From contig JACZJK010000016.1 of the NCBI GenBank assembly GCA_014860575.1, forward strand, positions 124,001 to 188,000: a DNA stretch of 64,000 nt. Direction: 5' to 3'. Shown here one piece after another: positions 1 through 64,000 of this stretch; the stretch's first letter is position 1, and the number at the start of each line of letters is the position of its first letter. The DNA is from Bacteroidales bacterium. GTDB lineage: Bacteria > Bacteroidota > Bacteroidia > Bacteroidales > JAAYJT01. The notes under the pieces are model-generated. The model saw nothing but the letters and a program-made list of their open reading frames with translations. It made no database searches and was not told the origin of the DNA. The position numbers were made by a program, and so were the translations under genes.

Positions 1-68
1 AATTACACCCGATGGAGTTTTTGGGATATTCTGAACAATAACTCAACGGAATCATAAAAAACAGATGA

Positions 69-1535
69 ATGATTGAAGAGGTTCTGAAAATACACGATAA
101 GTTTTCAATTGAGATAAAACTTGGGTTCATTGCCAGGAAAAAAATGAAGGTAAGTGATTTTGCCTGCAATACCTGGATGTTTATTCCCAACAGCCTTGAT
201 GTAAATCAAGCCACCCTTTCTAAAATGGATTTCTACCGGATGATAAAATCCAATATCAGGCTTATCACTCCTGTTTTTCTTCTGCGCGATATTGCTGACG
301 CCAATGGCTCTCCGTTCAAATTTCTTGAGCAATCATTTGTTAATCTTGCTTCATCGCCCACAAGATCAAAAACGGCTGAGTATGAGTATCAGATTAAAAT
401 GTTTTTGTCCATTCTCAAAAGTGCCATCCGAAACGAGATAAACCATATCAGCGGCAACAACATCCATGACGACCTGGCCTTTCTCATTGATAATTATACT
501 AGCAATATCTACAAGATTGCTGAGAATTACAGGAACCTGCGCAGGATCATTAATGTGCCAACAGTTACAAAAGAGGTGCTTAATTATTATTTGTTTGGCG
601 ACGAATTCATGAGCAACCTCATTGAACAGCACACATTTACACTTATCAGCGAATTGGAGAAAAACACGAATGTTAAAAAAGGGTCCTATCAACAACTTTC
701 TTCACTTATCAGTAAAGAAATCGCTTATAAAAAAGAAAAGGGCTACCTGGTAGTTGAAAAGAACAGCCCGGATAAAAACAAGGATTTGGTATTCCGCCTG
801 GGTTTGCTGAAAAAATATGCCGAAAACGAATTGTTTCTGAATGCCGATAGAAAAAGGGATGGCGCTATTGCCGAGCAGGTTTATTATAGCCTTGCGGCGG
901 GTTTATCAATGATCTTTGCCACAGCAATTGCGTTTTCATTTCAGCAACGGTATGGTAGTCTGACCATGCCCTTTTTTGTCGCCCTCGTGATTAGCTATAT
1001 GTTGAAAGACCGGATTAAAGACCTGAGCAGGTTTTATTTTGCCCATAAATTAGGCCGGAGGCATTTTGATCAAAAAACACAGATAACATTAAACGAAAAC
1101 GAAATTGGCTGGAGTAAAGAAGCCATGGATTTTATTTCAGAAACCAAAGTGCCTGAGGAAGTGATGCGCATGCGGGCCCGTTCAGCAATTCTGGAAGCCA
1201 ATAACAGGAACAATATGGAAAAGATCATTTTGTACCGGAAATTGGTGAGGTTAAACCGCGAAGCCCTTGATCGAAGCAGCAAGTTTGCCACCTCCGGCAT
1301 GAATGAAATCATCCGCATAAATTTTTCAGGCTTTATCAATAAAATGGACGACCCGATTGTTCCTGTTTATATGCAAGGCGAGGATGGCGGCAAAAGATAT
1401 GAAATTGTTAAAGGTGAGAAAATCTATTACGTGAACCTGATCATGCAGCTTAAGAGCGAGGATCAAATGGAATACCACCGTTATCGCATTGCCCTGAACC
1501 GTAAAGGGATCAGGAACATAGAATCCTTTCAGTAA
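69..1535 (+). CDS. Hypothetical protein with two central membrane segments
   Basis: I do not recognise this 488-residue protein as a named family. It has no signal peptide. The first ~260 residues look soluble and mainly helical, with many Asn, Lys and Glu. Two hydrophobic stretches at about residues 272-291 and 299-313 could form a membrane hairpin, and a basic soluble tail of ~170 residues follows. The likely topology is therefore two cytoplasmic domains around a short membrane hairpin. It ends 22 bases before the next gene, a secreted protein on the same strand, so they may be cotranscribed. The ATG at 69 is used because an ATG four bases upstream is out of frame and closes at once. No catalytic motif is visible. 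That the gene is real rests on length and ordinary codon use. Confidence 0.8.
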   Translation: MIEEVLKIHDKFSIEIKLGFIARKKMKVSDFACNTWMFIPNSLDVNQATLSKMDFYRMIKSNIRLITPVFLLRDIADANGSPFKFLEQSFVNLASSPTRSKTAEYEYQIKMFLSILKSAIRNEINHISGNNIHDDLAFLIDNYTSNIYKIAENYRNLRRIINVPTVTKEVLNYYLFGDEFMSNLIEQHTFTLISELEKNTNVKKGSYQQLSSLISKEIAYKKEKGYLVVEKNSPDKNKDLVFRLGLLKKYAENELFLNADRKRDGAIAEQVYYSLAAGLSMIFATAIAFSFQQRYGSLTMPFFVALVISYMLKDRIKDLSRFYFAHKLGRRHFDQKTQITLNENEIGWSKEAMDFISETKVPEEVMRMRARSAILEANNRNNMEKIILYRKLVRLNREALDRSSKFATSGMNEIIRINFSGFINKMDDPIVPVYMQGEDGGKRYEIVKGEKIYYVNLIMQLKSEDQMEYHRYRIALNRKGIRNIESFQ

Positions 1536-1557
1536 TTTTAATGTGAACCATGATACC

Positions 1558-2757
1558 ATGAACCTTATGATAAAACCGCTTACGCTCCTGATCCTGCTTT
1601 TATTTGCCCTGCCCGAATCCCAAACACAGGTGAAGGAAGCCATGAAACTGTGCGAACACAACGCTTTTTCAACAGCCAATCCCAAAAGTCAGTCCTATAC
1701 AATTGATCTCAGGACCATCACAAGGCTACCCGCATCGCTTTATGAAAGCTCTGGGATTGTGGTCAGCAATGAAAACCGGATATGGTCGCACCAAGATTCG
1801 GGCAATGAAAACATGCTGTATTGCTTTGATACCACTGGCAGCATAATCCGCACGCTTGTGATTTCAAATGCGCAAAATATTGATTGGGAAGATCTTGCTA
1901 TTGATGATCAGAACCGGATTTACATTAACGATGCAGGCAATAACAACAACAACCGAACCGATCTTGTGATTTACCGCATCCCCGATCCCGAAACTTTCAC
2001 GGGCAGTTTTGTCAATGCTGAGATCATCAGCTTTACATTTGAAGATCAAACCCAATTCCCACCCCCTCAGTCAAACCTCAATTTCGATATTGAAGGGCTC
2101 ATCTGGCATGACGACTCATTGTTTCTTTTCACGAAAAACCGCAGTGTTCCGCAAAATGGCTATTGCAAGATGTATAAGCTTCCATCTGAACCTGGAACAT
2201 ATACTGCTATTTTGCTGGATTCCGTTTATTTGGGAAATACCAATGCCATGGCCCGTGTCACAGCCGCTGATATTCTTGCTGAAACAGGAGAATTGGTTTT
2301 ACTTACCGAAACCAGAATTGTTTCTTTTACCAACTATACCGGCAACAGGTTTTTTAATGGTGAAATGCTTGAATATGTTTTCACATACGCACCCGGACAA
2401 AATGAAGGCCTGGCGTTCATAACGCCAAACAGACTGTACATGACCCAGGAAGGAACAGGAGGAATTCCAGGATTTTTATACGAGATTGTTATGCCAATCA
2501 CCGGCATACCGGATGGTCCAACCGGTCAGTTGAAGTTTAATGTTTTTCCAAACCCAGCCAGGGATATTCTCAGCATTAGCAGTTATTTTTCTGATCCGGC
2601 CTTGCTGGAGCTTTACGATATTCACGGCAAGCTCTTATATCAATCCGAAATAGGCAGCAGCCGTCAGCTTGATGTTTCCGGCTTTGAACCTGGAGTCATT
2701 TGCGTCAGGCTCACCGGAGATAATCAGTATTTTACAAGAAAGATTGTTAAATTGTGA
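1558..2757 (+). CDS. Secreted protein with T9SS type A sorting domain, beta-propeller-like
   Basis: This is a secreted cargo protein of the type IX secretion system. The signal peptide is a run of Leu within the first ~20 residues, ending near a Gln-rich cleavage region. The middle ~300 residues have repeated short strands with Asn/Asp-rich turns (for example DWEDLAID and FDIEGL), as in secreted beta-propellers or esterase-like repeats; no catalytic residues can be assigned. The last ~75 residues form a classic type A sorting domain: an FPNPA start, an LYDIHGK strand and a final RKIVKL. The open frame reaches a GTG at 1543, but the ATG at 1558 (or 1567) gives a better signal peptide. The cargo status is firm; the function is not. 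Confidence 0.82.
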   Translation: MNLMIKPLTLLILLLFALPESQTQVKEAMKLCEHNAFSTANPKSQSYTIDLRTITRLPASLYESSGIVVSNENRIWSHQDSGNENMLYCFDTTGSIIRTLVISNAQNIDWEDLAIDDQNRIYINDAGNNNNNRTDLVIYRIPDPETFTGSFVNAEIISFTFEDQTQFPPPQSNLNFDIEGLIWHDDSLFLFTKNRSVPQNGYCKMYKLPSEPGTYTAILLDSVYLGNTNAMARVTAADILAETGELVLLTETRIVSFTNYTGNRFFNGEMLEYVFTYAPGQNEGLAFITPNRLYMTQEGTGGIPGFLYEIVMPITGIPDGPTGQLKFNVFPNPARDILSISSYFSDPALLELYDIHGKLLYQSEIGSSRQLDVSGFEPGVICVRLTGDNQYFTRKIVKL

Positions 2758-2942
2758 TGCAGGGCTGAATAAAGGATCATATTCATTCAATCTGTTTAAA
2801 ACTCCTGTTAAATATTAACATTCAGGTAATGGCTCATCGGTTTATAATGTGTTATTTTGCATAAAAATAGGCTTGAGCAAGCAAGTCATTCTCAAAATAA
2901 AACATATCATTTTAAAATATTAATAACCAATAATTTAATATC

Positions 2943-5900
2943 ATGAGAAAAAAGGTGCTACTTTTCAACAAGATCACATTTATTGCATTTATTCTTTTGC
3001 TGGGCAGCAATATTGCCAAGAGCCAGCAACTGCTTTATTATTGGAATTTTAATGACAATGTTCCCCCTACAAATGCCAACTGGGCTCAACCCATTCCTTC
3101 TCAGATTGGTGGTGCTCAGATTAGCTACACTTTTACCGAAGCATTTTCCTTTGCTGGGACAACCTTCAATGGCATTGAAGGTGAGGTAAATGGTGGAAGC
3201 TTATCCCCGCGCGGTGGTGTTGATAATATTAATAATGGTGAGTCTTTTACGATGTCAATTCCTACCACGAGTTACGAGAATATAGGATTATCATATGCCA
3301 CCCGAAGGACATCCACCGGTTTTACTACACAGGAAGTTCAATATACTACCAATGGCAGCACCTGGCAAACGAAACAAATAATTGATATCTCTGGCTTTGA
3401 TAACAATTGGTTGGCAAACCAAGTGATTACATTAGATTTTACCGGAGATGCCGGCGTAAACAACAATCCGAATTTTGCTATACGGATTATTGTTACCGGA
3501 TCTACATCTTCTGCTGGTAACAATCGTTTTGACAATATCAAAATAACCGGCTTGCAACCTGGTGCAGTTCTCCCCCCGGCTAACCTCAATGCCGAAGCCG
3601 TCAGCACTTCACAAATTAGCCTTGACTGGGATTTGAACAGCAACAACAACGATGTACTGCTGGCATGGTCAGCCGATGGTGTTTTTGGCAATCCTACCGG
3701 TACTTACTCCGTTGGCGCTCCGATTACAGGTGGCGGCACTGTGCTTTATTTTGGATCGGCTACATCCATCAACCATTCCGGTCTTGCTGCCGGCACAACC
3801 TATTATTACAAAGCCTGGTCGAAATCAGGCAGCGATTATTCAACTGGAATAACAGCCAGCGAAACCACCTTCCCTGATCCGGCCACCACTACCCTGCCCT
3901 ATACTGAAACTTTTGACGCTGATCTGGGCAACTGTTATGTTTACAGTGTTTCCGGACCCACTAAATTCTGGAATTATGCAACCTTCAGTGGCAATGGTTT
4001 TGCACAATCGAATGGTTTCAATTCAGGCGATCTTGAAGAAGACTGGCTGATCCTGCCAGGCATAAATCTTAATGATTATATCAATGAAGTACTCACCTTT
4101 GAAACATGGTGGAGATACGGAACCGACGATGTGAATAATTATCTTAAACTTTTTTATTCAGCAAATTATCCCGGAACAGGCGATCCGACATCTGCAACCT
4201 GGACAGAACTTGCGTTCATTCAGCCAGCAATTGAACAAACATGGACAGGATCAGGTAATATTGATTTGTCTGGAATCAGTGGTTCCATGGTTTATATTGG
4301 TCTCAAATACAGATACGAATCCGGCAGCTATAGGTGGTGGGAAGTAGATAATCTCTCTGTCACCGGAATTCCTAGCGGATCGACTGCCACTAAACTGAGT
4401 GTTTCTGACGTAAACAATGGTACTTCTCCTTCGGTGCTTACACCTTTTGAAGTAACCGTTACAGCCTTAAACGACAGCAACATGCCCGCTGCAGTCAATG
4501 CTGATACACCGGTGACTTTATCGCTGGCAAGCGGAACCGGAGCGCTCGGAGGAGCACTGGGTGGAGTCATTCCGCAAGGCGAAACCAGCGTTACACTTGC
4601 AACAGTTACCTACAATATTGCTGAAACCGGTGTTTCAATCAGTGCTTCCGCTACAGGCCTTACTTCAGGAACCAGCGCTCCATTTGAGGTTCTGTCTGCG
4701 GCTAACCATCTGGCATTTGTAAATGTTCCTGCCTATGGACAAATCAGTTCTCCAGTTACACCTTTTACCGTTGAAGCGCGCCGGGCAAACAATACACTTG
4801 ATCTTAACTTTACCGGAAACATTACCCTGTCAAAAGCAAGTGGTCCGGGAACCATAACCGGAACTCTTGTTTTACCGGCGGTGGCAGGTGTTGTTGAGTT
4901 CAGCGATATTGAATTTGATCAGGCGGGAACTTATACATTGCAGGCTGCTTCGGGAAGTTTAACCAGCGCCACAAGTACTGCATTGGTTATTTTGGGTGAA
5001 CCCCAGGTTGTAGCAGAAATCTTACCACAATACATAATGGGCAATAACCCTGGCAACAACAGGCTTCCCTTTGCTTTCCGGGCAACTTTCAGTAACCTGA
5101 TACCCAATGCTATCTATAAATACATTAATCAGGCTGTTATTAATACCGACGAGCCGACCTCAGCCGGTGCCGGAAATGCCATTTATGTTACCACAAGTGG
5201 TGATTTTATCCGGTCAACAGGAACGAGTTTTACCAATCCCGATCAGCATTACGAATTTACTACCAATGCAAGTGGCACTTTTACCGGATGGTTTGTTACG
5301 GAGCCCACAGGAAATGCTAGGTTCACACCAGGCAACCAGGTATTTATGCGTATCAGGTTGAACAATGGTGCAGGCGGAACTTCAGCAGCCCATTACCTGA
5401 CAATTGCAGAATCTGTTACTGTGCTTGGACTGGGAACCGAAAATGATGCGTTACAGGGCTCTGGTGTTTACGGCAAGCATTTCTCAACAGGCAAGAACTT
5501 CGCATTACTTTACGATAATATTGCAGGAACAGGCAGGCCACTTTCCGCTTCATTTATCGAAAATGACGGAACCACCGGGGGTACTGCATACCCAATATTC
5601 TATCAGAATCATGTTGATGGCCTCGAAGGCTCATGGGGCGCTTTGATTCCCAATCAGCTGGTCAATGGCCTTCGCCGCGTTGAAATCCGCGACAGGACAA
5701 GTGGAAGTATTATTGCCGGATCTGCTACCGTTGCGAATGGTATCTGGCCTTATGGTTCTAATACTGTGAACCCAACAACTGGCACTACCGGATTGCTTAT
5801 CACACCCTGGCCTAATTTTGTTGCCAGCGCTGTTAATGTGGCTCCGGGAACTACAGTTACATTTACAGATCTCACATTGGGATCACCAACTGCCTGGAAC

Positions 5901-6815
5901 TGGGAATTTATTGGGGGAACACCAAGTTCCTCTTCGCTGCAAAATCCATCCGTTATATATTATAATACCGGTGAGTTTGATGTGACCCTGGAAATAACCA
6001 CAGAATTCGGAACCGAAGTTATCTCCAAGACCGAATACATCAATGTGAACCCCTTGCCCTGGCCCGAATTCTCAGGAACACCCACCGTTGTACCCATTGG
6101 CGAAGGCGTTACATTTACCGATATGAGTACGGGCGATCCAACTTCATGGTCATGGACTTTTGAAGGAGGCACACCGGCCACTTTTAACGGACAAACTCCG
6201 CCTGCAGTGACCTATAGCACACCCGGCCAATACGATGTTACCCTCGTAGTTTCGAACCAATGGGGTTCAAACGACATTACCAAAACTGATTATATCACTA
6301 CTGGATTCCCACCTGTGGTTGACTTTTCGGCAAATACTACCAATATCATCGAAGGACAGACGGTAATTTTCAGCGATCTTACGCAACATGACCCAACCAC
6401 CTGGGCTTGGGAGTTTGAAGGTGGAATACCGGCAACTTCTGCGAACCAAAATCCTCAGGTTGTGTATAATGCTCCCGGAAGTTTTTCAGTGACACTTACC
6501 GCAACCAACCAATTTGGCGAAGACATGTTGACCAAAACCACGTACATTGTGGTAAATCCTGTTGGGATCAGCAATCCGGAGGTGCCTCAATTAGTGCTTT
6601 GGCCAAACCCAGGCAGCGGTCTTTTCAACATAAGTTTACCGCAAGCAGGAATGGTAGTAAAAATTTACAATCTCACAGGGCAGATGTTGATGCAAACAAT
6701 CTTAAACAAAGGAATCAGAGAATTAAATATTAGCCATTTAGATAAGGGAGTTTACATTATTGAGGGTGCTGCAACCGATGGTTTCATTGCCAGAACCAAA
6801 CTACTGCTTCAATAG
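2943..6815 (+). CDS. Large multidomain surface protein: anchor-J, Fn3, three PKD domains, T9SS sorting domain
   Basis: This 1290-residue protein has a signal peptide (about residues 1-27). Next comes a beta-sandwich module starting LLYYWNFNDN, a fibronectin-III-like domain (about 213-305) and a choice-of-anchor-J / cleaved-adhesin module (about 318-475) with the motif EEDWLILPG. Long Ig-like linkers follow, then three PKD repeats (about 955-1205), each with a TFTD-type strand and a W-W core. It ends with a type A sorting domain (WPNPGSG ... RTKLLLQ). It would be exported by T9SS and displayed or released, probably for adhesion or polymer binding; no enzyme domain is visible. Its first ~475 residues closely match the next gene, so the two arose by duplication, with a ~730-residue insertion or deletion between them. 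Confidence 0.9.
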   Translation: MRKKVLLFNKITFIAFILLLGSNIAKSQQLLYYWNFNDNVPPTNANWAQPIPSQIGGAQISYTFTEAFSFAGTTFNGIEGEVNGGSLSPRGGVDNINNGESFTMSIPTTSYENIGLSYATRRTSTGFTTQEVQYTTNGSTWQTKQIIDISGFDNNWLANQVITLDFTGDAGVNNNPNFAIRIIVTGSTSSAGNNRFDNIKITGLQPGAVLPPANLNAEAVSTSQISLDWDLNSNNNDVLLAWSADGVFGNPTGTYSVGAPITGGGTVLYFGSATSINHSGLAAGTTYYYKAWSKSGSDYSTGITASETTFPDPATTTLPYTETFDADLGNCYVYSVSGPTKFWNYATFSGNGFAQSNGFNSGDLEEDWLILPGINLNDYINEVLTFETWWRYGTDDVNNYLKLFYSANYPGTGDPTSATWTELAFIQPAIEQTWTGSGNIDLSGISGSMVYIGLKYRYESGSYRWWEVDNLSVTGIPSGSTATKLSVSDVNNGTSPSVLTPFEVTVTALNDSNMPAAVNADTPVTLSLASGTGALGGALGGVIPQGETSVTLATVTYNIAETGVSISASATGLTSGTSAPFEVLSAANHLAFVNVPAYGQISSPVTPFTVEARRANNTLDLNFTGNITLSKASGPGTITGTLVLPAVAGVVEFSDIEFDQAGTYTLQAASGSLTSATSTALVILGEPQVVAEILPQYIMGNNPGNNRLPFAFRATFSNLIPNAIYKYINQAVINTDEPTSAGAGNAIYVTTSGDFIRSTGTSFTNPDQHYEFTTNASGTFTGWFVTEPTGNARFTPGNQVFMRIRLNNGAGGTSAAHYLTIAESVTVLGLGTENDALQGSGVYGKHFSTGKNFALLYDNIAGTGRPLSASFIENDGTTGGTAYPIFYQNHVDGLEGSWGALIPNQLVNGLRRVEIRDRTSGSIIAGSATVANGIWPYGSNTVNPTTGTTGLLITPWPNFVASAVNVAPGTTVTFTDLTLGSPTAWNWEFIGGTPSSSSLQNPSVIYYNTGEFDVTLEITTEFGTEVISKTEYINVNPLPWPEFSGTPTVVPIGEGVTFTDMSTGDPTSWSWTFEGGTPATFNGQTPPAVTYSTPGQYDVTLVVSNQWGSNDITKTDYITTGFPPVVDFSANTTNIIEGQTVIFSDLTQHDPTTWAWEFEGGIPATSANQNPQVVYNAPGSFSVTLTATNQFGEDMLTKTTYIVVNPVGISNPEVPQLVLWPNPGSGLFNISLPQAGMVVKIYNLTGQMLMQTILNKGIRELNISHLDKGVYIIEGAATDGFIARTKLLLQ

Positions 6816-6977
6816 TGAGTTCTTAACCAGCATTAAAATTCAATTCCGGCAAATGTTTTTTGAGCAAATGCCGGGATTGTAAATATAATTCGTGGTACAA
6901 AAATTGTTGCTTAAAACTGCTACTTTTATGCTTTAATTTTAAAGAAAAATCTTTTTACGAACCAAAATAATTTAATC

Positions 6978-8669
6978 ATGATTAAAAACTTACATTCAAT
7001 TTTTAGCGCATTGGCAATCACACTATTGTTAGTGTTTGCAACCAATGCTTTGCATGCACAAACGCTGCTTTATTACTGGAACTTTAACGACAATGTTCCG
7101 GCAACTGACGAAAACTGGACTCAGCCCATAATGTCGCAAATTGGCGATGCAGAAATAAGCTACACATTTACTGAAGCATATTCATTTAGTGGAACTACCA
7201 TCAATGGAATAGAAGGTGAAGTAAATGGTGGAAGTTTTGCCCCTCGTGGTGGCGTTGATGTTGTAAACAATGGAGCTTATTTTACAATCACAGCCCCAAC
7301 AACAGGTTATCAGGACATCATCCTCACCTATCCCACGAGGCGTACTTCCACAGGTTTCCATACTCAGGAAATACAATATACTATTGATGGTACCAACTGG
7401 CTGCCCAAGGAGAGTATTGATATTTCGTTATTTGTTAGCAATTGGGTAGAAGGGCAGGTAATAAACGTTAATTTCAGTGGGGTTGCCGGTGTTGACGACA
7501 ATCCGGATTTTGCTATCCGGGTAATTCTGACCGGAGCAGGCACTTCTGCTGGAAATAACAGGATTGATAATATCAAGGTGACTGGTTCGCAGCCAGGCGC
7601 TGTATCACCACCAGCAAATTTTTCAGCCGCCACGGTGAGCGTTTCGCAAATTGACCTTAACTGGGTATTAAACAGCAATAACAACCCGGTTCTCATCGCC
7701 TGGTCAGCCGATGGTGTATTTGGAAACCCCAGCGGTTCTTACGATATTGATGACCCAATTACGGGCGGTGGCACTGTGATCTACATGGGTGCGGCAACAA
7801 GCTTTTCACACGAAGACCTTAGTGCTGGAACCCCATATTATTACAAAGCCTGGTCTCAGCAAGGAAGTGATTATTCAGCGGGAGTAACAGCACAGGCAAC
7901 TACCACACCATTGCCGGCGGTTACTGCTTTACCGTATAATGAAGTTTTTGAAGCCGATTTAGGCGATAGCTATGTTTACAGCGTTTCGGGGCCTACCAAA
8001 TTATGGAATTTTGCAATTTATGAAGACAATGGCTATGCACAGATCAATGGCTTCAATTCAGGTGATGTTGAAGAAGACTGGCTCATTCTGCCAGGAGTAA
8101 ACTTCGATGACTACGAAAACGAAGTTATGACTTTTGATACATGGTGGCGCTATGGAGAAGATGATGACAACAATTACCTTAAACTTTTCTATTCTACCGA
8201 TTATCCGGGAACTGGTAATCCTGCCACGTCAACATGGACAGAACTTGCATTTACAAAGCCAACTGCTGAGGATACCTGGGCTTCATCGGGACAAATTGAC
8301 CTCACCGGAATTACCGGCGAAATGGTTTATATTGGATTTAAGTACCGCTATGAAGCCGGAAAATACAAATGGTGGCAGGTGGATGATATTTCTGTTCTTG
8401 GCGATCCAACAGGTATTGACGATGGGCCGGCAGCTTCATTATTACAAATCGGGCCTAACCCAACATCAGGAAGGGTTACGCTAATGTTGCCAGAAACCAA
8501 CCAGAAAATATTGGTTTACAACATAACAGGAAATGTGGTTCTTGAAACTACGAATTTGGAAAAGAGTTTCGAGCTTAACATGGGATCACACAGTAAGGGA
8601 ATTTATATCATAAAAGTAATTTCGGCTGATGGCGTAAGATCGTCACATTCAAAATTGATTGTACAATAG
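6978..8669 (+). CDS. T9SS-exported surface protein, short paralogue of the upstream gene
   Basis: This 563-residue secreted protein has the same N-terminal plan as its neighbour: a signal peptide (1-27), the LLYYWNFNDN beta-sandwich, a fibronectin-III-like domain and an anchor-J module carrying EEDWLILPG. It then goes straight to a type A sorting domain (IGPNPTSG ... HSKLIVQ), without the PKD repeats. It is best read as the minimal version of the longer protein. The 162-bp gap to the upstream gene is AT-rich and contains a weak CCGGCA/TGCCGG hairpin (6846-6874), so the genes may be transcribed separately. The binding target is unknown. The residues shared with the longer protein probably mark the functional binding module. 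Confidence 0.9.
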   Translation: MIKNLHSIFSALAITLLLVFATNALHAQTLLYYWNFNDNVPATDENWTQPIMSQIGDAEISYTFTEAYSFSGTTINGIEGEVNGGSFAPRGGVDVVNNGAYFTITAPTTGYQDIILTYPTRRTSTGFHTQEIQYTIDGTNWLPKESIDISLFVSNWVEGQVINVNFSGVAGVDDNPDFAIRVILTGAGTSAGNNRIDNIKVTGSQPGAVSPPANFSAATVSVSQIDLNWVLNSNNNPVLIAWSADGVFGNPSGSYDIDDPITGGGTVIYMGAATSFSHEDLSAGTPYYYKAWSQQGSDYSAGVTAQATTTPLPAVTALPYNEVFEADLGDSYVYSVSGPTKLWNFAIYEDNGYAQINGFNSGDVEEDWLILPGVNFDDYENEVMTFDTWWRYGEDDDNNYLKLFYSTDYPGTGNPATSTWTELAFTKPTAEDTWASSGQIDLTGITGEMVYIGFKYRYEAGKYKWWQVDDISVLGDPTGIDDGPAASLLQIGPNPTSGRVTLMLPETNQKILVYNITGNVVLETTNLEKSFELNMGSHSKGIYIIKVISADGVRSSHSKLIVQ

Positions 8670-8750
8670 CGTCTGTTCGATCCCGATAATAAGCTGCGGC
8701 AAAAATCATAATTTATCCTTTGTCAGGTATATTTTTATGATCTTTGCCGC

Positions 8751-9362
8751 ATGGCTTTTTACTCCCGTACCACAGCACAGCTGAATCATTTTATACGCAA
8801 GTACCAGTTACAGGCGCTACGCGAGGTGTTGATCTTTTCGGTCATAACCATAAGCTTCCATTATTTGTTCCGGGCTTTTTCCGGTACAATTATGAGTACA
8901 TGGCCAATTCCTGACATTTCAGGATTCACAGTTGATTTGCTTTTTAAGAACAGTTTGTGGTTTAATGTTAACGTTCTTGGAATGGACATTACAACGGTTG
9001 ATACAACCTTCTTTTTTAGTGATAAAGGATATATTCACATCAACCATTCCTGTTCCGCCGTTAAACAATTCCTGCAATGGCTGGTGCTGATGATACTTTA
9101 CCCCGGTCCGTGGAAACACAAATTATGGTTTATTCCGGCAGGTATTGTGGTGCTTCACTTTACCAATATTTTCAGGATCGTTGGCTTATCGGTAGTTTTA
9201 TTACAATGGCCTGAATATTGGGATTGGAGCCACGATTGGGTTTTCCGTCCGTTTTTCTATGTGGTGATTTTTGCTATGTGGGTATTCTGGGTTGAGCGCT
9301 TCTCAAAAAGAAGCCTGAAAAAACAAACAGCCGGGGCAGGAAATTTACCGCAAGGTGAATGA
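8751..9362 (+). CDS. Exosortase/archaeosortase-family membrane transpeptidase
   Basis: This 203-residue polytopic membrane protein carries the three conserved residues of the exosortase/archaeosortase family in the expected order: Cys101 in HSCSAVKQF, Arg142 in NIFRIVGL and His161 in SHDWVFRPF, each at a membrane-helix boundary. In known systems this triad cleaves C-terminal sorting signals (PEP-CTERM type) and may attach the protein to a carbohydrate or lipid. The size fits the short Bacteroidota exosortases rather than the ~280-residue EpsH type. No protein in the window has an obvious PEP-CTERM tail; the adjacent surface proteins carry T9SS signals instead, so the substrate is not evident. 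Its 3' end overlaps the convergent gene by 18 bases. Family assignment is confident; the exact subfamily is not. Confidence 0.85.
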   Translation: MAFYSRTTAQLNHFIRKYQLQALREVLIFSVITISFHYLFRAFSGTIMSTWPIPDISGFTVDLLFKNSLWFNVNVLGMDITTVDTTFFFSDKGYIHINHSCSAVKQFLQWLVLMILYPGPWKHKLWFIPAGIVVLHFTNIFRIVGLSVVLLQWPEYWDWSHDWVFRPFFYVVIFAMWVFWVERFSKRSLKKQTAGAGNLPQGE

Positions 9363-10256
9363 CGTTTGCCCGATTTCACTGTCGTCGGCAAAAATGGTCA
9401 CCACATAAGTTCCTGCCATCATGGGTTCCTGGTTATTACGATTGATCCAGTTGGTGCAAATTTCAATCTCTTCATTTTGGTAGTCAACTTCCCGGTTCAG
9501 GGAATACTGCATCACATTGCCTTTGTAGATAAATGAATAATCATCACCCAATCCGGCAACAAGAATCAGGTTATCGGGTTGTGCAATTCTTACATATACT
9601 TCTCTTTTACCAGCAGGGGTAAGCCCGTTTGCAGCCAGTGAGTAACAAACCCTAACCAAATCCACCCGCCTTGCACGGTCAGTTTCAACTTGTTTGCCGC
9701 CTATTCCACGAATATTCAGTGGTGTTGCTGTAATGTTAAAAGCCCTTAAAACGGCTGCTACTTCCACTTGCTCAGTAAGTATTTCTTTGTCTTTCTGTAG
9801 TTCCTGGGTTAGCATTTTTTCACGCTCAAAATTTGCCCTTATGGTAACGTTCTCGGTTTTTAATTCTCGGTTTTCGGTATAGAGTGAATCCATCTGGCGC
9901 AGGTAGCCTTGTGAGATGCTGCGTAGTTGTTCCAGTTTGCGTTGCACCTTTACATATTCCCATTCAGTATCAAGCAAGCGTTTGATTTCGCTGGCGTTGG
10001 CCAGTATAAGGCTGTCTTTCTGATTTAATACTTCAGTGAGGTTACCAAATTCAAGTTTCACATTTTCGTGTTCGATGAGGAGGGAATCAAGCTCATATTG
10101 AAATGCGGTACGCTGAATTTCTTTCTCTGTCGCAAGTTGGGTGAGTTTGCTTGTGTTCACAAAGAGTAAGATGCCAAGCACAACAGCCAATAAGGCAAGA
10201 ATTATGATAATTATCAGCGATAACCACGACGATCTTTTGTTTTCAGTTGCTTCCAT
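9345..10256 (-). CDS. Membrane-anchored coiled-coil protein, function unknown
   Basis: This 303-residue protein has a single N-terminal membrane anchor (about residues 11-33, rich in Ile/Leu) after a short basic head. A long coiled coil follows (about 36-165) with heptad Leu/Glu/Lys patterning. A C-terminal globular beta domain of ~135 residues contains ITATPLNIRGIGGKQ and ends in TSFTLR. Proteins with this plan occur widely in Bacteroidota without an assigned function. I see no enzyme motif; a periplasmic spacer or scaffold role is plausible. A TATCTTTG box about 60 bases upstream suggests its own promoter. The last 18 bases overlap the convergent exosortase gene, so the two transcripts would be antisense at their ends. 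Confidence 0.8.
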   Translation of the reverse strand: MEATENKRSSWLSLIIIIILALLAVVLGILLFVNTSKLTQLATEKEIQRTAFQYELDSLLIEHENVKLEFGNLTEVLNQKDSLILANASEIKRLLDTEWEYVKVQRKLEQLRSISQGYLRQMDSLYTENRELKTENVTIRANFEREKMLTQELQKDKEILTEQVEVAAVLRAFNITATPLNIRGIGGKQVETDRARRVDLVRVCYSLAANGLTPAGKREVYVRIAQPDNLILVAGLGDDYSFIYKGNVMQYSLNREVDYQNEEIEICTNWINRNNQEPMMAGTYVVTIFADDSEIGQTSFTLR

Positions 10257-10315
10257 ATACTACTTATGATTGATGATGATTATAGGAAAATAAACCTAAT
10301 TATTGTTGGTTCGTG

Positions 10316-10323
10316 CAAAGATA
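10316..10323 (-). promoter_or_regulatory. Bacteroidota -7 box for the coiled-coil gene
   Basis: Read on the minus strand this is TATCTTTG, an exact match to the phylum's TAnnTTTG -7 element. It lies 60 bases upstream of the coiled-coil gene's ATG. A TTTG at 10340-10337 is only 13 bases away, closer than the usual ~20, so the -33 element is uncertain. Confidence 0.45.
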
Positions 10324-10346
10324 ACTATAAAATACTCAAATGAAAA

Positions 10347-10369
10347 AGGCTGCCATCTGGTGGCAGCCT
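10347..10369 (-). terminator. Rho-independent terminator after the C69 peptidase
   Basis: The arms AGGCTGCCA and TGGCAGCCT form a perfect 9-bp stem with a 5-base loop. On the minus strand a TTTTTCA run follows directly, so it would end transcription from the C69 peptidase gene, whose stop codon is 23 bases upstream. On the plus strand the trailing T-run is shorter. Confidence 0.75.
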
Positions 10370-10391
10370 CTTTTAAGCATCATTCAAGGTC

Positions 10392-12074
10392 TTACTCAAC
10401 CACTTTTAAATGATCACCTGTTTCTTTTACAATCCGCCTGTACCATTCTTCGCCATATCCCGGGAATGAGACTTTGGGATTACGGTTTGGCGGATCGGCG
10501 TATTTTATGTTGCCGTCGAGGTACTTCATAAAGAGGTCCTGGTAAAGCAGGCTCCAGCGCTCAAACGTATAATCTCCCTGTTTTACCGAGTATTCAGTAA
10601 GGAATTGAACGGCAAGGTTTTTATCGGCAGCATACAATTCTTCGGCTGCTTTATCAATGGCAGGAGTATAAACAATAAACTTATTTTCAAGTTCTTTTTG
10701 AACCTTTTGTATATCAACAATCACTGAATCATAACGCATATAAGCGAGATGGGCTACTTTGTTGAATATCCAGAATGCAGCATTGTCCGACCACTCCATC
10801 ATTGCACCGTTACCTTCGGCAAAGGATGCAGGGGTTTCTGTGATTGAGCAATACATGGGTGTAAAAACAGTGCTTTTGGCGTCATCAACGCCAAACCAGA
10901 TAATGCCACCAATGGAATTGGGCAGCCATGAACGGGATTGGGTCACAAACACAAAACCACTCTGTTGGGTAGCCACAGCGCGTTCGTTGCAATAGGCAAC
11001 ATCATCAACTTTCCAGGTGAGCGGACGCCAGCGATAAGGTTTTCCGTGAGCTCCGGCACCCATGTCTTTGGTCATATCAAGCGCTGTGCCTTCGTAGGCA
11101 TCGCGCATAAATTCCATCATATCCTGAACCGAAACTTTCCGGTTTGGCTTGATCCAAAGTGGCATGCGGTTTTCAAGATTGTGACCCATGGCGTAATCGA
11201 GGTATTGGTCCATATCGTCATGAACCTTACGAAATACTGTCCATACACGTGCTTCACAGAAACGTGCACCGCCAAATTCAACCGGTGCATAGATATCAGA
11301 AAAACTAAAGTCCTGGTCCTTGCCTTCAAAAAAGCCTTTTGCACGCGCAAAGCTTATCACATCGTGCGAATAAATTACTTCAACGGCTGGTTCGTAAATT
11401 TTATCAAATTGCTTTGAGTTGATGGAAGTTTTCTTGTTAGCCAGCGGAAAAGTTGTGATCCTGGCCTGGTTAGCATGCCCTGAAATATAACCGTCGGGGA
11501 TGCGCATGGCCACCCAAACAGCTCCTTTTTCGCCTTCGCCTTTGCCTATCATTTCAAAAATCCAGACTTCATTCGGGTCAGAAACCGAAAATGATTCGCC
11601 TGAACTGTAATACCCATATTCATCAACCAGTTCAGCCATAATCTTAATGGCTTCGCGGGCAGTTTTGGCCCGTTGCAGGGCCACATAAATGAGGCTGCCG
11701 TAATCCATGATTGCACCTGCCTGGGATTCAAGTTCAGACCGGCCGCCATAAGTTGTCTCGGCGATGGCTACCTGGTGCTCGTTGATGTTTCCGACAACAT
11801 TATACGTTTGGCTTGCCTGTTTAATTTGTCCAAGATATTTTCCGGTATCCCATTCATAAATATCGAGCATTGAACCTTCGGGCCATGTTGCAGCTTTCCA
11901 GTGGTAGAGTTCGCCATACAGCACATGCGAGTCTGCCGAATAACTTATCATGGTGGAACCGTCAGTTGAAGCGCCTTTGGTAATCAGGAAATTGGTACAG
12001 GCCTGAACGGTCCTGGCCGCTCCGATTAGCAGGAATAATCCCAGCAAGACAACGGTCAGATGGTGTTTCTTCAT
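10392..12074 (-). CDS. Secreted C69-family dipeptidase
   Basis: This 560-residue protein belongs to peptidase family C69, N-terminal-nucleophile dipeptidases related to PepD. A signal peptide occupies residues 1-25 and ends in VQA. The next residue, Cys26 of CTNFLITKGAS, is the family's catalytic cysteine, so signal cleavage itself would expose the nucleophile. Other family features follow, such as YSADSHVLYGEL near the N terminus and MIGKGEGEKGAVW in the middle. It should hydrolyse dipeptides or short peptides in the periplasm or outside the cell. Length is normal for the secreted form. It has its own promoter (12112-12141) and terminator, so it is probably monocistronic. Confidence 0.92.
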   Translation of the reverse strand: MKKHHLTVVLLGLFLLIGAARTVQACTNFLITKGASTDGSTMISYSADSHVLYGELYHWKAATWPEGSMLDIYEWDTGKYLGQIKQASQTYNVVGNINEHQVAIAETTYGGRSELESQAGAIMDYGSLIYVALQRAKTAREAIKIMAELVDEYGYYSSGESFSVSDPNEVWIFEMIGKGEGEKGAVWVAMRIPDGYISGHANQARITTFPLANKKTSINSKQFDKIYEPAVEVIYSHDVISFARAKGFFEGKDQDFSFSDIYAPVEFGGARFCEARVWTVFRKVHDDMDQYLDYAMGHNLENRMPLWIKPNRKVSVQDMMEFMRDAYEGTALDMTKDMGAGAHGKPYRWRPLTWKVDDVAYCNERAVATQQSGFVFVTQSRSWLPNSIGGIIWFGVDDAKSTVFTPMYCSITETPASFAEGNGAMMEWSDNAAFWIFNKVAHLAYMRYDSVIVDIQKVQKELENKFIVYTPAIDKAAEELYAADKNLAVQFLTEYSVKQGDYTFERWSLLYQDLFMKYLDGNIKYADPPNRNPKVSFPGYGEEWYRRIVKETGDHLKVVE

Positions 12075-12111
12075 TGTTTAAAAGTTTTGGTGAGCAATTA
12101 CTTAACGTTGA

Positions 12112-12141
12112 CAAAAGTAACGCTTTTCCCCGAAATAGCAA
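12112..12141 (-). promoter_or_regulatory. Promoter of the C69 peptidase gene
   Basis: On the minus strand a TTG (12141-12139) and an exact -7 box TACTTTTG (12119-12112) are separated by 19 bases, the arrangement used by the Bacteroidota primary sigma factor. The predicted start site lies about 30 bases before the gene's ATG. Confidence 0.6.
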
Positions 12142-12218
12142 TCAGCCAATGGTTCGCAACGGCAGACAAATGAAAGGATTTATATGAAACCCAGGGAATA
12201 TGAAGCAGTATAAAAGGC

Positions 12219-14747
12219 TTAGGCCTTAGTGTTCGGATTATTGGTGTCGGTATTCGGAGTAGGCGCTGACGGTTTTTTGAAAAGGCGCTTCCATGCAGAT
12301 TCCTTGTTGTCGTTGGCGTCATCGGAATAGTAACCGTAGCCATAACCATAGCCATATCCGTAACCGTAGCCATAACCGTAACCATAGCCATACCCATAAC
12401 CGTAGCCATACCCATACGAATTTTTAGTAAGCTTCACGTCGTTGATAAGGATGGTAGTATTGGGAATGCCCCTGAATTCAACATCTTTCATAATGGCGGC
12501 AAAAACCTTTTTAATTGTATAGTTCTGACGGGCTACAAAGATTTTAACATCGGCATGCTGCATGAGCAGGAAAGCATCGGTTACGAGGCCTACCGGGGGT
12601 GTATCCACTATTATATAATCATACAACTTGCGAAGTTCACTGAACATTACCCCTGTTCTATCTGAAGCGATTAATTCCGAAGGGTTCGGGGGTATAGGCC
12701 CGGCCATGATAATATCAAGGTTCTCAAGTGGCGATTGTTGTATGATCTCCTGCAAGGTGTTTTTGCCAATCAAATATTTGCTGAGCCCATTTTCGTTTGA
12801 CAATCCGAAATCCTGATAAATCTTTGGTTTACGTAAGTCGAAACCGATTAACAATACTTTTTTACCATACATGGAATAAACCGTGGCCAGGTTGGTTGAG
12901 GTAAATGTTTTTCCTTCGCTTGGCATAGTAGAGGTAAGCAAAACAACCAAACTATCCTTTCCTTTTGAGAAAAACTGGATATTGGTCCTGATGGATCGGA
13001 AGGCCTCTGCAATTGAAGATTTTGGTGATTGTGCCACAATGATATTGCTGTCGTAGCGGCTGTTAATTATATGGCCGATAATAGGTATGTTCGTAATGCT
13101 TTCAACATCTTTGCGTTCAATAACCTTATCATTAAAGTAATCCTTACCCATGATATAGCCAACCGGAAGAACCAGTCCCAGCAGCAACGCGATAGTAAAA
13201 TTCAGGGTTTTTTTTGGGAAGACTGATTCGAAAGAGCCTGGGCGTGCGATATCAATCACCTCATTGTCAGGGAAATTGGAGGCTTTGGTAATGGCAGCTT
13301 CTGACCTCTTTTGCATCAGGTAGGTATAAATTGCGTCGTTGAACCTGAATTTTCTTTCAATACCAAAAAGCTGACGTTGGGTTGCAGGCAGGGTGCTGAT
13401 TCTTTGCGTAAGCAGATTTATCTGCTTGTTTTTTTCTGCAATCGCTATTTCTGAAGCCCTGATAATACTTTCAACATTTTCGAGCAAATTATTCTTCACA
13501 TTACCAATCCTGCTGTCCATGGCTATAACCAATGGGTTTTTGGGCGTTGTCCGGATAAGTAGATCCGATTTTTCAGAATGCAATTTTAGCAACTCAGCGA
13601 TCAATTGTGTAATCATCGGGTCATCAATTCCCATTGAGGAAGGCACAATGATTTCGTCAATATCATCACGCGATTCCTGTATATATCTGCGGAGATGGTT
13701 ATAGTATTTTGATTGAACCACGAGTGCAGCCTTGTCCGTTTCAAACTGTTTCATCTGGTCAAAAACCTGTTGAGCCTGGAAATCGAGGTTCATGACTTCT
13801 GAAGCAATTTTGAAATCCTGTAATCTTGCTTCGGCCATGTTCAACGAATCGGTAATATCACCCAGTTGGGCGTCAATAAAATCAATGGTATTGGTAGCAA
13901 CCAGGTTTTTCTTGTCCAGCGACCTGTCGAGATAAACATCAATAAGTGTATTGATGAAATCTACGGATTTATTAATGTTGTTGCCCTTAAAGGAAACCTC
14001 AAGGATGCTGGCTTCACGGTTGATGGGTTCAATTTCGATATTAGCGCTAAAGTCCTTGGTAAGTGCATCAAGATTGTTGAAAATGAAAATAAACTTTTTG
14101 TTGCGGATGTCTTCGTCCAGGAAGTCTTCATTCAGCAGCATCTTAAAATTAAAATACTGCCCTTCAATTGTCTGGCCGAAACTATAAACCCCTGACAGGT
14201 TAATTTTGTCAGCGCCCTTTTCTGTAGCCTTGAAAGTGGTGAAATCATAAAGGTCGAGGTTCTCACCTTCGGCCTCAATTTTAAACTCATTGTTGGATAA
14301 AACGCTCACCATGAATTTCAGGTTCGCAGGCTGAATATTCGCAATGTCAGGGATCACAACAAAAGGGCTTTCATTATATAATTCCCTGATGATGAAGTTT
14401 TCCTCGAGATAATACGAAACTTTAAGATCCAGCTCCTTTATAGCCCGGTTTGAAAGCCAGTAAGATTTGAGAATCCCTATTTCATTCTGGATGTTTTGCG
14501 TACTGCTCATCAATGAAATGCCCAGCAATGCCTGGGGGTCCATTCTCGATTTGTCGTCCTTGATGAGGACGGTGGTTTTAACCTTATAAACCGGAAGGGT
14601 GTATTTATTGAACAGAAATGCTATAAGCAGGGAGATAAAAATAGTTATCAAAAAAAAGTACCAATAGCTGTAAAGTTTGAAAAACAGCGTTTTGAAATCA
14701 ATGCTTTCTTCTACTTGTTGCTGGGAGTTATCTCTGATTGGATCCAC
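12219..14747 (-). CDS. Wzc-like polysaccharide co-polymerase / bacterial tyrosine autokinase
   Basis: This 842-residue inner-membrane protein couples synthesis and export of exopolysaccharide or capsule. A Wzz-type chain-length domain with its first membrane helix spans about residues 17-110. A long periplasmic coiled-coil region follows, then a second membrane helix (about 520-540). The cytoplasmic kinase domain has Walker A (PSEGKT), Walker A' (LLIGFDLRKP) and Walker B (YIIVDTPPVG). The Tyr-rich tail expected of these autokinases is extreme here: 14 consecutive Gly-Tyr pairs plus a further Tyr pair, followed by a basic and proline-rich end. The Wza-like export lipoprotein is 13 bases upstream in the same operon. 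No glycosyltransferase cluster adjoins, so the sugar synthesis genes are elsewhere. Confidence 0.95.
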   Translation of the reverse strand: MDPIRDNSQQQVEESIDFKTLFFKLYSYWYFFLITIFISLLIAFLFNKYTLPVYKVKTTVLIKDDKSRMDPQALLGISLMSSTQNIQNEIGILKSYWLSNRAIKELDLKVSYYLEENFIIRELYNESPFVVIPDIANIQPANLKFMVSVLSNNEFKIEAEGENLDLYDFTTFKATEKGADKINLSGVYSFGQTIEGQYFNFKMLLNEDFLDEDIRNKKFIFIFNNLDALTKDFSANIEIEPINREASILEVSFKGNNINKSVDFINTLIDVYLDRSLDKKNLVATNTIDFIDAQLGDITDSLNMAEARLQDFKIASEVMNLDFQAQQVFDQMKQFETDKAALVVQSKYYNHLRRYIQESRDDIDEIIVPSSMGIDDPMITQLIAELLKLHSEKSDLLIRTTPKNPLVIAMDSRIGNVKNNLLENVESIIRASEIAIAEKNKQINLLTQRISTLPATQRQLFGIERKFRFNDAIYTYLMQKRSEAAITKASNFPDNEVIDIARPGSFESVFPKKTLNFTIALLLGLVLPVGYIMGKDYFNDKVIERKDVESITNIPIIGHIINSRYDSNIIVAQSPKSSIAEAFRSIRTNIQFFSKGKDSLVVLLTSTMPSEGKTFTSTNLATVYSMYGKKVLLIGFDLRKPKIYQDFGLSNENGLSKYLIGKNTLQEIIQQSPLENLDIIMAGPIPPNPSELIASDRTGVMFSELRKLYDYIIVDTPPVGLVTDAFLLMQHADVKIFVARQNYTIKKVFAAIMKDVEFRGIPNTTILINDVKLTKNSYGYGYGYGYGYGYGYGYGYGYGYGYGYGYYSDDANDNKESAWKRLFKKPSAPTPNTDTNNPNTKA
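12327..12416 (-). repeat. (Tyr-Gly)14 Tyr-Tyr coding repeat in the kinase tail
   Basis: Thirty codons encode fourteen Tyr-Gly pairs and then two Tyr. Codons vary freely (TAT/TAC and GGG/GGC/GGT/GGA), so the DNA is not a perfect hexamer repeat. This indicates that the peptide, rather than replication slippage alone, has been maintained. It sits where autophosphorylated tyrosines lie in Wzc-type kinases. Confidence 0.95.
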
Positions 14748-14760
14748 GATGCGGTCTTAT

Positions 14761-15552
14761 TTATTTAAAGAAGTTTAAAATCAACAATGTTGTTGTGACG
14801 GTTGAAAGCAAAATAGCATATGGGAATGTGGTAAAGGCAAATGTTTTTGATTTCATTGCGGAAACATAAATCACATCGTCTGGCATCAGGTAGTAATACT
14901 CTGATTCAAGGATTCTTCTTGATGATAGGTCCAGCGAATGGACTTCCGATCCGGTAGCCGTCCTGCGAACCAACTGTACATTTTTCCGGTCGCCCCAGGT
15001 ACTCATATCTCCCGCCATTGCCAGGGCTTCGAAAATACTCAAGCGGGTTTGAAAAACAGGAAACTGGCCCGGGCGTATCACTTCGCCAAGCACAGCAATG
15101 CGGAAATTAACAAGTTTTACGATCACCGTAGCATCACGCATGTATTCATTGATTGCTTCCTGCACCTGTGCTTTAATTTCATCAAGCGTTTTGTCCTTCA
15201 CCAACACATTGCCAATTACGGGAAATTCAATGAAACCCTGAGGGTTCACACTATAACTGCTTAGATAAACACTCAGCTCATTGTTCAGATACTGACTGTA
15301 AACCCCACCCGGTTGAATGCTGAAAAGGTCTGCCGTTTGGTTGTCGAGTCCCAGCACCCTGATGTACAAATTGTCGCCGGGCTGGATCAGATAGTCTTTC
15401 TTGAAATCATTGTCATAGTGTATCTTTGGTTCTTCGTCAACAAGGTATTTCAGTTTTTTTTGCGGAACACAAGAACCCAGGAGCGCAAGAACAATTATTG
15501 ACAGGGTCAGCAACCGGAAATTTGCTTTCAGGGAGGGAATGGTATGTTTCAT
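14761..15552 (-). CDS. Polysaccharide export outer-membrane lipoprotein (Wza/SLBB type)
   Basis: This is the outer-membrane export partner of the downstream kinase. The chosen start (ATG at 15552) gives 263 residues with a lipoprotein signal ending in the lipobox LLGSC, followed by VPQKKLKYL. A Poly_export domain with the family motif QPGDNLYIRV follows, then an SLBB domain (about residues 145-225, around VLGEVIRPGQFPV). A hydrophobic C-terminal helix is last, as in Wza-type proteins that cross the outer membrane. The open frame extends 31 codons upstream, but that part does not look like a signal peptide. A TACTTTTG box lies ~28 bases upstream of the chosen start. It forms a two-gene operon with the kinase. 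Confidence 0.93.
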   Translation of the reverse strand: MKHTIPSLKANFRLLTLSIIVLALLGSCVPQKKLKYLVDEEPKIHYDNDFKKDYLIQPGDNLYIRVLGLDNQTADLFSIQPGGVYSQYLNNELSVYLSSYSVNPQGFIEFPVIGNVLVKDKTLDEIKAQVQEAINEYMRDATVIVKLVNFRIAVLGEVIRPGQFPVFQTRLSIFEALAMAGDMSTWGDRKNVQLVRRTATGSEVHSLDLSSRRILESEYYYLMPDDVIYVSAMKSKTFAFTTFPYAILLSTVTTTLLILNFFK

Positions 15553-15579
15553 TGTTTGTTTTGAGTCAAATTTGGCTTG

Positions 15580-15587
15580 CAAAAGTA
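15580..15587 (-). promoter_or_regulatory. -7 box for the polysaccharide export operon
   Basis: On the minus strand this is TACTTTTG, an exact TAnnTTTG match. The lipoprotein ATG is 27 bases further on. No clear TTG is found at the -33 distance. The box supports the shorter start, since the longer reading frame would begin upstream of it. Confidence 0.5.
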
Positions 15588-15663
15588 ATATTTTCAGCGG
15601 AAATCTAAGATACCCGAAGTGATTAAGCTTAACATTATGATACAATGAACCAAAATGACGGTG

Positions 15664-17028
15664 TTAATTTTTCATCTCACCAATGAGTGTTGCCGGTGTG
15701 CATTTGGTAATCAGCACTTTTACATAGGTTCCGGGTTTGCTCTCAGCGCCGGTAAACACCACCACTTTGTTCTGGCTGTTGCGCCCCATGAATTGTTTGT
15801 TTGAGCGTTTTGAAGTACCCTCAACGAGGACGGTAAAAGTTTGCCCAACATCCCTAAGATTACTCTGGTGTGATAACTGCTGCTGCAGCTCAATAATTTC
15901 GCTGAGGCGACGACTTTTTACAGGTTCGGGAACATCATCGGGCAGTTTTTTTGCTGCTATTGTACCAGGGCGTTCAGAGTATTTAAACATATAGGCATAA
16001 TCGTATCCAACCCATTGCATCAGCGAAAGGGTTTCCTGATGCTCATCTTCGGTTTCGCTACAAAAACCGGTAATAATATCGGTGGTAATGCTGCATTCAG
16101 GCAGGTTTTGCCTGATGGCTTTTACGCGATCCATATACCATTCGCGGTCGTAACGGCGGTTCATAAGTTTAAGAATGCGCGAGCTTCCTGATTGAACCGG
16201 AAGGTGAATGGAGCGGCATATATTTTCATTGCGAACCATGATTGCAATCAATACATCGGATAAATCTTTTGGATGAGATGTTGCGAACCGCACCCGAAGC
16301 AAGGGGTTCACCGCTGCCACTTTTTCAAGCAGCATCGGAAAGCTCACATGGCCAGCGTCACTTTCCCATGCATACGAATTTACGTTTTGGCCCAGCAGTG
16401 TTACTTCGCGATAGCCATTATTAAATATATCATGGCATTCAGCGATGATAGTTTCAGGATTCCTGCTTCGCTCAACGCCCCTAACCGAAGGCACCACACA
16501 ATAGGCGCAATGGTTTTCGCATCCACGCATGATGGAAATGAACGCCGAAACATGATTGCTGTCTAACCTGACGGGGTTGATATTAGCATAGGTTTCGTCG
16601 GCTGAAAGTATCACGTTGATAGCTTTCTGCCCGCTCCCGGCAACTTTGATCAGTCGCGGGAGGTCGCGATAGGCATCGGGTCCTGCAATCAGGTCAACAT
16701 AGGCGGCTTTTTCAAGCAAGGACTCTTTCATGCGCTCGGCCATGCAGCCAAGCACACCAATCACCATTTCCGGTTTTTCCTTTTTTAAATGCCGGAACTG
16801 CTGCAAACGTTGCAAGACCCTTTTCTCTGCATTTTCACGGATAGAACAGGTGTTCACAAAAACAACATCAGCATCTTCCAAATTCTGGGTTGGTTCATAG
16901 CGGTGATCAACTAAAATGGAGTTCACAATTTCGCTGTCAGAGAAATTCATCTGGCAGCCAAAAGTTTCAATATATAGTTTTTTACTCAAACTGTCGTTTA
17001 TTAATGATATGGTATAGCGGGAGTTCAT
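15664..17028 (-). CDS. miaB: tRNA-2-methylthio-N6-dimethylallyladenosine synthase MiaB
   Basis: MiaB is a radical-SAM methylthiotransferase that adds the 2-methylthio group to i6A37 of tRNAs reading UNN codons. At 454 residues the length is normal. The N-terminal UPF0004 domain has its three cluster cysteines, Cys25 (TFGCQMN), Cys61 (NTCSIRENA) and Cys95 (GVLGCMAERM). The radical-SAM cysteines are Cys170, Cys174 and Cys177 in CENHCAYC. A C-terminal TRAM domain covers about residues 385-450. A TAATTTTG box lies upstream. It is divergent from topA and has no obvious operon partner. Confidence 0.97.
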   Translation of the reverse strand: MNSRYTISLINDSLSKKLYIETFGCQMNFSDSEIVNSILVDHRYEPTQNLEDADVVFVNTCSIRENAEKRVLQRLQQFRHLKKEKPEMVIGVLGCMAERMKESLLEKAAYVDLIAGPDAYRDLPRLIKVAGSGQKAINVILSADETYANINPVRLDSNHVSAFISIMRGCENHCAYCVVPSVRGVERSRNPETIIAECHDIFNNGYREVTLLGQNVNSYAWESDAGHVSFPMLLEKVAAVNPLLRVRFATSHPKDLSDVLIAIMVRNENICRSIHLPVQSGSSRILKLMNRRYDREWYMDRVKAIRQNLPECSITTDIITGFCSETEDEHQETLSLMQWVGYDYAYMFKYSERPGTIAAKKLPDDVPEPVKSRRLSEIIELQQQLSHQSNLRDVGQTFTVLVEGTSKRSNKQFMGRNSQNKVVVFTGAESKPGTYVKVLITKCTPATLIGEMKN

Positions 17029-17055
17029 AAAAGAACAATGCGTTCAAAACCCCTG

Positions 17056-17063
17056 CAAAATTA
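17056..17063 (-). promoter_or_regulatory. -7 box for miaB
   Basis: On the minus strand this is TAATTTTG, matching TAnnTTTG exactly, 27 bases before the miaB start. No convincing TTG at -33 was seen. Confidence 0.45.
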
Positions 17064-17114
17064 GTACTATAACAACATTGAGTGTGAATAATTGTTTTGA
17101 AATTAAAAAGTTGA

Positions 17115-17147
17115 TTTGGCACAACTTAACTTAAATGCGTTACTTTG
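17115..17147 (+). promoter_or_regulatory. Promoter of topA
   Basis: TTTG (17115-17118) is followed after about 21 bases by TTACTTTG (17140-17147), a one-mismatch version of the TAnnTTTG box. The predicted start is about 40 bases before the topA ATG. A short AT-rich leader ends in CAGGAGC, which resembles a Shine-Dalgarno sequence. Confidence 0.5.
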
Positions 17148-17195
17148 CAGCCGTTTTTGAAAAAATAACAACCAATAATTCAGGAGCTAAAAAGC

Positions 17196-19520
17196 ATGAT
17201 AAAAAACCTTGTAATTGTTGAATCACCCGCGAAAGCAAAAACCATTGAAAAATTTCTCGGCAAGGATTTTCAGGTAAAGTCGTCATTTGGTCATGTGAGG
17301 GATCTCTCTAAAACCCAGTTAGGCATAGATATCGAAAAGAACTTCGCTCCGAATTACGAAATATCGCCTGATAAAAAGAAGATTGTTGCGGAACTGAAAA
17401 AACTTGCCGGCGAAGCTGAATTGGTTTGGCTTGCCACTGATGAGGACAGGGAAGGGGAAGCTATTTCATGGCATCTTGCTGACTCCCTCAATCTTGAAGA
17501 GTCAAAAACCAGGCGCATTGTTTTTCATGAGATCACAAAAAATGCAATCCTGAAAGCGGTTGCGAACCCGCGCGCAATCAATAAACAACTGGTTGATGCC
17601 CAGCAAGCCCGCCGTGTGCTCGATCGTTTGGTTGGGTATGAAATTTCCCCGATTCTCTGGAAAAAAGTGAAGCCTTCCTTATCTGCTGGTCGGGTACAGT
17701 CCGTAGCTGTAAGGCTGATTGTTGAACGCGAAGAAGAAATCAAAGCTTTTAAAACAACTCACTTTTATAGGGTTGTCGCTTTGTTTGAAGTTAAAAACGA
17801 TGATGGCATTTATCAGTTCAGCGCTGAACTGCCCGAGCGGTTGAAACTTGAAACTGATGCAAAGACGTTTCTTGAGAAATGCATTCCCGCCAGTTTTTCC
17901 GTTGCGGATATCGAAACCAAACCTGCTAAAAAATCACCGGCCCCTCCTTTTACCACATCTACTTTACAACAGGAAGCAAGCCGCAAACTTGGTTTCTCAG
18001 TAGCTAAAACCATGTTGGTGGCCCAACAGCTCTATGAAGCCGGAAAAATCACTTACATGCGAACCGATTCGGTAAATCTTTCTGATACAGCCCTGGGTTT
18101 GGCAAAACAGGAAATAGAAAATCTTTTTGGAGGCAATTACGTTAAAATCAGAAAATACGCTACCAAAACCAAGGGAGCGCAGGAAGCCCACGAAGCCATC
18201 AGGCCAACGTTTCTCAGCGACAGGGAAATTGAAGGCGACGCTTCACAACAAAGGCTGTACGAACTGATCTGGAAAAGAACCATCGCTTCACAAATGAGCG
18301 ATGCTATACTCGAAAAAACCAATGTTGACGTCAAAATTTCCACAACACCCGAAGTACTTGTTGCTAAAGGTGAGGTAATCAAATTTGATGGGTTCCTCAA
18401 AGTTTACATGGAATCAACCGATGATGATAACACTGAAGGCAAGAGCGATGTTTTACCTCTTATGAAGATTGGCGATCCGCTGGATTTGAAGGAAATGAGC
18501 GCCACGCAGCGGTTCACACAGCATCCGCCACGATATACTGAAGCCAGCCTGGTTAAAAAACTTGAGGAACTTGGAATCGGACGCCCTTCTACCTATGCGC
18601 CTACCATCTCAACAATTCAGAAAAGAGAATACGTAGTTAAGGAAGACCGGCCGGGTCAGCAACGGGAATTTGTACAACTTTTATTAAAGAAGGGTAAGAT
18701 TACACAAACCAACAAAGCCGAAAATGTTGGATTTGAAAAGAACAAATTGTTCCCAACAGATATCGGGATGCTCGTAAACCAGTTTCTGGTTCAGAATTTC
18801 ATCAATATCCTCGACTATAATTTTACCGCCAATGTTGAAAAAGAATTTGATGAGATTGCCTTAGGCAATAAAATATGGAATGATGTTATCAAAGACTTTT
18901 ATCATCCTTTTCATAAACAGGTGGAGGAGGTGCTAACAACTTCTGAAAAAGTGAAGGGAGAAAAATTACTTGGCCAGGATCCGAAAACAGGAAAGAATAT
19001 TTATGTGAAGCTTGGCAGGTATGGTGCCATTGTGCAGTCAGGAGAATCGGACAGCAATGAAAAACCACAGTTTGCAGGCCTTAGAAAAGGACAAGGCATG
19101 GAAACCATTACACTTGAAGACGCACTTGAGCTGTTTAAGTTTCCACGCATCATTGGTTCGTACGAGGATAAGGAATTGAGCATTGGGATTGGTCGGTTCG
19201 GGCCGTATGTAAAACATGGTTCACTTTTTTTCTCTTTAAAAAAAACCGACAACCCGTATACGGTTGAGGAAGAGAGGGCGATTGAAATCATTGAGGAAAA
19301 AAGGAAAGCTGAAAGAGAAAAACTGATCAAAGAATTTAAAGAGAACGCAGACATCAAAGTGCTCAACGGGCGCTACGGGCCATATATAGCTAAGGGAAAA
19401 GAGAATTATAAGATTCCTAAAAAGATGGATCCGGCTTCCCTTTCGCTTGAGCAATGCCTTGAAATAATTGAAAAAGAAGGCCCGAAAAAGCCATCAAAAG
19501 GGCGGGGCAGGAAAAAGTAA
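17196..19520 (+). CDS. topA: DNA topoisomerase I
   Basis: This type IA topoisomerase relaxes negative supercoils. The N-terminal TOPRIM domain carries VIVESPAKAKTIE and the acidic metal site ATDEDREGEA. The active-site Tyr (about residue 286) lies in ITYMRTDSVNLS. The core continues to about residue 580. The C terminus has several GxYGxY repeats (GRYGAIVQSG, GRFGPYVKHG, GRYGPYIAKG) and a Lys/Arg-rich end. The Cys4 zinc ribbons of the E. coli enzyme are absent; other Bacteroidota TopA proteins also use this repeat-type tail. The length of 774 residues is typical. It is preceded by a good promoter and followed by the arginase-like gene on the same strand. Confidence 0.97.
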   Translation: MIKNLVIVESPAKAKTIEKFLGKDFQVKSSFGHVRDLSKTQLGIDIEKNFAPNYEISPDKKKIVAELKKLAGEAELVWLATDEDREGEAISWHLADSLNLEESKTRRIVFHEITKNAILKAVANPRAINKQLVDAQQARRVLDRLVGYEISPILWKKVKPSLSAGRVQSVAVRLIVEREEEIKAFKTTHFYRVVALFEVKNDDGIYQFSAELPERLKLETDAKTFLEKCIPASFSVADIETKPAKKSPAPPFTTSTLQQEASRKLGFSVAKTMLVAQQLYEAGKITYMRTDSVNLSDTALGLAKQEIENLFGGNYVKIRKYATKTKGAQEAHEAIRPTFLSDREIEGDASQQRLYELIWKRTIASQMSDAILEKTNVDVKISTTPEVLVAKGEVIKFDGFLKVYMESTDDDNTEGKSDVLPLMKIGDPLDLKEMSATQRFTQHPPRYTEASLVKKLEELGIGRPSTYAPTISTIQKREYVVKEDRPGQQREFVQLLLKKGKITQTNKAENVGFEKNKLFPTDIGMLVNQFLVQNFINILDYNFTANVEKEFDEIALGNKIWNDVIKDFYHPFHKQVEEVLTTSEKVKGEKLLGQDPKTGKNIYVKLGRYGAIVQSGESDSNEKPQFAGLRKGQGMETITLEDALELFKFPRIIGSYEDKELSIGIGRFGPYVKHGSLFFSLKKTDNPYTVEEERAIEIIEEKRKAEREKLIKEFKENADIKVLNGRYGPYIAKGKENYKIPKKMDPASLSLEQCLEIIEKEGPKKPSKGRGRKK

Positions 19521-19561
19521 GTCAGATTAGGTACTTACAAATTCGAACTTAACTGGAGATT

Positions 19562-19595
19562 ATTTCAGATTTCAGATTTACGATTTCGGATTTTG
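19562..19595 (+). repeat. Short degenerate heptamer repeat
   Basis: Between topA and the arginase-like gene, a unit resembling ATTTCAG is repeated about four to five times with single-base changes. I see no hairpin or T-run. It is a low-complexity intergenic repeat without a visible function. Confidence 0.5.
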
Positions 19596-19677
19596 CCGCG
19601 TTTGAGCAAATAATGCAATCTCCGGAAGCCTGGCAATTGTTTTATTCGCATATTTGCCTGCACAATCCCTGCTCCCA

Positions 19678-20850
19678 ATGGAAAACAGTTTCTTTTTACA
19701 GCCCGTTGATTTACCGGACGACTCTTCTTCTCTGAAAACCGAATCGTTGCTGGCGACTCAGATTACACAACACATTGCCGGCAAACAATTTCCTGACATT
19801 TCATCTTGCCAGGTTGCCATCATCGGTGTTGAAGAAAGCCGCTATGCCGTTAATAATGCTGCCGGTTCCGGTGGACCTGATTTTGTCAGGCAATGCCTCT
19901 ATAATTTGCATGAAGGGCCATTCAAACTTGAAATTGCCGACCTCGGAAATATCAGGCAGGGCCATACTGTTGAAGACACTTACGCGGCTCTTACGGAAGT
20001 ACTCGTTGAACTGCTTGAAAAGAAAATAACGCCCATCATCATCGGCGGCAGCCAGGATCTGACTTACGGTTGCTATAAGGCTTATGAAAAACTCAAGCGC
20101 ATCATTAACATTGTTGCGGTTGATAATCAATTTGACCTTGGAACCGAGGAGAATTCGATGACTTCTGAAAGTTACCTCCGGAAAATTATCGTTCAGCAAC
20201 CCAACTATCTTTTCAACTACAGCAATATCGGGTATCAATCCTATCATGTTGATCAGGCAGCCATCAAATTAATGGAGAATATGTTTTTTGATGTGAGCCG
20301 CCTGGGGGTCGTGCGATCCGACCTGCATGAAGTAGAGCCGTTTATCCGCAATACCGATCTCCTTACTTTTGATATTGGAGCTATCCGTGCTGGTGATGCC
20401 CCTGGTCATGCTACCGCAGGCCCCAATGGGTTTTTTGGCGATGAAGCTTGCCAGATTGCCCGTTATGCAGGGCTTTCGGAAAAACTTACAGCCATTGGTT
20501 TTTTTGAGTACAATCCGAAATTCGATCAGCGGGGATTTACGGCAAATCTTATCGCTCAAATGATCTGGTATTTTCTTGAGGGTTTTTATAACCGTAAAAA
20601 TGAAGATCCTGCTGTGAACATGGACGACTTCATCAAATATTACGTTCCGGTGAACTCAACCGAAGAAGGAATTGTGTTTTACCGCAGCAAAAAAACCGAC
20701 CGCTGGTGGATGGAGATCGGTGCGAAACTCAATATCAAAAATGAATACCGCCGGCACAACCTTATACCATGTTCGTTCAAAGACTATAATACTGCTACCG
20801 AAAACGACATACCCGATCGCTGGTGGAAGGCATATCAGAAGCTGATGTGA
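19678..20850 (+). CDS. Arginase/formimidoylglutamase-fold protein lacking key metal ligands
   Basis: This 390-residue protein has the ureohydrolase (arginase/agmatinase/HutG) fold but damaged metal sites. Relative to the family motifs, GGxHS reads GGSQD (His to Gln), DAHxD reads DNQFD (His to Gln) and SFDxD reads TFDIG (Asp to Gly). Three of the six manganese ligands are therefore replaced, although the surrounding strands, including AGDAPGHATAGPNG, are well kept. Databases usually call such proteins formimidoylglutamase, but no other histidine-degradation gene is nearby and I doubt hydrolase activity. The C-terminal ~90 residues form an extra domain rich in Trp, Tyr and Lys. The open frame reaches a TTG at 19654; the ATG at 19678 is preferred. 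Confidence 0.85.
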   Translation: MENSFFLQPVDLPDDSSSLKTESLLATQITQHIAGKQFPDISSCQVAIIGVEESRYAVNNAAGSGGPDFVRQCLYNLHEGPFKLEIADLGNIRQGHTVEDTYAALTEVLVELLEKKITPIIIGGSQDLTYGCYKAYEKLKRIINIVAVDNQFDLGTEENSMTSESYLRKIIVQQPNYLFNYSNIGYQSYHVDQAAIKLMENMFFDVSRLGVVRSDLHEVEPFIRNTDLLTFDIGAIRAGDAPGHATAGPNGFFGDEACQIARYAGLSEKLTAIGFFEYNPKFDQRGFTANLIAQMIWYFLEGFYNRKNEDPAVNMDDFIKYYVPVNSTEEGIVFYRSKKTDRWWMEIGAKLNIKNEYRRHNLIPCSFKDYNTATENDIPDRWWKAYQKLM

Positions 20851-20929
20851 TTTGCGTCTAAATCAAACAATATTTTGTCCAGCTGTGGAGGATGAGGATG
20901 TCTCAAAACCACTGAGTTTGGTGTTTTTT

Positions 20930-20998
20930 GTCATTCTGAGCGCAGCGAAGAATCTAATGTACAATCAAATAGAGTTCCTTCACTTCGTTCAGGATGAC
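20930..20998. repeat. Dispersed ~70-bp imperfect palindrome, copy 1
   Basis: The ends are imperfect inverted repeats: GTCATTCTGAGCGCAGCGAA at the left and a near complement, ending TTCGTTCAGGATGAC, at the right. A second copy lies at 51818-51888 in the opposite orientation. The gap 20851-21057 contains no gene, so the element may also act as a hairpin between the convergent arginase-like gene and ruvC. Confidence 0.8.
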
Positions 20999-21057
20999 AA
21001 GATTTGACCTTCTAAGACAGCCTGTTAATATTGGTAATAAAAAAACACCAAAATCGT

Positions 21058-21609
21058 CTATAAAATCCTTTTCGGGTTGTCCTGTATAAAGGCTTTCCAA
21101 CTACTGTGTTTGTGGTTGGTTTCGCTTACTGGATTATTTTGATACGAATGGCAAACTGCTGCAGCCAGTCCGTCGCTGGCATCCAGGTTTTCAGGAATTG
21201 GAACCGATAACATTCCGGCCAGTATTGCCGCCACCTGTTCCTTTGAGGCATTGCCGTTACCTGTGATGGATTGTTTGATGCGGCGCGGAGAATACTCATA
21301 TACTTCAACACGCCGATATAAAGCAGCCGCCATGGCTACACCCTGTGCACGGCCAAGTTTAAGCATGGACTGAATGTTTTTCCCGAAGAAAGGCGCTTCA
21401 ATGGCCATTTCATCCGGGAGATACTGGTCAATAAGCTCAAGCGTAGTTTGAAAAATTGAATTTAATTTCAGCAGATGCGAATCTTTCCTGCCAAATCCTT
21501 TCGATCCAAATGAAATAAGCTCCAGGTTCTTACCTTTGCACCTGACAATTCCATAACCCATGATATTGGTGCCCGGGTCAATACCTAGTATAACACGATC
21601 TTTTTCCAA
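21058..21609 (-). CDS. ruvC: Holliday junction endonuclease RuvC
   Basis: RuvC resolves Holliday junctions as a dimer with RuvAB. The four acidic catalytic residues are present: Asp in ILGIDPGT, Glu in MAIEAPFF, and the two Asp of LDASDGLA. Only TTG starts are available. The upstream TTG (21636) lies inside an exact TACTTTTG promoter box, so the transcript probably starts after it; the TTG at 21609 is preferred and gives 183 residues, close to the usual ~188. The gene is divergent from the flippase-like gene with only 17 bases between starts, so each promoter must lie within the other gene. Confidence 0.93.
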   Translation of the reverse strand: MEKDRVILGIDPGTNIMGYGIVRCKGKNLELISFGSKGFGRKDSHLLKLNSIFQTTLELIDQYLPDEMAIEAPFFGKNIQSMLKLGRAQGVAMAAALYRRVEVYEYSPRRIKQSITGNGNASKEQVAAILAGMLSVPIPENLDASDGLAAAVCHSYQNNPVSETNHKHSSWKAFIQDNPKRIL

Positions 21610-21626
21610 AACCTGAAGCGTTTTTA

Positions 21627-22658
21627 ATGAAGGCAAAAGTACGCAAATCGTTAAACTTCCTGCTGCAAATCGGTATCATCCTGGTAGCTTATGGGTTTAT
21701 TTACAGGCAAGTGGTTCAGAAAATGGAAATAACAGAGCTGGTGACCGGTTTAACTGCAAAATTCCATGACAGCACTTTCTTGATTTACCTGGGTTCGGTA
21801 TTCCTGCTAATGTTTGTAAACCTTGGCGTTGAGGCCTGGAAATGGAAGTTCCTGATCAGTAAATTTGAAACTGTCTCCTTTATGAATTCCTTCAAGGCTG
21901 TATTTTCCGGCATTACCGTCAGCGTGTTCACACCTAACAGGGTTGGTGAATATTTCGGTAGGGTGTTCATTCTTAAATCGCTACATCCGGTGAAAGGCAT
22001 TCTGATCACCTTTATCGGTAGCATGGGGCAATTAATGGCAACAATCCTTATCGGTTCATTCGGAGTGTTGCTTTTTCTGCCACGCATTATGGATGCATTT
22101 ATTTTTCCGAACCATTTGATTTTTATTGGCATTGTGATAACAACGCTGATAATATTGACCTTACTTGTTGTTTTATACCTTCATTTTTCGATACTGTCGC
22201 AGTTTGCCAGAAAGCTTTTTCCGGCTAAGACTGAGAAAATAAACAAATACGCCGGTGTATTTGAGAGTTATAGCAGCGCTGATCTTTCCTATGTGCTTTT
22301 ACTCAGCATCCTCAGGTATTGTGTGTTTACAACGCAGTTTATCCTTTTGCTGCTGGCGTTCGAAATGAAATTACCCTTCATGCATTACCTCATCGTAATC
22401 CCGGTAATTTTTCTTGTCATGACTTTAATTCCATCAGTTGCGCTTTCTGAATTAGGAATACGCGGAAGTGTATCGCTTTACCTGATTAGTTTATTTTTGA
22501 ATGAAAGCGCTGGAATTTACGATCCTTCATCGCTTGGAATTGTTGTTGCTTCCACCTTGTTGTGGCTTATCAATCTTGCGATCCCGGCCATCACCGGGGC
22601 TGTTTTTGTGTTCAACCTCAGGTTCATCCGATCCAAAAATAATCAATCAGGATCATGA
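21627..22658 (+). CDS. Flippase-like membrane protein (LPG synthase transmembrane / UPF0104 type)
   Basis: This 343-residue protein has about eight hydrophobic segments and resembles the transmembrane domain of lysylphosphatidylglycerol synthase/flippase (MprF). It contains the family-like motif FTPNRVGEYFGR near residue 110 and an SELGIRGS loop near residue 280. Stand-alone members often sit beside glycosyltransferases and are thought to move or handle lipid-linked substrates; that is inference from the family. Here its stop overlaps the start of a GT2 glycosyltransferase by four bases (ATGA), indicating translational coupling. No aminoacyl-transferase domain is attached, so it is not a full MprF. 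Confidence 0.87.
   Translation: MKAKVRKSLNFLLQIGIILVAYGFIYRQVVQKMEITELVTGLTAKFHDSTFLIYLGSVFLLMFVNLGVEAWKWKFLISKFETVSFMNSFKAVFSGITVSVFTPNRVGEYFGRVFILKSLHPVKGILITFIGSMGQLMATILIGSFGVLLFLPRIMDAFIFPNHLIFIGIVITTLIILTLLVVLYLHFSILSQFARKLFPAKTEKINKYAGVFESYSSADLSYVLLLSILRYCVFTTQFILLLLAFEMKLPFMHYLIVIPVIFLVMTLIPSVALSELGIRGSVSLYLISLFLNESAGIYDPSSLGIVVASTLLWLINLAIPAITGAVFVFNLRFIRSKNNQSGS
21634..21641 (-). promoter_or_regulatory. -7 box for ruvC, inside the divergent gene
   Basis: On the minus strand this is TACTTTTG, an exact match to the phylum box, with a TTTG 24 bases further upstream. It lies within the first codons of the flippase-like gene and covers the first possible ruvC TTG, which argues for the second TTG as the real ruvC start. 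Confidence 0.5.
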
Positions 22659-23800
22659 TTGTCGTAAGCACAATTTTCGTAACAATTGCGATTCTTTATG
22701 CAATCCTGATTTTAAGTCTTGCGTTGGGTTGGCGAAGAGTTCCTGATTTCAGTTGTGAGAGAAATATCGCTGCGCCATCAACAACTTTTGCCAGCATCAT
22801 CATTGCGGTTCGAAACGAAGAAAAAAACATTGCAACATGCCTGAATGATTTACTCAAACAGGATTTTCAGCTTTCTAATTTTGAAATCATAGTGGTTGAC
22901 GATCATTCAATTGATGCTACGTATTCTGAAGTGAACGAAATTGTGCTTAAACATAGCAATGTTAAATTATTCAGTCTGGCCAATTTACCTCAGCACGCCA
23001 GTGGAAAAAAGGCTGCAGTTTCTTTTGGTGTGGGGCAGGCCCATGGCGAACTCATCATCACTACCGATGCCGATTGCCGGTTCTCAACAGACTGGCTTAC
23101 CTGCATAGTGGCATATTTTGAGCAGCACAAACCGGTAATGATCAGCGCCCCGGTTGCCTTTATACCCCAGGGGAGCATTATTGGCAATTTCATGGAACTG
23201 GAATTCATTAGTCTTGTTACCGCCGGAGCAGGCGCACTGGGATTGCGAAAACCATTAATGTGCAACGGTGCGAACCAGGCCTTTCGTCGGAATGTTTTTC
23301 TTGAACTCAATGCATTTGAGGCCAACAGCAATATGGCATCAGGCGATGATATGTTCCTGATGCATGGTATCCGAAAAAAGTATGGCGCAAATGCCATTCA
23401 CTTCCTGAAATCAGTAAAAGCGATAGTAAAAACACCGGCACCAGCAAACCTGCATGAATTCCTGATGCAACGCATCCGCTGGGGTTCAAAAACAAGGGCT
23501 TATCCGGACAGTTTTACAGCCGTCGTAGCATTGGTTGTTTTCCTTAACTCCATGCTTTTGTCGGGAGGAGTAATATCATTGCCATTTTATAGTGGTCTAC
23601 TCTACCCGGTTCTGACAGGCTGGGGTCTTAAAATTGCAAGTGATTTTTTATTGCTTTACAGGGGATGCGATTTATTTGATCGCCGCAAATTACTATTTTG
23701 GTTTATTCCCTTTCAGGCAGTGTATGTGGTTTATATTACCCTGGTTGTGTTTATGTCCTTATTTTCAGGATACCGTTGGAAAGGACGGAGTCACCGCTAA
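22655..23800 (+). CDS. Membrane-bound family 2 glycosyltransferase
   Basis: This 381-residue GT2 enzyme begins with one membrane helix (about residues 1-25). A GT-A catalytic domain follows with IIAVRNEEKN, the nucleotide-binding VVDDHS, the DxD-type TTDADC and the QRIRW acceptor motif. Three C-terminal membrane helices complete it (about 285-375). This layout is that of processive or lipid-linked glycosyltransferases. The start overlaps the upstream flippase-like gene by four bases. Together they suggest transfer of sugar to a lipid or polymer followed by movement across the membrane; donor and acceptor cannot be read from the sequence. The gene ends 20 bases before a convergent transporter gene. 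Confidence 0.92.
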   Translation: MIVVSTIFVTIAILYAILILSLALGWRRVPDFSCERNIAAPSTTFASIIIAVRNEEKNIATCLNDLLKQDFQLSNFEIIVVDDHSIDATYSEVNEIVLKHSNVKLFSLANLPQHASGKKAAVSFGVGQAHGELIITTDADCRFSTDWLTCIVAYFEQHKPVMISAPVAFIPQGSIIGNFMELEFISLVTAGAGALGLRKPLMCNGANQAFRRNVFLELNAFEANSNMASGDDMFLMHGIRKKYGANAIHFLKSVKAIVKTPAPANLHEFLMQRIRWGSKTRAYPDSFTAVVALVVFLNSMLLSGGVISLPFYSGLLYPVLTGWGLKIASDFLLLYRGCDLFDRRKLLFWFIPFQAVYVVYITLVVFMSLFSGYRWKGRSHR

Positions 23801-23820
23801 AAAATTCCTGAACATTCACT

Positions 23821-24729
23821 TTAAGATTGATTCCTGCTTAATCCGGCTGTGCTGTTAGGCTCCATGTGTATGGTAGCCGTTATTCCGGTTTCTTCGAGTA
23901 TGGCGATCTCAATTTTTGAAGCAATATCGTGCGCGTTGTGAAGGGTCATATCGTGTGGCAGCTTGATATGGCAGGTAAGCTCGGTGTGATCTCCATAATT
24001 ATGCGTGTGAACGTGATGAAGCTCAACATCACGGCCAATTACTTTTATAGGAATTTCTCTCAGTAAATCAACAAGTTGCTTGCTTGGCTTTTCACCAAGA
24101 ATGCTCTGTGTTGAGTCTTTAATTATATCATACGCAGCATAAAATAAAGCTATTGAAACTAATATTCCAAGAGCGCCATCCATCCACCAGAAACGTGATC
24201 CGAAAATAATACCTACCAGGATCAGCAACGAAGATACCGAATCGCTACGATGGTGCCAGCCGTCAGCTTTTACGGATTTAGCGCCGGTTTTCCTGTAAAT
24301 CCAAAATGCATATTGGGCCAGTGCCTCCTTTATAACCACCGACAGCACCGTTGCTACCAAAGCAATTGTGCCATATTGAGCTCCTTCATGATCCCGAAGC
24401 TTCCCGATCGAGTCAATCAGGAAGTTCAAACCAACAACTGCAAGCAAGGTTCCGATTATAAGTGCTGCAATCCATTCGGCTCGCCCATGACCGAAAGGGT
24501 GTTCATGATCGGCAGGCCTTGCAGAAATCCTGATCCCCACCAATAGGATCACAGAAGTAAGTGAGTCGCTGAGCGTATGCCATGCATCGGCAATGAGCGC
24601 TACTGATCCGCTTACAATTCCCGCCCAATATTTGATCAGAAATAGCCCAAGGTTGGCTGCCAGGGAGAACCAGCCTTCTTTTTTTGCAAGGCGAATGTTG
24701 TTTTTGGGATCGCGGCGACTAACAATCAT
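23821..24729 (-). CDS. Cation diffusion facilitator (CDF) metal exporter
   Basis: This 302-residue protein is a CDF-family antiporter. It has about six membrane helices in the first ~200 residues and a cytoplasmic ferredoxin-like domain at the C terminus. The metal site is visible as HxxxD in helix 2 (WHTLSD) and HxxxD in helix 5 (WHHRSD); His/Asp at both positions is typical of zinc-transporting members. His-rich stretches near the C-terminal domain (ELHHVHTHNYGDH) could bind regulatory metal. The start overlaps the ispD stop by four bases, so it is the last gene of the queA-ispD-CDF operon. Zinc efflux is inferred from the motif, not proven. Confidence 0.95.
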   Translation of the reverse strand: MIVSRRDPKNNIRLAKKEGWFSLAANLGLFLIKYWAGIVSGSVALIADAWHTLSDSLTSVILLVGIRISARPADHEHPFGHGRAEWIAALIIGTLLAVVGLNFLIDSIGKLRDHEGAQYGTIALVATVLSVVIKEALAQYAFWIYRKTGAKSVKADGWHHRSDSVSSLLILVGIIFGSRFWWMDGALGILVSIALFYAAYDIIKDSTQSILGEKPSKQLVDLLREIPIKVIGRDVELHHVHTHNYGDHTELTCHIKLPHDMTLHNAHDIASKIEIAILEETGITATIHMEPNSTAGLSRNQS

Positions 24730-25406
24730 AAGTCCTTGATTTTTGCATTCAGCAAAGCCTCGGCAATAGTTAAGTCCTGCGGGTTAGTTACTTTAATATT
24801 CCCAGCACTTCCTTCAATCAGTGTTACTTTTTCACCTGCTGCTTCTACCACTGTTGCATCATCAGTGAAATGAACCTGGTATTGATGCAGATAAGCTGCT
24901 TTAATTATGGAACATTTGAAAACCTGTGGTGTTTGAACCAACCTTAGCGTATTTCGCTCAACTGATTTGTGAGCCGGGCCGTTAACCATGCGAACCGAGT
25001 CACTTATGCCTACCACGGGAACCACAGCACCCGATTTCTCTGCCGATCGGAAAGTATTCGTTATTAATTCGGAACTTACCAATGGTCTTGCTCCGTCATG
25101 AATAGCCACCAAACTATCATCATCTATAAGGCCAAGACCATTTTTAACGGAATGAAAGCGCTCAGGCCCGCCTTCAACAACTTTATGTGGAATTATGAAA
25201 TTGTATTGTAAGCAGAGCTCACTCCACGGGTTCATATAATCCTTTGGGATCACAACAACAATGCTGATACCGGGTTCGGCTTCGTAAAAAGCTTCAATGG
25301 GGTGCATCAGCATGGGCCTGCCGCACAAAAGTTCAAACTGTTTCGGGAGCTTGTTACTAAAGCGCTTACCGGTTCCGGCAGCAACTATGATCACGGATTT
25401 TTTCAA
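24726..25406 (-). CDS. ispD: 2-C-methyl-D-erythritol 4-phosphate cytidylyltransferase IspD
   Basis: IspD makes CDP-methylerythritol in the non-mevalonate isoprenoid pathway. It has the CTP-binding signature AAGTGKRF with PKQF just after it, then IHDGARPL, the QTPQVF motif and TDDAT. The preferred start is a TTG at 25406, giving MKKSVIIVAAG and 226 residues, the usual size. The open frame also allows a GTG at 25448, which would add 14 residues not expected in the family. It lies 60 bases after queA and overlaps the CDF gene by four bases. Confidence 0.93.
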   Translation of the reverse strand: MKKSVIIVAAGTGKRFSNKLPKQFELLCGRPMLMHPIEAFYEAEPGISIVVVIPKDYMNPWSELCLQYNFIIPHKVVEGGPERFHSVKNGLGLIDDDSLVAIHDGARPLVSSELITNTFRSAEKSGAVVPVVGISDSVRMVNGPAHKSVERNTLRLVQTPQVFKCSIIKAAYLHQYQVHFTDDATVVEAAGEKVTLIEGSAGNIKVTNPQDLTIAEALLNAKIKDL

Positions 25407-25466
25407 AGCTCTTGCACTTAATGCTGAGTAATAAAATGTGCCAGGCACTGCTTGCCGAAAGTCATG

Positions 25467-26522
25467 TCAGATAATTAACATGGCATCACCGTAAGAAAAG
25501 AATTTGTATTTCTTCTCAACAGCAACTTTATAGGCTTCCATAAGGAAGTCATAGCCTGCAAATGCGCACACCATCATCATCATGGGCGATTGAGGTAAAT
25601 GGAAATTACTTATCATGCTGCTGGCAATACTGAAATCGTAAGGCGGAAAAATAAACTTGTTGGTCCAGCCTTTATAAGGTTTTAACAAGCCCGATATAGT
25701 AACTGAAGATTCTATGGCTTTCATAGATGTGGTTCCAACAGCACAAACCTTTTTCTTGTTTAGTTTGCTTTTGTTTACGATTGAAACGGCCAGGTCCTCA
25801 ATAAGCATCTCTTCCGAATCGGTTTTGTGCTTGGTGAGGTCTTCAACTTCAATTCCCCTGAAGTTGCCAATACCAGCATGTAAAGTTACTTCGGCAAACG
25901 ATACGCCTTTGAGCTCCAGCCTTTTCATAAGTTCCCGGCTGAAGTGGAGTCCGGCAGCAGGAGCTGCAACAGCGCCGATATTTTTGGCGAAGATGGTCTG
26001 ATACCTTTCTTTGTCTTCCGGTTCAATATCACGCATACGCTGAATTTCTTCCGGCAGGGGCGGCCTTCCGATAGCTTCAATATTCCGTTTGAACTCATCG
26101 TACGATCCATCGTACAGAAAGCGAATGGTCCGACCGCGAGAGGTTGTGTTGTCAATTACTTCAGCTACCAACGAGTCGTCGTCGCCGAAATACAATTTGT
26201 TGCCAATACGGATTTTACGGGCAGGATCAACCAAAACGTCCCAAAGGCGTGTTTCGGCATTGAGTTCGCGTAATAAAAAAACAGTGATTTTTGCGCCGGT
26301 TTTTTCCTTTTCGCCGGTAAGCAAAGCTGGAAAAACCTTAGTATTATTGAGGATCATCACATCACCATCGCCGAAATATTCGAGGATGTCAGTAAAGTGT
26401 TTATGCTCAATGGTCTGGCCCTTTCTATTGAGCACCATGAGCTTTGCTTCATCGCGGTTACGCGCTGGGTGTTGTGCGATCAGGTCATTAGGCAAGTGAA
26501 ACCTGAATTGTGATAACTTCAT
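25467..26522 (-). CDS. queA: S-adenosylmethionine:tRNA ribosyltransferase-isomerase QueA
   Basis: QueA transfers the ribosyl part of SAM to preQ1-modified tRNA to form epoxyqueuosine. The 351-residue length is normal. Family features include an N-terminal [21 protein letters not shown]-like segment, [10 protein letters not shown], the conserved APAAGLHF and the TLHAGIGNF motif. It has a strong promoter of its own (26562-26592) in the 211-bp gap after truB, so it heads the queA-ispD-CDF operon. Cytosolic. Confidence 0.96.
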
Positions 26523-26561
26523 ACAGTTCTAATAATCAATACCGATCTTGGAAAACGGGTG

Positions 26562-26592
26562 CAAAGATATGGCTTTTGCCTCTGAAAATCAA
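26562..26592 (-). promoter_or_regulatory. Promoter of the queA-ispD-CDF operon
   Basis: On the minus strand TTG (26592-26590) and an exact TATCTTTG box (26569-26562) are 20 bases apart, the best-spaced promoter in the window. The queA ATG follows 39 bases after the box. The rest of the truB-queA gap (26600-26733) shows nothing recognisable. Confidence 0.65.
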
Positions 26593-26733
26593 GTCCTAAA
26601 GTAAATTACTCATGAATCTTTTTTAATTTCATGATTTTTGCCATACTAGCTGTACTGACATTACCAGGCTATGATCCTGAATAACAGACAAGGCAGGATA
26701 ATCAGAAACGATTTTAAAAATGCACGTAAATTC

Positions 26734-27462
26734 CTACAGTTCGCCTGGCATTTTTCCTATTTCCATTATACTGTTCAAAAGGTCATCAACTTCAAAGGCA
26801 CTAATTGATTCAAAGTGGCCAATCCTATCGCGGTGCAAGGATTTGAGGTAAGCACCGCTGTTAAGCATAATGCCTAAATCACGGGCGATTGATCTTATAT
26901 AAGTTCCTTTGCTGCAAACGATGCTGAACCCAACATCAGGCGGTTCGTAAGAAGAGATTGTAAATGCACGGACCGTTACTTTGCGGGATTTCAGCTCAAG
27001 TTCTTCCTTGTTGCGTGCAAAATCAAAAGCCCTTCGTCCTCCGATTTTTATTGCCGAAAATACTGGTGGAACCTGGTCAATTTCTCCTGTTAAATTACAG
27101 ACCGCTTTTTGGATATCTTCTAAACTGATGTGGTCAAAAGGGTATGTTTGATCAATCTCAGTTTCCAGATCAAATGAAGGTGTGGTAGCGCCAAGTTGAA
27201 AGATGCCTGAATATTCTTTTTCCAGTTCCTGCATGCTTTCAATCTGTTTTGTGTGTTTACCACTGCACAGTATGAGCAACCCGGTGGCCAGCGGATCAAG
27301 CGTTCCTGCATGTCCGATGCGAAGTTTGGGAATGCCCATGTGCTTTTTTACCGCGTAACGCACCTTATTCACGACATCAAAAGAAGTCCAGCGATAGGGT
27401 TTGTTTACCGGAATAGTTTCGCCGGCTAAAAAGTCGAATGATTTTAATTTGTGCATCAGCAA
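26734..27462 (-). CDS. truB: tRNA pseudouridine(55) synthase TruB
   Basis: TruB makes pseudouridine 55 in the T-loop of tRNAs. The catalytic Asp is Asp56 in HAGTLDPLATG, with KPYRWTSFDVV before it and the conserved GTYIRSIARDLG near residue 190. At 242 residues it is on the short side, without a C-terminal PUA domain, as in other Bacteroidota. Either of two ATGs two codons apart could be the start. It follows uppP by 27 bases in the ftsX-DUF3098-uppP-truB operon. Confidence 0.96.
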   Translation of the reverse strand: MLMHKLKSFDFLAGETIPVNKPYRWTSFDVVNKVRYAVKKHMGIPKLRIGHAGTLDPLATGLLILCSGKHTKQIESMQELEKEYSGIFQLGATTPSFDLETEIDQTYPFDHISLEDIQKAVCNLTGEIDQVPPVFSAIKIGGRRAFDFARNKEELELKSRKVTVRAFTISSYEPPDVGFSIVCSKGTYIRSIARDLGIMLNSGAYLKSLHRDRIGHFESISAFEVDDLLNSIMEIGKMPGEL

Positions 27463-27489
27463 GAGTTAAGAATGCGGCCCGATAAAGGC

Positions 27490-28281
27490 TCAGAATATTG
27501 AAAAAGCGATTGCAAGCAGACCAATAACAAGGCAATAAATAGAGAAGTAAGCAATATTGCCTTTGCGAACCAGCGCCAGCATCCAGCCACAGGCAATAAT
27601 CCCTGAAACAAAAGCGGCGATAAAACCGACACCGAGTGGTAAAAGTTCATTGTCAACTGAAAAAGGTTCGGTAAACAAATCTCTGGCTTTCATCAACGTG
27701 GCCCCTGCAATTGGTGGCAAAACCATAAGAAATGAGAACTGGGTGGCGGCGCTTCGTTCGACGCCCAGCAATAAGGCGGTGCTAATGGTTGCACCCGATC
27801 TGGAAATCCCAGGTAAAATGGCTATGGTCTGGGCTATGCCAATGATCAGCGCATGAAAGTATCCCACTTCTTTGGTATTTGTTTTTACGAACCGTGTTAA
27901 AAATAAAATGGAGGCTGTAAGCAGTAACATAAAACCTACCAGCATAATGTTACCATCAAAAAACTGTTCAATCTGCGATTCAAAAAGTAAGCCGACAATC
28001 CCGGTTGGGATCATAGAAATTATAATCAGCGTGACGTATCGTGTTTCGGGGTTCCATTCAAAACGTAAAGTTTGGGTTATCAGATGCCAGATATCTTTTC
28101 TGAACACCACCAGAATGCTAAACATTGTAGCTGTATGAACAACTACCGAAAACATCAGATTATCAGAAAATTCAGTGCCGAGAATGGCTTTTCCGAGTTC
28201 GATATGACCGCTGCTGCTAACGGGAAGAAATTCAGTAAGCCCTTGAAGTAATCCAAGGATGAGCGCTTCTAACCAGGTCAT
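27490..28281 (-). CDS. uppP: Undecaprenyl-diphosphatase UppP (BacA)
   Basis: UppP dephosphorylates undecaprenyl diphosphate to recycle the lipid carrier for peptidoglycan and polysaccharide synthesis. The two family signatures are present: LTEFLPVSSSGH near residue 17 and PGISRSGAT near residue 158, which contain the catalytic Glu, His/Ser and Arg. About eight membrane helices; 263 residues is normal. Its first base follows directly on the end of the DUF3098 gene, so translation is probably coupled. Over-expression of this family is known to give bacitracin resistance. Confidence 0.97.
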   Translation of the reverse strand: MTWLEALILGLLQGLTEFLPVSSSGHIELGKAILGTEFSDNLMFSVVVHTATMFSILVVFRKDIWHLITQTLRFEWNPETRYVTLIIISMIPTGIVGLLFESQIEQFFDGNIMLVGFMLLLTASILFLTRFVKTNTKEVGYFHALIIGIAQTIAILPGISRSGATISTALLLGVERSAATQFSFLMVLPPIAGATLMKARDLFTEPFSVDNELLPLGVGFIAAFVSGIIACGWMLALVRKGNIAYFSIYCLVIGLLAIAFSIF

Positions 28282-28566
28282 TTAGTCTGCTTGTTTGTCA
28301 GATACTGGCTTTTTCATTATCGCATAAACGCCGATGACATACCCGGCAAGCACTAAAATAGGTGCAAGTGTGATGCGGCGGAAACTGAAAATAGAGCGGT
28401 CAAAAACATTAGGATCTTCTGAACCACCTCCGGACATCATGATGAATCCCAGCATGATAAAAAGCAAGGCAAGTATCACAAGAAAATAGTTTGACCTGTC
28501 AAAAACGAGTTCGGATACGTTTGAAGACTTTGGATTGGATCTGGAGGTGTCGGGTTTTGGTGTCAT
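28282..28566 (-). CDS. DUF3098 small membrane protein
   Basis: This 94-residue protein has two membrane helices (about residues 28-48 and 66-86) joined by a loop with MSGGGSEDPNVFDRSIFSF, which matches the DUF3098 family. That family is restricted to Bacteroidota and typically lies between ftsX and uppP, exactly as here. No function is known. The location suggests a role in the cell-envelope or division machinery, but that is only guilt by association. The N-terminal ~25 residues are polar and variable. Confidence 0.9.
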   Translation of the reverse strand: MTPKPDTSRSNPKSSNVSELVFDRSNYFLVILALLFIMLGFIMMSGGGSEDPNVFDRSIFSFRRITLAPILVLAGYVIGVYAIMKKPVSDKQAD

Positions 28567-28589
28567 GGTAAAATGATATATGGTAAATC

Positions 28590-29468
28590 TTATTGATGCA
28601 ATTCGTCGAGACTGGAACGCAAATACTTTCCAACTGCAAAGTAAGTTGAAATAAACGAAATAAGAACACCGAGAATTATCACTGACCCCATCAGGATCAA
28701 AAGCATATCAATATCTTGAATGGCTGATAGTTCCGGCATTTCCTGCCGTAAAAGATACAATACTCCCGCAAGTAGCAAAATGGCAATAAGAGCGCTGTAA
28801 ATACCATGCAATATTCCTTGTACGATAAATGGTTTACGGATAAACGACTGGTTTGCCCCCACCAGTTGCATGCTGCGGATCAAAAAACGTTTTGAGTACA
28901 CTGACAATCGGATTGTATTGTTGATCAAAGCGACGGCTATGAGCAGTAACAACAAACTAAATGCAAGCAAAACCAGGCTGATACGCCTTATGTTTTCATT
29001 TACAAGGTGAACGAGCGATTTCTGGTATAGCACTTCTTCAACAGCCGCATTGGTAAGCAGACTGTTTTCAATGTGCATCATGCTGTCAATGTTGGCCCAG
29101 TCTGCATTTAGTTTTATATCAATGGTAGGAAGCAGGGGATTATAACCAATAAAAGCGATGAAATCTTCGCCAAGCGCTTCTTTCAGTTCTTCAGCAGCCT
29201 TTTCGCGTGGAATGTACTCGGTTTGTTTAACATAGGATTCGCTTTCAAGCTGCTTAAGCAAACTACCAATGGCTTTTTCCTGAACATTGTTTTTAAGGAT
29301 TACCGAAAGCCCGATATTTTCTCTTATCAATATTGAAAGCCGCTGCCCATGCAGCACAATCATTCCGATCATTCCGAGCATGAACAGCACCAGGCTGATG
29401 CTGATTATCGTAGTGATGTACGACGATTTTAATCTTCGCCGTGTATGCTTATCATCTTGTTTTGCCAT
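28590..29468 (-). CDS. ftsX: Cell-division protein FtsX
   Basis: FtsX is the membrane half of the FtsEX ABC-type complex that activates peptidoglycan hydrolases at the septum. The 292-residue protein has the expected layout: a first membrane helix (about 20-40), a periplasmic domain with the FtsX extracellular pattern (SVILKNNVQEKAIG), then three helices in the C-terminal half. The ATPase FtsE is not in this window; in Bacteroidota the two genes are often unlinked. It is the first gene of the ftsX-DUF3098-uppP-truB cluster. Confidence 0.95.
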   Translation of the reverse strand: MAKQDDKHTRRRLKSSYITTIISISLVLFMLGMIGMIVLHGQRLSILIRENIGLSVILKNNVQEKAIGSLLKQLESESYVKQTEYIPREKAAEELKEALGEDFIAFIGYNPLLPTIDIKLNADWANIDSMMHIENSLLTNAAVEEVLYQKSLVHLVNENIRRISLVLLAFSLLLLLIAVALINNTIRLSVYSKRFLIRSMQLVGANQSFIRKPFIVQGILHGIYSALIAILLLAGVLYLLRQEMPELSAIQDIDMLLILMGSVIILGVLISFISTYFAVGKYLRSSLDELHQ

Positions 29469-29602
29469 AATCCTGATTAGACGGGCGAAATTACAAAAAA
29501 GAACGCTTCACAGGGTGAAGGTGAATTTGTGAGTGGTTAATTAGTAGAGTGATGCAGTATTGGAGTGATGGAGTGGTGGAGTGTGGGAGTGATGGACTTG
29601 AC

Positions 29603-29639
29603 GGGATGCAAGCCCCGAGGCACGAGGGGATGGCATCCC
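29603..29639. repeat. 37-bp dispersed palindromic element, copy 1
   Basis: The outer arms GGGATGC and GCATCCC pair with each other, enclosing a C/G-rich core (CCCCGAGG, then CACGAGGGG). A stretch of 21 bases is identical at 58658-58678. Both copies are intergenic, as expected for a REP-like element. Confidence 0.75.
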
Positions 29640-29719
29640 TGATTGCTTAAGTCCACTTTCCCTTGAACTTTGAACCTGGAACCTTGAACCCGGACCCCAC
29701 AACCTTCACTGAATTTTCC

Positions 29720-29727
29720 TAATTTTG
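29720..29727 (+). promoter_or_regulatory. -7 box for leuS
   Basis: TAATTTTG is an exact match to the Bacteroidota -7 box, 54 bases before the leuS ATG. No TTG is found at the usual -33 distance; the nearest is 33 bases away. Confidence 0.45.
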
Positions 29728-29781
29728 CGCTCTGCCAAATTTAAGCAACAGATAGATAAACACTAAAACATACCCCGGAAT

Positions 29782-32778
29782 ATGGATTACAACTTCAATG
29801 AAATAGAACGCAAGTGGCAGCAATACTGGAAAGCAAACGATACCTACAAAGTTGGTATTGATCATAACAGGCCCAAGTATTATGTGCTTGATATGTTTCC
29901 ATATCCTTCCGGCGCCGGCTTGCACGTTGGGCATCCACTGGGATATATTGCATCTGATATTTATTCCAGGTACAAACGGCTGAATGGGTTCAATGTATTG
30001 CATCCTATGGGTTTTGATGCCTACGGACTGCCTGCCGAGCAATATGCCATCCAAACCGGGCAGCATCCTGCGGTAACCACTGAGAAAAATATCCTACGCT
30101 ATAAAGAACAGCTTGAAAGAATAGGCTTTTCATTCGACTGGAGCCGCGAGGTTCGAACCTGTGATCCTAAATACTATAAATGGACGCAATGGACTTTCAT
30201 AAAACTTTTTGAGTCGTGGTATAATAAGAAAACCGATAGAGCCGAATCCATTGATAGCTTGATTGCTGCTTTTAAGGAAACCGGAAATACAGGTATTGAA
30301 GCAGCAGGTCCAGCTGTTGAAAGTTTCACAGCGGCTGAATGGAATGCAATGAGCGAAAATGAGCAACAGCAAATGCTGATGAATTACCGGCTGGCGTATT
30401 TATCTGAAACCCTCGTAAATTGGTGTCCCGAACTGGGAACCGTTTTGGCTAATGATGAGGTAAGCAATGGTTTTTCGGTTCGCGGAGGACATCCGGTTGA
30501 GCGCAAAATGATGCGGCAGTGGCAATTGCGCATTACTGCCTATACCCAGCGACTGCTTGAAGGACTTGATACAATTGACTGGTCGGAATCTATCAAAGAA
30601 ATCCAGCGAAACTGGATAGGCCGCTCCGAAGGAGCTGAATTAAGTTTTACAGTTACTGCTACCAATGGTGAACAGCTTGAAATTGAAGTTTTCACAACCC
30701 GCCCCGATACCATTTTCGGAGCCACTTATATGGTTTTGGCCCCTGAGCATGCATTGGTTGAAAAGATTACAACTGCCGAAAAGGCAATTTCTGTTGAGGA
30801 ATATGTAAAGTGGGCAAAGAACCGCAGCGACCGTGAGCGCATGACAGAAGTCAAAAAGGTGAGCGGGATGTTTACCGGCGCTTACGCGGTCAATCCGCTG
30901 AACAATAAAAAAATTCCCGTATGGATTGCCGATTACGTGCTCATGGGTTATGGAACCGGCGCCATCATGGCGGTTCCCGGTCACGACAGTCGCGACTTTG
31001 CTTTTGCCCGCCATTTCAACCTGCCCATTGTACAGGTAGTTTGTGGACATGGTGAGGAACCTTCTGACCCAGCAAACTGGGAGGGATCCTACGATGCAAA
31101 AGAAGGCGTGATGATCAACTCAGGCTTCATCAACGGAATGGATGTTCAGGATGGGATCAGTAAAACAATTGAGAAGATCGAAGAAATGGGCATTGGACGC
31201 GGAACCATTAACTACCGTTTGCGCGATGCCATTTTCAGCCGCCAACGTTATTGGGGCGAACCTTTCCCGGTTTATTATAAAGACGATATGCCTTACATGC
31301 TTCCAGAAGAGGAGCTTCCGCTCGAATTGCCTGAAGTTGATGCTTATTTGCCTACCGAAGCCGGCGATCCGCCGCTGGCCCGTGCAAAGAATTGGAAAAC
31401 CCAAGAGGGTTGGCCACTTGAAACCAATACCATGCCTGGCTTTGCTGGCTCCAGCGCTTATTATCTGCGCTATATGGACCCGCAGAACGATGAAGAATAT
31501 TTCTCGAAAGAAGCCAATGAATACTGGGAGAATGTAAACCTGTATATCGGGGGAGCGGAACATGCCACCGGTCATTTGATCTATGCCCGTTTTTGGAATA
31601 AATTCCTGTTTGACCTCGGCCTTGTATGCAAGGATGAGCCTTTTCAAAAACTGATCAACCAGGGGATGATACAGGGAGTAAGCCAAATGGCCAGAATACT
31701 TTATTATAGCCCAGAGAAAACGGAAGAGAACTTATTTGGTGGCGTTTCAAGTAACTCTTTGAATCAACCACCGTTTGAAGTTCCTGAAGAAAGTAATAAT
31801 GTCACAACATTCATACTCCCAGCTAATTTCCCACAAATGTTTGTTACTGAACACTTAAGGCATATTCCATTAGAGTTTGTTGATGAAAAAACTGGCGTGT
31901 TATCTGAGCAATCCTTATTAGAATTAAAGAAGCATTATCCTTTATTTGAGAAAGATAACTATAGGATTCCAAATTCTGATGAAGTTAGAAGTGTTATCAA
32001 GCCGTATTACTATGATGAGTTCAAGTCTGACTGGAATGATGAATGGGATTCATATTTTGAAACTGGGAAAGTGCTACTTAAGCCAGAAGTTGAAAAAATG
32101 TCTAAGTCCAAATTTAATGTTGTTAATCCCGATCAACTGATTGAAAAATACGGAGCTGACACCCTTCGGTTGTATGAAATGTTCCTTGGCCCGCTGGAGC
32201 AATCCAAACCCTGGGACACCAACGGTATTGAGGGCGTTTTCCGTTTCATTCGAAAACTCTGGCGCTTGTATCACGATCACGAAAACAATTTCGTGGTAAG
32301 TGATGAGGAGCCAAGCCCACAGGAATTAAAAATCCTGCACCGTACCATTAAGAAAGTAAGGGAAGATATTGAGCGCTTTTCGTTCAATACAGCAGTGAGT
32401 AGTTTTATGATCTGCGTAAACGAATTGGCTGAAATCAAGTGCAACAAACGCCCAGTTTTACAGGAGTTGGCAATTCTTATTTCGCCGTATGCGCCACACC
32501 TTGCCGAGGAGTTATGGCATCAACTTGGCAATGCCGGAAGCGTTTGCGATGCAACTTATCCGGCTCACAACGAAAAATACCTGGTTGAAAACACCTTTGA
32601 ATACCCGGTTTCATTCAACGGGAAAATGCGGTTCAAACTTGACCTGCCTCTGGACATGCCGGTTCCTGAAATTGAACAGGCAGTGTTGAATGCCGAAGAA
32701 TCAGAGAAATGGTTAGGTGGAAACCCACCACGTAAGATCATTGTGGTTCCGAGAAGGATTATCAATGTGGTAGTTTAA
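29782..32778 (+). CDS. leuS: Leucyl-tRNA synthetase with an enlarged insertion before KMSKS
   Basis: LeuRS charges tRNA-Leu. The HIGH motif is HVGH (residues 48-51), after [10 protein letters not shown]. The CP1 editing domain has [12 protein letters not shown], and the catalytic KMSKS motif is near residue 772. At 998 residues it is longer than the ~920-950 I would expect in this phylum. The extra length lies in about residues 632-769, between LINQGMIQG and KMSKS; this segment is AT-rich and has codon use unlike its flanks. The frame is intact and all catalytic motifs are present, so the enzyme should be active. The gene ends convergently with the usher-like gene: both stop codons sit in the palindrome TTAA. 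Confidence 0.97.
31676..32090 (+). other. Compositionally distinct insertion within leuS
   Basis: About 415 bases inside leuS, just before the KMSKS motif, are visibly richer in A and T than the flanks, with AT-ending codons preferred. This corresponds to the variable insertion of bacterial LeuRS, which in other Bacteroidota is shorter. It reads through in frame with no stop. Confidence 0.6.
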
Positions 32779-35717
32779 TCGCCTATTCTTCCCTGGAAGG
32801 AATTTATCCCTTGATTTTGCAATGTTGTGAAGCATTCAAGCGCTTCGGCCTGAGTTCTGAAATATCCGAACCTTAATTTGAACAAACCATCTTCCATCAC
32901 TATTCCTGAAGGGAATGGAATAAATTCCATCAGCTGAATTTTTAAGACCCTGGCAGCTTGCTCCGTTGTGAATGCTCCGGCCTGAATGTAATACACTCCC
33001 CTGTTCAGATCGAACCCATCAGGGTTTTCATTTTCTACGATTTGTGGTTCTATCTCTTCAGCTATAGTTTTATCCGTTGATATTGCAACCCCTTGCTCTG
33101 AAATTACAGTTTGCTGTTCTTCAACCTGACCGGGAACAGTCAGGGTTGCGCCTTCTTCACTAATACGGTGCAGGGTAAAATCGAGTCCGTCAACAATATC
33201 GCCATAGCTTAAAGCTTCAATCTTGAAGTCAATGCGATTTGGCTCCACACGTAATCCCAACTTTTGTAATTGCGCTGAATCAACTTCTGCATAATAACTG
33301 CCCGGCGACAGGCCGAGATAAGTCAGATAACCATCTGATTCCGACATGATTTTTTTCACAAATGTGCCATCGGCCTTGTAGAAGTTCACAAGTATACGGC
33401 CCAGGCCTCTGCTTACGCGATCCTCATACAAAGCTATCATACCATTGACTTCGCCCACTGGCAGTATAGGTATTTCAAGTTTTTTGAACTGGTTGGGATC
33501 AATGTAAACGCTTAATATCTTTTCACGTAGGTGCCAGGCTATGTTATCCAGTCCGCTTTCATCCAACTCAAGCAGATAGCTTGCATATGGTTCAAGTTCA
33601 ATAACGCGGATCAATGTATCATTAAGTGTTCGAATAATACGGCCACCGTTAATCCTGACTGCCAACCCGGTTGCCAAAGGCTCGTCCTTATCACGGATGC
33701 CATTGTGATTTATATCAAGGAAAGGTATAATGGTTAAGCCACCACGCCCGATTGAAGAACGGTTATCAGTGTGAATATAATTGTTGCCACTTCCAAAAGA
33801 AATGCTGCCACGCGCTCCCTGGCTTGTGGTAAGGAAGTCTTTGGTGATACGCGCCCCGGCATTTGTTTGTGCAAATGAAAGATCCCAGCGGAATGAAAAA
33901 TCCAGGCTACGATAGGCCATCCGGACATTTTCTTCGTATGAAACTGAGAAGTAACCTGATCGTAGAATTTTCTTTTCAAGTTCAGCCTTAATGGAAATCA
34001 GTTCTTTATTATTAACATCAAGCTGGGCCTGGGGTCGGAGAGAGAAGCCGCGGCCCAGCCGCATACCAAGTGCAAGATTGCTGTAAACAAACGGAGTGCG
34101 CTGGTCAATCCAGCTTGCATAGGCCGAAAGGTTCGCACTTATTCCCCCTAAATGCGTAGAGAGGGTCATGTCAGCGGTGTTGTAATTCAGGTTTTCATAA
34201 ATATTCTGTCTGAATGATAAACGAGTGAAACCTTTGAACTTTAAGAAACGCAGAGGAATTGCAAGCATGGCCTTGCGTTCTTCAAGATAATTAAAACGGA
34301 TGGCTTGCTGGTCTTCTTCATAATTGGCATAATCCAACTCAAACATCAGATTTGATGGAAGCCGGTAACTGAACAAGGCCCTGGCTCTGACACCATGGGC
34401 ATATTCCCCGCTCAACAGCATATTATTAAAGGGAGTAACAGAAGCTGACATGAATGGAATTTCTGCCCCAGCGCTAATGGATGAGAGATATTCCATACCG
34501 CCACCAAGTGTAAGAAAGCGATTCACTCCATAATTCAAAGCAGCACGCGAATAAATGGATTGATCTCCATCCTGTACCATACCGCCGGTAATATTGTACT
34601 CCAGTTCACCTTTGGGCAAAAAATTATAAGGGATATTAAGATATTGTTCCTGGATACGCTCTTCACCATAAGGCCCATAAAACTTAAGCACAACCTGCGA
34701 AGTTCCATAAACCATCGGGACATCGAAACTGAAAAACCCCGAAGCATCAGCAGTTACGTAATCAACTATTACATTATTAATGTAAAGTTCAACAGTCCAG
34801 CCGGGTTCAGTAAAATCAGTTAGGGTATATTCTCCAAAGGAGCGACGGAAAGTTGTTGGAGCATTGGTTGCTGTGACCCCTATAACCGGATTGTATATTG
34901 ATGAAATTGAACCAGTACTGATTTTTCCAACCCTTACCTGTTTGATTAATATTGTATTATTATTAGCCCAACGCCAGAGGTAATGCTGGTTTCGATCATT
35001 AAATCCGTCGCGTGTTGAGTAGTTGAGATAGATATTGGTTTCACCGCCCAGCATCTCGGATCCAATACCCAGTGATGCACGCGTATCAGATTCATTGCCA
35101 TTGATCTGGCTTGAACTGATTCCCCAATCTATCATTCCGAACCTTAAAAGATTGTAGTGACGAAAAATGGTTGTGTCTACTTCAACCTCCCCTCTTAACC
35201 TTTCAATGTTTTTACGCATCTGTTCCAACCTTAGTTCCCTTATCGCCGGCAATTCAAGTTCGGTTTTTAGTTCGACTGACAGGCTGCGGAAATGAAAAGT
35301 ACAATATAATCCGAAGGCTTTGCCAAAAACACCTGTGTAGAGGAATAATCCAAAATCTGTTTTAATGAGCTCGCCTTCTTTTAAGGGTATGGATGTTCCG
35401 TCAATCTGTATTTGCTGGTTGGTATGATCAACGAGGTAGCGTTTTTCTTCATCAATTAAAAATCCGCTGATAGAATCCAGATGGTGGGATACTTTATGAT
35501 TGATCCGCAGGTATTGAAATAACTCAGCAAGAGGTAACAGCAATTGGTCGTTTTCATAGGAATAAAGTGCATTGATCTCGAAACTTCCAACGCCTTGTAC
35601 ACGCATAAAAACAAATATCTCCTCGTATTCGGGCTCAGATACAATATCAGCAGCTAACAACCTGCACGGATACAGGCAGCAAACAACCAGGAATGCCAGT
35701 AAAATTGATCTGTTCAT
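32775..35717 (-). CDS. Usher-like outer-membrane protein with C-terminal SPOR domain
   Basis: This 980-residue protein resembles the usher of chaperone-usher pili, the pore that receives subunits from the chaperone and polymerises them. After a signal peptide ([12 protein letters not shown]...) there is an N-terminal domain with [18 protein letters not shown] and [10 protein letters not shown], like the usher chaperone-binding domain. A long beta-barrel region (about 180-660) follows. Near residue 320 lies a plug-like Ig module ([13 protein letters not shown] ... [12 protein letters not shown] ... [13 protein letters not shown]), the pattern seen in archaic ushers. C-terminal Ig-like modules begin at [13 protein letters not shown]. 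Unlike any usher I know, the last ~80 residues form a SPOR domain ([14 protein letters not shown] ... [11 protein letters not shown]). The ATG at 35717 is preferred over a TTG four codons upstream. Fold assignment is inference from pattern. Confidence 0.78.
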
Positions 35718-35787
35718 AGAAAATAACAATCCGTTTGATTATTTGATGAGGCTGCAAAAATGGTGAAAAATTAATGGTTGGTAGTTA

Positions 35788-36348
35788 TCATTCCTGGATA
35801 AAAGTCACATTAAAATTACCTGTATATTCTCCTGCCGGATTCGAAATAATGCTCCCAACATGAAGCGTGCCTCCGATTTGCACAGGGGTTCTGAATGGGT
35901 GTCCGGCTGAAGTTACAAAACTTGTCCCCTTATCGGTAGGTCCTATGGTCATAGTCATGGTTTCCCCTCCTGCAATACGTGTAAGGAAAGTGGTTTGAGG
36001 ACTGATCATGATATTTACAAGTCGTCCGGGAAGCAATTCAATTATAAAAATAGCAGGCTGACCTAAGCCACCAGCCAGCACAACGGTTCCTGTTGCAGAG
36101 CGCGAGCCAGTTGGGCTGATGATTACATTTCCTCCGGCACTGCCTGTATAAAAACCACCAAATCCAAGTTCCTGTGTTGCAAAAACTCTTATCTCACGTG
36201 GAGGTGGGAATGGAGAACCTTGTGCAAAAACGTTGTTAAAGACGCCAATTGTTAAAAAGAAAACGAAAAACAGCATCCGGAAAAAGCCAATGGTATTGTT
36301 GCTTTGGACGAAAAGAGGAAAGAATATTATTCTAAGGTGTTCAATCAT
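35788..36348 (-). CDS. DUF4402/spore-coat-U-like pilin subunit (possible tip or terminator)
   Basis: This 186-residue secreted protein is a beta-rich subunit of the DUF4402 type. It shares with the 170-residue subunit upstream the block GGNVIISPTGSRSATGTVVL and the C-terminal GGTLHVG ... AGEYTGNFNVTF. It ends in IQE, not the Tyr-Asn end of the other subunits, which may mark a special position in the polymer. There are no cysteines in the mature part. The start overlaps the chaperone stop by four bases (ATGA). An internal ATG at 36276 gives a more normal signal peptide (MLFFVFFLTIG ... FAQ), so the first 24 residues may not be used. It lies between chaperone and usher genes. Confidence 0.8.
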   Translation of the reverse strand: MIEHLRIIFFPLFVQSNNTIGFFRMLFFVFFLTIGVFNNVFAQGSPFPPPREIRVFATQELGFGGFYTGSAGGNVIISPTGSRSATGTVVLAGGLGQPAIFIIELLPGRLVNIMISPQTTFLTRIAGGETMTMTIGPTDKGTSFVTSAGHPFRTPVQIGGTLHVGSIISNPAGEYTGNFNVTFIQE

Positions 36349-37229
36349 TTATTCAGTAAAAGTTCCTGCTCATCATACATTTCTGGCTTGGCTTCGCTGG
36401 CGCTGCTATACCGGACAACAAGCTTGCCGGAACTATAGTCAACTCCATCGGGTTGACTTAGCTGCATGGAGAAGTTACGTTTGGAATTGGGCGTATATAT
36501 GGCTATTCCCCTTACTATTCCCACTTCAATGGGTTCGCCGACAGAAGGAACATAGTTTATCGTCAGATCTCCATACACCGATTGATTACCTTCACGATTC
36601 ATGGTCAGCGAAAAATCAGGTGGAGTATCTTCATTCAACTTAAGCGTCAGGTTGCTAAGCCTAACTCCGGCATTCAATTCGCCAATCCTGATAATAACAG
36701 GTATTGTGATACCAAATATGGGTGTAAGCCTGATACCGATAGCGGAAGTATCGGCTAGCATGTCTTCTTCTCCAAGAGGCTTCTCGTCAGGGACAGCCCT
36801 GAAGTACATATGCGACCTGTACTCTCCATTAACCATATCGGGCAATCTTCGCAATTGCATGCGAACCACCTGCGATTCGTTTGGAGCCAACGTTACTGAA
36901 CGCGGGAAAAACCGGAGATATGCATCAGCAAAAAACTGTCCCGGTTCGGGACTTTCTATTTGTTCAAAGCCTCCCTCTTCGGTCATTCGGTATTGCACAA
37001 ATGAAATTGAATATTTTGCTGTATCCTGGCCGGTATTTGCCAGGGTTATTTCCTGCTGTTGTCTGTTGCCTTCAAATACAACCCTTCGGGGTGTGATTAA
37101 TAAATCACCCTGTGCACTCAAAGCTAGAGGATAAGTGGACAAGGCAATAACAACTATAACAAACATAAACTTTACAGTTGCAAGAATCTGATATCCACAC
37201 ATGTTTTTGTGAAGGTTTGTTGATGTCAT
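36345..37229 (-). CDS. PapD-like periplasmic pilus chaperone
   Basis: This 294-residue secreted protein matches the fimbrial chaperone family. Domain 1 starts with LLITPRRVVFEG, equivalent to the first strand of PapD with its conserved Arg, which anchors the subunit C terminus. It continues with SVTLAPNESQVVRMQLRRLP ahead of a YRSHMYFRAVP strand. The subunit-binding G1 strand region reads IRLTPIFGITIPVIIR, close to archaic-type chaperones. Domain 2 (about residues 185-294) is the second Ig-like domain, including an NQSVYGDL strand. Signal cleavage is probably after LSAQ (residue 40). It should deliver subunits to the usher in the periplasm. It overlaps the downstream subunit gene by four bases. 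Some DUF families share this fold, but subunit and usher genes on both sides support the reading. Confidence 0.85.
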   Translation of the reverse strand: MTSTNLHKNMCGYQILATVKFMFVIVVIALSTYPLALSAQGDLLITPRRVVFEGNRQQQEITLANTGQDTAKYSISFVQYRMTEEGGFEQIESPEPGQFFADAYLRFFPRSVTLAPNESQVVRMQLRRLPDMVNGEYRSHMYFRAVPDEKPLGEEDMLADTSAIGIRLTPIFGITIPVIIRIGELNAGVRLSNLTLKLNEDTPPDFSLTMNREGNQSVYGDLTINYVPSVGEPIEVGIVRGIAIYTPNSKRNFSMQLSQPDGVDYSSGKLVVRYSSASEAKPEMYDEQELLLNK

Positions 37230-37356
37230 GGCAATGAATTTTAATGAATCCTCAAAACTACTATTTTTTTGAATCTAAATATTTAATCCGTTGAGGCAGC
37301 TATAAATAAATTGTTGTGCTGGTCCAATGGAATAATGAAAAACCACCGTTTCAAAA

Positions 37357-37869
37357 TCAATTATACGAGAAAGTCAGTTGAAAAGTTCCTGCATAGACGC
37401 CTACCGGGTTATCTTCATTGGGGCCAACATTAAGCACAGCGCCAATGCTCACCAGTCTTGAACCATCGGGCAAAGTGCTTGCTTCTGCACCTGCCGGCGG
37501 GTCAGACACCCATCCATCAACAAGCATAGTATTGCTGCTGCTCTGGTGTGTTAATACCGAAGGCCCATCGGGCAACTGTATTGTAAATGTGGCATCAGGC
37601 GCACCGGTGATAGTAAAGCGTCCGGGAGTATGTGGCCCGGATGCCAATATTACCGTTCCTTGCGCCGAACGAATACCGTCCGGACTGATCACAATGTTCC
37701 CCCCATTGGTTTCTGGTGAAAAACGGCCAAAGTTAAGTTGCTCATTTTCCTGCACAGTAAGGGCTTCGATGACCTCGGCAAAGGCTTGTGCCGTTATGCT
37801 GGACTGCGACCATGCATTGCCGGAAAGCATCACAAAAAGAGCGATTGCGGTAATGAGGCTGCGGTTCAT
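37357..37869 (-). CDS. DUF4402/spore-coat-U-like pilin subunit
   Basis: This 170-residue secreted protein has a signal peptide ending in WSQ. An N-terminal strand with alternating hydrophobic residues (SSITAQAFAEVIEALTV) would suit donor-strand exchange. The beta-sandwich core contains GGNIVISPDGIRSAQGTVIL and ISIGAVLNVG-like strands, and the end is AGTFQLTFSYN. A penultimate Tyr at the C terminus is a hallmark of chaperone-usher subunits. It is the first gene after the hairpin terminator at 37912-37941, so it is probably made at a lower level than the upstream subunit. It is 127 bases before the chaperone gene. There are no cysteines in the mature protein. Confidence 0.82.
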   Translation of the reverse strand: MNRSLITAIALFVMLSGNAWSQSSITAQAFAEVIEALTVQENEQLNFGRFSPETNGGNIVISPDGIRSAQGTVILASGPHTPGRFTITGAPDATFTIQLPDGPSVLTHQSSSNTMLVDGWVSDPPAGAEASTLPDGSRLVSIGAVLNVGPNEDNPVGVYAGTFQLTFSYN

Positions 37870-37911
37870 AGTATTGTGTTAGTTTATAAGTTCCTTGAGC
37901 TAAAAAGAAAA

Positions 37912-37941
37912 AAGGGCAAGTGATCTGCATCATTTGCCCTT
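37912..37941 (-). terminator. Hairpin terminator after the first pilin subunit, probably leaky
   Basis: The arms AAGGGCAA and TTGCCCTT form an 8-bp stem with a ~14-base loop. On the minus strand a T-rich run (TTTTCTTTTT) follows. It lies 19 bases past the stop of the 168-residue subunit and 42 bases before the next subunit start. No -7 box is visible in between, so partial read-through is the simplest reading. Confidence 0.7.
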
Positions 37942-37959
37942 CCGTTCCCAATTTATTTT

Positions 37960-38466
37960 TTAGTTGTAGTTAACAATCACATCAAAAACACCTGTGTATG
38001 CGCCAGCTGCTTGGTCTGCATTTACATTCAGTGTGGCACCTACCTGGAAGGTTTCTGTTCCTCCGGTTAATACTTCTTCAGCATTGTGTACAAAAGCTGT
38101 CAGTTCCATATCTGGACCAACTCCGCTAAGCTTGATTGCTCCGTCTGCGGGCAAGGTAATGGAGTAAACAGCTCCCGAAAATCCTGTTGCAGTAAATTCT
38201 GCTGATGAAATGGTTCCTGGTACTGTTGGAAACGTTGCTCCTCCTGCTTGTGTCCTGTTATTTGAAACATCAACTGTTACTGTGCCGATTGTAGCGCTGG
38301 CAATAATGTTACCAAATGCTAAATCTTCAATTTTTTCAATTGAAATAGGGGTAATGATAAATGCGGTAGCAGTGGCTTGATCTGAAACATTGTACTGGGC
38401 GTTTACGTTTTCAACTGCGATTGTCATCAGGAAAAGACCGGCGAAGAGAGCGATTAATTTTTTCAT
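37960..38466 (-). CDS. Candidate major pilin subunit, DUF4402 type
   Basis: This 168-residue secreted protein has a clear signal peptide (MKKLIALFAGLFLMTIAVENVNA). An alternating N-terminal strand with ATATAFIITPISIEKIEDLAFG is typical of DUF4402/spore-coat-U-like subunits. The middle is Gly/Thr/Val-rich, as in structural proteins. It ends AGAYTGVFDVIVNYN, again with penultimate Tyr. It has its own promoter (38555-38562) and an 88-base leader, and is followed by a terminator, so it should be the most abundant product of the locus, as major pilins are. No cysteines. Mass and fold fit a fibre subunit; that it forms pili is inference. Confidence 0.85.
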   Translation of the reverse strand: MKKLIALFAGLFLMTIAVENVNAQYNVSDQATATAFIITPISIEKIEDLAFGNIIASATIGTVTVDVSNNRTQAGGATFPTVPGTISSAEFTATGFSGAVYSITLPADGAIKLSGVGPDMELTAFVHNAEEVLTGGTETFQVGATLNVNADQAAGAYTGVFDVIVNYN

Positions 38467-38554
38467 TGTTTTGAATTTTTGAGTTAATGATTTTTATTTG
38501 CTTGAATTTTTTGTTCTGTGTTTGCTGTTAACAAAATGTTAAAAAACCATGCCA

Positions 38555-38562
38555 CAAAAATA
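38555..38562 (-). promoter_or_regulatory. Promoter -7 box of the pilus-like locus
   Basis: On the minus strand this is TATTTTTG, an exact TAnnTTTG match; a TTG occurs 16 bases upstream, slightly close. The transcript would carry a leader of about 80 bases, AT-rich, without an obvious fold. It lies in the 258-base gap after the 1317-residue surface protein gene, so the locus has its own start. Confidence 0.5.
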
Positions 38563-38724
38563 AAGCACACGTTATCAGCAACATGTCATTTGGTATGGCA
38601 TCAGAATCAGTCCCAAAACGGGAAAAGCGTTATAAAGTCAGGACAAAATTGCCCGGATTTGGGCAGACGATTATATGGTTTAGGCAATGGAGGTTCGGAT
38701 CACACATGAATTGTAGCCCAGGCT

Positions 38725-41700
38725 TTAATATAGGAAGATTTTGCGTGAGAGAGAACCCTTATTACCAAGTATGCGTGCGATGTACAAGCCTTTTGAGTAA
38801 TGAAGAATATTGGTAGTTGTCCCTCCATTGATAACCTCATGCCTGATTTTTCTACCCGACAAATCGTAAAGCTCAAAAGTAAATATACCTTCTGCCAGCC
38901 GGAGGTCTATTTGAATTTGTTGGTTGTACGCATATATGCTACCCGGAATAGCCTGATGTGGGTCAGGGAAATCACCAGCTACAAATTGGAGGATAAAACG
39001 ACCGGGTCTATCGTTTGTGCCGGCTTCAAAAGTATAAGATGGATTAATCTTCAGGTTATGGATTTTGCCAGTCTGCTTATCATGAAGTTCGAGCATATCA
39101 AACAATCCGGTTGGGAAAACCGCTTCAAGAGAATAAGCGCCATTTTCGCCTGCCTTAAAAGCGATAGGGATCACAGGATATTCAGCATTTTTCCCAAGTA
39201 ATTGCAAAGAATAGTTTTGTCCGTTTTTAGGAATAAATAAACTAGGAGCTTTTTTAACAAAACTGAATTTTTTTGGGGAACCGGTGGCTGTTTTGGGCTG
39301 GTTAAACTCCAGCATTACTTCATCGTATCCAAATCCGTCAGATGATTTTACAACCAGGTGTAGAGCATCACCAACTTCTTTCGAGCTTTTTAGCCAGTTT
39401 CCGGCATCATCATGAACACGAACTTCATCGGTCATTCCAAGCATGCCTGATGCAACGGCTGATTTAATAAAGAAACCCTGGGTTGGTGCAATATAACGCT
39501 TAACTCCGAGCGTGCCTTCGTCGCTTACCGAAGCGGAATTGAATATGCCATAATTAAAAGCGGTGTCGTTCCAGATCCAGATATCATAACCATCGTTTGA
39601 AATTTCGAGGTCGTTTCTTGACCAACCGCTTGAGGCTTTCCAATCAATTGATGAAGGGTATGGGTTTCCAACCAGATTGGCGCCAGACTCATTGCCCAAC
39701 CCAACTGACTTGGTTATAGCTATATTCATCGGCCCACTATTTAGAATCCCGGCGAAGTTTTTTGTCGGGTGTTCATCCAGATAGGCTACAAGATAACCCT
39801 TTCCTGGTATGAAATCAGCACTGCTATGAACCTCATTCCATGTTGGTGGATTTTGTGTGTTGAGCAAATATACCCATGAGGTATCGGGTTCGAACCAGGT
39901 GTAAAAATCATACCTTGTTCCATCGCCATAGCTGCCAGGACCGCCGGTTGGAGTGAATTCCCCTGAAATTTCCTGATTTGAAACAGCTGAGGAAAGCAGG
40001 TGCCAGGCTTCGGGTTCACCACTTATATAACGTTGAAATGTGGCTGGCGTATTTGAAGAATAGTGCAAAAGCGAACCTGTTCCAAGGCTCGATGACCTGA
40101 TTATCAATCCTGATTCCCCCGAATAGTTGGTAAGCTGGTTCAGCACAGTTAATGTGCTTGTTGAGTTTGTTGTCAGTAATGCCCCGGATTGTATTTCCAG
40201 ATCGAATATTGTTACATCTGAAGATATTATTTCCGGATCATTGTTAGAGATTGGGATGATTACGAATGATGATTCGTCGGGCAATACGGGCTTGCTCCAA
40301 TTACCAGGTTTATTCCAGTCGCTGTCAATATTGCCGGTCCAAACCCATTTACACAGATTTCCAGCACTCAATTCGCCGGAAATGATAAAGAAGTTTGATG
40401 GGTCATTTTGATTATTGAATTCTGTTGCGATCCAACCAGCATCATGAACTTCTGCCGAGATGGAGACTTCATCAATTTGTCCGACGAAGTAATTGTCTCT
40501 CCTGCCAATAAACTGTATAGCCGTTGCAACAGGGTTTAAATCATTGCAATTGCTTGTGAAGGTAAAGTTCAGAACACCGTCAATAAACAACTGCTGAGGT
40601 TGACCGGTTTCGTAAGTATAAACTATGTAGTGCCAATTTGCGCCTGCCCCGTTTGTAATACTTCCGGGGTTGTTTATCCAGCTACACCAGGTGCTGTTAT
40701 TGCCATATCCTCCATGAATAGTAGTGTGTGAGTAAATCCATAAACCTGGTGAGCGGATAGTTGTACCACCAGCTCCACTCCCTATGAACCCATGATAAGC
40801 ATTATCAGGTTGATTGGATCGGATCCAAAGGGAGAAAGTGCCTTTGGTTCCCGGAAGGATATTGGTTCCAAGGTTAATGGCATCGCTTCCTGAAAACTGT
40901 GTTGCGGATCCTATTTTCCCATTTACCTGCTGCGGATTGCCTTCATAAGAAACGCTATGGTGAGCATTAGCCGTGTAATCTGTTGTGATTTCGGATGGCG
41001 TATTTTGATTTAAGTGGTAACGAGCCTTGTATTTCGATGACCATGTATTTGCAGTAGAAAGATCAATAGAGACGTTACCTTTTCCATAATACATCTGTAT
41101 AATGGTGTTCTGAAGATTGCTTAACACAGGAATTCTGATCCAGGCGATGAATTCTCCAGTGCTTCCGTCGTATTTTTCAACCTGGTAATCCAGTGTTGTT
41201 GAACAGTCATCGAGGGTAAATAGAATGTCATAACCATTGGGGTTTTGCACTTTTCCACCATGTAAAGTATGCCTCAGATCGGGGTCAGTGAAACTTACCA
41301 GCACCGGAAAATCCTGGTGCGATCCACTGCCTTCCACCTTTGATGCAAGGATTGTAATTTGTTTTCCATTGGTAAACAACGCCGGTGGGTAGAAATCCAA
41401 TACTTCGATATAATTTGTCTTGGTTTCAGTGTACGTCCCATTGAGGGTGAGGCTGACTGTTTTACTGCCGGATGTGCTATAGATTACATCATGTGGCCCT
41501 GGTGTGGTAGCTGTTGCGGGTATTGCACCTGCTCCGAAATCCCAAAGCCATGATGTTATGACTCCGGTTGAATTATCCGAAAATGTAATTGTTTCTCCAG
41601 TAAAGGTTGTTAGCGGATCAGCAATAAAATCAACTTCATATATAGCTGGCGTGCCGGTTAACGTAACATCATCAACTGACCAATACCAATCCCAGGTGCC

Positions 41701-42678
41701 GGTATAATTCCATTTTATACTCACTTGCGATTGATTGTCCAGTTCAGGAACGACGATGCTAAAGAAAGTGGGATTAGAAATGGTTTGTGTCCATTGCTGA
41801 ATATTGGACCAGGATTGGCCACCATTAGTACTGTAGGCCAAACTGGCTGTAGAATATATGTATTGGCGAAAGTAATGCGAAAATGACAAAGTAATACTGT
41901 TGAACCCTGAACAATCAATTATTGGTGAAATTAAGTCAGTGTTTTGAGAATTTCCACTGCCATAGGCATCACTATTTAAGTACGCGTAGTTTCCAACGGT
42001 ACCATTCATTGATCCACCCCTTCCTATTTGCCATATCTGGCCGCTACCCTGATGGTCGGTTATTATCCAGTCAGTTGGAAGGTTATCTGAAGTGTTAAAG
42101 TTTTCGGAAAAGGGCAACGAATAAAGGTTAACTACCGGCGTATAATTTAACTCCAACTCAATAAGATCAACATAAACCAGACGGCGATTACCGCCTCCAA
42201 TGCTGCCAGTGGAGGTAATCAGGACTTGCAGCGAATTCAGGTCTTCCCTGGTAAAATTATAACCACTCCAGGTCTGAGTATACATGGTAAAATTGTGGCT
42301 CATGTCTAAAGTCATGATTTTATTACCAAGAAGGTTGTTGTTGACCCTTAGATTAATGTCCAACCCTCTTGTATTTCCACTACTACTGCTTTTACAAACC
42401 CTTGCCCTTACAGTAATTTCAGAATAAACTCCCGGGTAGGTTGGGTTTCCTATGCTCACTTCGGCTGTTGAATTTGCATTATTTGGGCAGGTAATAAAAG
42501 CCCCATTTGGGTTTTGTGATCCTTCATTAATTTTAGACCACAATGGCGGTGTTGTCCACACTCCTGTTGTTATATCACCGTCTGGCTGTCTGATCTGGTT
42601 AGTTGGCTGTGCATTGGCCAGCAGCATTCCCGAGAACAAGACACTAAAAAGAATCAACGTCTTTAATCTTACGATCAT
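38725..42678 (-). CDS. Large T9SS surface protein with DUF2341, LamG-like and PKD domains
   Basis: This 1317-residue secreted protein has a signal peptide (1-23) and an N-terminal beta module (25-155). Then come an anchor-J-like domain (about 186-345, YSLPFSENFNTSD), a PKD domain (about 347-425), a DUF2341 domain (about 450-550, NGYDILFTLDD and YYGKG) and a LamG/concanavalin-like domain (about 560-755). A repeat-containing region with WVWTGNIDSDWNKPGNW and a final type A sorting domain (LYDLSGRKIR ... SRKIFLY) complete it. Such proteins bind glycans or act as adhesins and are exported by T9SS. It lies immediately upstream of the pilus-like locus on the same strand, but a promoter separates them, so a shared function is only possible. 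Confidence 0.9.
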   Translation of the reverse strand: MIVRLKTLILFSVLFSGMLLANAQPTNQIRQPDGDITTGVWTTPPLWSKINEGSQNPNGAFITCPNNANSTAEVSIGNPTYPGVYSEITVRARVCKSSSSGNTRGLDINLRVNNNLLGNKIMTLDMSHNFTMYTQTWSGYNFTREDLNSLQVLITSTGSIGGGNRRLVYVDLIELELNYTPVVNLYSLPFSENFNTSDNLPTDWIITDHQGSGQIWQIGRGGSMNGTVGNYAYLNSDAYGSGNSQNTDLISPIIDCSGFNSITLSFSHYFRQYIYSTASLAYSTNGGQSWSNIQQWTQTISNPTFFSIVVPELDNQSQVSIKWNYTGTWDWYWSVDDVTLTGTPAIYEVDFIADPLTTFTGETITFSDNSTGVITSWLWDFGAGAIPATATTPGPHDVIYSTSGSKTVSLTLNGTYTETKTNYIEVLDFYPPALFTNGKQITILASKVEGSGSHQDFPVLVSFTDPDLRHTLHGGKVQNPNGYDILFTLDDCSTTLDYQVEKYDGSTGEFIAWIRIPVLSNLQNTIIQMYYGKGNVSIDLSTANTWSSKYKARYHLNQNTPSEITTDYTANAHHSVSYEGNPQQVNGKIGSATQFSGSDAINLGTNILPGTKGTFSLWIRSNQPDNAYHGFIGSGAGGTTIRSPGLWIYSHTTIHGGYGNNSTWCSWINNPGSITNGAGANWHYIVYTYETGQPQQLFIDGVLNFTFTSNCNDLNPVATAIQFIGRRDNYFVGQIDEVSISAEVHDAGWIATEFNNQNDPSNFFIISGELSAGNLCKWVWTGNIDSDWNKPGNWSKPVLPDESSFVIIPISNNDPEIISSDVTIFDLEIQSGALLTTNSTSTLTVLNQLTNYSGESGLIIRSSSLGTGSLLHYSSNTPATFQRYISGEPEAWHLLSSAVSNQEISGEFTPTGGPGSYGDGTRYDFYTWFEPDTSWVYLLNTQNPPTWNEVHSSADFIPGKGYLVAYLDEHPTKNFAGILNSGPMNIAITKSVGLGNESGANLVGNPYPSSIDWKASSGWSRNDLEISNDGYDIWIWNDTAFNYGIFNSASVSDEGTLGVKRYIAPTQGFFIKSAVASGMLGMTDEVRVHDDAGNWLKSSKEVGDALHLVVKSSDGFGYDEVMLEFNQPKTATGSPKKFSFVKKAPSLFIPKNGQNYSLQLLGKNAEYPVIPIAFKAGENGAYSLEAVFPTGLFDMLELHDKQTGKIHNLKINPSYTFEAGTNDRPGRFILQFVAGDFPDPHQAIPGSIYAYNQQIQIDLRLAEGIFTFELYDLSGRKIRHEVINGGTTTNILHYSKGLYIARILGNKGSLSRKIFLY

Positions 42679-42827
42679 TGTAATAAAGAGTTAAAAACCG
42701 TCATGATGCTGTAAAAATAGAATATTTTATTCACTCCGGGTATATAATTCAATTAAGTTCGAAAATCTCGTTCATTCTGTAGAGCCAATGTTGAAAGAGC
42801 CATTTACAACTTTCATTTTAATCAAGA

Positions 42828-42854
42828 AAAGCCGCAGTATCTTACTGCGGCTTT
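42828..42854 (-). terminator. Strong hairpin terminator
   Basis: The arms AAAGCCGCAGTA and TACTGCGGCTTT form a perfect 12-bp stem with a 3-base loop. On the minus strand the stem runs into TTTTCTTG. It would end transcription from the 145-residue subunit gene, or from the small open frame after it, before the gene for the 1317-residue protein. The rest of 42679-42922 shows nothing else. Confidence 0.75.
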
Positions 42855-42922
42855 CAAACCAATAAACCAACCAACCAATTATTATGAAAATTTATAATAT
42901 GCTTCTTGTAAGAAATCAATAT

Positions 42923-43153
42923 TTATAACTTAAATGCAACCAGAATCATCGTTCCTTCTAATGAAGCATTTGTATAAAGCGGACAAACAAATTTGGTTCG
43001 GGAAAACGAATCCGCAATCCACATTGGAGAATTTTGAATTATACTTTGTTTGCCATTTGTAACGGTCAAATACGATCTAAAATCAGTTAAAGTGCTTGGT
43101 AACTCGTGATAGAGAGTCATTGCTTTTTTTGTTAGTGCATTAATTGTAGGCAA
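42923..43153 (-). CDS. Small open frame of doubtful status
   Basis: This frame of 76 residues has a TTG start; an ATG 11 codons later gives 65 residues. It overlaps the end of the subunit-like gene by 14 bases and ends 69 bases before the strong terminator. That position is the only argument for it, because otherwise the upstream gene would have a ~285-base untranslated tail. The product has no signal peptide, membrane segment or motif I recognise. It could equally be non-coding. Confidence 0.25.
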   Translation of the reverse strand: MPTINALTKKAMTLYHELPSTLTDFRSYLTVTNGKQSIIQNSPMWIADSFSRTKFVCPLYTNASLEGTMILVAFKL

Positions 43154-43577
43154 AAATTACGTGGTAGCTGGCAGAAAAGTTTTTCTCGGCTTCGGCGCAC
43201 AATTTCTCTTTGACCGAACCGTACAACCGGAACACCCGCTTACCATGGGAGTCGAGCATGTATGATAAGTTTCCAAGATCAGTAGTAGCCAGGAACGATG
43301 CTTGTGTTCCGGCTTCTCCGGTCATAACATTTGTTTTCACTATCAGGTCGTATGCAGCCATTGCGCCACCATTTAAAGAAATTTCACCAAGATCAAACTC
43401 TTTGCCTGAGCTACTTTGAGGCACCATTACCCAGTCATTTGTATTCGATGAAGTACCAATACTTTCAACAACTTCAGCGAAAATATGTCCTGTTACCCGC
43501 ACCTGTGCAATCAAAGAACCTTCAAATAACGGAAACATTAAAACAATTAAACCGATTATCGTTTTTGTTTGCGCCAC
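43140..43577 (-). CDS. Divergent DUF4402-like secreted subunit
   Basis: This 145-residue secreted protein starts with GTG. It has a signal peptide ending in LIAQ, then VRVTGHIFAEVVESIG, an alternating strand like the N terminus of the 170-residue pilin subunit (AFAEVIEAL). A shorter core contains FDLGEISLNGG, and the end is SASYHVIFAYN, with the penultimate Tyr shared with the other subunits. It has one cysteine, absent from the others. It lies ~4.7 kb from the main locus, behind the surface protein gene, and may be a minor or tip subunit or a decayed copy. Similarity is clear at both ends and weak in the middle. Confidence 0.65.
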   Translation of the reverse strand: MAQTKTIIGLIVLMFPLFEGSLIAQVRVTGHIFAEVVESIGTSSNTNDWVMVPQSSSGKEFDLGEISLNGGAMAAYDLIVKTNVMTGEAGTQASFLATTDLGNLSYMLDSHGKRVFRLYGSVKEKLCAEAEKNFSASYHVIFAYN

Positions 43578-43986
43578 CGTGCAAATGTTTTACATTGCGT
43601 TAATTAATGCGCTAAAATAGTAAAAGATATTGCCGCGAGTAAAATAAACAGGTAATAAAATTTTAATAACTGAGATGTTGAGGAAAAATTATCGTTGTAT
43701 TTCCCATTAATACAGGAGTATAACAGAAATTCATTAATTCCAGAAAGGTAAAATATATTTACATGGTCCTTGCGCGTACTGTAAAATATTCAGCAGAACC
43801 AATATAAAGAATTGGTCCTTTCGAATTTTTGAGAAAAATTTGAGTTGAAAACCAGAGTTTACTTTGAAAAATCAGCAGCTTGTTAAAGTCCTCGCCGTAG
43901 CGAGGATTCAGCATCAAAATGACTTTGTGGAGTAGACTCAAACTTAAAGGTCGTGAGGCGTATTGAAAAGAAAACTCCAAATGGGT
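43578..43986. other. AT-rich gap between the response regulator and the subunit-like gene
   Basis: No convincing gene is seen in these 409 bases. A hairpin TCCTCGC-CGTA-GCGAGGA at 43889-43906, with CTTT after it on the minus strand, may be a weak terminator for the response-regulator gene. A small ACCAAT/ATTGGT inverted repeat lies at 43798-43816. The promoter of the subunit-like gene could not be identified. Confidence 0.5.
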
Positions 43987-45336
43987 TTAGTCCCTTTTGA
44001 GTTTATATTTTTCGATTTTTGCATTTAGCGTTGGGCGGGTGATATCAAGTATTCTTGACGCTTCCAGTTTGCTCCAATGCACTGCCTTAAGAATTCGTTG
44101 TATGTGATCCCTCTCAACATCGGCTAGCGAGACCAGGCTAATATTTTCATTATCCGACAAAGATTTATCCTTGTAATTAAGGTGAACATGTTCGCGTTCC
44201 AACACATCGCCGCGTGATAGTATAACGGCCTGGGTCAAAACATTCTCCATTTCCCTTATGTTACCGGGCCAGTTGTAGCTTTTAAGCAGTTCAACAACAC
44301 CATCTTCAATCTTAACAATATTCTTGTTTAGTTTCCTGTTCAGTTTCTGGATCAAATGAGTTAACAATTCAGGAATGTCTTCAAGCCGGTCCCGTAATGG
44401 GGGCAAAACAATATTGAAAACCTTGAGATTGAAATATAATTCTTTCAGCAACGTACCTTTTGCAACAAGATCATCAAGGTTTTTACTCGACGAAGCAATT
44501 ATCCTGGATTGGAAAGCAGGAGTGTGTTCCAGGTCATTTTTTTGGAATTCCATTTCCTGTAAAACCCGTAGCAGTTTACCCTGAAGATGAATGGATAATT
44601 GTGGAAATTCATCAATAAGCACAGTGCCTTCGCCCGCCAGATCCAGTTTTCCTCTTTTATCTCTTTTTGCACTATCAACCAATCCTTTGGTATTACCGAA
44701 AAGTTCTGCTTCAAGCTCGGCTTCATCAGCGGCGCTGCAATTTACAACTACCAATGGATGATCACGTGTTATTCCGCTGTAATGAATAAGCCTGGCTACC
44801 TGTTCTTTGCCCGTGCCGGTTTCTCCGGTTACAAGCACATTCATTTTAGTAAGCGAGATGCGACCAATGTTTTTAAATATTTCCCGCATAACAGGCGTCT
44901 TGCCTGCCAAGAGGTTATCTTCAATGGCTTTACGGGCGGTATATGAAATTGTTTCCGTTAAGCTCTGACTTTGAATCGAGGCCTGGATCCCATTACGTAT
45001 GGCTTCTAGTAATTCTTTTGGCTGGATGGGCTTTTCAATAAAATCATAAGCACCTGCCTGAATGGATTTTATAGTTAATGAAACATCGCCATGAGCAGTT
45101 AACACAATTACCGGGATGCCAGGCTGCATCCTCGCCATTTCAGCTACGACATCAAGCCCCGAAATACCTGGCATTCTGAAATCAGTTACAACAAGATCCG
45201 GGTTCCGGTTTTTAGCTACAACCAGACCCGATTCTCCATCACTTGCCGTCATCACCTCATATCCCGATTTTTTAAGCAGGTTGCCAAGCAGCAATAAAAT
45301 AATCTCATCATCATCAATTACCAGTATTTTTTTCAT
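43987..45336 (-). CDS. NtrC-family response regulator without the sigma-54 (GAFTGA) loop
   Basis: This 449-residue protein has a receiver domain (phosphorylatable Asp52 in VTDFRMPG, Lys102 of EKP), an AAA+ domain and a C-terminal Fis-type helix-turn-helix (SKLEASRILDITRPTLNAK). Walker A (GETGTGKE, 171-178) and Walker B (VLIDEF, 239-244) are kept. However, the GAFTGA loop that contacts sigma-54 reads GLVDSA (218-223), and the two arginines expected in the RxDLYYRL segment are Leu297 and Asn303. It therefore should not activate sigma-54 polymerase in the usual way and may act as a simple DNA-binding regulator. No histidine kinase is adjacent. A TACCTTTG box lies upstream. Its targets are unknown; the pilus-like locus and the large macroglobulin are neighbours. 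Confidence 0.9.
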   Translation of the reverse strand: MKKILVIDDDEIILLLLGNLLKKSGYEVMTASDGESGLVVAKNRNPDLVVTDFRMPGISGLDVVAEMARMQPGIPVIVLTAHGDVSLTIKSIQAGAYDFIEKPIQPKELLEAIRNGIQASIQSQSLTETISYTARKAIEDNLLAGKTPVMREIFKNIGRISLTKMNVLVTGETGTGKEQVARLIHYSGITRDHPLVVVNCSAADEAELEAELFGNTKGLVDSAKRDKRGKLDLAGEGTVLIDEFPQLSIHLQGKLLRVLQEMEFQKNDLEHTPAFQSRIIASSSKNLDDLVAKGTLLKELYFNLKVFNIVLPPLRDRLEDIPELLTHLIQKLNRKLNKNIVKIEDGVVELLKSYNWPGNIREMENVLTQAVILSRGDVLEREHVHLNYKDKSLSDNENISLVSLADVERDHIQRILKAVHWSKLEASRILDITRPTLNAKIEKYKLKRD

Positions 45337-45427
45337 GATGCTACCAGTTTAAAAAATAATTGTTGTCCGAATTGATCCTGATACATTCTGAATCCCTATA
45401 AAAACTTTACACTTGTAAAACTATTAT

Positions 45428-45435
45428 CAAAGGTA
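45428..45435 (-). promoter_or_regulatory. -7 box for the response-regulator gene
   Basis: On the minus strand this is TACCTTTG, an exact TAnnTTTG match, leaving a leader of about 85 bases. No TTG at the right distance. Confidence 0.45.
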
Positions 45436-45637
45436 AAATATTTGTTGACAAGTCCGACCCATATTTTAGCCAAATAAAATTTTCAATTATCTGACTATAT
45501 GTTGAGTAATTTAGAAGTTTTGCGAACCGACTCCCAACGATAAAAAATGTTTACAAAAAGATAATGGCTGAGAAAGTGAACGAATATCTTAAAAGCTGTT
45601 TCTGTTTTTATGAACCAAATTAAATACCAAGGTAAAT

Positions 45638-45668
45638 TTTGAACTCATGGAACAATTGTTGATATTTG
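45638..45668 (+). promoter_or_regulatory. Promoter of the macroglobulin gene
   Basis: TTTG (45638-45641) and TATTTG (45663-45668, one base shorter than the full box) are 21 bases apart, 37 bases before the gene's ATG. Confidence 0.45.
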
Positions 45669-45705
45669 CGTAGCTTCGAAGTTTCAAACAATAAAATAAT
45701 GTGCA

Positions 45706-48700
45706 ATGAAAACGATCTTATTCAAAACTCTTGCTGGTTTACTGGCGGTATTAGCCCTGTTTTTGTATTTCACAACTTACTCATCCAAGTCATCTATTAT
45801 GCAACCAACCATTTATAAAGAGTTTTGGCAAAAAGCTGACTCTTTGAAAGATGCAGGAATACCGGGCGCCGCAATGACTGTTGTGGAGCAAATCCATCAA
45901 CAGGCAAGGCTCGAAAATAATCCACCTGAACTTGTCAAAGCAATTCTTTACAAAATCAGTCTGAGTTCTGAATTTGAAGAAGATCATCTTGAAAAAAGCC
46001 TTGCCATGGTTGACGAAGCCATAGCCTTGGCCGATATGCCTGCCTTTTCGGTGTTGCATTCCATACAGGCTGAATTATATTTCAGATATTTTACAACCAA
46101 CAGGTATTTGATCCTGGATCGCACCACAATTGATCAAGCTCCAGGCAACGACTTAAAAACATGGGATGCTGAAGCCATTATCACAAAAGCAGCATGGCAT
46201 TATCTTCAGTCAGTTAAAGATACTGACGAGCTTAAAAAAACAACTGCAGATTATTTTTCATCCATCATCGAAGAAAAGGAAGAGTCAAAAATTTATCGCC
46301 CTACGCTGTTTGACTTGCTGGGGCATCGTGCACTTGATTTTTTCATGAACCCTCAAGCTTCAATTATTCAACCCAGAGATCCTCTCAGCCTGAACCAGGA
46401 ATCTTATTTTGCCAGGGCAAATAGCTTTTCAAACGAGGTTTTGCCCGAGCCATCATCATTGTCATTTAACTATCATTCACTTGAAATACTCAGGCAATTG
46501 ATCGGGTTTCATCTTCAGGTAGATAGAACATTGGCGCTTGTTGATTTGGATCTGAAAAGACTTGCCTGGCTTCGCAATAACGCAACATTAGAAACCAAAG
46601 ACCAGCTTTATTATCAGGCGCTTGAGCATCTTGAAAAAGAATATGCGAGCACTGCAACATTTCCTGAAATTACGTATGCCATTGCAACCGAATTGGTTAG
46701 AATGGGCAATACTTACGATCCCTTTAACAATCCTGAGCCGCGCCTGAAAATTAAGGAAGCGATTGAGAAACTGGAAATCGCTATTAAAAATAATCCTGGA
46801 CTACCTTCAGCGAAAAACTGCAGCAACCTACTGACGCAGATAACCCAGCCAAATCTTCAGGTTCAGATGGAGTATGTCAACCTACCGGACAAACCTTTTA
46901 AGGCGTTGGTTTCGCATAAAAATGTAAAAAAAATATATCTGCGTGTTATCAGCCTCGAACCTGAAGCTGACCGAGAACTCAGAAATACCAACAAGGAAGA
47001 AAAGGACTTAATTAAGGCCTATCTAAACTTGGAGCCTTACACTTCCTGGCATCAGGAATTGCCAGATGACGGAGACATGCAAACACATAACACCGAAATT
47101 CCCTTTCCGGCCTTACCCAAAGGATATTACATCCTGATCGCAGGTCTTGATTCAGCTTTCAGTTCTGAGCCGCAAACGCTGGCGCACACTTCATTCTGGA
47201 ATTCTGCAATAAGTTTTGTTACTCGCAATAACGCGGATGGAAGCATAAAATTCCTGGTGTTGGATCGCGAAAACGGTAAACCGCTGCAAAATATTAGTGC
47301 TACCACTTATCAACGGCAATATAATTCAAATACCCGCTCGCATGATTTTATAAAAGGCAAGAGCTTTACAACTTCAAGTGATGGAACTTTTACCATACAG
47401 GCTCCGGAAAAGCGTGCACCGCATTCATCCTATGCACTTGATTTTCATTCAGCTAAAGATCGCTTGTTTACAGAAAACTTCTTTTCACAACAACGTTATG
47501 ATCACGACAACCGCATGCGCACCCAAACCTTCTTTTTCACCGATCGCGCTCTGTATCGCCCTGGCCAGCTTGTTTATTTCAAAGGTATAGTAATTGACAC
47601 CAACGGTGAAACGCATGAACTGAAAACAAATTACCGCATCACTGTTACACTCTATGATGCCAACTATAGGAAGGTTTCAGAGTTAGCGTTGGTTAGCAAT
47701 GAGCATGGATCATTTTCAGGGAATTTTGCGCTGCCTTCTGATTTGCTCACCGGCAGTTTGCAGTTAAGCAACGAAAATGGAAACATTTCATTTTCAGTTG
47801 AAGAATATAAATTGCCCCGATTCGAAGTAAAATTCGATACGCTGAAAGAAAGCTACAAACTCGGAGAAACATTAAGCATTCATGGGCAGGCTATTGCTTA
47901 TGCCGGAAATCCCATTAGCAATGCGCAAGTCAGGTTCAGGGTTACGCGTCAAGCCCGTTTCCCATTCAGGGACTACAGATACAGATCAATTTTTCCATCC
48001 GGTCCACCAACTGAGATTCTTAACGGAGAAATTCAAACCGATGCAGAAGGGAAATTTACAGTCACTTTTATTGCTGCTCCAGACCTGACAATTTCATCGG
48101 CACACAAGCCAGTATTTATATTTAATGTGATGGCCGATGTAACCGACATTCAAGGTGAGACCCAAAGCGGAAGCACCATGATCGGTGTTGGATATATCTC
48201 CCTAATTCTTAGCTCCAATATCAATGAACTGATTGACCGCAATGAATTCGACGGATTTACCGCCAAAGCCACAAACCTAAACGGTATAGAACAGGAAGTT
48301 AGCGGTGAAATGAAAGTAAGTCGGCTTAAACAACCCAGCCGGCTGATGCGAGAAAGAAATCATAGCCGCCCCGATCGCTTTGTTATGGATAAAGCCACTC
48401 ATGATAAATTGTTCCCGCTCGATGTGTATAATTATGAAAATGATCCGGAATCCTGGGAAATTGAAAGCATGGTGTTCTTATCCGAGTTCAACACCGGATT
48501 GAAAGATAAATTAATGCCACCCAGCTTTGGATCGTGGGAACCCGGAACGTATGTAATTGAATTGAAAAGCAAAGATGCATTCGGCGAAACAGTTGAGTTT
48601 AAAAGGCATTTCACAATTTTTAAACCATCGGATCGCAAGCTTCCTGGACAGCATATTTGGTGGTCGCATGTATTAACACCAACGTTGGAACCGGGTCAGA

Positions 48701-51700
48701 AAGCTAAAGTACTCATTGGTTCATCTATCCGGTTGACAGTTCTTTACGAGCTTGAAGTAAATGGCGAAATCGTTAGTAGCCAACGCCTGCGTTTGAACCG
48801 TCGCACACGGATGCTGGAAATCCCTGTTACCGAAGCCCATCTTGGCGGATTCAGGGTGTTGTTAACCTCAACAGCGCATAACCGGGCGTTTACTGAGGCC
48901 ATTGACATTATCGTACCGGATAAGCGCAAAGAGCTAAAGATTGAACTGGAAACCAAACGCAACAAGCTTGAACCAGGAGGCCGTGAAGAATGGAAAATAC
49001 TTATCAGCGATCACAAAGGAAAACCTGTGATTGCCGAAATGCTCGCTGGCATGTACGATGTTTCACTTGATGCTTTGAAGCCTCATAACTGGAATTTCAA
49101 TCTGTATCAGCATTATAAACGACGCTTCAATTGGGAAGCAAATTCTGCCTTTAGCCAAACAACAGCTAATGCAGCATTTTTAAGAACCTACCCGGATTTT
49201 TACAATCGCGAATACGATAAGCTAAACTGGTTCGGTTTCGAAATGTATGGATCTCCTTTCATGGATTATCGTTCCGGCGGTATGCGTTATGCGAACGCCA
49301 CAATGATGATGGACCAGTCACTTCCTGAGGCAAAAGGCCTGCTTGTTGATGCTGAAGCTGATATGGAAGAGATGGCAGTCGCAGATTCTGAGCCGGCTAC
49401 TTTATCAGCGCCGGTCAACATGGTTCGCAGAGATTTCCGTGAAACTGCATTTTTTTATCCACAATTGCTTAGCGATGAAAAGGGTGCGGTGAGCCTGAGT
49501 TTCACGGTTCCTGAATCACTTACCCGTTGGCGACTTATGGGCTTGGCTCACACCACTGACCTCAGCCAAGGATATTTTGAAGAATTCTTTGAATCCAGCC
49601 GCGAAGTAATGGTGGTTCCCAATCCGCCACGGTTCTTCCGCCAGGGCGATCAGATGGAATTCAAAACCAAAGTTGTGAACACAACCGATAAGGAATTGGA
49701 CGCACTTGTGAAACTGGAATTGTTCGATGCGGTAACAATGGAGCCAGTAAATAATGAGTATGAGCTGGATGCTGAACTCCAAAAACTTGTAATTCCGGCA
49801 AAAGGTTCGAAGGATTTTGCCTGGAGCATCAGCGTACCACTCGACGGGCCTTATGCCGTAATTTACCGCGTAACCGCCATGGCAGGTTCGCATAGCGATG
49901 GCGAAGAAAACATGCTGGCCGTACTCACAAACCAACAGTTGCTTACCGAGACGATGCCAATGTTTGTGGGAGCCGGTAGCAATACCACCTTCACACTCGA
50001 TAAGTTGTTGCAGTCCGGAAAGCCCGGCTCAACGGCAATGCACCACCAGCTTACACTTGAATTTACCTCCAACCCGGTGTGGTATGCTGTGCAGGCCCTT
50101 CCATATTTGTCAGAACCTAATTACCGCAGCGCCGAAGCCCTTTTCAATCAATATTATGCGAATCAGATGGCAATGCATATCATTAACAACAATCCTGAAA
50201 TTGAGCGTGTATTTGAGGTGTGGCGTAAAACAGATCCTAATGCATTGCTCTCCAATCTTGAAAAGAACCAGGATCTGAAAAGCATTGTGATAGAAGAAAC
50301 TCCCTGGCTGAATGATGCCCTGGGCGAATCAGAAAGAAAAAGACAGATTTCCGCGTTGTTCGAACGCAACCATATTGAGAGTGAATTGCAAAAAAGCCTG
50401 AAGGCCCTGCTTGAAATGCAACTGAGCAACGGCGGCTGGCCCTGGATGCCCGGCATGCACGACAGCCGCCATATTACCCAACAAATTGTAGCAGGCTTTG
50501 GAAGGTTGCAAGCAATCGTAACATTAAAGATTGAAGAAAATCCGGAATTGCTAAAACGCTTGCAGCAAGCAGTTCAATACCTTGATGAGCGTATGGAAGA
50601 AGAATACAGGAAAATAAAAAATCCTGAAGATCCAAAGCTAAATGCTTTGAATGCTGGAGTAATCCAATACCTCTGGGCAAGGAGTTACTGGGCCGGCAAT
50701 TTCGCTATGACCCCAAAGTTTCAGGAAGGATTTAGTTTCTGGAAAGCCCAGGCAGAAAAGCATTGGACTGGTCAGAACCTATACTTACAGGGAATGATTG
50801 CCCTGGCACTGCATCGCATTGGTGAAGGAACTGTTCAGCAAGGCATCATGCGATCCATTGAAGACAGGTCGTTGGTAAGTAATGAAATGGGAAAATACTG
50901 GAGAGATTTGCGTCAGGGTTATTACTGGTACCAGGCACCCATCGAAACGCAAGCGCTTTTAGTGGAAGCTTATGCTATAATAAATAAGGATATGGCTTCG
51001 GTTGAGAAAATGCAACAGTGGCTTATTACACAAAAACGCACACAGGCCTGGAAATCGAACCGTGCCACTGCCGAAGCCATTTATGCCATTTTGATGCGTG
51101 GCACCCAAACACTGGCAACTAACCGCGACCTCAGCATTAAGATAGGTAATCTGACCATCAATCCATCCAACGATCCCGCCATCCGTGAAGAAGCTGGTTC
51201 GGGCTATTTCAGGATTTCGTGGTACAGGGATGAGATAAGTCCGGACATGGCAAAGATTACCGTTAACAATGCCGGAAACACAATTGCCTGGGGCGGTTTG
51301 TACTGGCAGTATTTTGAGCAACTGGATCGCATTACACCTCATGAAACGCCGCTGAAGCTCAGCCGCAGCATTATGCGTGAAGTACTGACGCCATCTGGCC
51401 CAATGCTGGAAACTGTTACAACTGAAAAACCCCTGAAAGTAGGTGATAAAATGATCATGCGAATTGAATTGCGCGTGGATCGTGACCTTGAGTACGTTCA
51501 CATGAAAGACCTGCGTGCTCCAGCCTTCGAACCCATAGAACAAATTTCCGGGTATAAATACCAGGGCGGACTTGGGTATTACGAGAGCCCGCGCGATGTA
51601 GCTACGCACTTCTTCTTTCAATATCTGCCAAAGGGAACATGGGTATTTGAATACCCGGTGGTGGTTTCGCAAACCGGCGATTTCTCCTCCGGAATCACAA

Positions 51701-51768
51701 CTATACAATGTTTGTATGCACCTGAATTTACGGCACACAGCGAAGGCATCAGGATAATGATTGATTAG
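45706..51768 (+). CDS. Alpha-2-macroglobulin-family protein lacking the thioester motif
   Basis: This 2020-residue protein has an N-terminal signal anchor (about residues 7-25, no lipobox), so it is probably held at the inner membrane facing the periplasm. A helical region (30-380) precedes macroglobulin domains. MG2 is marked by FTDRALYRPGQ near residue 613 and the central A2M domain by FFYPQLLSDEKG and SLTRWRLMGLAHTT near residue 1250. A helical thioester-type domain follows near 1460-1800 (NGGWPWMPG). Where thioester proteins have a GCxEQ motif, this one reads YLSEPNYRSAEAL, so it cannot form the covalent trap. Members of this family protect against proteases. Its usual penicillin-binding-protein partner (PbpC type) is not adjacent. 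Two protease genes follow. Confidence 0.93.
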   Translation: MKTILFKTLAGLLAVLALFLYFTTYSSKSSIMQPTIYKEFWQKADSLKDAGIPGAAMTVVEQIHQQARLENNPPELVKAILYKISLSSEFEEDHLEKSLAMVDEAIALADMPAFSVLHSIQAELYFRYFTTNRYLILDRTTIDQAPGNDLKTWDAEAIITKAAWHYLQSVKDTDELKKTTADYFSSIIEEKEESKIYRPTLFDLLGHRALDFFMNPQASIIQPRDPLSLNQESYFARANSFSNEVLPEPSSLSFNYHSLEILRQLIGFHLQVDRTLALVDLDLKRLAWLRNNATLETKDQLYYQALEHLEKEYASTATFPEITYAIATELVRMGNTYDPFNNPEPRLKIKEAIEKLEIAIKNNPGLPSAKNCSNLLTQITQPNLQVQMEYVNLPDKPFKALVSHKNVKKIYLRVISLEPEADRELRNTNKEEKDLIKAYLNLEPYTSWHQELPDDGDMQTHNTEIPFPALPKGYYILIAGLDSAFSSEPQTLAHTSFWNSAISFVTRNNADGSIKFLVLDRENGKPLQNISATTYQRQYNSNTRSHDFIKGKSFTTSSDGTFTIQAPEKRAPHSSYALDFHSAKDRLFTENFFSQQRYDHDNRMRTQTFFFTDRALYRPGQLVYFKGIVIDTNGETHELKTNYRITVTLYDANYRKVSELALVSNEHGSFSGNFALPSDLLTGSLQLSNENGNISFSVEEYKLPRFEVKFDTLKESYKLGETLSIHGQAIAYAGNPISNAQVRFRVTRQARFPFRDYRYRSIFPSGPPTEILNGEIQTDAEGKFTVTFIAAPDLTISSAHKPVFIFNVMADVTDIQGETQSGSTMIGVGYISLILSSNINELIDRNEFDGFTAKATNLNGIEQEVSGEMKVSRLKQPSRLMRERNHSRPDRFVMDKATHDKLFPLDVYNYENDPESWEIESMVFLSEFNTGLKDKLMPPSFGSWEPGTYVIELKSKDAFGETVEFKRHFTIFKPSDRKLPGQHIWWSHVLTPTLEPGQKAKVLIGSSIRLTVLYELEVNGEIVSSQRLRLNRRTRMLEIPVTEAHLGGFRVLLTSTAHNRAFTEAIDIIVPDKRKELKIELETKRNKLEPGGREEWKILISDHKGKPVIAEMLAGMYDVSLDALKPHNWNFNLYQHYKRRFNWEANSAFSQTTANAAFLRTYPDFYNREYDKLNWFGFEMYGSPFMDYRSGGMRYANATMMMDQSLPEAKGLLVDAEADMEEMAVADSEPATLSAPVNMVRRDFRETAFFYPQLLSDEKGAVSLSFTVPESLTRWRLMGLAHTTDLSQGYFEEFFESSREVMVVPNPPRFFRQGDQMEFKTKVVNTTDKELDALVKLELFDAVTMEPVNNEYELDAELQKLVIPAKGSKDFAWSISVPLDGPYAVIYRVTAMAGSHSDGEENMLAVLTNQQLLTETMPMFVGAGSNTTFTLDKLLQSGKPGSTAMHHQLTLEFTSNPVWYAVQALPYLSEPNYRSAEALFNQYYANQMAMHIINNNPEIERVFEVWRKTDPNALLSNLEKNQDLKSIVIEETPWLNDALGESERKRQISALFERNHIESELQKSLKALLEMQLSNGGWPWMPGMHDSRHITQQIVAGFGRLQAIVTLKIEENPELLKRLQQAVQYLDERMEEEYRKIKNPEDPKLNALNAGVIQYLWARSYWAGNFAMTPKFQEGFSFWKAQAEKHWTGQNLYLQGMIALALHRIGEGTVQQGIMRSIEDRSLVSNEMGKYWRDLRQGYYWYQAPIETQALLVEAYAIINKDMASVEKMQQWLITQKRTQAWKSNRATAEAIYAILMRGTQTLATNRDLSIKIGNLTINPSNDPAIREEAGSGYFRISWYRDEISPDMAKITVNNAGNTIAWGGLYWQYFEQLDRITPHETPLKLSRSIMREVLTPSGPMLETVTTEKPLKVGDKMIMRIELRVDRDLEYVHMKDLRAPAFEPIEQISGYKYQGGLGYYESPRDVATHFFFQYLPKGTWVFEYPVVVSQTGDFSSGITTIQCLYAPEFTAHSEGIRIMID

Positions 51769-51780
51769 AATTTCCTCGTA

Positions 51781-51802
51781 GAGACGCGATGCATCGCGTC
51801 TC
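51781..51802. repeat. Perfect 22-bp palindrome
   Basis: GAGACGCGATG and its exact complement CATCGCGTCTC form a perfect palindrome 12 bases after the macroglobulin stop. A related CTCGTCTCTAC occurs at about 51917-51931. It may act as a terminator-like hairpin, but no T-run follows. Confidence 0.75.
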
Positions 51803-51817
51803 ACAATGACGAATTTT

Positions 51818-51888
51818 GTCATCCTGAACGAAGTGAAGGATCTCTCTACGTAATTGTAAATAAGATTCTTCGCTTCGCTCAGAATGAC
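51818..51888. repeat. Dispersed ~70-bp imperfect palindrome, copy 2
   Basis: This is the reverse complement of the element at 20930-20998, with conserved arms (GTCATCCTGAACGAAGTGAA at one end, TTCGCTTCGCTCAGAATGAC at the other) and a diverged centre. It lies between the convergent macroglobulin and subtilase genes, as copy 1 lies between convergent genes. Confidence 0.8.
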
Positions 51889-51939
51889 ATAAATTGTAGA
51901 ATAAGAGGATTTTGAGGCAACCTCGTCTCTACAGAATGC

Positions 51940-54900
51940 CTATCTGAATATTAAAATCCGCGTAGAGGATTGGCCCTGATCGCTATATACAACCAGGTTG
52001 TAAATGCCCTGTGAAAGCTGGCTCAAATCCAATGAATAACTGAAATGACCATTTTCGATGGCAATGGGTTCGGAATACACCGTTTCACCCAATGAATTGC
52101 TGACAAAAATAAACCCGTCTGTTTTTACCCTGCTGTCGAAGGCAATGATAAACCTTCCCTCAGAAGGATTCGGGAAAACCCTCATGTTGAGCAAATTGAT
52201 TTCTGCTATACCCACCGAATTGAACAATTCAATTTCCAACTCCTGCGACACTTCACTTTGTCCGCAATGGTTTATAGCAATGACTTTCAAAGTGGCATTG
52301 CCAAGGAAATCAGTATTCCATGCAATTGTTGCCTGAACTCCATCCGCGCTTAACGCACCGGCTTCTTCGGGTTCTAACACCCATTCGTAATGATCTGCAT
52401 TTGTGATGCTTTCGATTTGATAAGAACTTTGAGTGATCTTGTGAAGGTCAACAGAAGCGGGTCCTGCGGGAGTGGCTGGCTGGACAGGCAATTCTTCAAT
52501 TGTTAGAAGCAAAACATCTGTTACGCTTTCCTCTCCGTCAGAAACTGTAAGTGTGAGAGTCACCTGGCCGATCTCAATATCTTCCAGCCCCGGTGTGTAA
52601 ACCGGATTCAGAATATTTGGATCGCTAAATGAACCGTTTCCGCTGCTTGTCCATTCAATGCTGCTAAAGTTGCTGGCGTATGCCTGTAATTGAAGGATAA
52701 GGTTCTCGCAAATAGTGGCATTAATACCTGCCCAGGCAGTTGTAACAGGAGACAGTGGAAAAGAAACCACATCAATCCATGCGGCATCTTCTCCTGAAGA
52801 GATGGTTGTATTTTTTTTGTACATCCAGGCAAAACTATTTGAACCGGCGCTTACAGGGTAAGTAACTTTGTCCCAGTCAACTTCACCGGACCATTCTCCC
52901 ATTAGTTGCCAGTTAATGTAAAAGCGAAGGAAGTCGTTGGTCGGTTCGCTCGAAACACGCCTGTAGAAAGATACGGAATCATCTGCGCTGACATCGTAAT
53001 TCAGCAGGATAACTGACATTTGATCATGATCAATATCGCCCGACTTTGCACTGAAAGAACCCTGGTAGGGATCCGCAGGTGTTACCACCCACGGTTGATG
53101 GCCGACAAAATCCCAGTTATAATTGCTGAAGTTGCCGGCTTCAAAACCTTCTACTTCCAGCCCAACCCTCATGAAGAATGTTCTGGTGAAGATGTAACTG
53201 CCATATTGCACATTGCAAACCATTTCAATTACTGAACCAATAGGAGCAAAGTCCTTCACTTCTGCATCAAAAAGTACTGTTTGAAAGCTTGAAGGAGGCA
53301 TGGTTTCAAATGGGAAATGACTATTATGGATCGTTAAAAACGGACTGCTCACTGTTATTGTAAGCTCCGGATTAATGGCATCCATTTGCCCGTTGCTGAA
53401 AATATCAAAGCTCATTCCAACCAATTCTACCGGATCAAGTTGCCCGTTTCCATTACCAGCGCTGTCGTCAATGAGCATGGAACCAATCACCATATTTGGG
53501 GCATGTGCCATGATCGAGAATGAATTTTTCCAGACCAGGTTTCCGTCAGTACTTTCAACCTTAAAAACCATCACATAACCTCCCGGAATCTGACCCGAAG
53601 TGTTGAATGAAACCGCATCAGCAATTTCAATAGTTTCTCCCGGTTCAAAAGATCCGAAACTTACAGTATCGCTCACCATGCTTACATAAGGGGATTCTGT
53701 AGTAATCGTTGTTTCAACATTTTCAAATCCAAGCCCTGAATCATTTACAAGGGTAAGACTCAGCTTTATGAATTCCTGTGGGTTTACGAACCCGTTGTTA
53801 TTGCCTTCATCATCGTTAACACCGTGAGAAACATACACAGGCCCTGCAAAGTTGGTTTGAATGATGGCTGCAAGAGCATCAACCCTTCCGGCTCCAAAGG
53901 TGTTACTTTTAAGTGGGGTCATAGCCAAAGCGGTTTCTTCCAGCACCTGGCTGAGTTGTGCCGGTTTCAGCCAGGGATTTTTTGAGAGCACTAAGGCCAT
54001 AACTCCTGCCGCGCCGGGAGCAGCCATTGATGTTCCGCTCATTACTGCATAACCCGAAGTGTTTGAGTGCGAGAGTGATTTCACATTCACTCCGGGAGCG
54101 GTTACATCAGGAGTGATCAGGCCTGAGCCCGGATTATAGGGATAATCGCTATAAGGTTGGATGTTTTGCCATGTTACCGGTCCCCGGCTTGAAAAAGCTG
54201 CAAGGTCATCTGATGCATCAGTTGCACCAATTGTAACAACGGCTGAACGACCTCCTGTATCAGGCTGATCCGGATTGCGCCAGGGCGCAGGAACATCGCC
54301 CGGAGTGCGCACATTTGACGGGGCTGAACCACCTCCTTCGTTTCCTGATGCTACTGAAGCAATTACACCCGCAGCCAGCGCATTGTCCATGGCATCACGC
54401 CAGCTTGCCCTGTCGGGGTTCCAGGCATGTTGCCAACCCAGCGATAAGCTCATCACATTTGCACCGTGTTCAACGGCAAACTGTATCCCGTCCCACACAC
54501 CTGCTTCAGTTCCTCCGCCATCGGATCCGAGCACCTGAAGCGCCATGATTTTTACCGAAGGGGCCATTCCTGTTTGCGAACCGGCATTGCCATTGCCTGC
54601 CACGGTTCCGGCACAGTGGGTGCCATGTCCGTGATAGTCCATTGGATTGTTGGTGTTGTTTATAAAGTTCCAGCCATGGAGGGGAAAATCGGCATGGGAC
54701 CACATGTTCCCTTCCAGATCGTCATGATCATAGTTCACTCCGGTATCCAGCACAGCCACCACAATGCCTTCGCCTGTGAAGCCCAAGCTCCAAACCTGTG
54801 GTACATTCATGATGTTGACATTGTATGTGATCTCTTTCGAACCAACATATTCAAGCTCAGTGATTTCAACAGGATCAATCAGAATGCGTTCTTCATCCAG

Positions 54901-55311
54901 ATCTATTCGTTCAATATCGGAACGGTTGGCAAGCTGCGTGATTGCTTCCGGAGTTGCGTAACAGTTGATCACATTGGCGATCCAAAGCGGTTTTACCTGG
55001 ATGACTTCACCTGTCTTGCTCAAAGCATCAAGTTCCTTCAACAGACCTTCCTGCGATGCGTTCGCAAAGGATTTCAGTTCAGTTACGATATATGAGCGGA
55101 CTTGTGCCTGGTTCAGATGCTGAAGGATATCTTGTTTTGATGTAGGATCATATTGTTCTACAAGCCGGATGTTTATGGGTAACAACTCAGATTTGTGGGT
55201 TTTGCTTATCTCTGAAACCAAATCAGGAGTCAGCTTATTTTGTGCAACTGCTGTTGTTGCAACCTGCGCTACAAGCAATACAACCAGCAAAAGGGTCAGT
55301 TTATTTTTCAT
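51940..55311 (-). CDS. T9SS-exported subtilisin-family (S8) serine protease
   Basis: This 1123-residue secreted protease has a signal peptide (MKNKLTLLLVVLLVAQVATTAVAQ) and an inhibitor-like propeptide (about 30-120). The S8 catalytic domain has Asp near residue 185 (AVLDTGVNYDHDD), His near 224 (HGHGTHCAGT) and Ser near 425 (SGTSMAAPGA). About 500 residues of beta-sandwich modules follow, then a type A sorting domain (FPNPSEGRF ... STRILIFR). It would be exported by T9SS and act outside the cell. The frame stays open for 56 codons upstream of the ATG at 55311, but the signal peptide and a TACTTTTG promoter between the two positions fix the start. Confidence 0.95.
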   Translation of the reverse strand: MKNKLTLLLVVLLVAQVATTAVAQNKLTPDLVSEISKTHKSELLPINIRLVEQYDPTSKQDILQHLNQAQVRSYIVTELKSFANASQEGLLKELDALSKTGEVIQVKPLWIANVINCYATPEAITQLANRSDIERIDLDEERILIDPVEITELEYVGSKEITYNVNIMNVPQVWSLGFTGEGIVVAVLDTGVNYDHDDLEGNMWSHADFPLHGWNFINNTNNPMDYHGHGTHCAGTVAGNGNAGSQTGMAPSVKIMALQVLGSDGGGTEAGVWDGIQFAVEHGANVMSLSLGWQHAWNPDRASWRDAMDNALAAGVIASVASGNEGGGSAPSNVRTPGDVPAPWRNPDQPDTGGRSAVVTIGATDASDDLAAFSSRGPVTWQNIQPYSDYPYNPGSGLITPDVTAPGVNVKSLSHSNTSGYAVMSGTSMAAPGAAGVMALVLSKNPWLKPAQLSQVLEETALAMTPLKSNTFGAGRVDALAAIIQTNFAGPVYVSHGVNDDEGNNNGFVNPQEFIKLSLTLVNDSGLGFENVETTITTESPYVSMVSDTVSFGSFEPGETIEIADAVSFNTSGQIPGGYVMVFKVESTDGNLVWKNSFSIMAHAPNMVIGSMLIDDSAGNGNGQLDPVELVGMSFDIFSNGQMDAINPELTITVSSPFLTIHNSHFPFETMPPSSFQTVLFDAEVKDFAPIGSVIEMVCNVQYGSYIFTRTFFMRVGLEVEGFEAGNFSNYNWDFVGHQPWVVTPADPYQGSFSAKSGDIDHDQMSVILLNYDVSADDSVSFYRRVSSEPTNDFLRFYINWQLMGEWSGEVDWDKVTYPVSAGSNSFAWMYKKNTTISSGEDAAWIDVVSFPLSPVTTAWAGINATICENLILQLQAYASNFSSIEWTSSGNGSFSDPNILNPVYTPGLEDIEIGQVTLTLTVSDGEESVTDVLLLTIEELPVQPATPAGPASVDLHKITQSSYQIESITNADHYEWVLEPEEAGALSADGVQATIAWNTDFLGNATLKVIAINHCGQSEVSQELEIELFNSVGIAEINLLNMRVFPNPSEGRFIIAFDSRVKTDGFIFVSNSLGETVYSEPIAIENGHFSYSLDLSQLSQGIYNLVVYSDQGQSSTRILIFR

Positions 55312-55348
55312 TAAATTCTGATTAGCATTGTGATGTTGAGAAAGAAAG

Positions 55349-55356
55349 CAAAAGTA
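55349..55356 (-). promoter_or_regulatory. -7 box for the subtilase gene
   Basis: On the minus strand this is TACTTTTG, an exact match, 37 bases before the ATG at 55311. It rules out the longer start. A TTG 14 bases upstream is too close to be a good -33 element. Confidence 0.5.
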
Positions 55357-55444
55357 GGCAAAAGGACTCACAATAAACTGAATTAACGTTTCTGCGACAG
55401 GTTGGACTTTTGTGACCTTGTGTCCACTCCGGAAAGAAATTTGA

Positions 55445-55538
55445 ACCACATAGACACATAGCTCACATAGACGGCACATAGTATAAAACGCTGATTAAAA
55501 ACTATGTGAAGACTATGTTTCTATTGTGTCTATGTGGT
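55445..55538. repeat. Inverted repeat with internal CATAG units
   Basis: The left arm ACCACATAGACACATAG and the right arm CTATTGTGTCTATGTGGT are nearly complementary (one extra base). Between them CACATAG or CTATGTG occurs four more times. It could form a long hairpin between the two protease genes. No gene is present. Confidence 0.7.
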
Positions 55539-55577
55539 AAAAAACGGTTTTGTTATATTTTTGGAACAGGCTCAACC

Positions 55578-56789
55578 TTACAACCCCAACTTCCCCCTTA
55601 TTTTCCTTGACATGGCATTCTTGTTCACCATGAGAGAAATGGTTTTGTAACGGACAAATGTTTCGGAAGCATAAAGGTATCCGCCATAAGGGTTGTTATC
55701 GGTTCCCCATGAGTTTTTAACAATGTAATACTTGTTGCCATTTTGGTCTCTTGCGGTACCAATAATATGCATGGCATGATCGTCGGTAGTCGTGAAATTA
55801 TCGAATCCGGTTTGGCGGTCTTCCTGCGTGATTTTCTTTTCCTGTATAGGTTCCTTGAAGCTGTAAAGCATATCATCTTTCTCCTTTTGTGTTAGCTTCT
55901 CCCATCGTCCGCGTTCCATTCCGTCAAGCACTCCGGGATCAGTTTCGGGAACAATGGCAACACCATTGCGGTGCGAGAACCCTTTTTCACTGATATCGCT
56001 GGCCCACACAACAGTATATCCGTTGGCAAGTGCGCCGTCAATCACCTCCATAAGCTCATCAACAGGAAGATTCCAGGCTTTTTCCCAGTTCCAGTTGTCG
56101 GGCACCTCCAGGATGAAATCTGTATAGAACGGGTGATGAGTGAATGAAGTTAACTGCACAAAATCATCGGCTTTTACTCCCAGCATTTCAGCAAAACTTT
56201 TTGGGGTATAGGTTTTTCCTTTAAATGTAAATTCTTCAGGGTAAGAACCAAGATAGGCATCCAGTAAGCCGTTGAACCCATCTTTCCAAACCGGTGTAAG
56301 TTTGCGGTTTGGGTTCTTGATCACGGCATCTACGTAAGCCTTCAAAACGGCGTCCATCTCACCATGCACATGGTTTTCCTCACCAATTACCTTGCCTGCG
56401 TAGGCTTCTTCCGAAACCACGCCAAAGTTGGCCATCACCCAGAATGGATCAGGCAATGCGCCACCTGCTGCAAAATTTAAACTCCCGTTTAATCTCACGT
56501 ATCGTTCTGCTTTTGCAGTATAGGTATGTCTGACCACAAACATTTCGGAAAGTGGAATTTCACCAATTCCCATGCGGAGTAATTCTGATTCAATAAGGGC
56601 ATGTGTTCCGAAGCTCCAGCAAGTACCGGAACGGAATTGATTTTTTACAGGAGTTGCAGGCAAGCGGATCTCATCAGTAAAAACATAGCCTTTATTCTTT
56701 TCCGTAGCCGTGTCTTCCTGGGCCAAAGCCTGGGTAGTTGAAAATACCAGCGCGAGCAAAAGAGCTGTAATTAAATGTGTTCTAAGCAT
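55578..56789 (-). CDS. Secreted bleomycin-hydrolase/aminopeptidase C-type cysteine peptidase
   Basis: This 403-residue protein is a papain-fold peptidase of the C1B (PepC/BlmH) type. Unlike the cytosolic PepC enzymes it has a signal peptide (MLRTHLITALLLALVFSTTQALA). The catalytic Cys is near residue 57 (FRSGTCWSFGTHA), His near 340 (DDHAMHIIGT) and Asn near 359 (KNSWG). It likely acts in the periplasm or is released as a peptidase. The open frame continues into the divergent aspS gene, but the ATG at 56789 fits the signal peptide and follows a strong promoter (56833-56867). With the subtilase and C69 enzyme it makes three exported peptidases in this window. Confidence 0.94.
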   Translation of the reverse strand: MLRTHLITALLLALVFSTTQALAQEDTATEKNKGYVFTDEIRLPATPVKNQFRSGTCWSFGTHALIESELLRMGIGEIPLSEMFVVRHTYTAKAERYVRLNGSLNFAAGGALPDPFWVMANFGVVSEEAYAGKVIGEENHVHGEMDAVLKAYVDAVIKNPNRKLTPVWKDGFNGLLDAYLGSYPEEFTFKGKTYTPKSFAEMLGVKADDFVQLTSFTHHPFYTDFILEVPDNWNWEKAWNLPVDELMEVIDGALANGYTVVWASDISEKGFSHRNGVAIVPETDPGVLDGMERGRWEKLTQKEKDDMLYSFKEPIQEKKITQEDRQTGFDNFTTTDDHAMHIIGTARDQNGNKYYIVKNSWGTDNNPYGGYLYASETFVRYKTISLMVNKNAMSRKIRGKLGL

Positions 56790-56832
56790 GGCAAAAAGTT
56801 TTAAAAGTGAATAATGATGTGTTACGTTGGCG

Positions 56833-56867
56833 CAAAGGTAGTAAATAGGTAATTTCGCAGGCTCAAA
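56833..56867 (-). promoter_or_regulatory. Promoter of the C1B peptidase gene
   Basis: On the minus strand TTTG (56867-56864) and an exact TACCTTTG box (56840-56833) are 23 bases apart. The transcript would start ~35-40 bases before the ATG. It lies in the short divergent gap to aspS. Confidence 0.6.
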
Positions 56868-56883
56868 TTTAAAGCAATACAGC

Positions 56884-58626
56884 ATGTTACGAACACATAC
56901 CTGCGGAGAACTTAGAATAACTGATGTAGGAACCAAAGTCAGCCTGTGCGGGTGGGTGCAACGTTCCCGCGATTTTGGCGGGATGACCTTTTTAGATCTG
57001 CGCGACCGATACGGAATTACCCAATTGGTTTTCAATATGGAAACCAATGCATCACTTTGTATAAAAGCCCGTGAACTGGGCCGTGAATTTGTGATCACAG
57101 TCAATGGCGTGGTGGCTGAACGCAGCAACAAAAATCCCAAAATGCCTACCGGTGATGTTGAAATCATTGTTGATGCTTTTGAAGTGCTCAACGAGTCAAA
57201 AATTCCTCCTTTCACCATCGAAGACAACACCGATGGCGGTGATGAACTGCGGATGAAATATCGTTACCTCGATTTGCGGCGCAACCTCGTAAAACGCAAC
57301 ATGGAACTTCGTCACCGGATGGCTATTGAAACGCGCAGCTATATGGACAGCCTTAATTTTATTGAAGTTGAAACCCCGGTTCTGATAAAAAGCACTCCTG
57401 AAGGCGCCCGCGATTACGTTGTTCCTTCAAGAGTGAGCCCTGGGGAGTTTTATGCACTTCCCCAATCACCACAAACCTTTAAACAATTGCTGATGGTGGC
57501 CGGGTTCGACCGCTATTTCCAGATTGTGAAATGTTTCCGCGACGAAGACCTGCGTGCCGATAGACAGCCCGAATTCACACAGATAGACTGCGAAATGTCA
57601 TTCGTTACACAGGAAGACATTTTTAACACCTTCGAAGGTTTGGTGATCCACCTTTTTGATAAGGTGAAAAACGTTAAAATTGATAAACTGCCACGTATGA
57701 GCTACGCCGATGCCATGAAAAATTATGGCAGCGATAAACCCGATATCCGTTTCGGGATGACTTTTGTTGAACTTACAGATTTGGTGAAAGGTAAGGATTT
57801 CAAGGTTTTTGATGATGCCGAACTCGTTGTTGGAATCAATGCCAAAGGTTGCGCAGAATATACCCGCAAGCAACTGGACGAACTGACCGATTTTGTTAAA
57901 AAGCCCCAGATTGGAGCCGGTGGTCTGATTTACCTTCGGTACAATACAGATGGATCATTGAAATCTTCCGTTGATAAGTTCTATTCCGCTGATGACTTGA
58001 AAAAATGGGCGGATGCATTTGATGCCAAACCCGGCGACCTTATACTCATTCTGGCAGGAGTAGCAGGAAAAACACTCAAACAACTTAATGAGCTTCGCCT
58101 TGAGATGGGCAACTGCCTTGGCCTTCGTAATCCGGAAGTTTTCATGCCCTTGTGGGTGTATGATTTCCCCTTGCTTGAGTGGGACGAAGGATCGCAACGC
58201 TTTTATGCCATGCACCATCCGTTCACTTCACCCAAACCCGAAGATATTGAGTTGCTTGATTCCAATCCGGGTGCAGTACGTGCCAATGCCTATGATATGG
58301 TTATTAACGGCGTGGAAGTCGGAGGTGGTTCAATACGAATCCACAACAAACCTTTGCAGCAGAAAATGCTGAAACTGCTTGGTTTCTCTGATGAAGATGC
58401 GCAGGCGCAATTCGGTTTCCTGATGAATGCCTTTGAATTTGGCGCCCCACCGCATGGCGGCATCGCCTTTGGTTTCGACAGGCTTTGCTCACTTTTTGGC
58501 GGCAGCGAATCCATCCGCGACTTTATTGCTTTCCCAAAAAACAACGCAGCACGTGATGTGATGATTGATTCACCTTCTCGCATCTCATCAGCACAGCTGG
58601 AAGAGTTGGGGATTAGGATAAAGTAG
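56884..58626 (+). CDS. aspS: Aspartyl-tRNA synthetase
   Basis: AspRS charges tRNA-Asp. The 580-residue length and architecture are bacterial: an OB-fold anticodon-binding domain (1-110, with [18 protein letters not shown]), the class II catalytic core with motif 2 ([14 protein letters not shown]), the inserted GAD domain (about 290-420) and motif 3 ([10 protein letters not shown]). Whether it is discriminating or also charges tRNA-Asn cannot be decided by eye. The start is ATG; it is divergent from the peptidase gene. Confidence 0.97.
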
Positions 58627-58649
58627 GCAGGAGGCAGCGGCAGCAGGAA

Positions 58650-58686
58650 GGGATCAAAGCCCCGAGGCACGAGGGGATTGAAGCCC
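58650..58686. repeat. 37-bp dispersed palindromic element, copy 2
   Basis: This copy shares 21 identical bases with the element at 29603-29639 and again has outer arms that can pair (GGGATCAAAGCCCC and GGGGATTGAAGCCC). It lies between aspS and the MazE-like gene. Confidence 0.75.
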
Positions 58687-58713
58687 TGGAATTGCACAAT
58701 TATAAAAATAACT

Positions 58714-58908
58714 ATGGAATTACCAGTTATCAAAGTAGGAAACTCAGGCGTGGAAATTGTTGAGATAGAAGATTGCATTGAATTGCGACCCTCAGCAAAA
58801 CCACGTGAAAATTGGGAAGAAGCTTTCAAGCAGATGAATAGGAACAACGACGACACGTTGCTTATTGATGATGTTTTTGCTGATGAAATCTCTAAAGATT
58901 GCTGTTAA
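58714..58908 (+). pseudogene. Truncated MazE/AbrB-like antitoxin, no toxin partner
   Basis: This 64-residue frame starts ELPVIKVGNS and continues EIEDCIELRPSAKPRENWEEAF, then DDTLLIDDVFADE. Both ends match the small AbrB/MazE-type antitoxins found in many bacteria. But about 20-25 residues that normally follow VGNS (the KGIRL segment and its helix) are missing, so the DNA-binding fold is probably broken. No PemK/MazF-type toxin gene follows; the next gene is a U32 protein 14 bases on. It is either a decayed antitoxin or a short protein that now binds something else. It sits directly after a palindromic repeat. Confidence 0.6.
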
Positions 58909-58922
58909 ACCACTCCAACAGC

Positions 58923-60167
58923 ATGAACAACCCAAAGCCCCCCATCGAGATCATGTCCCCAGCCGGTTCTTACGAAAGCCTGATGGCTGCTATTCAGGGA
59001 GGAGCTGATTCGGTGTATTTCGGTGTGGGAACCTTGAATATGCGGGCGCGCTCATCAATGAATTTTACGCTGGAAGATCTGGCACAAATTGCCACTATTT
59101 GCCGAGAGCACATGGTTCGCAGCTACCTTACCGTGAACACGGTGATTTATGATGAGGAAACGGCTTACATGCAAAGTGTGGTGGATGCAGCCAAAGATAA
59201 TGGCATTACGGCCATCATTGCTTCGGATATTGCCGTGATGGAATACGCGCGAAGCAAAGGTGTTGAGATTCACATTTCCACACAGTGCAACATTACCAAC
59301 TTACAGGCTGTGCGGTTTTATTCGCAATATGCTGATGTGATGGTGCTGGCCCGTGAATTAAGCCTGGAGCAAATAACTGCGATCACCAAAAAAATTGAAG
59401 AAGACAATATCCATGGCCCGACGGGAAAAAAAATTGTGATTGAAATCTTTGTGCATGGTGCCATGTGCATGGCGGTTTCCGGGAAATGTTACCTCAGTCA
59501 GGATATGTTCAATAAATCTGCGAACCGTGGCGAGTGCTATCAACCGTGCCGCCGCGAATACCGTATCCGCGATTTTGACGACGAGGTGGATCTGAATATT
59601 GACAACCATTTTATCATGTCGCCCAAAGACATGAAAACCATTGATTTTCTGGATAAAATTGTCGGGGCAGGGGTGAGGGTGCTTAAGATTGAAGGCCGTG
59701 GCCGTGCGCCGGAATATGTGAAAACCGTTACACAATGCTACCGCGAAGCGGCCGATGCGATCCTTGAAAGTAACTTTAATCCTGAAAAAGTTGAACAGTG
59801 GAATCATCGCTTGAACCAGGTTTATAATCGTGGATATTGGGAAGGGTATTATCTAGGCAAGACCCTTCCAGAATGGACGAATGTGTATGGTTCAAAATCA
59901 ACACGAAAAAAAACTTACGTCGGCAAGATCACTAATTATTTTGCGAAAATCGGGATTGCGGAAGTTACCCTGGAAACCGGAGACCTAATAATTGGAGATG
60001 ATTATGTAATCCTTGGTCCAACGACCGGAGTTTATGAAGGCAACATCACTGAAATCAGGGTTGATGAAAAAATAGTCGAAAAAACCTTTAAGGGCGAAAT
60101 TTGTTCCATTCCTGTAAAAGAAACAGTTCGCCGCTCTGACAAACTCTATAAAATCACCGACCGTTGA
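58923..60167 (+). CDS. U32-family protein (YegQ/TrhP-like, tRNA hydroxylation)
   Basis: This 414-residue protein carries the U32 signature EIFVHGAMCMAVSGKCYLS (about residues 172-190). Further conserved cysteines lie in GECYQPCRREY; in this family four cysteines hold an iron-sulfur cluster. YegQ/TrhP members act in prephenate-dependent hydroxylation of U34 in tRNA; others were first described as collagenases. The overall length and C-terminal beta domain fit TrhP. The ATG at 58923 is preferred over a TTG at 58899 that overlaps the upstream frame. Its stop overlaps the start of the PHP gene by one base (TGATG). Confidence 0.88.
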   Translation: MNNPKPPIEIMSPAGSYESLMAAIQGGADSVYFGVGTLNMRARSSMNFTLEDLAQIATICREHMVRSYLTVNTVIYDEETAYMQSVVDAAKDNGITAIIASDIAVMEYARSKGVEIHISTQCNITNLQAVRFYSQYADVMVLARELSLEQITAITKKIEEDNIHGPTGKKIVIEIFVHGAMCMAVSGKCYLSQDMFNKSANRGECYQPCRREYRIRDFDDEVDLNIDNHFIMSPKDMKTIDFLDKIVGAGVRVLKIEGRGRAPEYVKTVTQCYREAADAILESNFNPEKVEQWNHRLNQVYNRGYWEGYYLGKTLPEWTNVYGSKSTRKKTYVGKITNYFAKIGIAEVTLETGDLIIGDDYVILGPTTGVYEGNITEIRVDEKIVEKTFKGEICSIPVKETVRRSDKLYKITDR

Positions 60168-61012
60168 TGCAATGGTTCAACCACCACACCCACTCTACTT
60201 TCTGCGACGGAAGCAAACCACCTGTTGATTATGTTAAAACTGCACTGGAACTGGGTTTTTCCGTTCTTGGTTTTTCGAGCCATGCTCCCCTGCCTTTTGA
60301 CAACACTTTTGCCCTCAGGGATGAAAAAGTGGAGGAATACCGTCAAACCATCCGCTCGCTGAGTTATGAGTATGCCGGCCAACTGGAAATTCACCTCTCA
60401 ATGGAAATTGATTTTATTCCAGGATTGATGGAAGATTTCAGCTATTGGAAGAAGCGCGCCAACCTTGATTATGTGATTGGCGGTGTTCATTTATTGGTTC
60501 CTCCCGGCACCCGGGAATTGTGGTTTATTGACGGCCCCAGGCGCGAAACATACGATCAGGGTTTGAAGAAGTTCTTTGGCGGAGATACACGTAAAGCGGT
60601 TCGCACATATTATGATCAGTTGAACCAGATGGTTGAAAGCCAGGCTCCCGATGTAATTGCTCATATTGACAAGATCAAAATGCACAACAACGAGCGATTT
60701 TTCAGCGTAAACGACAACTGGTATCTGGATATGTTTTTTGAGAACCTTGCGCTGGTGAAGAAAAAGGGATGCATTGTAGAAGTGAATACGCGGGGGCTTT
60801 ACAAAGGCCGCTGCAACGAACTATTCCCGAATCTCACCGCCTTGAAAAGAATTAAAGAATTACAGATTCCGGTTACGCTAAGTTCCGATGCCCATGCACC
60901 GGAAGACCTTTCAAAGGAATTCCCTTATGCACTTGAACTAATTAAAACTGCTGGGATCAAGGAATTGATGGTTTTTAGCTGCGGGAAATGGAAAGCGGAG
61001 GCGATTCAATAA
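60167..61012 (+). CDS. PHP-domain phosphatase, histidinol-phosphatase type
   Basis: This 281-residue protein has the PHP-domain metal motifs: HHTHSTFCDG at the N terminus, SHAPLPFD, MEIDFIPG, GGVHLL, AHIDKIKMHN and SSDAHAPEDL near the C terminus. This pattern fits HisK/HisJ-type histidinol-phosphatases, which act in histidine synthesis, although related members have other phosphoester substrates. No his genes are nearby, and it is translationally coupled to the U32 gene (one-base overlap), so a tRNA-related role is also possible. Cytosolic. Confidence 0.88.
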   Translation: MQWFNHHTHSTFCDGSKPPVDYVKTALELGFSVLGFSSHAPLPFDNTFALRDEKVEEYRQTIRSLSYEYAGQLEIHLSMEIDFIPGLMEDFSYWKKRANLDYVIGGVHLLVPPGTRELWFIDGPRRETYDQGLKKFFGGDTRKAVRTYYDQLNQMVESQAPDVIAHIDKIKMHNNERFFSVNDNWYLDMFFENLALVKKKGCIVEVNTRGLYKGRCNELFPNLTALKRIKELQIPVTLSSDAHAPEDLSKEFPYALELIKTAGIKELMVFSCGKWKAEAIQ

Positions 61013-61015
61013 ATG

Positions 61016-61170
61016 TTGCCACGGATGCACGGATGAATATAAAAACAGTTGCCACGAATGTACGAATTGAAGCCTTGCCACAGATGCACAGATGAATACA
61101 TTGCCACGGATTCACGGATGAAAACATTGCCACGAATTCAGGGATGAAAACATTGCCACGGAACATATCC
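61016..61170. repeat. Degenerate tandem repeat, 26-bp period, about six units
   Basis: Units begin at 61016, 61049, 61075, 61101, 61127 and 61153, each starting TTGCCACRGATNCACGGATG or a close variant. The first unit is 33 bases and the last is partial. Units follow head to tail without spacers, so this is not a CRISPR array. Confidence 0.9.
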
Positions 61171-61276
61171 AACCCTTGGGAAAATTAGCTATGAAGGTTG
61201 AAGACCTACAACTGTATGACCATTGTATGACAATAGTCTAACCACTGAATGACTACTGTATTACTCCAATACTCCA

Positions 61277-61295
61277 GGCTTCGACAAGCTCAGCC
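61277..61295. repeat. Short interspersed palindromic repeat (GGCTTCGACAAGCTCAGCC)
   Basis: This 19-base motif has GGCT/AGCC ends and resembles short interspersed repeats common between genes in many bacterial genomes. Only one copy is in this window. Confidence 0.5.
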
Positions 61296-61356
61296 ACCAA
61301 GTACGCTAACCCTGCAATCTCCCCTTCTCCCCTTCTCCATCTCTCCCCGTCCTGAC

Positions 61357-62343
61357 TTAATAACCCCACTTCAGATACATCGCTCCCCAGGTAAATCCGG
61401 CACCAAAGGTGGCCAGGATGATGTTATCGCCTTTTTTTAGCTGCGATTCCCATTCCCAAAGGCAAAGCGGAAGTGTTGCAGCGGTGGTGTTGCCGAATTT
61501 ATGAATATTGATCATCACCTTGTTTTTGTCAAGCTTCATGCGTTGAGCAGTAGCTTCAATAATGCGCATATTGGCCTGGTGAGGAACCAGCCAATGAAGG
61601 TCGTTGGCGGTCAACCCATTTTTTTCCATCAGTTCAACCGAAACATCAGCCATTTTTGAGACAGCCCATTTAAAAACTGCCTGTCCTTCCTGATAAATAA
61701 AATGTTCACGTGCATTCACTGTTTCATATGAAGCCGGTTTTTCTGAACCGCCAGCCTTTTGATGCAGATGAACCCGGCCTGCACCGTCACTTTGCAAAAT
61801 GCTGTCAATGATGCCATAACCATTTGCACTGGGTTCAAGCATAACAGCGCCGGCGCCATCACCAAAAATCGGACAGGTAGTCCTATCGGTATAATCAACA
61901 ATGGATGACATTTTCTCAGCGCCTACAACAACCACTTTTATATGTGTTCCCGATTCAATGAACTTCGCTGCAGTGGAAAGGGCATATAAAAAGCCGGAGC
62001 AACCGGCATTCAGATCAAAACTAAAGGCGTTTTTTATCTCGCACTTATCGCTGATGATGTTGGCGGTGGCCGGGAATTGCCTGTCGGGTGTTACGGTGGC
62101 GCAAATCAGCATGTCCACTTCCGAGGGGTGGGTTCCGGTTTTTTCAAGCAATTGGTTCACAGCCTTGTGCCCAACTTCCGAAGCGCCAAATTCACCTTTA
62201 ATAATTCGTCGTTCCTTTATCCCGATGCGGGTCATGATCCACTCATCGGTTGTGTCAACCATGTGGCTTAATTCATCATTCGTCAGTACATAATCAGGAA
62301 CATTAGCTCCAATTCCTGTAATGACTGCTCTACTCCTGGTCAT
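61357..62343 (-). CDS. fabH: 3-oxoacyl-ACP synthase III (FabH)
   Basis: FabH starts fatty-acid elongation by condensing acetyl-CoA with malonyl-ACP. The catalytic triad is visible: Cys115 ([11 protein letters not shown]), His255 (VPHQANMR) and Asn285 (KFGNTTAAT). At 328 residues it is normal. It follows plsX by 12 bases in the conserved yceD-rpmF-plsX-fabH order. Confidence 0.97.
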
Positions 62344-62355
62344 TGACTGTAAATT

Positions 62356-63330
62356 TTAAATATCGTCTGCTGATTTATTGCTCAATGTATGCTTCACCAG
62401 CGCTTCTTTAATTTTTTTGGCGAGCCCTGCTTCATGCACTTCTTTTGCCAGCAGGATCATGTTTTTTATGGCCTTATCATTCGATATCCCATGTCCGACA
62501 ATAACGGTTCCATCAACACCAAGCACAGGGGTTCCACCATAATTTTCATAATTGAAGCGATCGAGATATTCATCCTGAATGCCTCTCTTGACCAAAATGC
62601 GGTAAATGGATTCGGCTTGTTTAAGTACTATGTTTCCTGTGAATCCATCGCATACAATCACATCGGCCTTATCTTTAAAAATATCACGACCTTCGATATT
62701 GCCTGCAAAATTGAAATCTTCGGTATTTTTCATCAACTGATGCGTTGATTGTGCCAGCAGGCTTCCCTTCTTTTCTTCTTCGCCAATATTCAGCAATCCA
62801 ACTCTAGGGTTCGAAATATTGTGAACATACTCTGCATACAATGCACCCAGAATTGCAAACTGGTAGAGCGTTTCGGGTTTCACATCCGGGTTGGTTCCTA
62901 CATCAAGCAGGATATTAAAACCGCCGTTTACTTTAGGAATTATCGCGGTTGTAGTGGGTCGTACAATTCCCTGAATAGTGTTCACAGAATAAATAGCGCC
63001 TACCAACATAGCACCACTGCTTCCTGCGCTGGCGAAAGCGTCAATTTCACCTGATTTCATCATGCGGAAGCCTACAGCAATGCTTGAGTCTGGCTTCTGA
63101 ATCAGCGCTTTGGTGGGTGAGTCGCCCATGCCTATTACCTCAGTGGCATTGATTATGATAAAGTCATCGGGATTAGCATCCAGGGCAACCAATTCATCGT
63201 AAATCAGTTGCTTTTTCCCAATAAGAACAATTTGATCCTTTTTGTCGAGTGTGCGTTGTGCGAGAATAGCGCCTTCAAGCGTTGCTTTAGGAGCGAAATC
63301 GCCGCCCATTACATCAAGTCCGATTTTCAT
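62356..63330 (-). CDS. plsX: Phosphate acyltransferase PlsX
   Basis: PlsX converts acyl-ACP to acyl-phosphate for phospholipid synthesis. It has the N-terminal GLDVMGGDFAPKA motif, GMGDSPTKAL, and the C-terminal GVDGTVIVGHG block. The length of 324 residues is usual. It lies between rpmF and fabH, 103 bases after rpmF. Confidence 0.97.
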   Translation of the reverse strand: MKIGLDVMGGDFAPKATLEGAILAQRTLDKKDQIVLIGKKQLIYDELVALDANPDDFIIINATEVIGMGDSPTKALIQKPDSSIAVGFRMMKSGEIDAFASAGSSGAMLVGAIYSVNTIQGIVRPTTTAIIPKVNGGFNILLDVGTNPDVKPETLYQFAILGALYAEYVHNISNPRVGLLNIGEEEKKGSLLAQSTHQLMKNTEDFNFAGNIEGRDIFKDKADVIVCDGFTGNIVLKQAESIYRILVKRGIQDEYLDRFNYENYGGTPVLGVDGTVIVGHGISNDKAIKNMILLAKEVHEAGLAKKIKEALVKHTLSNKSADDI

Positions 63331-63433
63331 AGAAATTACAATTAGTTAGCAAAGCATTGGTTTGCATCAAATAAAAATCAGCCCTGGAAAATACCGGGGC
63401 CTGCGCTGTTTTCCCTGAAATAACCTGATGGAA

Positions 63434-63619
63434 TTAAGCTGTGGCAGCCTTTTCTATTGTAAGTTTGCCCTTATAATGTCCGCAATCAGAGCAAACCCTG
63501 TGGTACAACACGGGAGCTCCGCAGTTTGAGCAAACAATCAAAGTAGGTGCAACTGCTTTGTAATGTGTTCTTCTTTTATCCCTCCGGGTTGTGGAGGTTT
63601 TCCGTTTTGGATGTGGCAT
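63434..63619 (-). CDS. rpmF: Ribosomal protein L32
   Basis: This 61-residue basic protein has the L32 N terminus (MPHPKRKTSTTRRDKRRTH) and a zinc ribbon formed by Cys30, Cys33, Cys43 and Cys46 (CSNCG ... CSDCG). All four ligands are present, so this is the zinc-bound form. It is 22 bases after the YceD-type gene. Confidence 0.97.
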   Translation of the reverse strand: MPHPKRKTSTTRRDKRRTHYKAVAPTLIVCSNCGAPVLYHRVCSDCGHYKGKLTIEKAATA

Positions 63620-63641
63620 ATCAATTCAAATTTTAACGTAA

Positions 63642-64000
63642 TTACTCTTTCAATTTTTTCAGGGCATCCCAACGTGGGTCTGCTTTTTCAACTGCTTTTA
63701 ATTTCTCCAGTTCTTTCAGGACTTCCGGATCGCAACCGCTGCTGCCATCGTCGTTATCGGGATGCACATGGCGGATGGGAACCGACAGGATGATGTATTC
63801 ATAAATATAATGCCCTACATCGAAGCGTGTTTCGTTTTCCGGGATCACGATCACATCATCACTTTCCTCATGACTCTCGCTGCCGAATTTTACAAAAAGC
63901 TGATAGTTCCCGGCTATTTCAAGTGGGAAAATATCAAGGCAGCGATCACAAACCACTTCAATAGAGCCGGAAACTGAAAAGTCAAGGATCAGCATGCGCT
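63642..64000 (-). CDS. YceD/DUF177-family protein, 5' end beyond the window
   Basis: At least 119 codons of a DUF177 (YceD) protein are present; the frame is open to the window edge, so the N-terminal ~50 residues are missing. The family motif VVCDRCLDIF and the acidic middle segment are seen, as are the conserved DPRWDALKKL residues at the C terminus. DUF177 genes almost always precede rpmF, as here, and have been linked to rRNA and ribosome assembly. An internal ATG at 63995 is not taken as the start. Confidence 0.93.
   Translation of the reverse strand, partial: RMLILDFSVSGSIEVVCDRCLDIFPLEIAGNYQLFVKFGSESHEESDDVIVIPENETRFDVGHYIYEYIILSVPIRHVHPDNDDGSSGCDPEVLKELEKLKAVEKADPRWDALKKLKE

Follow-up and report, generated by a model that had tools for sequence, protein, structure and literature searches.

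A divergent chaperone–usher-like gene cluster with DUF4402 subunits in a Bacteroidales genome

A five-gene locus of a Bacteroidales bacterium (GCA_014860575.1) very probably encodes a chaperone–usher fibre system from a divergent, previously unrecognised clade. The locus occupies positions 32775-38466 of the window, the whole 64,000 nt stretch analysed (contig JACZJK010000016.1, 124,001-188,000 of the forward strand); all coordinates below refer to the window. An initial annotation had proposed five same-strand genes with the complement of a chaperone–usher pilus, and the ORF list and translations bear it out: all five ORFs are on the - strand, in the order DUF4402 subunit A, subunit B, chaperone, subunit C, usher. 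Because the chaperone matched Pfam PapD_N below the curated cut-off (E 0.0065) and the 980-aa usher candidate gave no match to Pfam Usher (PF00577), naming these genes required structural and profile comparisons.

The usher ORF (32775-35729, - strand) encodes 984 aa from a TTG codon, or 980 aa from the ATG at 35717 (32775-35717). Its assignment had been staked in advance on the prediction of an usher-like barrel or plug, and the AF2 model (mean pLDDT 83.9) contains both: it comprises an N-terminal domain (∼1-130), a large β-barrel with an internal plug as in the classical Fim and Pap ushers, C-terminal β-sandwiches (637-829) and a SPOR domain. The barrel is modelled with 18 strands after the plug and 6-7 strand segments before it; the plug (model residues 286-339; 34635-34796, - strand) has a block pLDDT of only ∼59-76. 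In a Foldseek search of the PDB, ranks 1-18 are all FimD or PapC (E 5.6e-26 to 3.5e-14), and the first other row is SdrD (E 1.2e-9). VIA gave Z 19.3 over 536 residues (rmsd 7.6) for the best usher entry and Z 18.3 over 376 residues (rmsd 4.7) for the PapC pore, against Z 14.1 for the best non-usher match; the 15 usher entries among the VIA matches listed have Z 16.6-19.3. In sequence, the protein is 11-14% identical to known ushers. The C-terminal part aligns with FimD up to model residue 833-834. The N-terminal domain is unaligned in VIA, where the usher rows begin at a model residue of at least 141. In FimD the usher N-terminal domain recruits chaperone–subunit complexes.

Profile comparison with hhalign agrees with the model. 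A profile of 66 ushers matched six classical E. coli ushers at E 3.1e-14 and three archaic ushers more weakly (E 3.7e-11); the controls LptD, FhuA and BamA gave E 0.13-0.6 and reversed ushers E 0.12. Pfam Usher matched one of 40 usher homologues (E 8.1e-4). It exceeded its curated cut-off in none of 390 Bacteroidota genomes, and the only four sub-cut-off matches there all lie within genes of this usher family. Searches of the PDB with the single usher sequence returned only SPOR (E 0.034) and one chance match, and with the profile nothing beyond SdrD, SPOR and further matches due to C-terminal domains or chance. The SPOR domain itself (model residues 884-952; 32796-33002, - strand) matches PF05036 above the cut-off (E 1.5e-6) and is present in 18 of 40 ushers at E ≤0.001 (20 at E ≤1).

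The PapD-like chaperone of the initial annotation (294 aa; 36345-37229, - strand) was likewise upheld. Its AF2 model (mean pLDDT 86.6; residues counted from Q40) includes a low-confidence loop, 111-131, between strands F1 and G1, the latter spanning 134-143. CfaA and CsuC occupy Foldseek ranks 1-4, with CfaA best, and chaperone–usher chaperones make up 46 of the 50 matches listed. The best VIA match is CsuC (Z 13.7), in a near tie with an Enterococcus WxLIP protein at rank 2 (Z 13.5, but rmsd 7.7); since an usher sits beside the chaperone, a WxL system was rejected as its identity. With signal peptides removed, hhalign aligned 57 chaperones to archaic chaperones at E 4.9e-11 (reversed control, 0.52); with signal peptides left on, the profile was nearer to archaic (2.2e-12) than to E. 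coli chaperones (5.1e-7). The Pfam fn3_5 model outscores PapD_N for the window's chaperone (E 8.7e-4), and among 30 homologues at E ≤1 it matches 23, compared with 18 for PapD_N. PDB searches gave no match with the single chaperone sequence and nothing useful with the profile.

Five chaperone residues, R10, P70, R99, P138 and R142, are invariant in all 30 close homologues. R10 aligns with FimC Arg8, the classical A1-strand position, and is shared by 6/6 proteobacterial chaperones; only one of 21 distant Bacteroidota chaperones (L099-L118) has it, the other 20 being without. R99, on the F1 strand, is kept in the same 30/30 and 6/6 and aligns with the YR of archaic chaperones, like CsuC Arg89 as numbered in PMC4654587; in 20 of the 21 distant chaperones the F1 arginine sits two residues later, at 101. 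By alignment, the chaperone combines an arginine at the classical position with one of the archaic type. P70 is kept in 30/30 close, 21/21 distant and 6/6 proteobacterial chaperones and aligns with the first proline of FimC's TPP. A D1 proline is described in PMC4654587 as superfamily-wide in chaperone–usher chaperones, and the P70-to-R99 spacing of 29 compares with 30 in CsuC and 29 in EcpB by the residue numbers given there. Alignment and spacing suggest that P70 is this proline, and together with the model they describe a predicted two-domain Ig chaperone of the chaperone–usher type. The position of the classical Lys112 is taken by P138. Candidates for the second-domain anchors CsuC Arg174 and Tyr196, picked by spacing only, are R212 (30/30) and Y235 (20 Tyr, 9 Phe, 1 gap), neither of them conserved among the distant Bacteroidota chaperones.

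Subunits A (168 aa; 37960-38466), B (170 aa; 37357-37869) and C (186 aa; 35788-36348, overlapping the chaperone gene by four bases) are all encoded on the - strand and match Pfam DUF4402 at E 8.1e-26, 1.3e-28 and 1.6e-18, in line with the three secreted DUF4402 proteins first proposed; they are the sole DUF4402 matches in the genome. Read by eye, A has a signal peptide and none of the three has a lipobox. A penultimate Tyr had been noted in two subunits, and indeed A and B end in VNYN and FSYN, while C ends in FIQE. The alternating N-terminal strand ascribed to all three holds for A and B, which appear from their sequences to carry the extension of alternating hydrophobics typical of chaperone–usher subunits, whereas C has a short, Pro-rich N terminus and no clear donor-like stretch. 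We suggest that A and B are of the polymerising type and regard C as a candidate tip (first) subunit.

The same two subunit classes recur across loci, one of them without a donor-strand-like N terminus. In the first class the C terminus mostly lies one residue beyond the aromatic, a point of difference from the archaic pili. The mean best alternating run is 4.97 versus 3.25 after shuffling for subunits that do not adjoin the usher (n=51, 35 scored), and 2.87 versus 1.92 for the Pro-rich usher-adjoining ones (39 of 76 scored, on shorter segments), under a crude cleavage-site rule that left 53 of 127 subunits unscorable. At E ≤1, 53 of 57 subunits match Pfam DUF4402, and SCPU (PF05229) is absent from the 20 families listed for them; a separate PF05229 search was uninformative, with no match in 21 genomes and none in the controls either. 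Signal peptides were cut before profile comparison because DUF4402 with signal peptides also matched the chaperone control (E 1.1e-4); cutting lost the 19 of 102 DUF4402 and 4 of 14 spore-coat-U rows without the motif used. The trimmed DUF4402 profile matched spore-coat-U pilins, its closest relatives by profile, at E 9.3e-8 (controls 0.086-0.35) in an alignment that spans the domain and in which the xFG and C-terminal GxYxxTxxVTxxY stretches correspond. This relation suggests an incomplete Ig fold in the DUF4402 subunits. A PDB profile search with DUF4402 gave only weak matches: CD4 (E 0.0012), read as chance Ig resemblance, and others that look like chance as well.

An affinity with the archaic (spore-coat-U; sigma, Csu/CupE-type) class had also been proposed. 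It is supported by profile for the chaperone and the subunits; it fails for the usher, which is nearer to the E. coli proteins. We do not assign the locus to the archaic class, because its chaperone has an Arg at the FimC Arg8 position, its ushers fall below Pfam Usher and its subunits lack an SCPU match; the SPOR tail and the T9SS partner described below are further differences. From classical pili it differs in having no equivalent of Lys112, no recognised two-domain adhesin and no match of the DUF4402 profile to E. coli pilins (E 0.012 with signal peptides, 0.25 without). Links to the alternative pili (ECP, CFA/I), of which CfaA is a member, are weaker than those to archaic chaperones and classical ushers when judged by single-sequence profiles (EcpB, E 2.6e-5; EcpC, E 7.9e-5), with EcpE at E 0.0021 and EcpA at E 0.039.

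Upstream of the whole set lies a gene (38725-42678, - strand) whose 1317-aa product matches DUF2341 and PKD and bears a TIGR04183 T9SS type A sorting domain (E 8.6e-9 on the last 110 aa). T9SS sorting models matched none of the five locus proteins; the genome encodes SprA. Neither this gene nor the usher SPOR domain figured in the initial annotation. Across loci, long genes were selected by their position immediately before the last subunit, and 41 of 41 are T9SS-sorted, compared with 14 of the 47 other long upstream ORFs, so we take the link to be real at that position and reject mere background as its explanation there. The window's own gene is one of the 14, and three more T9SS-sorted genes occur in the 64-kb window, such genes being common in the phylum. 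The recurrence of T9SS-sorted genes in relatives makes the 1317-aa protein a probable partner of the locus.

The survey of Bacteroidota for the same neighbourhood that the initial annotation had called for covered 395 genomes, our own included, and found the usher profile in 75, some matches being partial. The chaperone occurs in 64 of these 75 and in 2 of the other 320; although these are related genomes and not independent, the co-occurrence indicates that the locus is more than a chance association. Four of the 11 usher genomes without a chaperone at threshold (G085, G132, G140, G396) have one adjoining the usher. A DUF4402 match is missing from 19 of the 75 and occurs without an usher in seven genomes; a DUF4402 gene immediately precedes the usher in 76 of 81 loci. 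In 20 hand-picked distant loci the chaperone always adjoins the usher, and three (L112, L114, L117) have no DUF4402-like ORF. To restrict the system to Bacteroidota would be too narrow: relatives on proteobacterial plasmids keep the subunit-chaperone-usher order. Their ushers carry the annotations 'carboxypeptidase regulatory-like', 'SdrD B-like' or hypothetical. Of the proteobacterial chaperones, five were scanned and two pass the PapD_N cut-off. The viral contigs searched yielded no relative. In the tree, the branching order at the base has a support of only 0.39.

From these features we infer how the locus may work. DUF4402 subunits would reach the periplasm by Sec, where the chaperone G1 strand would cap each incomplete Ig-like fold, the subunit C terminus being anchored at the conserved arginines in the chaperone cleft. 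Chaperone–subunit complexes would then dock on the usher, whose plug would shift aside, and the N-terminal strand of each incoming subunit would displace the chaperone strand from the previous one, extending the fibre outward through the barrel by donor-strand exchange. Subunit C would enter first and form the tip, with A and B as the shaft. The SPOR tail may tether the usher to peptidoglycan, and the T9SS-sorted neighbour may take a separate path to the cell surface and work there together with the fibre, as an adhesin or cell-surface partner, for instance. We tentatively raise the possibility of a hybrid organelle, in which the DUF4402 fibre pushed out by the SPOR-tethered usher has no adhesin of its own at the tip, and adhesion or load-bearing falls to the giant T9SS protein; two unrelated secretion routes would then build one appendage.

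Chaperone–usher machinery need not make a pilus: the Caf1 capsule and the Myxococcus spore coat are products of other kinds. A surface layer that is not a pilus, or a thin coat resembling a capsule, is a somewhat unlikely product here, although the small number and size of the subunits, the failure to recognise a two-domain lectin-like adhesin among the ORFs and Pfam matches of the five-gene cluster, and the relation of DUF4402 to spore-coat-U domains would suit it. Against it, one class of subunits stands apart in having no clear donor strand, which hints at a defined tip, a part for which a capsule without tips would have no use. We consider it very improbable that the chaperone and usher-like protein merely export single DUF4402 proteins or the T9SS-linked protein. 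The embedding of T9SS-sorted genes in so many clusters might be read that way, but the linked protein has its own T9SS signal in a genome that encodes SprA, and the presence of several subunits at each locus, with alternating N-terminal stretches in one class, is consistent with polymerisation. The characterised fimbriae of this phylum are of type V (PMC5789003, PMC4789730, PMC7835359), yet a type V fimbria of Bacteroidia, assembled by lipoprotein processing with a protease, is scarcely credible for a locus with an usher and a chaperone, with subunits in which no lipobox was seen by eye and in a genome without a match to the FimA-type pilin family PF06321 at E 0.001. A chaperone–usher fibre remains our strongly preferred reading.

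We found no description of such a machine in Bacteroidota in the literature consulted. The table in PMC4827864 places ushers in Proteobacteria, Spirochaetes, Cyanobacteria and Deinococcus-Thermus and does not name Bacteroidota; passages of PMC4654587 and PMC10104325 give a similar distribution, again without naming that phylum. PMC9452303 mentions the archaic class in 'a wide range of phyla', and Cytophaga hutchinsonii, a member of the Bacteroidota, is said in PMC7906972 to lack the chaperone–usher pathway. If our reading is correct, about one-fifth of the sampled Bacteroidota genomes carry a machine for chaperone–usher fibres that escapes Pfam Usher, ushers of the same clade sit under other annotations on proteobacterial plasmids, and cultured Chitinophaga would allow the proposal to be tested. 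The chaperone, with both kinds of arginine, would suit study of how classical and archaic anchors diverged. The usher would gain a peptidoglycan-binding tail, and DUF4402, a domain of unknown function, would gain a testable role as a pilin.

Within 32775-38466, five open reading frames lie on the minus strand. In reading order, the first two encode DUF4402 subunits A and B, the third an Ig-type protein of 294 aa, the fourth DUF4402 subunit C and the last a protein of 980 aa. Judged by predicted fold, sequence profile and gene linkage, the locus is a chaperone-usher (CU) system, with the 294-aa protein as chaperone and the 980-aa protein as usher. One chaperone and one usher of this type are found in the source genome, a 4.4-Mb assembly of 66 contigs that is 95% complete, and its three DUF4402 matches all fall at this locus. 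A FimA-type type V pilin gave no match across the genome.

For the 980-aa usher, Pfam reported a C-terminal SPOR domain and a weak SdrD_B-like stretch, and NCBIfam gave no match above a cut-off. The AlphaFold2 model (74-sequence alignment; mean pLDDT 83.9, pTM 0.63) begins with an N-terminal domain, followed by a barrel and C-terminal domains of the beta-sandwich type; a disordered linker then leads to a SPOR fold. Six to seven strand segments of the barrel precede an internal plug (residues 286-339, modelled with lower confidence) and 18 strands follow it; a plug within the barrel instead of at the N-terminus is an unusual usher feature (passages of PMC3960871). Foldseek against the PDB returned FimD/PapC for all of chains 1-18 (E 5.6e-26 to 3.5e-14). 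VIA-align superposed 536 residues on FimD with Z 19.3 (rmsd 7.6, 13% identity) and 376 residues on the PapC pore with Z 18.3 (rmsd 4.7); the top non-usher was a porin with Z 14.1. SPOR was found in 18 of 40 ushers (E up to 0.001). Aligned over 740 columns, a profile of 40 Bacteroidota ushers matched the six from E. coli with E 9.9e-6 (controls: LptD 0.29, FhuA 0.64, BamA 0.12). With 26 ushers added, the match was E 3.1e-14 (LptD, FhuA and BamA 0.13-0.6; reversed ushers 0.12), and 3 archaic ushers were matched at E 3.7e-11. Since archaic and E. coli ushers match each other at E 3e-24, the new family is farther from both than they are from one another. Pfam Usher was above cut-off in 0/390 Bacteroidota genomes; just four matches were found below it, each inside a gene of the window usher family.

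The chaperone was modelled over 255 residues (pLDDT 86.6) as two Ig domains, with residues 111-131 forming a disordered loop between F1 and G1. Foldseek placed CfaA and CsuC in rows 1-4, and CU chaperones filled 46 of the 50 rows listed, the other four being WxLIP (three) and CEP192. VIA ranked CsuC first (Z 13.7, rmsd 3.7), in a near tie with Enterococcus WxLIP (PDB 9i25_C, Z 13.5), which however superposed with an rmsd of 7.7. This likeness of WxLIP to the modelled chaperone raises the possibility of a deeper relationship between WxL and chaperone-subunit pairs. With signal peptides retained, the chaperone profile matched 3 archaic chaperones at E 2.2e-12, compared with 5.1e-7 for 6 E. coli classical chaperones; by this profile measure the family is nearer the archaic ones. 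Without signal peptides the archaic match was E 4.9e-11 (reversed 0.52).

In the profile alignment (chaperone residues counted from Q40), R10 is aligned to Arg8 of FimC and P138 occupies the position of its Lys112. P70 is aligned to the first of FimC's two adjacent prolines. R99, on strand F1 and 29 residues past P70, is aligned to the YR of an archaic chaperone. We take P70 to be the proline described as invariant across the chaperone superfamily in sections of PMC4654587, where, by residue numbers, Arg89 of CsuC lies 30 and the EcpB arginine 29 residues past the proline. R10, P70, R99, P138 and R142 are invariant in 30/30 close homologues and 6/6 proteobacterial chaperones. Among 21 distant Bacteroidota chaperones, P70 is present in 21/21, R10 in 1/21 and an Arg two residues past the R99 position in 20/21. 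The conservation of R10 and R99 thus gives the window's branch an arginine at the classical position together with a non-classical one.

The best 80 of 263 usher relatives, all titled Bacteroidota and including named Chitinophaga and Seramator strains, were combined with the window into a set of 81 loci. In 76/81 the gene immediately preceding the usher encodes a DUF4402 protein, the exceptions being L019, L039, L050, L056 and L058; the sequence of L019, L050 and L058 ends close to the usher start. A chaperone was found at E 1e-5 in 30/81 loci, some loci ending short of its position, and in some of the 81 a very long gene stands between the chaperone and the usher side. A long gene directly upstream of the last DUF4402 gene (41 loci) carries a type IX secretion system (T9SS) sorting domain in 41/41 (E up to 0.01), as do 55/88 of all long upstream ORFs. 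T9SS-sorted giants of 2500-3100 aa or more occur upstream of the last subunit in L068 (1232-9403), L028 (2-9379), L042 (3-9392) and L020 (1684-9402), in L020 and L068 between that subunit and the chaperone. At the window locus, a 1317-aa protein encoded upstream on the same strand (38725-42678) ends in a T9SS sorting domain of type A; SprA is present in the genome, so that a T9SS is probably present. T9SS sorting domains are also present in three more proteins, encoded at 2943-6815, 6978-8669 and 51940-55479; one of the three is a subtilase. A sigma-54-dependent response regulator is encoded at 43987-45336 (minus strand), upstream of both the fibre cluster and its T9SS neighbour gene, and may regulate the cluster. 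A bacterial alpha-2-macroglobulin of 2020 aa is encoded at 45706-51768 (plus strand).

The DUF4402 profile matched 14 spore-coat-U pilins from archaic loci of Sphingomonas and Variovorax at E 9.4e-12 with signal peptides retained (own-chaperone control 1.1e-4) and at E 9.3e-8 with them cut, which kept 83/102 DUF4402 and 10/14 spore-coat-U rows; the controls then (own chaperones, E. coli chaperones, E. coli pilins, T9SS tails, reversed pilins) gave 0.086-0.35. The subunits fall into two classes. Those away from the usher (n = 51) have an alternating N-terminal stretch, Tyr at -2 (46) and Asn at -1 (41). Those directly before the usher (n = 76) mostly end in F-x-Q-E (F 55, Q 52, E 47) and have a shorter, Pro-rich N-terminus. 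Among scorable subunits (39/76 before and 35/51 away from the usher), mean Pro in the first 14 residues is 3.28 versus 0.29, and the median number of residues ahead of the xFG motif 17 versus 23. In type 1 and P pili every pilin bar the tip adhesin has an N-terminal extension (passages of PMC3960871), and by this analogy we suggest the Pro-rich class as candidate tip subunits.

In a sample of 395 Bacteroidota genomes, source genome included, the usher was found in 75 (E 1e-20; weakest matches partial), the chaperone in 66, DUF4402 in 63 and all three in 51. At 20 distant loci hand-picked among the 75 usher genomes, a chaperone stands beside the usher in 20/20, directly before it in 19, and a DUF4402-like ORF is present in 17/20, some at E 1e-3 or worse only. 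One usher match (G345:C33:123994-126573) is interrupted by four stop codons, and the gene there has probably decayed.

Outside Bacteroidota, tblastn against plasmids found chaperone and usher relatives together in Polaromonas (2), Sphingopyxis, Novosphingobium and Pseudoalteromonas. Both genes were seen in 6/7 regions inspected; immediately upstream, five of these six have an annotated DUF4402 gene, and in the sixth (Bsw20308) that place is taken by a small unnamed gene. Four of the six ushers are annotated 'carboxypeptidase(-like) regulatory' and the others 'SdrD B-like' or hypothetical. When five chaperones were scanned with PapD_N, JS666 (25.3) and P. xiamenensis (23.2) exceeded the cut-off of 23, two fell below it and that of Sphingopyxis had no match. 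One Pseudoalteromonas usher has SPOR. The cluster of the other, L140 (2594-8534, Pseudoalteromonas xiamenensis), has separate SPOR-domain genes on both flanks, followed by a TPR gene, whereas SPOR is fused to the usher in other loci. Related subunit-chaperone-usher loci on proteobacterial plasmids include L134 (3970-7589), L135 (4855-8436) and L136 (4254-7818). IS6 transposases lie near the Polaromonas loci, so the system may be mobile. A Deferribacter megaplasmid has a DUF4402 gene (L139, 7905-8354) with no adjoining chaperone or usher annotated. A 72-usher tree separated the window family well from six E. coli ushers, with the base order not settled, and placed Bacteroidota L115 together with Polaromonas (support 0.84), a grouping suggestive of transfer. 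L115 represents Bacteroidota family f76, with many genomes in the 395-genome usher search, and its cluster has an additional DUF4402 gene after the usher.

In the open-licence literature, titles and abstract starts of the matches listed describe no CU pili in Bacteroidota; subscription papers and preprints lie outside this search, so priority is unproven. The open-licence full texts searched do not mention DUF4402 or PF14352. In the parts consulted, PMC4827864 places the usher family in Proteobacteria, Spirochaetes, Cyanobacteria and Deinococcus-Thermus, PMC4654587 and PMC10104325 give the distribution of the archaic class, PMC9452303 speaks of 'a wide range of phyla', PMC7906972 states that Cytophaga hutchinsonii is without a CU pathway and the survey in PMC4793230 leaves CU out; PMC8551831 was also consulted. 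The window system is related to the archaic class in its chaperone and subunits, yet we do not file it there. Its new attachments are SPOR, a probable T9SS partner and a Pro-rich tip candidate, and its product is a candidate pilus, thin fibre or coat.
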